A stretch of 33,239 nucleotides of DNA from Prevotella sp. (lineage in GTDB: Bacteria; Bacteroidota; Bacteroidia; Bacteroidales; Dysgonomonadaceae): positions 1 through 33,239 of the forward strand of contig JAITVV010000055.1 in assembly GCA_031285625.1 (NCBI GenBank), given 5' to 3'. Every line of letters starts with the position of its first letter. Within the stretch, counting starts at the first letter, position 1. The notes under the pieces were generated by a model. The model had not been told where the DNA came from. It was given only the letters and a program-made list of their open reading frames with translations, and did no database searches. This document shows positions 1 to 33,239 of the stretch, piece after piece. The position numbers and the translations under genes were made by a program.

Positions 1-8
1 TATTGCTG

Positions 9-34
9 ACAGGTTGCTCCCCAGCAGTGCCTGT
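9..34. other. weak hairpin at window start
   Basis: ACAGG (9-13) can pair with CCTGT (30-34), with GCT/AGC inside and a CCCC tip, followed by a short pyrimidine stretch. It may be the end of an upstream transcript, but that gene is outside the window. The rest of positions 1-125 is AT-rich leader to the hexokinase; TTTATTTG at 96-103 is one mismatch from the Bacteroidota -7 box. Confidence 0.25.
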
Positions 35-125
35 TTCCTCTTAACATCCTGACACAAAGATATAAAACTGAAATTAATTTAAAATAATCATCCAATTTAT
101 TTGGATTTTAACTGGAAAATACCTT

Positions 126-1334
126 ATGAAGAAAAATATTTTTCATCTCAAAACAAAGCAGTTAAAAGAAATTGCCCAAGCACTTCAAACTAAAGTTGAA
201 AACGGTCTTAATAAAGATAATACCGAAATACAATGTATTCCAACTTATATTAATCCCAAAACGTCAAGTATTAATGGAAAGGCTACAGTCCTTGATTTAG
301 GAGGAACTAATTACAGGGTAGCTGTTGTTGATTTTGTAGATGGAAATGCTTCGATTCATCCGGAAAATGGCTGGAAAAAAGATTTGTCTGTGATGAAGAC
401 TCCGGGATTTAGCGAAAAGGACCTATTCAAAGAACAGGCAGATCCAATAGGAGAGATCAAAAGGGAACAGGAAACGCCTATCGGTTATTGCTTTTCATAT
501 CCAGCTGAATCTATGCTTAATGGAGATGCAAAACTGCTTCGTTGGACAAAAGGTGTTGATATTAAAGAAATGGTAGGTCAACCGGTTGGCCAGCCTTTGG
601 TAGATTACCTGAATGAAAGAAACAGTGTAAAATTTACTGGTGTAAAAGTAATTAATGATACTGTAGCCAGCTTATTTGCTGGGTTAACTGATACAAGCTA
701 TGATGCATATATTGGTTTGATAGTTGGTACTGGTACTAATATGGCTACATTTATCAATGCAGATAAAATAAAGAAACTAAATCCTGATTATAAGTTAAGT
801 GGTCTTATTCCGGTAAACCTGGAGTCTGGTAACTTTAATCCTCCACATCTGACAGTTATCGATGATAAAGTGGATGCTTGTTCTGATGCAAAGGGGGCGC
901 AACGTTTTGAGAAAGCTGTATCAGGAATGTATCTTGGGGAGATACTAAAATCTGTATTCCCTTGTGATGAGTTTGAGCAACGTTTTGATGCACAGAAACT
1001 GACTAACATCATGAATTATCCTGATATTCATAAGAAAAGATATGTAGAAGTAGCCCGTTCGATCTATGAAAGGTCTGCGAAGCTTGTTGCTGCATCTCTT
1101 GCAGGATTGGTATTGGTACTGGTATCACAAGATCCATCAATTAAGAAGGTGAGATTGGTTGCCGAAGGTAGTCTTTTCTGGAGTGAATATAGAAAAGGGA
1201 AAAATTATAAAGATATGGTTACTGCTGAATTGCAAAAATTACTTTCTGAGTTTGGGCATAGTGATGTACATGTGCATGTGGCTCAGATGGAAAATGCGAA
1301 CCTTATTGGTTCTGCAATTGCTGCATTATCTTGA
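126..1334 (+). CDS. hexokinase, eukaryotic-type family
   Basis: Phosphorylates glucose or related hexoses with ATP to feed cytoplasmic glycolysis. The 402-aa protein carries the hexokinase family signatures in order: the phosphate-1 loop VLDLGGTNYRVAVVDF near residue 56, the sugar-binding SYPAES segment near 124, WTKGVDIKEMVGQPV, the catalytic-Asp segment VINDTVASLFAG near 175, the GLIVGTGTN phosphate-2 loop and NLESGNF near 232. This is the Hexokinase_1/2 fold found in eukaryotes and in some Bacteroidota, not the short ROK or Glk type of most bacteria. The length fits a single, non-duplicated hexokinase domain. It is monocistronic, with a terminator 70-110 bp downstream. The exact sugar preference cannot be read from sequence. 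Confidence 0.9.
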   Translation: MKKNIFHLKTKQLKEIAQALQTKVENGLNKDNTEIQCIPTYINPKTSSINGKATVLDLGGTNYRVAVVDFVDGNASIHPENGWKKDLSVMKTPGFSEKDLFKEQADPIGEIKREQETPIGYCFSYPAESMLNGDAKLLRWTKGVDIKEMVGQPVGQPLVDYLNERNSVKFTGVKVINDTVASLFAGLTDTSYDAYIGLIVGTGTNMATFINADKIKKLNPDYKLSGLIPVNLESGNFNPPHLTVIDDKVDACSDAKGAQRFEKAVSGMYLGEILKSVFPCDEFEQRFDAQKLTNIMNYPDIHKKRYVEVARSIYERSAKLVAASLAGLVLVLVSQDPSIKKVRLVAEGSLFWSEYRKGKNYKDMVTAELQKLLSEFGHSDVHVHVAQMENANLIGSAIAALS

Positions 1335-1406
1335 TTAGAATTCAATTTGTTGTCCATAAATAAGTCTTTTGTGTCAACCTATTTTAGGACGAGACAAATA
1401 TTAAAT

Positions 1407-1441
1407 AAAAAAGGAATCTGATTTATTCAGATTCCTTTTTT
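1407..1441. terminator. bidirectional intrinsic terminator
   Basis: A perfect 9-bp stem, GGAATCTGA (1413-1421) with TCAGATTCC (1427-1435), has a 5-nt loop, an A run before it and a T run after it. It lies between the converging hexokinase gene and the TPR gene and can serve both. Confidence 0.85.
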
Positions 1442-1450
1442 ATTGTATGA

Positions 1451-2593
1451 TTATTCCTTTTTTAATACAGAAGAGCTGGAGGATTCTATTTTTTCTTCAA
1501 GGATTTGGATAATCGCATTTTTTAGGTCATCATATTTAAAATCTTCTTTAAAGCCAATGCCGAAAGTTGAATGAGTGTCACCTTTAGTCATGCCTAGCAG
1601 ATATGTAATACCATCCTGTGCAATCGCTACAGGCGAATATTCTGTTTGTATCCTGTATTCTATCTCATTGTCTTTATTTACAATATAAAACAGATGTTTA
1701 TAAAATATGGAGTCTTTGGGGCCAGTTTCAAATCTCTCAAATACTTGCACCAGTTTATCATTCCAAGTAAACTGATCGAAGCAAAACATATCTTCCATAT
1801 TTTTATTCAGCAGTCCCTGTTTATGGGCTTCATATAATTTATCCTTATAGGGTTGGGCTTTTTCGTAATCTTTACGATGATAGTATATTTGTATAAGTTT
1901 TGCATATACATGATAGTCATTTGGAGCTAGTTGCAATATCTCTATAAATATTGGCTCGGCTTTATCATAATTTTATTTTAGTGATTCCAGCAGTCCTATA
2001 TTAAATAAAGTATTAATGTAATAATAGGAGTCATACGAGATATTTGATTTTGTAGTGTAAAAAGCTTGCAGAGCACTGTCATAGTCACCTATATCATAAT
2101 ATATCTGTCCTACCATATAAAATGGCCTTCCATCTGTTACATCATTTTGTTCAGTTGCCTTTTTGTAATATTCGATAGCCAGATCATATTTTTTAAGATT
2201 ATAATATGAATCACCTGTTCCCGTGTATGATTGTGACTTATCAGGATTGAGTTCTATTGCTTTTTTGAAGTGTACTATAGCTTCTTCATATTTTTGCATA
2301 TAATTTAATGTAGAGGCTTTTATGTGATACGGAGCAGGATCGTTTGGGTCTTTTTTTATCGAGAGGTCCATTATTTTCAAACAGTTTGTATCATCTCCGG
2401 TCATATAATATGCAAGGCCAATATAATACAATGATTTTGCAGAGTAATCTGTATAATCTTTAGTGTAATTTTCTAGTATTCTACTATATTGGTCACTTTC
2501 TGATAATAATTTTAGCTCTTCAGAAATATCAGTTTGTGCTGAAAGGGAAAAACTACAAAAAGATATAATGATAAGGGATATAAGCTTTTTCAT
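1451..2593 (-). pseudogene. TPR-repeat exported protein, split by an in-frame TAA
   Basis: Two open stretches, 1973-2593 (206 codons) and 1451-1936, lie in exactly the same reading frame. They are separated only by a TAA codon at 1973-1975. Reading through it gives LLESLK-stop-NYDKAEPIFIEILQLAP, which is continuous TPR-like sequence, so this was one gene of about 380 codons. The start has a signal peptide (MKKLISLIIISFCSFSLSAQ). Residues 60-190 are tandem tetratricopeptide repeats, for example DPNDPAPYHIKASTLNYMQKYEEA-type helices. The C-terminal part holds one more repeat and an unrecognised domain. It is probably a periplasmic or surface scaffold; the partner is unknown. The defect is a nonsense point mutation, a sequencing error or, less likely, readthrough. 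The first 206 residues could still make a secreted short TPR protein. Confidence 0.75.
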
Positions 2594-2713
2594 AGCAGTA
2601 TTTTTTGATTGTGGATATCCAAATGCAATGTAGTATAAGTTTCTAAATTGAACAAGAATTTTAGATGTTTCCTTTTTCTGATATTCAATGTCGTTAAAAT
2701 CACTTTTTATAAG

Positions 2714-2721
2714 TATTTTTG
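2714..2721 (+). promoter_or_regulatory. candidate -7 box for nadABC
   Basis: TATTTTTG matches the Bacteroidota -7 consensus TAnnTTTG, about 43 bp before the nadA start. No clear -33 TTTG is visible at the expected distance. The 170-bp gap 2594-2763 is otherwise AT-rich and must also hold the divergent promoter of the TPR gene. Confidence 0.35.
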
Positions 2722-2763
2722 CTGTGAAATAGCTATTTGTAGTTTTATTTTACTTATATTTTT

Positions 2764-3768
2764 ATGACAATGTTAGAAAAAGCTGTTGCAGCACTATCAA
2801 CTAAAGGCTACCTGAATTTGGAAATACCTAAAGGGATAAATCTTATTGAAGAAATTAATAAGATGCGTAAGGAAAAGAATGCAATCATACTGGCGCATTA
2901 TTACCAAACAGGCGACATACAGGATATCGCCGACTTTTTAGGTGATAGTTTACAACTGGCCCGTGCTGCAGAAAAAACGAATGCTGACATGATCGTTTTT
3001 TGTGGAGTTCATTTTATGGCGGAAACAGCAAAGATACTTAATCCGACTAAGAAAGTCGTTTTACCGGATTTATTAGCAGGATGTTCATTGGCCGATTCTT
3101 GTTCTGGGGAAGGTCTTCGCGATATGAAGAAAAAATATCCCAATGCGATTGTAGTAAGTTATATTAATTGTGATTCAAGTGTAAAGGCTGAGAGCGATAT
3201 TATTGTAACGTCATCCAATGCCGAACATATAATCAATTCATTACCAAAAGAGCAGGAAATAATATTTGCACCGGATAGAAATCTGGGTAGGTATATCAAT
3301 CAGGTAACCGGACGTAATATGATACTTTGGGATGGAGCATGTATCGTACATGAGGCTTTTTCTTTAGAACGTATTGCACAACAGATGCTTGATCACCCTA
3401 AAGCTATGTTAATAGCACATCCGGAAGCACAAAAGCCTGTATTGCAGGTGGCGCATTATGTGGGTTCTACTGCTAATCTTCTGAATTATGTGGTAAATGA
3501 TGAAAATCAGGAATTTATAGTTGCTACAGAAGAAGGGATCTTACATGAAATGCGAAAACGTGCACCCAATAAAATATTAATTCCGGCATTGACTATAGAC
3601 GATACATGTAACTGTAGCGAATGTCATTTCATGAAACTAAACACAATGGAGAAGTTATATTTGTGTATGAAATATGAATTACCTGAAATCCTGATGGATG
3701 AAGATATCCGTGTAAAAGCTTTAAGACCCATCAATAAAATGTTGGAAATGTCGAAGGCAATAAAATAA
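2764..3768 (+). CDS. nadA: quinolinate synthase NadA
   Basis: Condenses iminoaspartate with dihydroxyacetone phosphate to quinolinate, the second step of de novo NAD synthesis. It is a cytoplasmic [4Fe-4S] enzyme. The 334 residues show AHYYQTGDIQDIADFLGDSL near 44, CGVHFMAET near 80, DLLAGCSLADSC near 102 and the C-terminal CNCSECHFM cluster. By family alignment the iron-sulfur ligands are C107, C193 and C287. The length is normal for NadA. Two closely spaced ATGs (2764 and 2770) are both possible starts; there is no ribosome-binding sequence to decide. It is first in a nadA-nadB-nadC operon, 21 bp before nadB. Confidence 0.97.
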   Translation: MTMLEKAVAALSTKGYLNLEIPKGINLIEEINKMRKEKNAIILAHYYQTGDIQDIADFLGDSLQLARAAEKTNADMIVFCGVHFMAETAKILNPTKKVVLPDLLAGCSLADSCSGEGLRDMKKKYPNAIVVSYINCDSSVKAESDIIVTSSNAEHIINSLPKEQEIIFAPDRNLGRYINQVTGRNMILWDGACIVHEAFSLERIAQQMLDHPKAMLIAHPEAQKPVLQVAHYVGSTANLLNYVVNDENQEFIVATEEGILHEMRKRAPNKILIPALTIDDTCNCSECHFMKLNTMEKLYLCMKYELPEILMDEDIRVKALRPINKMLEMSKAIK

Positions 3769-3789
3769 AGACAATAGAAATAAAAACCA

Positions 3790-5373
3790 ATGATATATAC
3801 AGATGTTCTGGTAATAGGCTCAGGTATTTCGGGCTTATCATACGCTCTGAAAATTGCACAACAAAGGCCTGATACCAAAATCACGATAATTACAAAATCG
3901 GATGATGAAGAATCAAGTACTAAGTATGCACAAGGGGGGGTTGCTGTAGTTACAAACTTTGAAAAAGACAGTTTCGAAAAACATATTGAAGATACATTAC
4001 GCGCTGGTGATGGTATGTGTAAAAGAGAAACTGTGGAAATAGTAGTAAAGGAAGGCCCCGAGCGCATGCGCGAAATGGTAGAGTGGGGAGCAAATTTCGA
4101 TAAAGACGAATCTCAAAGTTATGATCTGGGACGTGAGGGCGGACATACAGAGAATAGAGTTGTCCATCATAAAGATATTACTGGTGCTGAAATTGAGCGA
4201 GCTCTTCTGATTGCCATCGAGCGACTGGATAATGTAGAGCTTCTGAACCATCATTATGTAATTGACCTCATTACAGAACACCATATTCCTAACGAATCCT
4301 TTGATAAATACAATCTTAACTGCTATGGGGCCTATGTGCTCGATATGAAGCAAAGCGTAATAAAGAAAATGTCTGCGAAAATTACGTTAATGGCTACTGG
4401 TGGTTGTGGACATGTATATAAAAATACAACCAATCCTACAATTGCCACAGGAGATGGTATTGGATTGGCACACCGTGCTAAGGCAAAGATAAGTAACATG
4501 CAGTTCATACAGTTTCACCCTACAGCTTTTTACAGTCCTATAACAGGGCAATTACCACTAATATCGGAGGCTGTGAGAGGATTTGGTGCAAAATTACGTA
4601 CAGCATCCGGAGAGTCATTTATGCATAAATATGATGATCGTGAAGAATTGGCTTCACGCGATATTGTAGCTCGTGCTATTGACAGCGAGATGAAGCTACG
4701 TGGAGATGACTATGTCTGTCTGGATTGCCGCCATTTAGACCAAAGTAAATTTATGGAGCATTTTCCCAATATATATAAACAATGTAAGGATGCCGGTCTG
4801 GATATGTTCAGGGACCTTATTCCGGTTGTTCCTGCCAGCCATTACCTGTGTGGAGGAATTGATGTTGATTTATTCGGACAAAGTACTATAAAAAATATGT
4901 TTGCTGTTGGAGAATGTTCCAATACAGGACTACATGGTGCAAACCGTTTAGCATCGAATTCTCTTCTTGAAGCTTTGGTTTTTGCTCATCGTGCGGCCAT
5001 GAAAACAATAGAACGATTGCATGATGATAATTTTAACTATGATCAATTACACAGAATTCCGGAATGGGATCAGGAAGGAATGAAAGTAAATGACGAAATG
5101 GTTTTACTCAATTACCTTCGCAAAGAGTTGCAGTCACTGATGAGTGATCTTGTAGGTATTGTTCGTAGTAATACCCGTCTAAGGATGGCCAAGCAGAAAG
5201 AAGAGGAAATATATAAATCGGTAAAAGAAATTTACAAATTCTCAATACTATCACCTCAATTGTCTGAGTTGAGAAATTTAGCGAGTGTAGCATATCTGAT
5301 AATAACCCAGAGTATGGAACAAAAAGAGAACAGAGGTACATTTTATAATAAAGATTTAGAAGCTAATGAATAG
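3790..5373 (+). CDS. nadB: L-aspartate oxidase NadB
   Basis: FAD enzyme that oxidises L-aspartate to iminoaspartate, the substrate of NadA. Under anoxia fumarate can be the electron acceptor. The 527 residues begin with the FAD-binding GSGISGLSYAL motif (residues 10-20), followed by STKYAQGGVAVV, EGGHTENRVVHHKDITGAE, the ATGGCGHVYKNTTNP segment, QFHPTAFY, SEAVRGFGAKL, RDIVARAID and a C-terminal VGECSNTGLHGANRLASNS. These are the hallmarks of the succinate dehydrogenase/fumarate reductase flavoprotein superfamily in its NadB branch. The gene overlaps nadC by 8 bp, which points to translational coupling. The organism evidently makes NAD from aspartate. Confidence 0.97.
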   Translation: MIYTDVLVIGSGISGLSYALKIAQQRPDTKITIITKSDDEESSTKYAQGGVAVVTNFEKDSFEKHIEDTLRAGDGMCKRETVEIVVKEGPERMREMVEWGANFDKDESQSYDLGREGGHTENRVVHHKDITGAEIERALLIAIERLDNVELLNHHYVIDLITEHHIPNESFDKYNLNCYGAYVLDMKQSVIKKMSAKITLMATGGCGHVYKNTTNPTIATGDGIGLAHRAKAKISNMQFIQFHPTAFYSPITGQLPLISEAVRGFGAKLRTASGESFMHKYDDREELASRDIVARAIDSEMKLRGDDYVCLDCRHLDQSKFMEHFPNIYKQCKDAGLDMFRDLIPVVPASHYLCGGIDVDLFGQSTIKNMFAVGECSNTGLHGANRLASNSLLEALVFAHRAAMKTIERLHDDNFNYDQLHRIPEWDQEGMKVNDEMVLLNYLRKELQSLMSDLVGIVRSNTRLRMAKQKEEEIYKSVKEIYKFSILSPQLSELRNLASVAYLIITQSMEQKENRGTFYNKDLEANE

Positions 5374-6226
5374 ACCAGTATATGTAACAGATGAACGCTT
5401 ATATCATTTTATAGGCGAAGCGATAAAAGAAGATATCGGTGATGGTGATCATTCCACATTAGCCAGTGTTCCGGCTGACCTGAAGCAAAGAGCCAGACTG
5501 ATCGTAAAACATGATTGTATTCTGGCTGGTGTAGAGCTTGCTCAGGAAATATTTCATTATTATGATAAAAGTCTTGAAATAGAAGTAATGAAGAATGATG
5601 GAGACCAGGTAAAGGTAGGAGATATAGCTTTTATTGTTTCGGGTGCTGCCCGTTCTATCTTAACTATGGAGAGGCTGGTACTTAACTGTATGCAACGTAT
5701 GAGCGGTATTGCCACATATACGCATCGGATGGTAGGATTATTAGCTGACACTAAAACCCGGATTCTTGATACCCGCAAAACAGCTCCTATGTTTCGTATG
5801 TGTGAAAAATGGGCAGTGCATATCGGAGGAGGGCAGAATCATCGGTTTGGTCTTTTCGATATGATTATGCTGAAAGATAATCACAATGATTATGCAGGCG
5901 GAATAACCAAGGCTGTTGAAGCAACTGTAAAATATCTGAAAGAGAATAATAAAGACTTAAAGATTGAGGTTGAAACCCGTAATCTGGATGAAGTAAAAGA
6001 AGCTTTAGCAACTAATGCAGTGGATATAATCATGCTGGATAATATGTCGCTATATGAAATGACAGCAGCAGTGGAACTTATTAATGGTGCTGCAAAAGTG
6101 GAGGCATCGGGAGGTATTGCAGAAGATATTGTTCATGAAATAGCTCAAACGGGTGTGGATTATATTTCTTCGGGAGCGATTATCTATTCGGCTCCGAATA
6201 TTGATCTTAGTCTGAAAGCTTTTTGA
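5366..6226 (+). CDS. nadC: nicotinate-nucleotide pyrophosphorylase NadC
   Basis: Quinolinate phosphoribosyltransferase; converts quinolinate and PRPP to nicotinate mononucleotide, CO2 and pyrophosphate, so it closes the pathway begun by NadB and NadA. The 286-aa protein has the family's conserved blocks: EDIGDGDHST near residue 18, ILDTRKTAPMFR near 128, KWAVHIGGGQNHRFGLFD, MLKDNHN, EVETRNLDE near 192, DIIMLDNMS and EASGGI near 246. The length and motif order are typical. Its start lies inside the end of nadB (8-bp overlap). Confidence 0.97.
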   Translation: MNRPVYVTDERLYHFIGEAIKEDIGDGDHSTLASVPADLKQRARLIVKHDCILAGVELAQEIFHYYDKSLEIEVMKNDGDQVKVGDIAFIVSGAARSILTMERLVLNCMQRMSGIATYTHRMVGLLADTKTRILDTRKTAPMFRMCEKWAVHIGGGQNHRFGLFDMIMLKDNHNDYAGGITKAVEATVKYLKENNKDLKIEVETRNLDEVKEALATNAVDIIMLDNMSLYEMTAAVELINGAAKVEASGGIAEDIVHEIAQTGVDYISSGAIIYSAPNIDLSLKAF

Positions 6227-6262
6227 GTAGAATAATCATACAAACACTTTACGATTTACTTT

Positions 6263-7315
6263 ATGACTGCAAAAGAAATACTCTCCTTACGTTTATCTAA
6301 CCATCAATTGGCAGGAACGGAAATAAAGGAACCTCATAACTTGGTTTCCTGGATGGGAGCTATGCAGTCCCAGAGTTTCGAAATGGCTAAATGGGGTATT
6401 GGGTGCCGTATGCCTGATATTACTAATAAGATGCTTGATAAGGCTTTAGATAAAGGTGATATTCTTCGTCTTCACATATTGCGTCCGACCTGGCATTTTG
6501 TATCCAAAGATGATATTTATTGGATGCTCGATTTAAGCACTCCCAGAGTGAGGAAGGCAATCGCCTCTTCCGATAAGGAATTAGGATTGACGGAGAATTT
6601 TATCAGGAAAACGAATGCCATTATAGAAAAAGCGCTTGCTAAAGATAGTAATCTGACCCGTCAGGAACTACAAGATATAATCAACAATGCCGGCCTGAAG
6701 GCAGATAGCCGTACTATTACCCATATTATGTACCATGCCGAATTGGGTGGTATTGTATGCAATGGCATTGTCCGTGGAAAGAAACAAACTTATGCTTTAC
6801 TAGAAGAAAAGGTTCCTAAACCTAAGGAAATTTTTGATAAGGATGAAAGTTTATATAAACTGGCATATAAATATTTCCAAAGTCATGGACCAGCAACTCT
6901 TCAGGATTTTATTTGGTGGTCCGGCTTAACAGCAACTGAGTGCAGACGTGCAGTAGACCTTATTAAGGATGATTTTATTTTTGAAGTTATTGGTGAGCAA
7001 ATCTATATTTTTCATAGAGCATCAGTACCCATTAAGGAGGTCAACCTGATTAATTTATTACCTGCTTTCGATGAATTTATTGTAAGTTATAAAGATCGTA
7101 AAGAAACACTTCATATAGATCATCATAAAAAAATAATCACGAGTCCAGGTATCTTTCAACCTTCTATATCTAAAGATGGTAAAACGATAGGTTCGTGGAG
7201 GAAATTGCCCAAAAAAGAAATATCTATCAGTACCGAACATTTTTATCCATGTAGTAAATCAACAGAGAAATTAATTAATAAAGCTTCAGAAAGATTTAAG
7301 ATCTATCTGTCTTAA
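6263..7315 (+). CDS. AlkZ-like winged-helix DNA-binding protein (HTH_42)
   Basis: The 350-aa protein resembles the HTH_42 / AlkZ family of tandem winged-helix proteins, some members of which are DNA glycosylases that excise alkylated or crosslinked bases. Visible hallmarks are an N-terminal helix pair LRLSNHQLAG, the segment GAMQSQSFEMAKWGIG near residue 32 (a Q-x-Q pattern at the position of the family's catalytic Q-x-D/Q motif), ILRPTWHFVSKDDIYWML near 72, and a C-terminal LLPAFDEFIVSYKDR block near 267. It starts 36 bp after nadC and may be the last gene of the nad operon. Its stop overlaps the converging DUF3667 gene by 4 bp. DNA repair is an inference from family; the substrate is unknown. 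Confidence 0.75.
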   Translation: MTAKEILSLRLSNHQLAGTEIKEPHNLVSWMGAMQSQSFEMAKWGIGCRMPDITNKMLDKALDKGDILRLHILRPTWHFVSKDDIYWMLDLSTPRVRKAIASSDKELGLTENFIRKTNAIIEKALAKDSNLTRQELQDIINNAGLKADSRTITHIMYHAELGGIVCNGIVRGKKQTYALLEEKVPKPKEIFDKDESLYKLAYKYFQSHGPATLQDFIWWSGLTATECRRAVDLIKDDFIFEVIGEQIYIFHRASVPIKEVNLINLLPAFDEFIVSYKDRKETLHIDHHKKIITSPGIFQPSISKDGKTIGSWRKLPKKEISISTEHFYPCSKSTEKLINKASERFKIYLS

Positions 7316-8253
7316 GTATACACTATATACACTACAACTAATACATATAGGATAAAGGTAATAAGAATAAAGAGGTTATTAATACCTATTAATAAGAAGG
7401 ACTTTAAGTTTGAAATCAAGCGACTTTCTTCAAAGAATACCCTGTTCCCTCTAAAAAAATAAAAGGTAATATACAAAATTGCAAATAGATACAGTAAAAC
7501 GTAGATACCTTCTGTAAAGTGCAACCAATCAAATATACAGCTTATCATATTCGTTATCGTAATAGTAAGCAATACTGTAGAGAAAAAATGTAATGTAAAA
7601 ACAGCGCTATCGAAATAATATTTCTTTTTTTTATTATGAAATAACCATAGCCAAAAAGCAAACAGTGGCATATAAAAAAACAGGACTTTGGGAATATTAT
7701 GGATAAAAAAATCAAAAGCTTCTTCTCCTTTTTTCTGATCTTTCATATTCTCAGATATTATCTGGAATGTCTTGTACAGTTTGCTATCCGGGTTGATTAT
7801 TCGTTTTCGTTTGGGTTTTGATTTTTCATCTGTTGATTCTTCTTTTACTTCGTCGCTTTGTCCTATATTTATTGACGGTATTTTGCTATTATCATAACTT
7901 ATCTTATCCTGCTTCTCTATTTTCTTTAGAGTGGGAGCCTCTGGAAGTATTACCGGTAGAAAAAAAGCTATAAAACTTATAAAAATATAAAGGGTAAAAG
8001 GATTTACATACGATTTCCTTTTACCCTTCATGTATTCTAAAGATAGTTTTCCTGGAGATAAAAATAAGTATTTTGTTGTTCTCCAAAAGGAACTATCATA
8101 ATGTATAAAATCAAAAGCGAAATGTGTGAATACATGATAGAATGATTGTCGGCTTTCGCTATTTTCCTGCCCACATTTTGGGCAATAATGGCGTTCAACA
8201 AAAGTACCACAATTCTGGCAAACTTTATTGCTTCTGATTTTATGTTTACTCAT
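7312..8253 (-). CDS. DUF3667 zinc-ribbon membrane protein
   Basis: The 313-aa protein starts with a zinc ribbon (C12, C15, C24, C27 in CQNCG...CPKCGQEN). The segment after it, SSFWRTTKYLFLSPGKLSLEY and GKRKSYVNPFTLYIF, is the DUF3667 hallmark of Bacteroidota. Hydrophobic segments near residues 92-110, 192-207, 217-240, 245-265 and 288-310 suggest about five membrane helices, with a charged loop of about 80 residues (110-190) between the first two. The function of the family is unknown. It lies 19 bp behind the beta-barrel gene and is probably the last gene of that operon. Confidence 0.75.
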   Translation of the reverse strand: MSKHKIRSNKVCQNCGTFVERHYCPKCGQENSESRQSFYHVFTHFAFDFIHYDSSFWRTTKYLFLSPGKLSLEYMKGKRKSYVNPFTLYIFISFIAFFLPVILPEAPTLKKIEKQDKISYDNSKIPSINIGQSDEVKEESTDEKSKPKRKRIINPDSKLYKTFQIISENMKDQKKGEEAFDFFIHNIPKVLFFYMPLFAFWLWLFHNKKKKYYFDSAVFTLHFFSTVLLTITITNMISCIFDWLHFTEGIYVLLYLFAILYITFYFFRGNRVFFEESRLISNLKSFLLIGINNLFILITFILYVLVVVYIVYT

Positions 8254-8272
8254 AGTTTATTAGGGAGGCATA

Positions 8273-9034
8273 CTACTTATTCAGTCGGTAGGTTATACCT
8301 ATTGTACCATATATATTATGCAATTTAAATTTAATTGGATTCGACCCTGAATAGAAGTAAGGCATTAACCCCCATGCTACATTTCCATAAAAACCTAATC
8401 TGTTAGTTAAACGGAATTCACCACCTCCGAGCAATCCGAAGTCATAATCTCTGGTATCCTTACTAAAGTCGAAAGTTGCGCCATCTCCTGTAATTTCCTG
8501 CTTTTGACCGGTTGGCGTATCTATTCGAATATATCCGTCATTTACACTTCCGTCAAATGTTGATGATAATGTTTTTGCAGCGTATATACCTAGCTTTACC
8601 TGCCATTTTTCGTTGAAGCTATATGTACCATACACTGGTACAGTAAGATAAGTCATATCAACATTTGTTTTGTTTTTTCCTACAAAGTACCCTGTTAACT
8701 TATCACCACCTTCTGCAAGAGTTACACTCGTATACATATATTTTACATGGTCAGTTACTCTCATTCCTTTCCAGTCGAGTGTTAACCCTGTGCCAACCCC
8801 CCATTTATCAGTAAGATTGTAAATTACATTTATACCTATCTGTGGGTTGATTTTAGGATTATAGCTATTTATTTCTCTCACCTCTGCAGGGATTGGTATC
8901 GGAGCAGTTGCACCGAAGTTAAATCCAAGAAGAAAGCTTACATCCAATGTTTTCTTATCTATATTCTGTGCAGAAATATTCGAAATAAAGAAGAAAGCAA
9001 AAAATAGGGCAATTGTATTATATTTTAATTTCAT
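8273..9034 (-). CDS. outer-membrane beta-barrel protein (PorT-like fold)
   Basis: The 253-aa protein has a signal peptide ending in ISAQ. It is followed by alternating amphipathic strands with turn-rich insertions, such as PQIGINVIYNLTDKWGVGTGL, VPVYGTYSFNEKWQVKLGIYA and GLLGGGEFRLTNRLGFYGNVA, and ends with GTIGITYRLNK. This matches the small outer-membrane beta-barrel families of Bacteroidota. No enzymatic or transport role can be assigned. It follows the PCMD lipoprotein by 7 bp, so the two are likely co-expressed at the cell surface. Confidence 0.7.
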   Translation of the reverse strand: MKLKYNTIALFFAFFFISNISAQNIDKKTLDVSFLLGFNFGATAPIPIPAEVREINSYNPKINPQIGINVIYNLTDKWGVGTGLTLDWKGMRVTDHVKYMYTSVTLAEGGDKLTGYFVGKNKTNVDMTYLTVPVYGTYSFNEKWQVKLGIYAAKTLSSTFDGSVNDGYIRIDTPTGQKQEITGDGATFDFSKDTRDYDFGLLGGGEFRLTNRLGFYGNVAWGLMPYFYSGSNPIKFKLHNIYGTIGITYRLNK

Positions 9035-9041
9035 AATTCTA

Positions 9042-10148
9042 TTATTTTATAGGGTCACATATTATTTCCAGATCATCTGCTATCAATGTGCTTCCTACAG
9101 CTCCCTGATATTCGTTTCCGTCTTTACTTGATGATAATACTATTGTGAGCCGGTAATCGTTTTTATTGAAATCCAATCCTTCATTATACTTGAACGGAAT
9201 AGAGAATTTCGTAAATCCATTTATTGCCGGGGTTTCTTGCACATCTTTAGAATTTAAGGCCCATCTGGCTGTAGCTACAACTCTGTCAGATGTCATAATC
9301 GTTTCTCCATCCAGAAACTCTTCATTGGCCGGAGCTCCTTTAGTTACTTTAAACAGAGTGGCATACATAGACATTGAATCTGTTCTGTTTGGGATTACTT
9401 CTCCACTAGTACCTGTAAATATTTCTCCGGTTTTGTATTTATAATACCCATTGAACATAATTGGTTTACCATTTTCGATTGTATGAGCTTGTCCTAATTT
9501 CAGCGATTTCAGAGGATTAGACATGTTGGCTGAGAAAGCTCCTCTAAACAGATTTCCGGCAAATATAGGATAATCTTTACCAAAAATAGTAGTTCCTTTC
9601 ATTGTCTGTAGTATAGCTCCGTATTCCCCATCAACACAATCTGTTGTCTTATCTGTTGGGTATTGATCTATGACCAGGGCACCAGTACCAACTAAGATTG
9701 CCAAACCTGAATTTGCATTACTCCATAACAGATCGCTTAGTACCGGATAAGGAGCTCTCTCAGATCCCATTGTAGTCCAATCTTCGAAAGTGTGTTTCAG
9801 ACTTATTTTTGATGTAACAGTAACTGTATATTCCTTAAAATATTTGCCATCTTCAGATATAACTGTATATTTGACGTACTTCCCATTCGAAAAGTCTTGT
9901 GCTACACCTGATGCCGGTTGTACTGTAGCTCCCGGACTCACTTCTATGATTGGTACTATACGTGAATAGTCTGCTTTTTCTGAAACTATTAACTGAACGG
10001 TATGCTCAGATATAGCACGTGTGATATATGTATCATCATCAACGGACATATCTGTTATATCTGCTTCCATGTTAGGCGCCTCATCTTTTATACAAGAAGA
10101 AATTGTAAGCGCTAAAATGGCAATAAGAAAAAATATTCTAAATTTCAT
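9042..10148 (-). CDS. PCMD-domain surface lipoprotein
   Basis: The 368-aa protein begins with a lipoprotein signal (ALTISSC, lipidated Cys19). Residues 20-120 form a small immunoglobulin-like domain with the pattern SPGATVQPASGVAQDFSNG and YTVTVTS, common in N-terminal parts of Bacteroidota surface lipoproteins. From residue 120 the sequence FEDWTTMGSERAPYPV, SDLLWSNANSGLAIL and the later GAFSANMSNPLKSLKLG resembles the PCMD family (putative carbohydrate metabolism domain, a jelly-roll fold). It is probably outer-membrane anchored and may bind glycans, which is unproven. It is first in an operon with the beta-barrel protein and probably the DUF3667 gene. Confidence 0.75.
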   Translation of the reverse strand: MKFRIFFLIAILALTISSCIKDEAPNMEADITDMSVDDDTYITRAISEHTVQLIVSEKADYSRIVPIIEVSPGATVQPASGVAQDFSNGKYVKYTVISEDGKYFKEYTVTVTSKISLKHTFEDWTTMGSERAPYPVLSDLLWSNANSGLAILVGTGALVIDQYPTDKTTDCVDGEYGAILQTMKGTTIFGKDYPIFAGNLFRGAFSANMSNPLKSLKLGQAHTIENGKPIMFNGYYKYKTGEIFTGTSGEVIPNRTDSMSMYATLFKVTKGAPANEEFLDGETIMTSDRVVATARWALNSKDVQETPAINGFTKFSIPFKYNEGLDFNKNDYRLTIVLSSSKDGNEYQGAVGSTLIADDLEIICDPIK

Positions 10149-10172
10149 AGGATTAATAAGATAAATTGCAAC

Positions 10173-10180
10173 AAAGGTAC
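10173..10180 (-). promoter_or_regulatory. -7 promoter box of the PCMD operon
   Basis: On the minus strand the sequence is TACCTTTG, a perfect TAnnTTTG Bacteroidota -7 box, about 25 bp upstream of the PCMD start codon. No convincing -33 TTTG is seen. The gap 10149-10304 holds nothing else I recognise. Confidence 0.5.
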
Positions 10181-10304
10181 ATAATGATTTAGGGCAGAAG
10201 TTTACTAAATATGTAAATTAACAGAATTTAATATTTTGACTACTGCAATATCAGAATCCTATTTAACTCTCAAAAATAAGATTCATATTCAATGGAGATT
10301 AATT

Positions 10305-10529
10305 TTAATAATAAATCTCTGATGCGTTAAAATTCAGTTCTACATACAGATTGTCATTAATATTAGAGAACAGAATTTTGTTTTCTCTAGATAACCAACC
10401 CAAAGCAAGAAGTATTAACGAGTCTTTATAACTTGTTAATTCTCCGATTTCTCTTAACGATAATCTTCCTTTCTCTGATAGGCATCGCCAGATTGTTCCG
10501 GCATTTATACCAATATCTTTCTTCAACAT
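10305..10529 (-). CDS. small winged helix-turn-helix protein (DUF2582/PF10771-like)
   Basis: A 74-aa protein of the form GINAGTIWRCLSEKG, SLREIGELTSYKDSLILLALGWLSRENKI. It matches the small winged-HTH family common in Bacteroidota, where the IWxxL and LALGWLxRExKI segments are conserved. Its target is unknown, and it may be a DNA- or protein-binding adaptor. It lies 52 bp behind the DUF6132-like gene and could be the last gene of the lipid cassette, although transcription this far is not shown. Confidence 0.75.
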   Translation of the reverse strand: MLKKDIGINAGTIWRCLSEKGRLSLREIGELTSYKDSLILLALGWLSRENKILFSNINDNLYVELNFNASEIYY

Positions 10530-10581
10530 AGTGTATCGGTTTTTATTAGGTTAAACAATAGATTGCATGTATTTACAACGT

Positions 10582-10788
10582 TTATTCATTCTCTTTATGT
10601 AGCAAAGTAGCAAAAAGACCACCAAGTATTGCCCCAAGGCAACAATTTACCCAACATTCTGCAGATAATGGATATGTTCCCCAATAGCAGGTAAAATAAT
10701 ACCAATTAAGAAAACCTGCTATTGCACCAATTATTATAGCAATTAAAACATTTCTGTTATTTGAAATAAAAACTATAATATCTTTCAT
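10582..10788 (-). CDS. DUF6132-like small membrane protein
   Basis: A 68-aa protein with two predicted membrane helices (residues 13-30 and 45-63). Between them is a loop with C34 and the run YFTCYWGTYPLSAECWVNCC. The pattern helix, Y-x-x-C-x-x-G-x-x-P, glycine-rich second helix resembles the DUF6132 family. The role is unknown. It starts only 4 bp after the lpxC stop, so it is almost certainly translated from the same mRNA. Confidence 0.6.
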   Translation of the reverse strand: MKDIIVFISNNRNVLIAIIIGAIAGFLNWYYFTCYWGTYPLSAECWVNCCLGAILGGLFATLLHKENE

Positions 10789-10792
10789 CTTG

Positions 10793-11785
10793 TCAAATCA
10801 TTTGTGGATTCCAACCATAGTATCCATTTGAACCGGAGTCGGCTAATAATACAGGAGCTTCGACTTTTATCTTCGGATTTACAGCCTCGCGGATAGCCCT
10901 TGCAAACATATTATTAATTTTATGTCCGGGACAGTTGGCTACAACCTTTCCTTTAATGAACTTACCTACAAGAGCAAGATCCCCAATGATATCCAGTAAT
11001 TTATGTCTGGCTGGTTCGTTAGGGTAGAGTAGGGGCTTATTCATTATATAACCCAATTTTGAGGAATCTTTTCTCTTTACATGCATCATATCAGCAAGTT
11101 GGTCAAATTTTTCCTGTTCTATGGGTTTGTCATATATTACTATTGCGTTATCCAGATCGCCCCCTTTTACCAGATTATTGTTCAGTAGAGGTTCTATCTC
11201 TTTCACAAAAACAAATGTTCTGGCTGAAGCAAAGTCTCTTGTAAATTCGGATAAATTATTAAGAGTTGCATCCTGCCTTCTAAGAAAGGTTGAGTTGAAA
11301 GATATATGCGATTCTATACTGAAAGATTCATCCGGTATCAATACCATTGAAGATCCGGTTGTTTTGTCGATAACTTTTACTTTCTTACGCTTTATTGTAA
11401 TGTATTCTCTAACAGCATCTTGTTGTTGTGCTCCTACCTCTTTTATTTTACTCACATATAGGATAGAACTTCCATCCAGTATCGGAAATTCAGGACCGTT
11501 TACATCTATTAAGCAATTGTCTATCTCACATGCATATAATGCAGCCAAAGCATGTTCGACAGTACTTACATATACCCCATTAGCTGAGAGTACGGTTCCC
11601 CGCTGTGTTCCAGTTACATTTTCGGCTAAGGCGTCAATAATGGGTTGTCCGGATACATCTACTCTTCTGATTTTGTAACCATGATTTTCGGGAGCCGGAT
11701 TAAATTTTATAACAATGTCTAACCCTGTATGTAAGCCTTTACCCTCTAAGGTAAAACTGTTTTTTAAAGTTCGTTGATTAACCAT
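10793..11785 (-). CDS. lpxC: LpxC-type UDP-3-O-acyl-GlcNAc deacetylase without FabZ domain
   Basis: LpxC removes the acetyl group from UDP-3-O-acyl-N-acetylglucosamine, the committed step of lipid A synthesis, in the cytoplasm. The zinc and catalytic residues are present: E77-H78 in STVEHALAAL, H261 and D265 in RHKLLDIIGDLAL, and H288 in CPGHKINNMFARA. NGPEFPILDGSS near residue 96 and FARTF-like ASARTFVF near 186 also fit. At 330 aa it is a stand-alone LpxC. The housekeeping enzyme of Bacteroidota is usually an LpxC-FabZ fusion of about 460 aa and sits with lpxD and lpxA. Neither the fusion partner nor those neighbours are here, so this is probably a second, specialised copy. It lies 24 bp behind the FabH-like gene. 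Confidence 0.88.
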   Translation of the reverse strand: MVNQRTLKNSFTLEGKGLHTGLDIVIKFNPAPENHGYKIRRVDVSGQPIIDALAENVTGTQRGTVLSANGVYVSTVEHALAALYACEIDNCLIDVNGPEFPILDGSSILYVSKIKEVGAQQQDAVREYITIKRKKVKVIDKTTGSSMVLIPDESFSIESHISFNSTFLRRQDATLNNLSEFTRDFASARTFVFVKEIEPLLNNNLVKGGDLDNAIVIYDKPIEQEKFDQLADMMHVKRKDSSKLGYIMNKPLLYPNEPARHKLLDIIGDLALVGKFIKGKVVANCPGHKINNMFARAIREAVNPKIKVEAPVLLADSGSNGYYGWNPQMI

Positions 11786-11809
11786 AATAATCTTTATTTA
11801 ATTTATATT

Positions 11810-12757
11810 TCAGGGAATTTTTATTAAGCAGGAACCTGTAGAATATCCACCTCCAAAAACAGAGAGACATATCAGGTTGCCTGTTGTAAATATCTCAATA
11901 TTCTGGGCAAAAACCAGTAACGCGCTGACAGAACCGGTATTTCCTAATTCCTCGATATTAGATAATATTTTATTTTCAGTGATATTCAACTGTTTTACTA
12001 CATTTTTTAATATTCTCATATTTGCTTGGTGACCAATGAAATAGGATAAATCATCCAGCGAATATCCATTTATTTCCACAATGTCTTTAGTCCCTTGGGC
12101 GATATAATTACATGCATACATGAATACATCTCTACCATAAGGCATTTTTATTCCTTCATCTTTCGGTTTCAAAGAAACAGCTTCGGGCCCCATGCCTATA
12201 TGTCCCAGGCCTTGTGTTGTAATATCCACTACTTGTGGATCTTTATCGGAATAAGACTTATTGGAGAAGAAATATGCTGTGGCTCCATCTCCCCACAAAT
12301 GGCCGGACATACAATCTGTATCGTCAGAATATGTAGAATTACGGTCTGCGCATATCAATAACGCTTTTTGTGCTAACTCTGAATGGAAAAATGAATATAT
12401 GATTTCCATTGCATTGATAGCAGAAGAACAGGCCGATGATATAAGAAAAACTTTTGCATTACTTATGTTATGCTCCCGTTGAATATAATGTCCTGTAGTA
12501 CCTACTGTATCTGAAGGAGAATATGATGCAAAAACAATTAAGTCAATATCTTGTATACTATATGGTAAATTGGCTAATGCATTTTTTACAGCTTCGTTAC
12601 ACATATAATCCATTGATTCGTTAGCAGATGCTCTCGAGCGGGTTAAAATTCCTGTCCGTTGAGCGATCCAATCGCTTGTCAATCCATTCACTTCCGTAAA
12701 ATAGTCATTTGTGATTCTTGTTTCGGGAATATAATATCCAATTGAATTAATAAACAT
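11810..12757 (-). CDS. FabH-like 3-oxoacyl-ACP synthase III
   Basis: A 315-aa thiolase-fold condensing enzyme with the KAS III catalytic triad: C110 in ISSACSSAINA, H243 in GHQANMRIL and N273 in GNTGSVSA. The glycine-rich end GGGYSTGSCL is also present. Such enzymes join an acyl-CoA starter to malonyl-ACP, to begin fatty-acid chains or to make special acyl or polyketide products. The sequence around the active site (FLISSACSSA rather than the DI-xAAC-xG of housekeeping FabH) suggests a secondary paralogue with its own starter. It lies 24 bp before lpxC and 23 bp after the thioredoxin-like gene, so it likely supplies or alters acyl chains for the outer-membrane lipid made by this cassette (inference). 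Confidence 0.85.
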   Translation of the reverse strand: MFINSIGYYIPETRITNDYFTEVNGLTSDWIAQRTGILTRSRASANESMDYMCNEAVKNALANLPYSIQDIDLIVFASYSPSDTVGTTGHYIQREHNISNAKVFLISSACSSAINAMEIIYSFFHSELAQKALLICADRNSTYSDDTDCMSGHLWGDGATAYFFSNKSYSDKDPQVVDITTQGLGHIGMGPEAVSLKPKDEGIKMPYGRDVFMYACNYIAQGTKDIVEINGYSLDDLSYFIGHQANMRILKNVVKQLNITENKILSNIEELGNTGSVSALLVFAQNIEIFTTGNLICLSVFGGGYSTGSCLIKIP

Positions 12758-12780
12758 ACAGTGTGTTATTTTTACGGTTT

Positions 12781-13212
12781 TTATTTTGTTGCTCTTTTAT
12801 AAATAATTTCCAAGTTAGTGACCGGTACAACTCCCATAATCCGGTCTATTTCTTGTCCGTTTTTAAATAATAATGTACATGGGACGCCAGAAATATTATA
12901 CTTTTTATATATATCAGGATGCTCATTTACATTTACTCTGTAAAACTTTACATCGTCTCTCGATAGTTTGCTGATATTATGCATCATTTTGTTACATACT
13001 TCTGAATTTTCCTGATAAAATATAACAGAGATGATATCTGAAGATTCTATACCGGACATATCCTTCAATTCTTCAAAATGTATGTCTTCGCTCAGATTGT
13101 TAGAACTCCCGTTTACTGTAATAGGTCCCCATATATTGATTCCTAAAAACAATAAAGCCAATAAGAAGCAAAAATGCCATGTCTTGAATCGAAACTCTTT
13201 TAACTTTTTCAT
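12781..13212 (-). CDS. membrane-anchored thioredoxin-like protein with SxxC active site
   Basis: The 143-aa protein has an N-terminal membrane anchor (residues 12-29), then a periplasmic thioredoxin fold. The fold is recognisable from IISVIFYQENSEVCNKMM (residues 60-77), VKFYRVNVNEHPDIYKKY and NISGVPCTLLFKNGQEIDRI, with the cis-proline P111 in GVPC. Where thioredoxin has C-G-P-C, this protein has S70-E-V-C73, so the nucleophilic cysteine is replaced by serine. It is therefore unlikely to be a normal disulfide reductase. It may bind a partner, act as a chaperone or use the single thiol; C112 next to the cis-proline is a second thiol near the site. It lies 2 bp behind pldA. Confidence 0.72.
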   Translation of the reverse strand: MKKLKEFRFKTWHFCFLLALLFLGINIWGPITVNGSSNNLSEDIHFEELKDMSGIESSDIISVIFYQENSEVCNKMMHNISKLSRDDVKFYRVNVNEHPDIYKKYNISGVPCTLLFKNGQEIDRIMGVVPVTNLEIIYKRATK

Positions 13213-13214
13213 CT

Positions 13215-14114
13215 TTAAAAGAAATTATAGAAATCAGGTTTTATGCATATGCCTATTCTTACGTTCATGGCATACTTATCATAATCCAATAGACTCTCTC
13301 CATATCCTTGATAGTATCGGGCGAATAGATACTGATTAGATCTTTCAGACATTCTGAAGGCAGCCGTCAATGTAGTATTTACATTTCCCCATCCTTTTCT
13401 GGGATTGATATCTGCAGATAACCACCAACGGTGTTTGTCGCTTGTATAATTTACAGACACGAACCCTAAGCCTCTATAATCCAACAGGTCTTTATTATTC
13501 CCTCCGTCTACGTATGGAACCCAAACTTCTCCAGCAATATTAAATCTTGCATTGAAGTAATACTTCATGGATAGGCTCAAATAATTCCAACTTCGGGAGT
13601 CGTCTCCATCGCGTCCGTTTGATTCATGTTTTAATTGAACGAATGCCGCACCTACAACACGGTCCTTGTACAATATGTACTTACCTAATCCCAGTCCCGG
13701 ATTATAGTTTGTATCTTTAAACGGACTCGATTCGTCATAAATATTCCAGAACGATTTTTGAGTATATGTCAGATATGCAAATGTTTTGAATGGCAAAACA
13801 CTCTTTGTCAGTCTTTGTCTTATGCTTATCTGAAAGGATGCATCAGCAGTACTTCTGGTTATCTTTCTGTCAAGTGGAACTCCTGTAACAAAGTATGTGT
13901 CCCTGTATACGGCAAATGCTGGCATCCTATCTGCCATTTTTATAGCATCTCTTTCTGATATAACCAAATGTCTTGGTCTGAAGATACGCGGATCCTGCAT
14001 CGCACTGTCATATTGTTGACGGAGGCTATCATTATCTATATACATTAGATCAATCTGGGCAAATGCGGCTGATGATAGTACAGTAAATATTAAAAGTAAA
14101 TAGTTTCTCAACAT
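13215..14114 (-). CDS. pldA: outer-membrane phospholipase A (OMPLA/PldA)
   Basis: Outer-membrane barrel hydrolase that removes acyl chains from phospholipids misplaced in the outer leaflet. The 299-aa protein has a signal peptide ending SSAAFAQ. The active-site block QLKHESNGRDGDDSRSWN places H163, S165 and N177 with exactly the spacing of the His/Ser/Asn triad of E. coli OMPLA (H142, S144, N156). The C-terminal strands include YYQGYGESLLDYDKY, which matches the conserved SGYGESLIDY of OMPLA. The N-terminal 60 residues before the barrel are extra and unrecognised. In the cassette it lies 11 bp behind the 100-aa gene and 2 bp before the thioredoxin-like gene. Confidence 0.92.
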   Translation of the reverse strand: MLRNYLLLIFTVLSSAAFAQIDLMYIDNDSLRQQYDSAMQDPRIFRPRHLVISERDAIKMADRMPAFAVYRDTYFVTGVPLDRKITRSTADASFQISIRQRLTKSVLPFKTFAYLTYTQKSFWNIYDESSPFKDTNYNPGLGLGKYILYKDRVVGAAFVQLKHESNGRDGDDSRSWNYLSLSMKYYFNARFNIAGEVWVPYVDGGNNKDLLDYRGLGFVSVNYTSDKHRWWLSADINPRKGWGNVNTTLTAAFRMSERSNQYLFARYYQGYGESLLDYDKYAMNVRIGICIKPDFYNFF

Positions 14115-14125
14115 ATTTTTTTCGA

Positions 14126-14428
14126 TTATCCAAAAATGAATTGGTTTATAAATTTGTCATCGTTCAGCTCATCTCTGCATTTTGTTTTAATGCCTATTTT
14201 ACTGAGAAGATTTTTTAAATCATTGTTTATAGAGTCTGTATAGATTATACTAACTCTTTTCAGTGCCATTAATAAAGAAAAATAGTTATTTTCTGTATTA
14301 TCCAGTTTCAGGCTTTCAACGCCTTTTACTTTATCGTTTTCGAGTTCAAAAATATTAACTGTGGTATTTCCTTGTATATCTCTACTTAGATTTCCTTTTT
14401 GTGTGAGTATTGCAATTATTTCCGCCAT
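14126..14428 (-). CDS. conserved-looking 100-aa protein, function unknown
   Basis: Not recognised with certainty. The protein has an alternating strand/helix pattern: EIIAILTQKGNLSRDI, NIFELENDKVKGVESL, a variable middle, then LLMALKRVSIIYTDSINNDLKNLLSKIGIKTK. This layout resembles the NifX/NafY (dinitrogenase cofactor biosynthesis) ribonuclease-H-like fold, without any cysteine or cofactor-binding signature and with no nitrogenase genes nearby; the resemblance is weak. There is no signal peptide. It is the first gene after the tetR-type operator at 14475-14488 and is probably the first gene of the lipid cassette (11 bp before pldA). Confidence 0.6.
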   Translation of the reverse strand: MAEIIAILTQKGNLSRDIQGNTTVNIFELENDKVKGVESLKLDNTENNYFSLLMALKRVSIIYTDSINNDLKNLLSKIGIKTKCRDELNDDKFINQFIFG

Positions 14429-14474
14429 AATAGTTTTCGTGTTTTAAAAGTTAATACTCTAAATACCTAGTCAA

Positions 14475-14488
14475 TGAACAATCATTCA
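14475..14488. promoter_or_regulatory. candidate TetR operator 2 (before the cassette)
   Basis: TGAACAATCATTCA contains a TGAA/TTCA inverted repeat and differs in one base from the operator before tetR. It sits in the 79-bp gap between the tetR stop and the 100-aa gene, upstream of the cassette in its direction of transcription. Confidence 0.65.
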
Positions 14489-14507
14489 CTTTTTTTGTTT
14501 AAAAAAG

Positions 14508-15122
14508 TTATGCTTTTATCAAACTATACAAATAATCCATCACTTCTTTTCTACGTTCCATGTCCTGAATTACATTTATAGCAAATGCTTCATCAGTACA
14601 ATTCTTTTCCGAAGATTCTTTTATACTTGTATTATTAAAGATGATTGCCATGATCTCTGTATCAATATCCTCTCTGACTTCTCCTATTTTTATACTGTTA
14701 TTGATTGCATTTTTCCAATTGCCGATCAATTTACTGTTTATAACTCTAAATCGATCAATAAAGTTGGGGTAATGCTTTGCTGCCTGTATCATCAGAGCTG
14801 TATAGTTCAGAAAAAATGTATGCGTTACTCCAGCCCGCGTGAAGGCATTGAGTATCAATTTTTGTCGTCTATACATTATTTCAATATACTCTGCGAGCGT
14901 CCTGTCTTTTTTTATATCCTGTAATATTTTATTAAATAATCTGAAAAAATATTCGTCTATGACAGCATTGAATAATTCTTCTTTATTTTTAAAATATCGA
15001 TACATGGCGCCGCGAGACATATTCAGCTCTTCTTGCAATACAGATATAGAGGCACTATCATAGCCTTTGTTCATAAAAACATCAAAGGCCCGCCTTAATA
15101 TATATTCTCTACTGTACTTCAT
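14508..15122 (-). CDS. TetR-family transcriptional regulator
   Basis: The 204-aa protein has a typical TetR N-terminal DNA-binding domain: REYILRRAFDVFMNKGYDSAS, then the helix-turn-helix ISVLQEELNMSRGAMYRYFKNKEELFNAVI (about residues 24-55). The all-helical C-terminal domain from 60 on is variable and gives no clear ligand. Palindromic sites lie in front of its own gene (15143-15158) and in front of the downstream cassette (14475-14488). The simple model is autorepression plus control of the lipid genes, with a lipid or acyl-CoA as a likely but unproven inducer. Confidence 0.9.
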   Translation of the reverse strand: MKYSREYILRRAFDVFMNKGYDSASISVLQEELNMSRGAMYRYFKNKEELFNAVIDEYFFRLFNKILQDIKKDRTLAEYIEIMYRRQKLILNAFTRAGVTHTFFLNYTALMIQAAKHYPNFIDRFRVINSKLIGNWKNAINNSIKIGEVREDIDTEIMAIIFNNTSIKESSEKNCTDEAFAINVIQDMERRKEVMDYLYSLIKA

Positions 15123-15142
15123 ATGTTGCTTTATTTGTTAAC

Positions 15143-15158
15143 GTGAACAATCGTTCAC
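15143..15158. promoter_or_regulatory. candidate TetR operator 1 (tetR promoter)
   Basis: GTGAACAATCGTTCAC is a perfect 6-4-6 inverted repeat 21 bp upstream of the tetR start. It lies just downstream of CACCTTTG (minus strand, 15163-15170), which is one base from the TAnnTTTG -7 box, so a bound repressor would cover the transcription start. Confidence 0.75.
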
Positions 15159-15230
15159 AATGCAAAGGTGAATAAATTAATTAGAACGAAAGCAAAGAAT
15201 TATGTTAAAAAATAATTAAAAAATTTATAT

Positions 15231-15269
15231 AAATAAAGCATGTCAATTATAAGTTGACATGCTTTATTT
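15231..15269 (-). terminator. terminator of the nrf/ccs operon
   Basis: A perfect 16-bp stem (15231-15246 with 15254-15269) and 7-nt loop, whose core is GCATGTCAA/TTGACATGC and whose outer part is AAATAAA/TTTATTT. It stands 22 bp after the ccsA stop codon, between ccsA and the tetR promoter region, and ends in an AT-rich tail on the minus strand. Confidence 0.85.
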
Positions 15270-15290
15270 GTTTGTTATAATATAACCCTT

Positions 15291-16076
15291 TTAGTTGGAA
15301 TACACGTGTATACTATTTTGTGCCGCAGGCAGATAATTTACTCCAATCCAGGTGATCATTAATAATACGAATGCAATAGGAAGTGTCCATAAAGTGAATT
15401 TGGCATGGTAATTTTGCAAGCGCATATGTATGTATATCAGATAGGCGGCAGATGTGATAAATGCCCACGTTTCTTTAGGATCCCAAGACCAGTAATGCCC
15501 CCATGCTTCTTTTGCCCAGACGGCTCCCATTAACATACCAAGTATGAGAAAGCCAAAACCTATATAGACAATATTATCCATAAATTTGTATAGTTCTATA
15601 TCCGCCTTGTTTTTACCTAATTTATTAAGCTGCATAAAGGAGGCGATAGTAGCAGCACCAAGCATAGAGTAGGAGAGTATATAAACAGTTACATGTGGTA
15701 CAAACCAGTAGCTTTGCAGTGCAGGCATCAGGTTTGTAGAGTGTATCTCCGGCTTGAAAATGTTAATGCATACAAATACACAAGCAACTAATGCGGTGAA
15801 AGATAGCAGCCACTTATACTTCCAATGCTTGTATGTAAAGAAACCAATTGTAGCCAAAAAGAAAGAATACCAAAGGCGGGTTTCGCCAATCGTCCTGAGG
15901 GGAGGTCGTTCCTGCCCAATCCAGAGGCCAACGATAAATGCTCCGAATATAAGTATGCCACCTATCATCAGCAAATCAATAATGATAGTTTTTTTTACCT
16001 TATATATAAGTGCTCCGGCGGCTAACCAACATAATATAGCAGGTATTGCAAACCAAAGATATTCATTCCACGTCAT
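15291..16076 (-). CDS. ccsA: cytochrome c assembly protein CcsA/ResC
   Basis: Multi-pass membrane protein that, with CcsB, moves heme across the cytoplasmic membrane and attaches it to apocytochromes (System II). The 261 residues form about eight helices. The heme-handling tryptophan-rich motif WGHYWSWDPKETWAF is at about residues 188-202, and histidines lie in flanking loops (for example PHVTVY). It overlaps ccsB by 14 bp and follows nrfHA, whose products carry nine heme-binding motifs between them and need this machinery. The name ccmC could also be used by family software, but the pairing with a ResB-type gene supports CcsA. Confidence 0.88.
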   Translation of the reverse strand: MTWNEYLWFAIPAILCWLAAGALIYKVKKTIIIDLLMIGGILIFGAFIVGLWIGQERPPLRTIGETRLWYSFFLATIGFFTYKHWKYKWLLSFTALVACVFVCINIFKPEIHSTNLMPALQSYWFVPHVTVYILSYSMLGAATIASFMQLNKLGKNKADIELYKFMDNIVYIGFGFLILGMLMGAVWAKEAWGHYWSWDPKETWAFITSAAYLIYIHMRLQNYHAKFTLWTLPIAFVLLMITWIGVNYLPAAQNSIHVYSN

Positions 16077-17325
16077 ACTCTTTTTTCCTTTTTTTGTTTC
16101 CTGACCATAATAAGCAGATAGATCCTAGGGCTAACATCGCTATACCAATATAAACAGGATATAACCAAGGATCATATACAAGTTCGAAACTACTATACAT
16201 CGAGGCTTTTCCTGCCTGATTATCATATCCATATTGGTAGATCATCCAATTATCCAGTTTTAGGGGTTTATTTACTTCCAACTGTGTTTGAGCTTCATGT
16301 CCATCTTGTGTGACAACAATAATGTCCGACATAAACCTTTTAGGCTCAGCTTGAGTCATTACAATACAGTATTGCGAGTCTATCGGCAGCGTCATATATA
16401 GTTGAGACATACTGCCTCCGCAAACCCATCCTTGGTGAATTTCCCCATTTTTCTTATTACTAATCTTTATCCTTGCTGCCGGAGAAGAACCTGGCATAGG
16501 CATGTGGTGATAAGTGCTATCACTATTTCTGATAGCCTCATGTATATACTCTTCTAATGATATATCCCAATCCCAAAGTTTACCTTCCGGCCGTTTTTCA
16601 TCTATCTGAAAATAATCTGGCTTGGATATTGGTTGCGCATCTCCAGTATTTCTATCTATAATGGCTAATTTAGGAGGATATTCCTCCATTACAAAATCGT
16701 TGAGCTGGATAGCAATGGGTAGTTCCAGTACATCTCCGTTATCATTATATACCCGCCATTCCACACCTCCTTCTTGTACATGCATCACATAGCGCTTCAT
16801 ATCAGATGTGCCGAGTCCGGCAGCAAATAGAAGAATCCACAGACCAATGTGATTGAAGTAAAAAGCGTAATAGCGAATATTAAAAGCGATGAGACGACGC
16901 ATAATGAGAGCACCCAATGATAATAATGTGAGAAAATACACCAAAATAAATGGCCATGAACTGGTTACTTGCTTAAATCCTAGCCGTGTAAGTATACTAT
17001 GATCATGCGGATCCAATTTCAGCATCTGAGGTGTCAATCCCATTACCAAGCCTAGCACAAGCAGCCCTCCGATAAGGGATACGGCAAATGGTACTCCTGA
17101 AAACCATTGATAAATAGGATTTTTCCGGGCAAATGAAAATAGTACGAGGAATACTATAATACAGCCTCCTATTATAAGATTGACCGGGGCTCCGAATAAT
17201 AGAAAATTAAACTTGCCTACAAGCCATTGTAATATGAATCCTATAATTATTGTGCCAAATATGATAGCTAGACTTTCTTTGTATCGCCAGGGAAATTGCC
17301 ACATCTGATGTTTTACATTATTCAT
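16063..17325 (-). CDS. ccsB: ResB-like cytochrome c biogenesis protein CcsB
   Basis: The 420-aa partner of CcsA in System II cytochrome c maturation. It has membrane helices near residues 18-35, 45-65, 78-98, 122-145 and 155-170, then a large periplasmic domain (about 175-385) including IQLNDFVMEEYPPKLAI and LKLDNWMIYQYGYDNQAG, and a last helix near 393-410. The IQLNDF and Y-x-x-P-x-x-A-x-I pattern and the final helix are typical of ResB. The gene ends in overlap with ccsA. The gap to nrfA contains a strong hairpin 15 bp before the start codon, so the pair may be expressed at a different level from nrfHA. Confidence 0.85.
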   Translation of the reverse strand: MNNVKHQMWQFPWRYKESLAIIFGTIIIGFILQWLVGKFNFLLFGAPVNLIIGGCIIVFLVLFSFARKNPIYQWFSGVPFAVSLIGGLLVLGLVMGLTPQMLKLDPHDHSILTRLGFKQVTSSWPFILVYFLTLLSLGALIMRRLIAFNIRYYAFYFNHIGLWILLFAAGLGTSDMKRYVMHVQEGGVEWRVYNDNGDVLELPIAIQLNDFVMEEYPPKLAIIDRNTGDAQPISKPDYFQIDEKRPEGKLWDWDISLEEYIHEAIRNSDSTYHHMPMPGSSPAARIKISNKKNGEIHQGWVCGGSMSQLYMTLPIDSQYCIVMTQAEPKRFMSDIIVVTQDGHEAQTQLEVNKPLKLDNWMIYQYGYDNQAGKASMYSSFELVYDPWLYPVYIGIAMLALGSICLLWSGNKKRKKEYDVE

Positions 17326-17339
17326 TTTATCTGATTAAA

Positions 17340-17377
17340 AAGAGTGTCCGAAAGATAATAATTCATTGGACACTCTT
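17340..17377 (-). terminator. intercistronic hairpin between nrfA and ccsB
   Basis: AAGAGTGTCC (17340-17349) pairs perfectly with GGACACTCTT (17368-17377) around an 18-nt loop. On the minus strand it is followed by a T run (TTTTTAAT) and then, within 15 bases, the ccsB start. It may be a partial terminator, or an mRNA processing or stability element inside the operon. Confidence 0.6.
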
Positions 17378-17413
17378 AGCATTACTTTGTGTTATCTACT
17401 AATAGAAAAGTTA

Positions 17414-18913
17414 TTATAAACTAGCTACTATTCGTCCGTTTTCTTTGGCTTTCTTCAACCATTCAGGGACAACTGTTTTGATCCATTTGTCTTTATTATC
17501 CTGTAATGTTTTCATATCTAGTCCAATATATTCCTGTGCTTTGTCTTTAGAAGAAATATCCGGCATCTGAACATCTGTTACGCCATGTGCATATAATACT
17601 TTCTGTAATTCTATTTGCGCTTGCAGTGTTCTGTCTAAGCTATGGGCAAGTATTCTTTGAGTCTCAATAGGAGCATGGAAAGAAGCTCCATGTGATGCAA
17701 CTGAGAAATCCCAACGCCATTGTGCCTGACGGATAAGTTTAAGAGATGCATTCATTTCTTTTTCTGTAGCACCTTTATCCCAGGCTGTTTTTGCCATAAT
17801 ATGAGCTTTCGACAATTCTTTTTCTATACGGTCGCGAATCTCTAACGCTTTATCCTGACGCTCGTATACATAATTTCTCAGATTTTCTTCGCTGTCGCGA
17901 TGACAAACCTGGCATGTGTTAGCTATGTTTTTGAGTGGACTCATAATCTGATGGTTTGAGTACTTAATACCTCCTTCAGCTACATAAGGCATATGACAGT
18001 CTGCACATGATAATCCTCTCTGAGCATGTGTGCCCATCATGAATGTTTCATAGTCAGGATGCTGAGCTTTTAGCATTGGAGCTCTACTTAGTTTGTGAGT
18101 CCAGTCTGTAAATTCTATTTCGTCATAGTATTTTTCCATATCTTCCATAGTCATACCTTTATCCCAAGGGAATGTCAGATACTTACCATCACCTTTGAAG
18201 TAATATTCTACGTGGCACTGTGCACAAACTAATGTACGCATTTCCTGAGGAGTCGCATTTGCAATATCTTTACCCTGACGTTCGAATGCCTGAATCAATG
18301 CCGGTTGAGTGATAGTAAGGTTCATCGTTTTAGGATCGTGGCAGTTGGCACATCCAATCGGATTTACTATTTCGCTACCAAAAGCACCCCATTTAGTTTT
18401 GTAGAATTCTTCAATTCCTACTTCGTGCATCATGCGTGGTACATCCGGACTCTTACAAGCCCAGCATGTCGCTGGTTGTGGCCCGTCAGTGTCAGTTTCA
18501 GGACATCCTGTACGCAATGTATTTCTATTGTCTTCCAGAGCATGCATATGGCCTCTTGGTGCTTTATAATCCTGAGCAAATGCATATCCTGCCCATAGAA
18601 CAACCATCTCCGGACGGGAAGCAAGAACATCTTCTTCAACGTTCCCTAGATGTTTGCTTTTGAAATCCATATCGGCTGTCTTCTTCCATGTGTTATATTC
18701 TCTTGGATAGTTTTCACCCCAAAGTTCATTTCTAGGTTCCAGTCCTTCTATATCCCGTACCTTGTTATTGTAGATAGAGGCTATTTCAGCTCTACGCTCG
18801 GTAACAGATGCTGCAAGCAATCCTAATAAAAATACACAAATCATGACTGCGGCAAAAATACCCCATCCAATGATTGGCTTACGTTTTATAGCTTCTGATA
18901 ATTTCTTAAACAT
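17414..18913 (-). CDS. nrfA: cytochrome c nitrite reductase, catalytic subunit NrfA
   Basis: Periplasmic pentaheme enzyme that reduces nitrite to ammonium with six electrons. The 499 residues begin with a signal anchor (residues 15-36). There are five heme motifs: the catalytic CWACK (150-154, lysine as distal ligand, as in all ammonifying NrfA), CANCH, CAQCH, CADCH and CQVCH. The family's KWGAFGSEIVNPIGCANCH, AQCHVEYYF and GTHAQRGLSCADCHMPY segments hold the active-site tyrosine and histidine. It follows nrfH by 21 bp and receives electrons from it. No nrfBCD is present, so this is the NrfHA type used for anaerobic respiration or nitrite detoxification. Confidence 0.97.
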   Translation of the reverse strand: MFKKLSEAIKRKPIIGWGIFAAVMICVFLLGLLAASVTERRAEIASIYNNKVRDIEGLEPRNELWGENYPREYNTWKKTADMDFKSKHLGNVEEDVLASRPEMVVLWAGYAFAQDYKAPRGHMHALEDNRNTLRTGCPETDTDGPQPATCWACKSPDVPRMMHEVGIEEFYKTKWGAFGSEIVNPIGCANCHDPKTMNLTITQPALIQAFERQGKDIANATPQEMRTLVCAQCHVEYYFKGDGKYLTFPWDKGMTMEDMEKYYDEIEFTDWTHKLSRAPMLKAQHPDYETFMMGTHAQRGLSCADCHMPYVAEGGIKYSNHQIMSPLKNIANTCQVCHRDSEENLRNYVYERQDKALEIRDRIEKELSKAHIMAKTAWDKGATEKEMNASLKLIRQAQWRWDFSVASHGASFHAPIETQRILAHSLDRTLQAQIELQKVLYAHGVTDVQMPDISSKDKAQEYIGLDMKTLQDNKDKWIKTVVPEWLKKAKENGRIVASL

Positions 18914-18934
18914 AATCTATCTTATTTTTAGTTG

Positions 18935-19513
18935 TTATTTTTTCATTTTTTCTTTCAGCCATTCCGGTACAGGGGAGGCTGGTAATGGTACTATGGCATT
19001 TGGAGATTCCGAGAGGCTACTCACCTTAGAGTGTGGAATCTGCGTATGACAATCCCAACATGCTTTGCCTTCACCTTTTTTTGTGTCTGCATATTGTATC
19101 ATACCTGTTTTTACAAATTCTGTATTCAACTGGGTATGACAACGTATACAGTTGTTCATAATCACCTCATAGCTCTCTTCACGTGGTCTGATCACCTGAG
19201 GTTCACCTTTTACTGTAAATACCGCAGCATGGTATAATCCGTCCTTAGCCTTGAATGCATATTTACTTACCACATTGTCCTGAGGCACATGGCAATCGTT
19301 ACAGGTGGTCCATTGTGCATGAGAACTATGATTCCATGTCTGATAATATGGAGTCATAATATGACAGTTGATACAGGCTGCCGGATCATCTGATAGATAT
19401 GAATGTGCCCTAGACATATACACAGTATATGCTCCAAGTCCGACGATTACTCCTCCTACAATAAAAATAGGGAGGATAAATTGCCTGGGTATATGACTTA
19501 GAAGTTTTTTCAT
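18935..19513 (-). CDS. nrfH: tetraheme quinol dehydrogenase NrfH
   Basis: Membrane-anchored NapC/NirT-family cytochrome that takes electrons from menaquinol and hands them to NrfA. The 192-aa protein has one N-terminal helix (residues 12-32) and four heme motifs, CINCH (47-51), CNDCH, CIRCH and CWDCH. Conserved signatures are ACINCHIMTPYYQTWNHSSH and the C-terminal CWDCHTQIPH. The length is somewhat above the classic NrfH because of a C-terminal tail rich in Ser and Pro. It lies between the porin and nrfA. Confidence 0.95.
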   Translation of the reverse strand: MKKLLSHIPRQFILPIFIVGGVIVGLGAYTVYMSRAHSYLSDDPAACINCHIMTPYYQTWNHSSHAQWTTCNDCHVPQDNVVSKYAFKAKDGLYHAAVFTVKGEPQVIRPREESYEVIMNNCIRCHTQLNTEFVKTGMIQYADTKKGEGKACWDCHTQIPHSKVSSLSESPNAIVPLPASPVPEWLKEKMKK

Positions 19514-19562
19514 TATGATTTGTTTTTCAGTTGATTGCTGGAATAAATATATAAATATTTTT

Positions 19563-20720
19563 TTAAAATCCTACTTGGAATTGAGCTATTACAACATTCG
19601 AATTATCTGCTCCCCACTTCCTTGAATAATCAGAAAGGGTATAGTTGAGTTGTATACGGCACATCGGTGCAAAGTAGTAGTTGAATCCTACTGTATAATC
19701 GATAACTTCACTGTTGAGATCTTTATTCTTATTGTAGTAATCTACTCTGGCCAAAGCATTTAATTTTTTAGGTACCAGATAATATTGTGCTATACCATAT
19801 ACGCCCTCTTTGCTGATTCCGCCATCGTTAGCTGTAATCCATTCTGCTCGGGCATTAAACCTGTCTGATTTATAGTCGGCGCTAACAACCCAACGGTTGC
19901 GTACATGATCTGCTGCATCTTCGTTACCTATTTGATAAGTGGCTTGTCCGAAGTAAGCTCCGCCACCTATGCGAAGGCCTTTTGCCGGTTGAATCATCAG
20001 TGTTCCGGCGAAGTCTTTAGTATTATTTTTTTCATTTGAGGTTACACCCATTCCTTGGAATACGCCGGCAGAATATTGTATAAGGCTATACCCCCCGGTC
20101 ATAGGAGCTAATTCTCCTGATATCTGAACTCCTGCATCACGTCCAAAATTATTTTTACCATTCTGCAGGTTTTGTACGTCGCTATCGTATCCGGCAAGAT
20201 TAGATATTGTTCTGGAATATGCAGCTGTTTCCAATGTTGCAGGAACATATAAGCTTTCCAGTGTAAATGGAACTTTAAACTGGCCTAGTTTTAAATTAAA
20301 TTCTCTGGCTGCTGTCCATTCTCCCCAGAATTCCTGTACAGACGGGTTTACTAGTTCTAATAAGAACCCATACCTGAAAGAATCATTGAATTTACCATTC
20401 ACGGAGAGGAATAAATTTTTAGCCCTGAAGTCGTGATTAACGCCACTGGCATTTTTTACATCAGAATACCTGTACCATACCTGACCGTTTCCTCCAAATT
20501 GCATATATGGAGTATTGAATGCATTTCTTACTTTTTCTACTGTTTGGCTTACCGAGGATTTTTGTTCTACCTTTTTAGAATCTTTTTTGATTTCGTCTGC
20601 CTCAGATTGTGTGAGTATATTTTTTTCTACAAGCTTTTTTAGAAGCTCACTGTCTGAATCCTGAGCATATGCGATGCTACAAGTAAAGCAAATCATTAAG
20701 GCTATTAGAATTCTTTTCAT
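19563..20720 (-). CDS. OprO/OprP-type outer-membrane porin
   Basis: The protein is about 385 aa from the ATG at 20720, which gives a clean signal peptide (MKRILIALMICFTCSIAYAQ); an earlier ATG at 20756 would add 12 residues in front of it and is less likely. After the signal comes a short coiled coil (LLKKLVEKNILTQSEADEIKK), then a 16-strand-type barrel with YMQFGGNGQVWYRYSD, NLKLGQFKVPFTLESL and the C-terminal RIQLNYTLSDYSRKW...AQFQVGF. This is the phosphate-selective porin O/P family, often a general anion channel in Bacteroidota. As first gene of the nrf operon it probably lets nitrite or another anion into the periplasm (inference). Confidence 0.82.
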   Translation of the reverse strand: MKRILIALMICFTCSIAYAQDSDSELLKKLVEKNILTQSEADEIKKDSKKVEQKSSVSQTVEKVRNAFNTPYMQFGGNGQVWYRYSDVKNASGVNHDFRAKNLFLSVNGKFNDSFRYGFLLELVNPSVQEFWGEWTAAREFNLKLGQFKVPFTLESLYVPATLETAAYSRTISNLAGYDSDVQNLQNGKNNFGRDAGVQISGELAPMTGGYSLIQYSAGVFQGMGVTSNEKNNTKDFAGTLMIQPAKGLRIGGGAYFGQATYQIGNEDAADHVRNRWVVSADYKSDRFNARAEWITANDGGISKEGVYGIAQYYLVPKKLNALARVDYYNKNKDLNSEVIDYTVGFNYYFAPMCRIQLNYTLSDYSRKWGADNSNVVIAQFQVGF

Positions 20721-20798
20721 AGTTTTAGTTTTTAGTTGTATGTCAAATATTTGCATTGTCAGGAAGACAATAAATATTTAATATTTTTTATCATAATA

Positions 20799-20806
20799 CA
20801 AATAAA
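20799..20806 (-). promoter_or_regulatory. candidate -7 box of the nrf operon
   Basis: The minus strand reads TTTATTTG, one base from TAnnTTTG, about 80 bp before the porin start. The palindrome at 20827-20844 would be centred near -41 of a start about 6 bp downstream of this box. Confidence 0.35.
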
Positions 20807-20819
20807 TGATATATCGCAT

Positions 20820-20847
20820 AAAAAAAGTGTAACATAAGTTACACCTT
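20820..20847 (-). terminator. terminator of the efflux/LytTR operon; also a possible FNR-type operator
   Basis: On the minus strand AAGGTGTAAC, a TTAT loop and GTTACACTTT form a 10-bp stem (one G-T pair) followed by seven T, 55 bp after the lytTR stop: a typical intrinsic terminator. The core TGTAAC-N4-GTTACA is also a perfect palindrome with CRP/FNR-family geometry, in front of the nrf operon. Confidence 0.7.
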
Positions 20848-20898
20848 GCAAAATATTTTAATAAAAAACTAAGTCAAAATTGTTTACTGAATTGATTT

Positions 20899-21600
20899 TT
20901 AGAAAAAATGCTTATTCAGAAATTCCATAAATCTGGCTTTGTAGGATTCTGATATAGGAATGTATTCTTTTCCAAAAACAATACAATTCCGTTCTATTGT
21001 CTTGATCTTATCCAGATTAACAATAAAAGAACGATGTACTCTCATAAAGATTTTACCCGGAAGCTTCTCTTCAAGTGATTGCATACTCATAAGGGAACTG
21101 ATTGGTTCTTTCTGACTTTCGAGATGAAATCTTACATAATCTTTCTGATTTTCAATATAAAGAATATTATCAAAATCAACTTTCTCCATCCTATAGCCCG
21201 ATTTAATGAAGATACTGGTTGTGGATTGGCCTGTATCCGTTAGTTTGAACCATTCCAATGCTTTATTTGCAGCTTGTAGGAAATCTGTATAGTTTATAGG
21301 TTTTAACAAATAATCTAATGCGTTGAGGCGAAAACTTTCTATTGCATACTGGTCATATGCAGTAGTGAAGATAATGCGTGTATTGGATGAGACCATTTTA
21401 GAGAATTCCAGACCATTTATCTGGGGCATGTTTATATCAAGAAATAAGACATCGATATGGTTATCATTGATTGTATTTATAGCCGATAAAGCATTATCAA
21501 ATGTTCCAGCCAATTCAAGAAAAGGAGTTTTCTGTACATAAGACTTCAATAAGTCTATAGCTAACGGTTCGTCATCTATGATTATACATTTTAATGTCAT
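20899..21600 (-). CDS. LytTR-family response regulator
   Basis: The 233-aa regulator has a receiver domain (residues 1-120) with the acidic pair D9-D10 (IIIDDEP), phosphoacceptor D55 in VLFLDINMP, T83 in FTTAYDQYA and K104 in LLKPINY. It is followed by a LytTR DNA-binding domain (about 133-233) with YIENQKDYVRFH, MRVHRSFIVNLDKIK and ISESYKARF. LytTR proteins bind pairs of 9-bp direct repeats about 12 bp apart. Its start overlaps the kinase stop by 4 bp (ATGA), so the two are translationally coupled. It is last of a seven-gene operon with the efflux pump, and a matching site lies in front of the first gene. Confidence 0.95.
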   Translation of the reverse strand: MTLKCIIIDDEPLAIDLLKSYVQKTPFLELAGTFDNALSAINTINDNHIDVLFLDINMPQINGLEFSKMVSSNTRIIFTTAYDQYAIESFRLNALDYLLKPINYTDFLQAANKALEWFKLTDTGQSTTSIFIKSGYRMEKVDFDNILYIENQKDYVRFHLESQKEPISSLMSMQSLEEKLPGKIFMRVHRSFIVNLDKIKTIERNCIVFGKEYIPISESYKARFMEFLNKHFF

Positions 21601-22673
21601 ACAGTTGCTTCGTTTTTATTAAAATCGATCCTAAGTAAAGTAAAAAAACTGTTTGTGCGTTTCTCTACTGTAAACTCATATTTATCCAGATATAATAATT
21701 CCAAGCGTTTAGATAGGTTTGCAAGACCTATCCCTGAATTACGTGCCTCCATATTTTCTTCTTTTTCAACCAGACTGTTTTCTACAGTGCATAACACACC
21801 TTTTCCGGGATCAACCAGTATAGTTATATCTATAAAGCTATTTTCACCATTATTTATACCATGTTTGAATGCATTTTCGATAAGTGTGATAAACATGAGG
21901 GATGCTATAAGATCTTTGCTCCCTGCATCATCTATAGTAATATTTATTTTGACAGAAGAGCTAAGGCGGAGCTTCATTAAGTCGATATAGTTTTTCGTAA
22001 ATTCGAGCTCTTTATCCATCGGGACAAACTTCTGATCATTATCATACATCACATAACGTAAAAGGTTGCTTAACCGATGTACTGCATTTTGCGCTCTATC
22101 CTGATCTATGGCTATTAGTGAATATATATTATTCAGTGTATTGAAAAGAAAGTGAGGGTTAAGCTGACTTCTTAAATTTCGCAGATCGGCTTCTAATTGT
22201 ACACTTTTTACCTTCTCGAAATTAATTGAATCCCTATACCATCGTATTGTCATTTTTATTGCAACACTGAGGCCAATAACAAAAATGATGGACATGTAAT
22301 CTATTAAAAACCGCATAAATGGAGGCCCTTTCGGATGTGGGCCATCCATTTTGAAACGTCTTTCGCGCATTTCCTGTATATTGGGGAGAATAGACATCAT
22401 CATTTCCGATATAACAGCTTGTAGAGCTACCAATCCGGCTATGAGAATTATATTTATAAGAATATAAAGTACTATTTTACGCGTAAATAAGAACTTCTCT
22501 ATCAAATAGAAATAATTAAAATAGAAAAGAATGGCAAATATAACTATGCGTATAAAATAATTATAAAAAGGTTTATTATCTAGTATACCTTCTCTTGACA
22601 TAAGATATGTGGGGACTATCAGTACAATAGCCCAAATAAGTATATGCGGAAATATTTTTATAAAGTTTTTCAT
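21597..22673 (-). CDS. LytS-type sensor histidine kinase
   Basis: The 358-aa protein has four membrane helices (about residues 10-27, 40-58, 66-88 and 122-142) with only short loops and no large sensor domain. The loop near 95-120 is rich in Met, Arg and Pro (KMDGPHPKGPP). Next comes the His_kinase domain with phosphoacceptor H174 in LRSQLNPHFLFNTLNN. The ATPase domain has the N-box ENAFKHGI (266-273) and G-box NSGIGLANLSKRL (312-324). It pairs with the LytTR regulator it overlaps. The stimulus is probably sensed within or near the membrane and is likely linked to the MacB permease one base upstream. Confidence 0.93.
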   Translation of the reverse strand: MKNFIKIFPHILIWAIVLIVPTYLMSREGILDNKPFYNYFIRIVIFAILFYFNYFYLIEKFLFTRKIVLYILINIILIAGLVALQAVISEMMMSILPNIQEMRERRFKMDGPHPKGPPFMRFLIDYMSIIFVIGLSVAIKMTIRWYRDSINFEKVKSVQLEADLRNLRSQLNPHFLFNTLNNIYSLIAIDQDRAQNAVHRLSNLLRYVMYDNDQKFVPMDKELEFTKNYIDLMKLRLSSSVKINITIDDAGSKDLIASLMFITLIENAFKHGINNGENSFIDITILVDPGKGVLCTVENSLVEKEENMEARNSGIGLANLSKRLELLYLDKYEFTVEKRTNSFFTLLRIDFNKNEATV

Positions 22674-22674
22674 C

Positions 22675-23895
22675 TTATTCGTATCTGAGGGCCTCTATAG
22701 GGTCGAGGTTCGACGCCTTTTTAGCAGGGTACCATCCGAAAAATATACCTGTGGCCGTACATACAATAAAAGACAAAGCTATAGTATAAACTTGAATATC
22801 TATAGGCCAAGCCAAAATATTTTTTACAATATATGCACTGCTAATGCCTAAAATTACGCCAATAATACCTCCTGTAATACTCAGGATAATAGCTTCTATA
22901 AGGAATTGCATAAGTATATCCACGCCTTTGGCTCCGATAGACATGCGCAGGCCGATCTCGCGTGTACGTTCGGTAACTGATACATACATGATATTCATAA
23001 TCCCTATACCTCCAACAAATAAAGATATGCCAGCAATACATGCAAGAAGAATAGTCATCATATCCGTTGTGGAGCTCATCATCGATATCAACTCTTTTTG
23101 CGAACGAACATTAAAATCGTCTTCATCATTAGGCCCTATCTTATGACGTTGCCGAAGGATATTTTCTATGCTGGTTATAGCATCTTCGGTAGCATCTTCG
23201 CTTACTGCTGATGCTGATATCGATTGAATATAAGTTATTGCCAGTATACGCTTCTGCACTGTTGTATAAGGTGCTATTATCAGGTCATCCTGGTCCATTC
23301 CCATTGTGTTGTCACCCTTTGATTCCAGTACACCGATTACCTTAAACGGTATTTTGTTGAAACGAATAGTTTGCCCGATAGGGTCTTCTCCGTTTGTAAA
23401 GAGATTGTCTACCACTGTTTGTCCGATAACACATACTTTTGCTGAAGTTTTAACTTCTGCTTCTGTAAACATTTCTCCTTGCGCTATCGCATATTTTCGT
23501 ATTTCGAGATATGATGGATTAACTCCATATACGGAAGTGGGTGAATTATTTGCTCCAAATATGACTTGTCCCGATGATTGTACTTCAGGCGAAGCAACAG
23601 TTATATATTCAGCTTGTTCTATAATAGCTTCATAGTCCTCAAGCTTAAGTGTCTGCATGCTGGATGCACTTTGGCGCACACCTCCAAACTGACCTGTTCC
23701 GGGACGGATATTGATCATATTCGAACCCATAGTGGATATCTGGTCTTGGATGCTCTTTTTCGATCCCTGCCCGATAGCCAACATTGTAATAACAGCAGCA
23801 ACACCAATAATAATACCCAGCATGGTAAGAAATCCTCTGAATTTATTACCACTTAATGCCCGCAGTGCTATTTTGAATAAGTTTACTATATTCAT
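22675..23895 (-). CDS. macB: MacB-type ABC transporter permease
   Basis: The 406-aa permease of a mechanotransmission-type (type VII) ABC transporter. It has an N-terminal helix (residues 18-40), a periplasmic MacB_PCD domain (about 45-245, with GANNSPTSVYGVNPSYLEIRKY and VCVIGQTVVDNLF), then three helices of the FtsX domain, including GGIGIMNIMYVSVTERTREIGLRMSIGAK and the C-terminal WYPAKKASNLDPIEALRYE. In E. coli MacB the ATPase and permease are fused; here they are separate genes 2 bp apart. Such pumps push substrates from the periplasm through MacA and TolC. Substrates could be peptides, antibiotics or siderophores; none can be chosen from sequence. Confidence 0.92.
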   Translation of the reverse strand: MNIVNLFKIALRALSGNKFRGFLTMLGIIIGVAAVITMLAIGQGSKKSIQDQISTMGSNMINIRPGTGQFGGVRQSASSMQTLKLEDYEAIIEQAEYITVASPEVQSSGQVIFGANNSPTSVYGVNPSYLEIRKYAIAQGEMFTEAEVKTSAKVCVIGQTVVDNLFTNGEDPIGQTIRFNKIPFKVIGVLESKGDNTMGMDQDDLIIAPYTTVQKRILAITYIQSISASAVSEDATEDAITSIENILRQRHKIGPNDEDDFNVRSQKELISMMSSTTDMMTILLACIAGISLFVGGIGIMNIMYVSVTERTREIGLRMSIGAKGVDILMQFLIEAIILSITGGIIGVILGISSAYIVKNILAWPIDIQVYTIALSFIVCTATGIFFGWYPAKKASNLDPIEALRYE

Positions 23896-23897
23896 AA

Positions 23898-24638
23898 TTA
23901 TTCTTCCTTTGGTAATTTAGCCAAATAGTCTTTGGCCGACTGAATATTTGCATTTAGTGTATCTTCTTTGATCCGCCCGTCGCGAATAACGATATTGCGA
24001 CTGCTAAATGCTGATATCTCAGGATTGTGAGTGACGAAGATAATAGTGCGTCCTTCTTTATGAAGCCGTTGCATCAATGATAAGATTTCGAAAGATGTAC
24101 GTGTATCCAGATTACCGGTAGCTTCATCAGCCAGAATAATGACAGGCTCGTTTACTAAAGCCCTGGCAATAGCTACACGTTGCATCTGCCCGCCTGACAT
24201 TTGATTTGACTTATGATTCAACCTGTCACCCAAGCCAACGTCTTCCAGCGCTTTTATCGCTCTTTGATGCCGTTCTTTAGAAGAGACATCCGGATTGTAC
24301 ATCAATGGTAATTCTACATTCTCTACGGCTGTTGTTTTGGCTAATAGATTGTATGATTGAAAGATAAATCCTATTTTTCTATTGCGTAGAGTTGCCCTGT
24401 CATTCTTACCCATTTTCCTTACAGAGGTATTATCAAGATAATATTCTCCTTCGGTAGGGGTATCGAGACATCCCAGTATATTTAGTAATGTAGATTTTCC
24501 GGAACCGCTGGTACCCATAATGGTAACAAATTCTCCCTCGTGGATGCTGAAATCGACACCTCGTAGAGCATGAACAGTTTCATCACCAACTATATAATCG
24601 CGTTTCAGATTTTCTACCCTTATTATTTCCTTAACCAT
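23898..24638 (-). CDS. MacB-type ABC transporter ATPase (LolD/MacB group)
   Basis: The 246-aa nucleotide-binding protein energises the adjacent permease in the cytoplasm. Walker A is GTSGSGKST (42-50), the Q-loop FIFQSYNLL is near 91, the signature [15 protein letters not shown] is near 145, Walker [10 protein letters not shown] is followed by GNLD, and the switch histidine is in IIFVTHNPE. The motifs [19 protein letters not shown] and [16 protein letters not shown] place it in the MacB/LolD/FtsE group. A 107-bp gap with a long inverted repeat separates it from macA, while the permease follows after 2 bp. Confidence 0.95.
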
Positions 24639-24654
24639 GAAATTCTTCTTTGAT

Positions 24655-24742
24655 TCTTAGTCTTACAGGAAAATATATGATGTGCAGAGATATCCATAGA
24701 ACAAACTTATTAACCTATCAATATTTTCCTGAAGACATAAGA
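24655..24742 (-). repeat. long intercistronic inverted repeat between macA and the ATPase gene
   Basis: The arm at 24655-24676 pairs with 24721-24742. The inner 11 bp, CAGGAAAATAT (24666-24676) with ATATTTTCCTG (24721-24731), are perfect and the outer TCTTA-GTCTT part pairs with two small bulges. The loop is 44 nt. There is no T run after it, so it is not a simple terminator. It fills nearly the whole gap, ending 16 bp before the ATPase start. Confidence 0.7.
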
Positions 24743-24745
24743 TTT

Positions 24746-25966
24746 TTATTTCTTTTTGTTACCGCCCGGACGCTGTGGCATAAAAGGGCTTGATTCTCCG
24801 TTTGTTTTTTCTTCCGGCATAGCTCCGTTTGTTTTGGATGAAATACCTGTAACAACTTCTTCACCAATGTTAATACCATTTGTAACGGCTGTATTAATGC
24901 CATCTGTCATACCTACACTTATCAGCTTGGGAGAAATGGTATTGCCTGTTTTAATCCAGATAACCCTTTTGGTTTTATCTTTTACATCAGGATCTTTCGC
25001 AGGTGGTTCGGTTATGGTCAAATCTTTGATTCCTTTTAATATTTCGGGATCAGGATTGAATCTTAGAGCTTTTGACGGAACTAATAATACGTCTTTTTCT
25101 TCCATCGTGTATATATTTACACTGGCTGTAAGTCCGGGTTTAAGTTTCAGATCGGGGTTTGGCGCATCTATAACAACCTCATATGTTACAACATTCGATG
25201 TTGTTGTTGCTTCCAGGCGTACTTGTACAACTTTCCCATTGAACTGATCTTCAGGAAAAGCATCTACTGTAAATGATACACGCTGGCCCTCTTTTACGCC
25301 ACCTATATCAGCCTCATCTACGTTTGCAATCACACGCATTTTAGTCAAATCGTTTGCTATTGTAAACAGGGTAGGAGTACTGAATGATGCTGCAACGGTT
25401 TGTCCTTCTTCTACAGCTCTGGATACAACAACTCCGTCTATTGTAGAGGTAATGGTTGCATATCCCAGATTAGTCTGAGCTTTTAATACAGTAGCTTTAG
25501 ATGATGTAACAGCCAGTTGAGCCGTTTTATATGTAGATTCTGCATTTTCCCAGTCCACTTTACTAATGGCTTGTTTTTCCCAAAGCCCTTTTTGCCTGTC
25601 ATAATTTAGTTTTTGTAAATCGAGTTCTACTTGCCTTGTTTGTAAATTAGCATTTGCATTTTCCAGTTCAGAAGCAAGCAGCCTCTTGTCTAGTTCGGCA
25701 AGTATTTGTCCGGCTTTTACTTCCGAATTATAGTCGACATATATCTTGGATATAACTCCTGATACTTGTGTACCTACTTCAACGAGTGTAATAGGTTCTA
25801 TTGTTCCTGTAGCTGTTACAGCTGTAGACAAGTCACCTTTCTCTATTTTAGCCGTAGTAAGTGCTATGGTTGTACTTTTAGAGCCGGGTAGTAAGAAGTA
25901 TACAATGAGTGCTATGATAAGCATACTTGCTGTAATAATCAGATATCTCTTTAGTTTTTTATTCAT
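24746..25966 (-). CDS. macA: MacA/HlyD-type periplasmic adaptor
   Basis: The 406-aa membrane-fusion protein links the inner-membrane pump to TolC. It has an N-terminal membrane anchor (residues 8-27) and a first half of a lipoyl domain (VEVGTQVSGVISKIYVDYN). A long coiled-coil hairpin (about 90-165, with LANANLQTRQVELDLQKLNYDRQ-like heptads and KVDWENAESTYKTAQ) follows, then the second lipoyl half (ATITSTIDGVVVSRAVEEGQTV), a beta-barrel domain (IANVDEADIGGVKEGQRVSF) and a membrane-proximal domain. The C-terminus is basic. It is 11 bp behind the TolC gene. Confidence 0.92.
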   Translation of the reverse strand: MNKKLKRYLIITASMLIIALIVYFLLPGSKSTTIALTTAKIEKGDLSTAVTATGTIEPITLVEVGTQVSGVISKIYVDYNSEVKAGQILAELDKRLLASELENANANLQTRQVELDLQKLNYDRQKGLWEKQAISKVDWENAESTYKTAQLAVTSSKATVLKAQTNLGYATITSTIDGVVVSRAVEEGQTVAASFSTPTLFTIANDLTKMRVIANVDEADIGGVKEGQRVSFTVDAFPEDQFNGKVVQVRLEATTTSNVVTYEVVIDAPNPDLKLKPGLTASVNIYTMEEKDVLLVPSKALRFNPDPEILKGIKDLTITEPPAKDPDVKDKTKRVIWIKTGNTISPKLISVGMTDGINTAVTNGINIGEEVVTGISSKTNGAMPEEKTNGESSPFMPQRPGGNKKK

Positions 25967-25977
25967 TTCTCTTTTTC

Positions 25978-27312
25978 TTATAGTGTGATTTCCTGCCCCT
26001 GATAAAAGTTTAATAATTTCAGGCTTAATAATGCTGTATATTTGGCTTGTAACAATGATTGCAATGCATTTGCGTAGTTGTTCTTTTCGGTGGTCAGCTC
26101 TACTGTGTTGCGCATACCTAGTGAATACTGTTCCTGTACCAGTTCGTAGCTCAGCTCAGCTGAATTAACCTGATCTTTTGCTGCCCTGTATTTACTTTGT
26201 CCTGATATTGCATCTTGATAAAGGTTTTCGATCGTCTTAAGCAGAGTTTTTTCTGTATCCATCAGGTTCAATTCGGCATTTTGTATTTCCAGATTTGCTT
26301 TCTTTACATTCGAACTGTTTTGTTTATTATCAAAGATTGGGATACTGACTGTTACTCCAATAGTCTGATTGAAATTCCGTCCTATTTGTGTGGCAAAGGA
26401 TGGTGAATTATTGAATATATTCCCCGTACCAATACTACCGCTAAGGGATACTGTCGGTAAATATCCGGCTTTAGCAGATGCTTTACTTAAGTTAGCTAAT
26501 TGAATGTTTACCTTGCTGTTTGCTACTTCCGGCATTATAACCAATGCCCTTTTATATACTTCATATTTTGAAGGAATAAAAAGGAGGACATCCTCATCAT
26601 TTATCTCAGGAAACTCAATATCTATCTCTTCATCATATTCCAGTTCCAGTAACTGTTTCAATTGAAGTTTATAAGTCTCAAATGAATTTTGCGCTTGTAC
26701 CAGATTATATTTATCAGCACTGTATTGGGCTTCTACCTGGGCATATTCACTACGGGTAATGCTTCCCGCATCCAAAAAATCCTTCGTTTGTTTTAACTGT
26801 GCTTCATCTGTAGCAACGATATTCTCATTATTCTTTATAGATTCTTTGCTGTACAATATCTGCAAATAGGCTTGGGTAATAGCTATTTCCATTTCATTCT
26901 GAATATTTTCCGTATTCAGATCCTGAGCTTCCTTCTGTAACTGAGCTTGTTTTATATCATTCCTATTTTTCCCTCCATTGTATAATGTCCAGTTTGCACT
27001 CAGAGTGTATTGCCCATTAAACAGGCCTTCGTAACGATAATCTCCGTTTCCGTCCGGTGATTGCGAATTAGTATACCGTTGCGATACACTTCCACTTAAA
27101 CTGGGGAATAGGGCAGCCTTAGATTGGGAGATATCCACACTATAGCTCTCGGCTGATATATTGGACTTTTTTACCTGAATATTCTCTTGTCGGGCATAGT
27201 TGATACATTCTCTCAGTGTCCATTTTTTCTGAGAGAAAGCAGTAACCGGCAAGAGTAATCCGGTTACTGCCATTACTAAACCTAACAAACTTTTAGTAAA
27301 ATAAATGCTCAT
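25978..27312 (-). CDS. TolC-family outer-membrane channel
   Basis: The 444-aa protein is the outer-membrane exit duct of the efflux system. It has a signal peptide ending PVTAFS and two OEP repeats, each with long helical coiled coils: WTLRECINYARQENIQVKKS opens the first, and the second begins near VYKRALVIMPEVANSKVNIQLANL (about residue 255). Barrel strands include GSVSQRYTNSQ and TIGVTVSIPIFDN. It ends with the YANALQSLLQAKYTALLSLKLLNFY helix typical of the family. It lies 15 bp behind the LTxxQ-like gene and 11 bp before macA. Confidence 0.93.
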   Translation of the reverse strand: MSIYFTKSLLGLVMAVTGLLLPVTAFSQKKWTLRECINYARQENIQVKKSNISAESYSVDISQSKAALFPSLSGSVSQRYTNSQSPDGNGDYRYEGLFNGQYTLSANWTLYNGGKNRNDIKQAQLQKEAQDLNTENIQNEMEIAITQAYLQILYSKESIKNNENIVATDEAQLKQTKDFLDAGSITRSEYAQVEAQYSADKYNLVQAQNSFETYKLQLKQLLELEYDEEIDIEFPEINDEDVLLFIPSKYEVYKRALVIMPEVANSKVNIQLANLSKASAKAGYLPTVSLSGSIGTGNIFNNSPSFATQIGRNFNQTIGVTVSIPIFDNKQNSSNVKKANLEIQNAELNLMDTEKTLLKTIENLYQDAISGQSKYRAAKDQVNSAELSYELVQEQYSLGMRNTVELTTEKNNYANALQSLLQAKYTALLSLKLLNFYQGQEITL

Positions 27313-27327
27313 ATTTTTATATCTTTT

Positions 27328-27900
27328 TCAAAACATATCATTGTCGGGCATATCAGGAGCCATATTCTCATTTGGTATTTGAGGTGGCTGTTGTCTGTTC
27401 GCTTTGTTTGGGCGTTCTCCCTGTCTGCCATGTCCTCTGAATTCTATATCTTTTTTCTTTTCAGAAAATATCTGATACTGTTCTTCGGATAATATCGAAC
27501 GATATTTCTTTTCGTATTTTTCTTCTTTTTTTCTGATCTTATCGTCTGTTTTTTCTGCTTTCTCCAAAAGCTTGGCTCTTTCTTTTCCTGCAATACCCGG
27601 ATTATCAGATTCCCTCTTATAGTCTTGTTTCTCTTTTATTAATTTCGAGATATCTTTTTGCTCTTCAGAGATTGCCTTGCTTAGTTTTTCCCGTTGCTCC
27701 AGGGTCAGATCCGGGATGTCGGGCATTCCCATAATCATGAAATCATCCTGATTCCCGCTACGTTGTTGCATCGGTGGTCTACCTTCGCCTCTGCCACCTC
27801 CCCTTGGAGGCCTGTTTCCACCCATTCCGCCACCCATAGGAGGTTGAGCGGCTATATTGCCAGTGATAAGGATGAATATTATAAATAATATTTTTTTCAT
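27328..27900 (-). CDS. Gly/Arg-rich exported LTxxQ (Spy/CpxP-like) protein
   Basis: The protein is about 190 aa from the ATG at 27900, which directly starts a signal peptide (MKKILFIIFILITGNIAAQ). The earlier ATG at 27921 lies within or upstream of the promoter at 27919-27949 and is rejected. After the signal there is a disordered GGGMGGNRPPRGGGRGEG run, then the segment PDLTLEQREKLSKAISEEQKD, which fits the LTxxQ helical motif of Spy/CpxP periplasmic chaperones. A second such motif, LSEEQYQIFSEKKKD, is near residue 146. It ends in a Pro/Asn-rich tail. As first gene of the efflux operon it may be a stress chaperone or a periplasmic sensor for the LytS kinase (inference). Confidence 0.75.
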   Translation of the reverse strand: MKKILFIIFILITGNIAAQPPMGGGMGGNRPPRGGGRGEGRPPMQQRSGNQDDFMIMGMPDIPDLTLEQREKLSKAISEEQKDISKLIKEKQDYKRESDNPGIAGKERAKLLEKAEKTDDKIRKKEEKYEKKYRSILSEEQYQIFSEKKKDIEFRGHGRQGERPNKANRQQPPQIPNENMAPDMPDNDMF

Positions 27901-27918
27901 ACATTTTTCTTTTTGTTC

Positions 27919-27949
27919 CAAAATTACAGGCAGATGTTTCGTTAAGCAA
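27919..27949 (-). promoter_or_regulatory. promoter of the LTxxQ-TolC-MacAB-LytTR operon
   Basis: The minus strand has a perfect -7 box TAATTTTG (27919-27926) and a TTG -33 element (27947-27949) 20 bp upstream. The start point would be near 27912, about a dozen bases before the ATG at 27900. Confidence 0.65.
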
Positions 27950-27954
27950 TGATA

Positions 27955-27984
27955 ATCGACAGACAGGGGATTTCTATCGACGGA
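27955..27984 (-). promoter_or_regulatory. candidate LytTR binding site (two 9-bp direct repeats)
   Basis: On the minus strand TCCGTCGAT (27976-27984) and TCTGTCGAT (27955-27963) are direct repeats, identical at 8 of 9 bases and separated by exactly 12 bp. This is the geometry and, except for one or two bases, the sequence pattern of LytTR/AlgR sites. They stand 5 bp upstream of the -33 element. Confidence 0.65.
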
Positions 27985-28042
27985 TGGGTATTTTGCAACG
28001 AAAACAGGGCTTGTTTATTATGTGATATTGTTAATAATGTTA

Positions 28043-28128
28043 CAAATCACTTAACCAAAAAGAGGTATTTTCTTTATTCAACCTTATCAGTTCTGTAGTT
28101 TCTCTGTAACAAAATTGTAAGTGATTTG
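28043..28128. repeat. spaced inverted repeat before the TonB-dependent receptor
   Basis: CAAATCACTTA (28043-28053) and TAAGTGATTTG (28118-28128) are a perfect 11-bp inverted repeat, 64 bp apart, in the divergent intergenic region. It could be a pair of regulator sites or the stem of a leader RNA. Confidence 0.5.
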
Positions 28129-28171
28129 CATTGTAGAAATTCAAATCAAAATGTGTAAGACAAACTATTCG

Positions 28172-30240
28172 ATGAATAAAAGAAATCATAATCTATTAAA
28201 AGCTTTATTGCTTGTGTTTATACTGTTTTCTGTAAATATAATTTATGCACAGACTATATTAAAAGGAAGCGTAAAGGATGCAAAAACACAGGAGGCACTT
28301 CCGGGTGTTACAGTTTCAGTAAAAAATAGTACAACCGGAACTATCAGCGATGCCGACGGGCATTATGAATTGGCCCTCAGCCCAGGTAAGTATACCATTA
28401 TTACATCCTACATTTCATATCAACCAATGGAGATTACCGATGTAGAAGTAAAAAGGGGAAGTTCATCGACATTGGATATTCCAATGACAGAAGCTTCTCA
28501 GAATCTGAATGATGTAATTATAGTAGCCCGAAAGAATATGGAGTCGGAGATGAATCTGATGGTTGAACGTCAGAGAGCTACTGTAGCTGTAGAAAATCTG
28601 GGTGCAAAGGAAATGTCGAGCAAAGGTTTATCAACAGTAGCAGACGGAATAAAAAAGATTACCGGAATCTCTATGGAAGGAAATACAAAAGTATTTGTAC
28701 GCGGATTAGGAGACAGATATAGTATGACATCACTCAATGGCTTCCCGATTGCCTCGCCAAATCCGGATAACAAGCTGATACCTTTAACACTCTTCCCTAC
28801 GTCGGTTGTTAAGAATGTAACTGTAAGTAAAGTGTATCAGCCATCCGTATTTGGTGATTATTCGGGAGCACACATCGATGTGGAAACAAAAGAGAATATT
28901 GGAAATGACTACATAACTATTGGTATATCTACCGGGGGCAAAACAAATACACTGTTTAAAGACTTTTATGCATCGGATAAGGGTGGAGTAGGTGTTCCCT
29001 TTTTAGGAATATCCAAAGGTATGAACCTTCCGGACAATATAAAGGATATGAAATCCGATGATTTTATCTCTTATTCCCGCTCAAACAACCCTTTCAAGAC
29101 GACTTTTGCTATTGAGAAAAATAAAGGAATGCCTGAACTGGGGTTGGAATTCGGTATTGGCCGCTCATGGAATGTTGGAGGTCAGAAGTTGAATGCCCTC
29201 TTTGCCATAAACTATAATAATGATTATACAATATATGATGATGCATATGTGTCGACGGTAAATGCTCAGGGAGAGGTTCGTAATATGTTCAATTATAATA
29301 AATACAGTTATGAAACCACAATGACCAGCCTGGGACAGGTCAGTTATACTCTGAGGAAGAATGACATTATTTCTTATAATATAATGTATGTAAATAATAC
29401 GGAAGATGATTATACCGAGCGTGACGGATTCGATTCGGAAGGTATAGACCTGAAAGGGAGTAATAGTGTTTATCACATATATACGCTGTTTAACAATCAA
29501 TTAACAGGTAAACATCAGTTTAATAAACTATTTGCAGACTGGCAGGTATCATATGGAAAAACAACCAGTGACGAGCCCGACAGGCGACAGGTCATGTATA
29601 CAAAAAACAGCGATGGTAAGTTATCCCTTTTCAAACTCAACCAGCAGGAAACGATGCGATTTTGGGGTGAGCTATATGAGGATGAGTGGAATGGAGATTT
29701 TAAACTGAAATATAATCTCGATGATAAAGAGACAAGCAATAATTTCATACGCTTAGGAGGATCTTTGAGAAATAAGTCAAGAGATTTCTATTCGAGTAAC
29801 TTTTACTATAATGTAAAGAATCTTGATGTACAGGTTGATAATATATATGATACCGATGAATATCTGAACTACGATAATATAGCAAATGGAACTATCACTG
29901 TAACCAAAAATTCGCTTCCTCGCGACAAATATTTTGCAGGGTCTGATATATATGCTGCATTTATCGATATGGAATATTTTCCGATAGAAAACGTGTTAGT
30001 TGCTGCAGGCGTGCGTTTCGAACATTCTTCGCAGTGGGTTCGCTACTGGACTGACGCCGCTGTAGAGAAGAAAACCACACTTGATGCCAATGATCTTTTC
30101 CCAGCCCTGAATCTAAGATATGGTTTAGACCAAAAACAAAATCTCAGACTGAGCCTCTCCCGTACAATAACACGCCCGTCTTTTATAGAAATGGCTCCGT
30201 TTGAATATAAAGTTCCTATGTTTAAAATCGGAAGCGATGG
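28172..30240 (+). pseudogene. TonB-dependent receptor, truncated by an IS insertion
   Basis: Outer-membrane ligand-gated importer. I use the ATG at 28172, which starts a normal signal peptide (NHNLLKALLLVFILFSVNIIYAQ). The reading frame is open back to 28121, with another ATG at 28151. Order: signal; CarboxypepD_reg-like domain (TILKGSVKDAKTQEALPGVTVSVKN); plug domain with VARKNMESE, VADGIKKITGISMEGNTKVFVRGLGDRY and VYQPSVFGDYSGAHIDVETK; then barrel strands. It ends abruptly after RPSFIEMAPFEYKVPMFKIGSDG, about 690 residues in. The family continues for roughly 200-300 more residues through the last strands, so the product cannot form a full barrel. No SusD partner is visible. The substrate is unknown; the divergent efflux operon shares its upstream region. 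Confidence 0.88.
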
Positions 30241-30255
30241 ATAGATAGCAAAAAT

Positions 30256-30327
30256 ATAAGCTATAAGTTTTAGTTAATTTTGGTAATGGAGATTACTTAC
30301 TTATTAACTTGAAACAATATAGCTTAT
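30256..30327 (+). repeat. 72-nt imperfect palindrome covering the transposase start codon
   Basis: ATAAGCTATA (30256-30265) pairs with TATAGCTTAT (30318-30327), GTTT (30267-30270) with AAAC (30312-30315), AGTTAAT (30272-30278) with ATTAACT (30303-30309) and GTAAT (30283-30287) with ATTAC (30292-30296) around a GGAG tip. That is 26 pairs in register. The ATG at 30326 lies in the closing stem. Confidence 0.8.
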
Positions 30328-30742
30328 GAAACAAAGGAAGGAATTAGATTTCAAAGGACAAAATATCTATGTGGGGATAGATGTTCATTTGAAGAGTTGG
30401 TCGGTAACAGTTTTGTCAGAGACCTCGGTAATGAAGAAGTTTAGTCAAAGTCCTGAGCCGGAAGCATTGTATAAGTTTTTAATAACGAATTACCCGGGAG
30501 CGGATTATCACTCGGTATATGAGGCTGGATTTTGCGGGTTCTGGATACATGAAAGACTGACAGGATTGGGGATTAACAATATCGTAGTGAATCCGGCTGA
30601 TGTGCCGACCAAGAGCAGTGAAAAGTTGCGAAAGACCGATTCCATAGACAGTGGTAAACTGGCGCGAAGCCTGCGGGCTAAAGAACTGAAAGGGATTTAT
30701 ACGCCGGACGGTATATCATTGGAAATGCGCTCTACTATATAA
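30326..30742 (+). pseudogene. IS110/IS1111-family transposase, 5' part (element 1)
   Basis: This is the N-terminal RuvC-like DEDD domain of an IS110-family recombinase. The four acidic residues are D19 (VGIDVHLKSWSV), E66 (VYEAGFCGFW), D105 and D108 (KTDSIDSGKLA). The true coding part ends at about 30733 in the codons for SLEMRS; the last two codons and the stop belong to the inserted element 2. The other part is at 32413-33081. Joining the two across the insert restores ATG-CGC-TCT-TTG-ATA-AGA, reading MRSLIR, with no codon lost. Confidence 0.88.
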
Positions 30743-31120
30743 CTTAAATTGAGTATTCATTGTTTATTCTTTTGTAATATATTGTAATACAAGCTCTTTT
30801 ATGTATTGGCTTAAAAATTCAAATTAAGTGATCTCAGTTTTAAGTCTTTTGAGCAGTTCTTCCAGATGGGCAATCTTCTTTCGCTGTACGATAGATTTAT
30901 ATTCGAGATTGTCCAATGGTTTGTACTGCTTACCGGAAGAGACCATTTCATAGTAGATGATGGCCAGTTTACGGGCTGATGCTACGATGGCGTACTTTTG
31001 TCCACCCTTTGCTTTCATTCGTCTGAAATAATCTCCGATCCACGATTTTGACCTGCACATGGTGTTGGCCGCAGTCCTGAAAGCTACTGCTGCTGCATTG
31101 GGTTTCTTTTTGAGCACTTG

Positions 31121-31150
31121 TGAGCTAATGAGCTAATGAGCTAATGAGCT
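31121..31150. repeat. 8-bp tandem repeat inside transposase 2
   Basis: There are three full copies of TGAGCTAA plus TGAGCT. Removing two copies (16 bp) restores the protein reading GGKLISSQVLKKK across the break, so the expansion is what shifted the frame. Confidence 0.85.
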
Positions 31151-31357
31151 TACCACCTGAAATTTTGTTGTTTGGGCAAAGGTTCAGCCAGGAAACGAAA
31201 TGGTTTCGCGAAGGCCATTTCGAGAGGTCGGTACCGGTTTCCGAGACTATTTCCAGCGCGGCGATCTCGCTTATTCCCGGAATGTCGATCACATCTACTC
31301 CAAGAATGGCATGGAGGTACTTTCTTATGTCCGCTTTAGGTTGCTTCCGTTTTTTTG

Positions 31358-31367
31358 CTTTTTTTTT
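31358..31367 (-). other. slippery A-rich heptamer in transposase 2
   Basis: On the minus strand the tract A9-G contains A-AAA-AAG in the zero frame (31358-31364). A -1 shift here leads exactly into the open frame that encodes the rest of the transposase. It may be a simple homopolymer error or a programmed frameshift site. Confidence 0.5.
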
Positions 31368-32220
31368 ACAGGGTCGACCGGTACGATTTCATGCAATGCC
31401 ATCTTCTTTTGGAAGGCATCCAAGACTCGTTCGATCTGCTGATCGTATAACTCTTTCTGGGATTGCAGGTGCAGATAGGTGTCGTAAGACTGCTTGAGTA
31501 CGAACAGGTATTCTTCTCGCCAGTTGGCCTGTAAGGATTTCCTGAGAGTGTCGCGATCTGCTTTGATTCTGTCTCCGACCAGCAGCAATAATTTCTCCGG
31601 ATCTCTTTCACCGTTTATGATAGCCGAAAGGATCGCCGATCCGGTCTTCCCGGTAATGTCGCTGATGACGGCATGCAGTTTGATGTTCATCAACTCCAGA
31701 GCTTTTTGCATACGCTGGATATAGCGTGTGGAGTCTTGGGTAATGGCCCTGCGTTGGCGCACCAGCGTCCGCAGGGTCTGGGTCGCATCATCGGGCAGGA
31801 AGGCTGAAGCGAGGAATCCGCAACTGTGCAATTGCTGTATCCACTGCGCATCGGACATGTCGGTCTTGCGGCCGGTCACGTTTTTGGTGTGTCGGGAATT
31901 AGCCAGACAGACGCGGAATCCCTGCTCGATGAGAACCGCATACAGATTCTTCCAATACACTCCGGTACACTCCATCGCGACCGAGTCCACATGACACCGC
32001 TTGAGCCATCGGGCAATGGATAATAAATCTTCGGTAAACGCCCCGAATTCCCGAACTGGCTGATTGTCTCGGTCCTGCGGAACAGCTACGGTGATGAGTA
32101 GATCGCCAATATCTATTCCCGCGGCATTCGGATTGACAACAGGGAAAGCCATGCTGTCCGTTTGGTTAGTCGGTTTTGTTTTATTAGCCATGACAAACTG
32201 TTTTAAGGGTAAATAAAAAA

Positions 32221-32412
32221 CATCTTGCTGGCGGCATTGCCAAAGCATACTCTACTATACGAACTCGTGGTTCAATCTAAAACTCATCAATACCACCGGC
32301 CATGCTTTGACAAGGGCTCGGGCCCAGTGAGCGATAGACCTTGATACAAAATGTCCTCTACAAGGTACAAAAGTTATTTTAGACAAAACATAAACGGGTT
32401 TATTAGGATGCT
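32221..32412 (-). ncRNA. candidate bridge RNA region of element 2
   Basis: The non-coding end upstream of the transposase has two hairpins with large internal loops joined by a small GC hairpin. ACCTTG (32338-32343) pairs with CAAGGT (32361-32366). GGGC/GCCC is at 32314-32325. CAAAGCAT (32241-32248) pairs with ATGCTTTG (32302-32309), enclosing GTGGT/ACCAC (32267-32271/32292-32296). The loops contain short matches to the element's junctions: CTCTACTATA at 32250-32259 equals 30730-30739. IS110-group elements encode their guide (bridge) RNA here. Confidence 0.55.
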
Positions 32413-33081
32413 TTGATAAGATTGAAGAACTCGATAACGAAAGAGATGACCCGGCAGAAGAACCGCATTAAGTCACAGCTACGCTATCTGGGTATAGAGA
32501 TCCCTGTAGAGTATCTGGAGCCGTACTCTAACTGGTCAAAGCGTTTCATCGTTTGGTTGAAGCAGGTACAGACGCTTACATCTGTCGGCCGTCAGTCTCT
32601 TGACATTCAGATCAGGCATCTGGAGGAGTTACGCAGGCAGAAGCTGGATATGATGCGAGCTTTGCGGGAATTGGCTCGGACGGAACAGTTCCGCGAACCA
32701 CTACGGTTGATCATGACAGTTCCGGGTATTGGTCAGTCTACAGGGATGGTGTTTCTCTCTGAGATATGCGACATATCCCGTTTCAGGAACGCCGAGCAGT
32801 TAGCAGCATATATAGGCATGATACCGATGTGTCATTCAAGCGGAGAAAAAGATGGGATCGGAGATATTACCGTGCGCAGACACGCTGCCATGCGCTGTAA
32901 TCTGATTGAGGCTGCATGGGTGGCGATCCGGCAAGACCCTGCAATGAATCTGATCTATACGCAGAACTGTAAAAGGATGGCTCCAAGCAAAGCTATCGTA
33001 AAGGTGGCGCGTAAACTGGTCAATAGATTGTTTTTCGTGTTGAAACACAAAATAGAATATGTCAATGGGGTTGCCTCATAG
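32413..33081 (+). pseudogene. IS110/IS1111-family transposase, 3' part (element 1)
   Basis: This is the C-terminal part of the element 1 transposase, beginning at the junction with LIRLKNSITKEMTRQKNRIK. It holds a coiled-coil linker (residues 60-95: LDIQIRHLEELRRQKLDMMRAL) and the Transposase_20 domain with LIMTVPGIGQSTGMVFLSEICDI, QLAAYIGMIPMCHSSGEKDGIGDITVRRHAAMR-type blocks (catalytic serine expected in HSSGE) and ANRLFFVLKH-like RKLVNRLFFVLK. It has no start of its own beyond a chance TTG. The sequence is otherwise intact, so a single excision of element 2 would restore the gene. Confidence 0.88.
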
Positions 33082-33239
33082 AGAAAGCATCCTTCAGGTA
33101 AACAGATTTTCCGAGAGAGAATACTACATAAGGTTTGCGGCTTTGAAGTCCGCTTAAAAAAGTTTGCTCCTCTCGCCTTTGTAAACTAATACAGGAACTT
33201 GCGGCAGTAAATATCTGACCGCTGTGGAAAGTCTGTTTA
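33082..33239 (+). ncRNA. candidate bridge RNA region of element 1 (right end, incomplete)
   Basis: The non-coding tail after the transposase contains the stems GCGG/CCGC (33137-33140/33150-33153) and GCGGCAG/CTG-a-CCGC (33201-33207/33215-33222). IS1111-subgroup elements carry their bridge RNA at this end. The window stops inside it, so the call rests on position and on two hairpins only. Confidence 0.35.

Follow-up and report, generated by a model that had tools for sequence, protein, structure and literature searches.

Introduction

In E. coli, the products of the outer-membrane phospholipase PldA raise LpxC and LPS; FabZ and LpxA are competitors for a single acyl-ACP, and in cells short of LPS extra FabZ is harmful while reduced FabZ is helpful (PMC13170283). 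In the PldA-FadD-LpxC feedback (May and Silhavy, as cited in PMC13170283; Enverso and Trent 2026), the action of PldA on misplaced phospholipid goes along with increased LPS synthesis via LpxC, with FabZ as competitor. The link is metabolic, running through fatty acids, lysophospholipids and LpxC stability; its hallmarks are an acyl-CoA signal that depends on FadD and the control of LpxC by LapB, YejM and FtsH. We propose a similar logic for a cassette of Dysgonomonas, in which, by contrast, pldA and a dedicated additional lpxC share an operon-like block with a repressor gene. Its sequence is consistent with an inducible outer-membrane repair cassette whose repressor is related to the TetRs of multidrug-efflux operons, an interpretation to which we give about even chances. 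The open-access literature yielded no description of such a cassette; the "second LpxC" in PMC11946689 is a second inhibitor and not a gene copy.

Organization of the Locus

The window, i.e., the whole stretch of DNA analysed (33,239 nucleotides, from a genome of the Dysgonomonadaceae), contains the following features:

15229..15271: 20-pair inverted repeat between ccsA and tetR
15143..15158: palindromic operator candidate GTGAACAATCGTTCAC, ahead of tetR
14508-15122, minus strand: tetR, TetR-family repressor, 204 aa (TetR_N, 2.1e-13)
14474..14489: palindromic operator candidate ATGAACAATCATTCAC, inside the 79-bp gap ahead of the cassette
14126-14428, minus strand: 100-aa ORF with weak similarity to the MrpORP C-terminus (NCBIfam, 3.5e-4)
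13215-14114, minus strand: pldA, outer-membrane phospholipase A (PLA1, 9.9e-41)
12781-13212, minus strand: thioredoxin (Trx)-like gene, SEVC replacing CxxC (Thioredoxin, 3.7e-9)
11810-12757, minus strand: KAS III (ACP_syn_III_C, 1.5e-21)
10793-11785, minus strand: FabZ-less lpxC, 330 aa (LpxC, 3.8e-79)
10582-10788, minus strand: DUF6132-like small protein, slightly below the Pfam cut-off
10305-10529, minus strand: DUF2582 winged-helix gene, 52 bp downstream of the DUF6132-like gene, its membership of the unit uncertain

All genes that the initial annotation had named, from tetR through the 100-aa gene, pldA, the SxxC thioredoxin-like gene, KAS III and the FabZ-less lpxC to the DUF6132-like gene, were found on the minus strand where it had placed them. 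The intergenic gaps computed from the ORF coordinates are 79 bp between tetR and the 100-aa ORF and, onward in order, 11, 2, 23, 24 and 4 bp. Judged by its sequence, the inverted repeat is likely a terminator and the upstream boundary of the locus; the two terminator-like matches inside the gene block are short, on the opposite strand and at chance level. The window gave zero matches in tRNA and Rfam scans, and its sigma-70-type promoter matches, at chance level (29 seen vs. 27.2 expected), were left unused. The gene run is not due to chance: 10 of 25 Dysgonomonas genomes share the order tetR-pldA-trx-KAS III-lpxC-DUF6132, confirming the conservation on which the initial annotation depended, and pN/pS against three relatives is 0.10-0.44.

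A Second LpxC without FabZ

The cassette LpxC contains the Pfam LpxC domain (266.4 bits, cut-off 27) and scores below the cut-off of the bifunctional LpxC-FabZ model (NF009667/PRK13188; 405.5 bits, cut-off 465). Its alignment to this NCBIfam model stops at profile position 311 of 464, showing that the protein lacks the FabZ half. It is not the sole lpxC of the genome, in line with the earlier idea of a module with its own LpxC activity: an LpxC-FabZ fusion is also present. The cassette copy resembles this housekeeping enzyme, being 60% identical to its LpxC half, and differs from it in having no FabZ half and in standing outside the lpxD-lpxC-lpxA order where the fused copy sits. The zinc-binding and catalytic residues, which we take to be E77, H78, T190, H237, K238, D241 and H264 in P. 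aeruginosa numbering, are kept as alignment columns in 42 of 43 FabZ-less sequences (41 of the 43 from the family), the remaining one (L107) being masked there.

A survey of 101 family genomes revealed 41 FabZ-less LpxC genes in 35 of them, 34 of which also have the fused copy; partial matches in G004 and G119 were omitted as contig-end fragments. All 39 family rows of FabZ-less LpxC group in a single clade (UFBoot 100/SH-aLRT 96.7; L099 and L107 excluded), suggesting one duplication with loss of FabZ, and in a quick tree (L099 excluded) these paralogs are sister to the fused LpxC-FabZ clade of the family (fork support 88). In the order outside the family, 124 of 126 genomes have an LpxC match and G225 alone has two. 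The short LpxC of G225 lies in the lpxD-lpxC-lpxA order on a 5.9-kb contig (genes named by eye) and was therefore rejected as a cassette. In the phylum sample, an LpxC match at E up to 1e-40 was obtained in 90 of 118 genomes (28 had none at that cut-off), and every matching genome except that of the window has a single LpxC (frames of at least 463 aa). LpxC in both samples is mostly fused to FabZ. Several order genomes (e.g., G037, G039, G044, G194, G212, G214, and G218) have an LpxC of FabZ-less length as their only copy; therefore, the special trait is the second copy and not the lack of FabZ alone.

Other Proteins of the Cassette

PldA and KAS III are second copies as well. PldA has the PLA1 domain and the His-Ser-Asn site of OMPLA, its HxSN and WN motifs aligning to the solved enzyme, and the motifs HESN and SWN are present in 15 of 15 sequences; it departs from OMPLA in being a second copy within a regulated-looking block. 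KAS III shows ACP_syn_III domains and the Cys-His-Asn triad, scores below the cut-off of the housekeeping FabH model TIGR00747 (174.2 bits, cut-off 292.1), belongs to a clade of its own and is 29% identical to the other KAS III of the genome. According to PMC4549310, RsFabW is an acyl-CoA-using second KAS III; the cassette enzyme, with Cys-His-Asn kept, likewise accompanies a housekeeping FabH, and the likeness is one of second-copy status. The KAS III frame is broken in L040 and the active-site motif is altered in L042, indicating that this gene is dispensable, which counts against the repair reading.

In the Trx-like cluster, CxxC occurs in none of 26 sequences and SxxC at the site in 24 (a regex count of 25 of 26 includes off-site matches), so they do not qualify as redox-active thioredoxins; the protein has a hydrophobic stretch at its N-terminus (by eye). 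The DUF6132-like protein, which also shows hydrophobic stretches by eye, falls short of the DUF6132 cut-off (PF19628, 23.2 bits) with 21.3 bits in the window and 22.0 in L084 and is, by these scores, only a near relative of DUF6132. The genome encodes the 100-aa protein a second time at another place, close to an RND pump, and a PDB search with a profile of its five-sequence alignment gave nothing (best E 0.53).

Modularity of the Cassettes

The FabZ-less LpxC cassettes are modular, often comprising Trx-LpxC-DUF6132 plus PldA or patatin, a kinase, KAS III or an RND pump. Among the neighbours of FabZ-less lpxC at the 41 loci are a recognised regulator of any kind (29 loci), Trx (26), a phospholipase (16) and RND genes (13, vs. 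0.5 expected, the loci not being independent). A Kdo/WaaP-like kinase is added in six of the ten full cassettes and in L036 (Pfam run on L031 and L029), and is absent from the window; a DUF2582 winged-helix gene lies downstream in seven of the ten. In L029, a patatin phospholipase stands where PldA is missing. A phospholipase is absent in 25 of the 41 loci, and three, some contigs being short, have none of the usual partners within 4 kb; the modules are thus separable, which argues against a repair cassette, as does the finding that RND-linked LpxC cassettes mostly have other regulators.

The TetR Repressor and Its Candidate Operators

The best NCBIfam match of the cassette TetR is MtrR (NF051852; 51.9 bits, cut-off 280), a score that places the protein outside MtrR. 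It resembles the MtrR/AcrR-type repressors of RND efflux in this match and in having relatives with the same operator ahead of TolC-MFP-RND genes (L137 and L146), and differs from them in its low score and in being linked to lipid enzymes instead of a pump; no pump gene is found inside the window unit. Outside the family, RND genes follow five of the six relatives of this TetR. Of these pump-linked relatives, the operator is kept only by G129 (56% identical) and G362 (47%), and is absent at G417, G396 and G487 (32-36% identical). The sixth, G399, lies in a lipid-type cluster with no pump. The TetR of the cassette is best read as an efflux-type repressor that may have been rewired to outer-membrane repair.

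The candidate operator pattern occurs before tetR in 15 and after tetR in 16 of the 18 loci of the TetRa cluster. In the genome, the TGAAC half-site is present only at the two cassette sites; the other three of five pattern sites carry TGAAT half-sites, and a reversed control pattern gave one site. These three sites were consequently treated as chance, and a regulon beyond the cassette was not adopted. The conserved palindromes ahead of tetR and ahead of the cassette support the "regulated module" of the initial annotation.

Possible Function and Alternative Explanations

The conserved order, the second LpxC, PldA and KAS III with their active-site residues kept, the paired palindromes and the RND-linked kin of the TetR favour inducible outer-membrane repair. 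In the mechanism proposed here, TetR would occupy both palindromes and be released upon binding a freed fatty acid or a compound that is lipophilic or acts on membranes. PldA would degrade phospholipid that has arrived in the outer leaflet, and the extra LpxC would increase lipid A flux, pulling acyl chains into LPS. Because the FabZ-less LpxC would add no dehydratase competing for 3-hydroxyacyl-ACP, the LPS-to-phospholipid ratio should go up, an effect that inducing the fused enzyme would give less cleanly. KAS III may provide acyl chains or recycle them, perhaps using the products of PldA, the kinase in the cassettes of relatives might work on the LPS core, and the Trx-like and DUF6132-like proteins are perhaps accessories. 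Since the same LpxC accompanies an RND pump in sister cassettes, repair and efflux appear to be two branches of a single response. The initial annotation as a whole is partly supported: its module that senses or repairs outer-leaflet asymmetry agrees with the gene content and with the PldA-LpxC link of E. coli, the sensing and repair themselves remaining conjectural.

AraC-type regulators often respond to nutrients. A divergent regulator of this type neighbours FabZ-less lpxC in five of the 41 loci, and this, together with the lipid-synthesis gene content, would suit a locus that raises or remodels LPS for a growth phase or host niche, unrelated to damage or toxic compounds. The phospholipase and RND partners and the kinship of the TetR with pump-linked TetRs speak against such a function, and we regard it as unlikely. 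Slightly less probable still is that the cassette supplies an insensitive second LpxC (in some species FabH) against a natural antibiotic, sister cassettes providing efflux. LpxC and the FabH-like KAS III, both of them drug targets, are indeed duplicated, RND genes adjoin the lpxC in the loci counted above, and the TetR is related to pump-linked ones; however, resistance leaves the PldA or patatin, kinase, Trx-like and DUF6132-like genes and the loss of FabZ unexplained, and the LpxC catalytic columns, which the comparison covered, are unchanged. The alternative acylated lipid of the initial annotation, i.e., a different amino-sugar lipid made by LpxC and KAS III and tailored by PldA and the kinase, is the least probable and is disfavoured by the single close LpxA of the genome, by the absence of a recognised second LPS acyltransferase in the cassettes and by the 60% identity of the two LpxCs, even though several lipid enzymes are second copies and members of the KAS III clade from three other families adjoin a FabG-like gene (L043, L044, and L045, with a TetR ahead in the latter two).

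Returning to inducible outer-membrane repair, a further idea, which we advance tentatively and think more doubtful than the repair function itself, is that splitting the LpxC-FabZ fusion by duplication created a ratio switch: the fusion would keep LPS and phospholipid synthesis in step, and the inducible FabZ-less copy would tilt acyl flux to LPS. This switch might also have been carried from one operon to another and, in company with a phospholipase of the outer leaflet, been placed under sensors of the efflux type; repressors of a single kind would then serve membrane-poison export in some lineages and outer-leaflet rebuilding in others.

Conclusions

The balance between LPS and phospholipid is much less studied in Bacteroidota than in E. 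coli, and a naturally split, inducible-looking LpxC paralog offers a direct test of the role of the FabZ fusion. If our interpretation is true, PldA and LpxC would be coupled through the linkage of their genes and through transcription, a solution independent of the lipid signals with which E. coli meets the same problem, and outer-membrane repair would be tied to efflux-type regulation.

Results

The gene list of the initial annotation for the cassette was right, and ORF and family searches agree with it. In the direction of transcription the order is tetR, a 100-aa unknown, pldA (outer-membrane phospholipase A), an SxxC thioredoxin-like gene, KAS III, lpxC and a DUF6132-like gene. Gaps within the block are 2-24 bp, the gap behind tetR is 79 bp, and a DUF2582 winged-helix gene follows on the minus strand 52 bp past the DUF6132-like gene. 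An inverted repeat of 20 pairs between ccsA (named by eye) and tetR is probably the upstream boundary of the block. The thioredoxin-like protein has no CxxC and therefore probably does not work as an ordinary disulfide reductase. Three of the four named relatives of the window are Dysgonomonas, a genus within Dysgonomonadaceae; the fourth is labelled Prevotella sp. 10(H).

Features of the window
10582..15122, minus strand, cassette (tetR to DUF6132-like gene)
10793-11785, minus strand, lpxC without FabZ (330 aa)
14474..14489, palindrome before the cassette, operator candidate
15143..15158, palindrome before tetR, operator candidate
20899-27312, response regulator, histidine kinase, MacB-like ABC pair, MFP and TolC (by eye), about 6 kb upstream of tetR
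28121-30244, TonB-receptor-like ORF
30326-30742, plus strand, transposase-like ORF (IS110-type by eye)
31325-32248, minus strand, transposase-like ORF (IS110-type by eye)
32413-33081, plus strand, transposase-like ORF (IS110-type by eye)

The TonB-receptor-like ORF ends just short of the transposase-like ORFs near the contig end and may have been cut by an insertion. At two related loci (L028 and L030), the MFP, histidine kinase and response regulator of a block like that at 20899-27312 lie immediately before tetR.

The genome of the window encodes a second LpxC (466-aa frame, 461 aa as ORF), the LpxC-FabZ fusion, which is 60% identical to the cassette LpxC and flanked by lpxD and lpxA, both named by eye. 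Across the family, 35 of 101 genomes carry 41 copies of the FabZ-less LpxC (open frames of 315-379 aa, one partly masked; ORFs of 307-373 aa), and 34 of these 35 also have the fused form, the exception being a genome that is 62% complete (G068). Catalytic columns are whole in 42 of the 43 FabZ-less sequences (41 from the family, two others), and the 43rd (L107) is masked at the site. In a maximum-likelihood tree all 39 FabZ-less rows of the family formed one clade (UFBoot 100, SH-aLRT 96.7), and a quick tree joined this clade (40 rows) to the family's 19 fused rows as its sister group (support of 88 at the fork). Most likely, therefore, a single duplication close to the root of the family went along with FabZ loss. 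Outside the family, two LpxC were found in one of 126 genomes of the order (G225), with the short copy in an lpxD-lpxC-lpxA setting, and in the phylum sample no genome besides that of the window had two. A short LpxC is the only copy in some genomes of the order; the family is therefore marked by its second copy, not by the absence of FabZ.

The window's genome and those of 60 relatives were searched with the KAS III, and its clade (at least 49% identity) was present in 19 of these 61; the remaining matches reached at most 40%, the best of them being short fragments. Neighbour genes, read at 19 further fetched loci, showed tetR, pldA, trx, KAS III, lpxC and DUF6132 in the same order at ten loci (window, L027, L028, L030-L035 and L040), that is, in 10 of the 25 genus genomes sampled, several of which are incomplete. 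The 100-aa gene is present in eight of the ten (missing from L028 and L030). Genes flanking the block vary among species groups, and the block is thus kept as a unit. Between the window and three relatives, pN/pS of the cassette genes is 0.10-0.44, with synonymous sites close to saturation. An extra gene before KAS III in six full-order loci (L031-L035, L040) and in the shortened L036 encodes a Kdo/WaaP family kinase (Pfam scores of 25.9 bits at L031 and 21.2 at L029, cut-off 21.3); the window's cassette and the three cassettes most closely related to it have no such gene, and the sole copy found in the window's genome lies outside the cassette (46% identical to the L031 kinase). Some cassettes are shortened or decaying: L036 lacks PldA, Trx and DUF6132, L042 retains tetR, KAS III (2144-3076, active-site motif altered) and lpxC only, and the KAS III frame of L040 (7523-8462) is broken. 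At both of these Dysgonomonas loci with a broken or altered KAS III, L040 and L042, the adjoining lpxC is still conserved. In three other families the KAS III clade adjoins a FabG-like reductase (L044 6891-9329, L045 6955-9336, L043 4122-5831), with a different TetR in front in two of the three; this is possibly a regulated fatty-acid initiation pair.

Neighbourhoods were read for all 41 FabZ-less lpxC loci, counting same-strand partners within 4 kb and including divergent AraC or TetR genes. Partners were Trx-like (26), DUF6132-like (25), TetR of the TetRa cluster (16), KAS III (14), PldA (14), RND (13), the 100-aa protein (11), kinase (10) and patatin (2); a recognised regulator of any type occurred at 29 loci and no listed partner at three. 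Assignments of MFP, RND, TolC, histidine kinase, AraC, TetRb, P-II-like and patatin rest on Pfam for one representative each. The 13 RND neighbours compare with 0.5 expected per 41 loci from the RND gene density of the window's genome, an excess that gives no formal probability because the loci are related; they fall into at least three separate tree groups (L029/L089/L090; L088; a 12-row group containing L096-L107). The order at L029 is MFP-RND-TolC-Trx-kinase-KAS III-LpxC-(DUF6132)-patatin. At L100 (6034-6348), and likewise at L096, L097, L103 and L105, the RND gene near the FabZ-less lpxC has a P-II-like protein (97-104 aa) encoded behind it.

By script, the palindrome RTGAA-N6-TTCAY precedes tetR at 15 of the 18 TetRa-cluster loci, or at 16 if L087 with its over-long ORF start is counted, and it occurs in the gap behind tetR at 16 of the 18; mononucleotide shuffling of the window yields 0.29 such sites in 33 kb. 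The stricter pattern RTGAAYNATNRTTCAY has five sites in the window's genome versus one for the reversed control, and among these five the TGAAC half-site is confined to the two cassette sites, so that the TetR looks to act locally on the cassette. When 295 genomes of the order were searched with the TetR, eight gave matches (E up to 1e-25), six of them outside the family. Five of these six lie directly upstream of RND genes (G129, G362, G417, G396, G487), and the sixth, in G399, lies within a cluster that by eye is of lipid or ketosynthase type. The relatives in G129 (56% identical; order TetR-100-aa protein-TolC-MFP-RND) and G362 (47%) keep the operators. In G417, G396 and G487 (32-36% identical) no operator of the cassette type was found, and kinship is therefore looser. 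In the window's genome a second 100-aa protein (52%) at L135 (G000:C92:33000-48000, 682-8613) is convergent to an AraC-MarR-MFP-RND-TolC block (MarR by eye), which links this copy to an efflux locus that lacks the TetR. Since most TetR relatives outside the family are pump-linked and the 100-aa protein occurs beside pumps, the cassette regulator most likely derives from pump repressors.

Discussion

All the cassette enzymes belong to known kinds; neither the split paralog nor the combination, so far as we have seen, has been described. In a text search of the open-access literature, neither a second LpxC lacking FabZ nor the cassette block was found to be described; the phrase 'second LpxC' refers there to a second inhibitor, not a second enzyme.

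In E. coli, FabZ and LpxA are reported to compete for 3-hydroxyacyl-ACP, and PldA products to raise LPS synthesis via LpxC and to be able to lower phospholipid synthesis (PMC13170283). With LpxC and FabZ in one protein, induction would lift both sides; a FabZ-less LpxC would lift the LPS side alone. It is possible that the cassette is a plain boost of LPS without stress. A cassette of resistant targets would explain why LpxC and FabH are each present twice, as well as the pumps, but it leaves the phospholipase, the kinase and the small proteins unexplained, and we consider it improbable. An alternative-lipid pathway is disfavoured by the single close LpxA in the genome and by the cassettes, in which no other second LPS enzymes were recognised.

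Our preferred reading is that an efflux-type repressor would control an outer-leaflet phospholipase and a FabZ-less LpxC jointly. Gene content, paralogy, conservation and the palindromes are seen directly in the sequences; operator binding, a TetR ligand, induction and an effect on lipids are what we infer. KAS III may contribute to acyl supply. In another bacterium, a second enzyme of this type is reported to accept C2-C10 acyl-CoA (PMC4549310), and by analogy such use would permit recycling of PldA products. The kinase would target the LPS core; in the LOS cluster of B. thetaiotaomicron, a putative LPS kinase is described as one of two essential genes (PMC5850320). When a membrane-active compound arrives, these bacteria would clear misplaced phospholipid and put LPS in its place.
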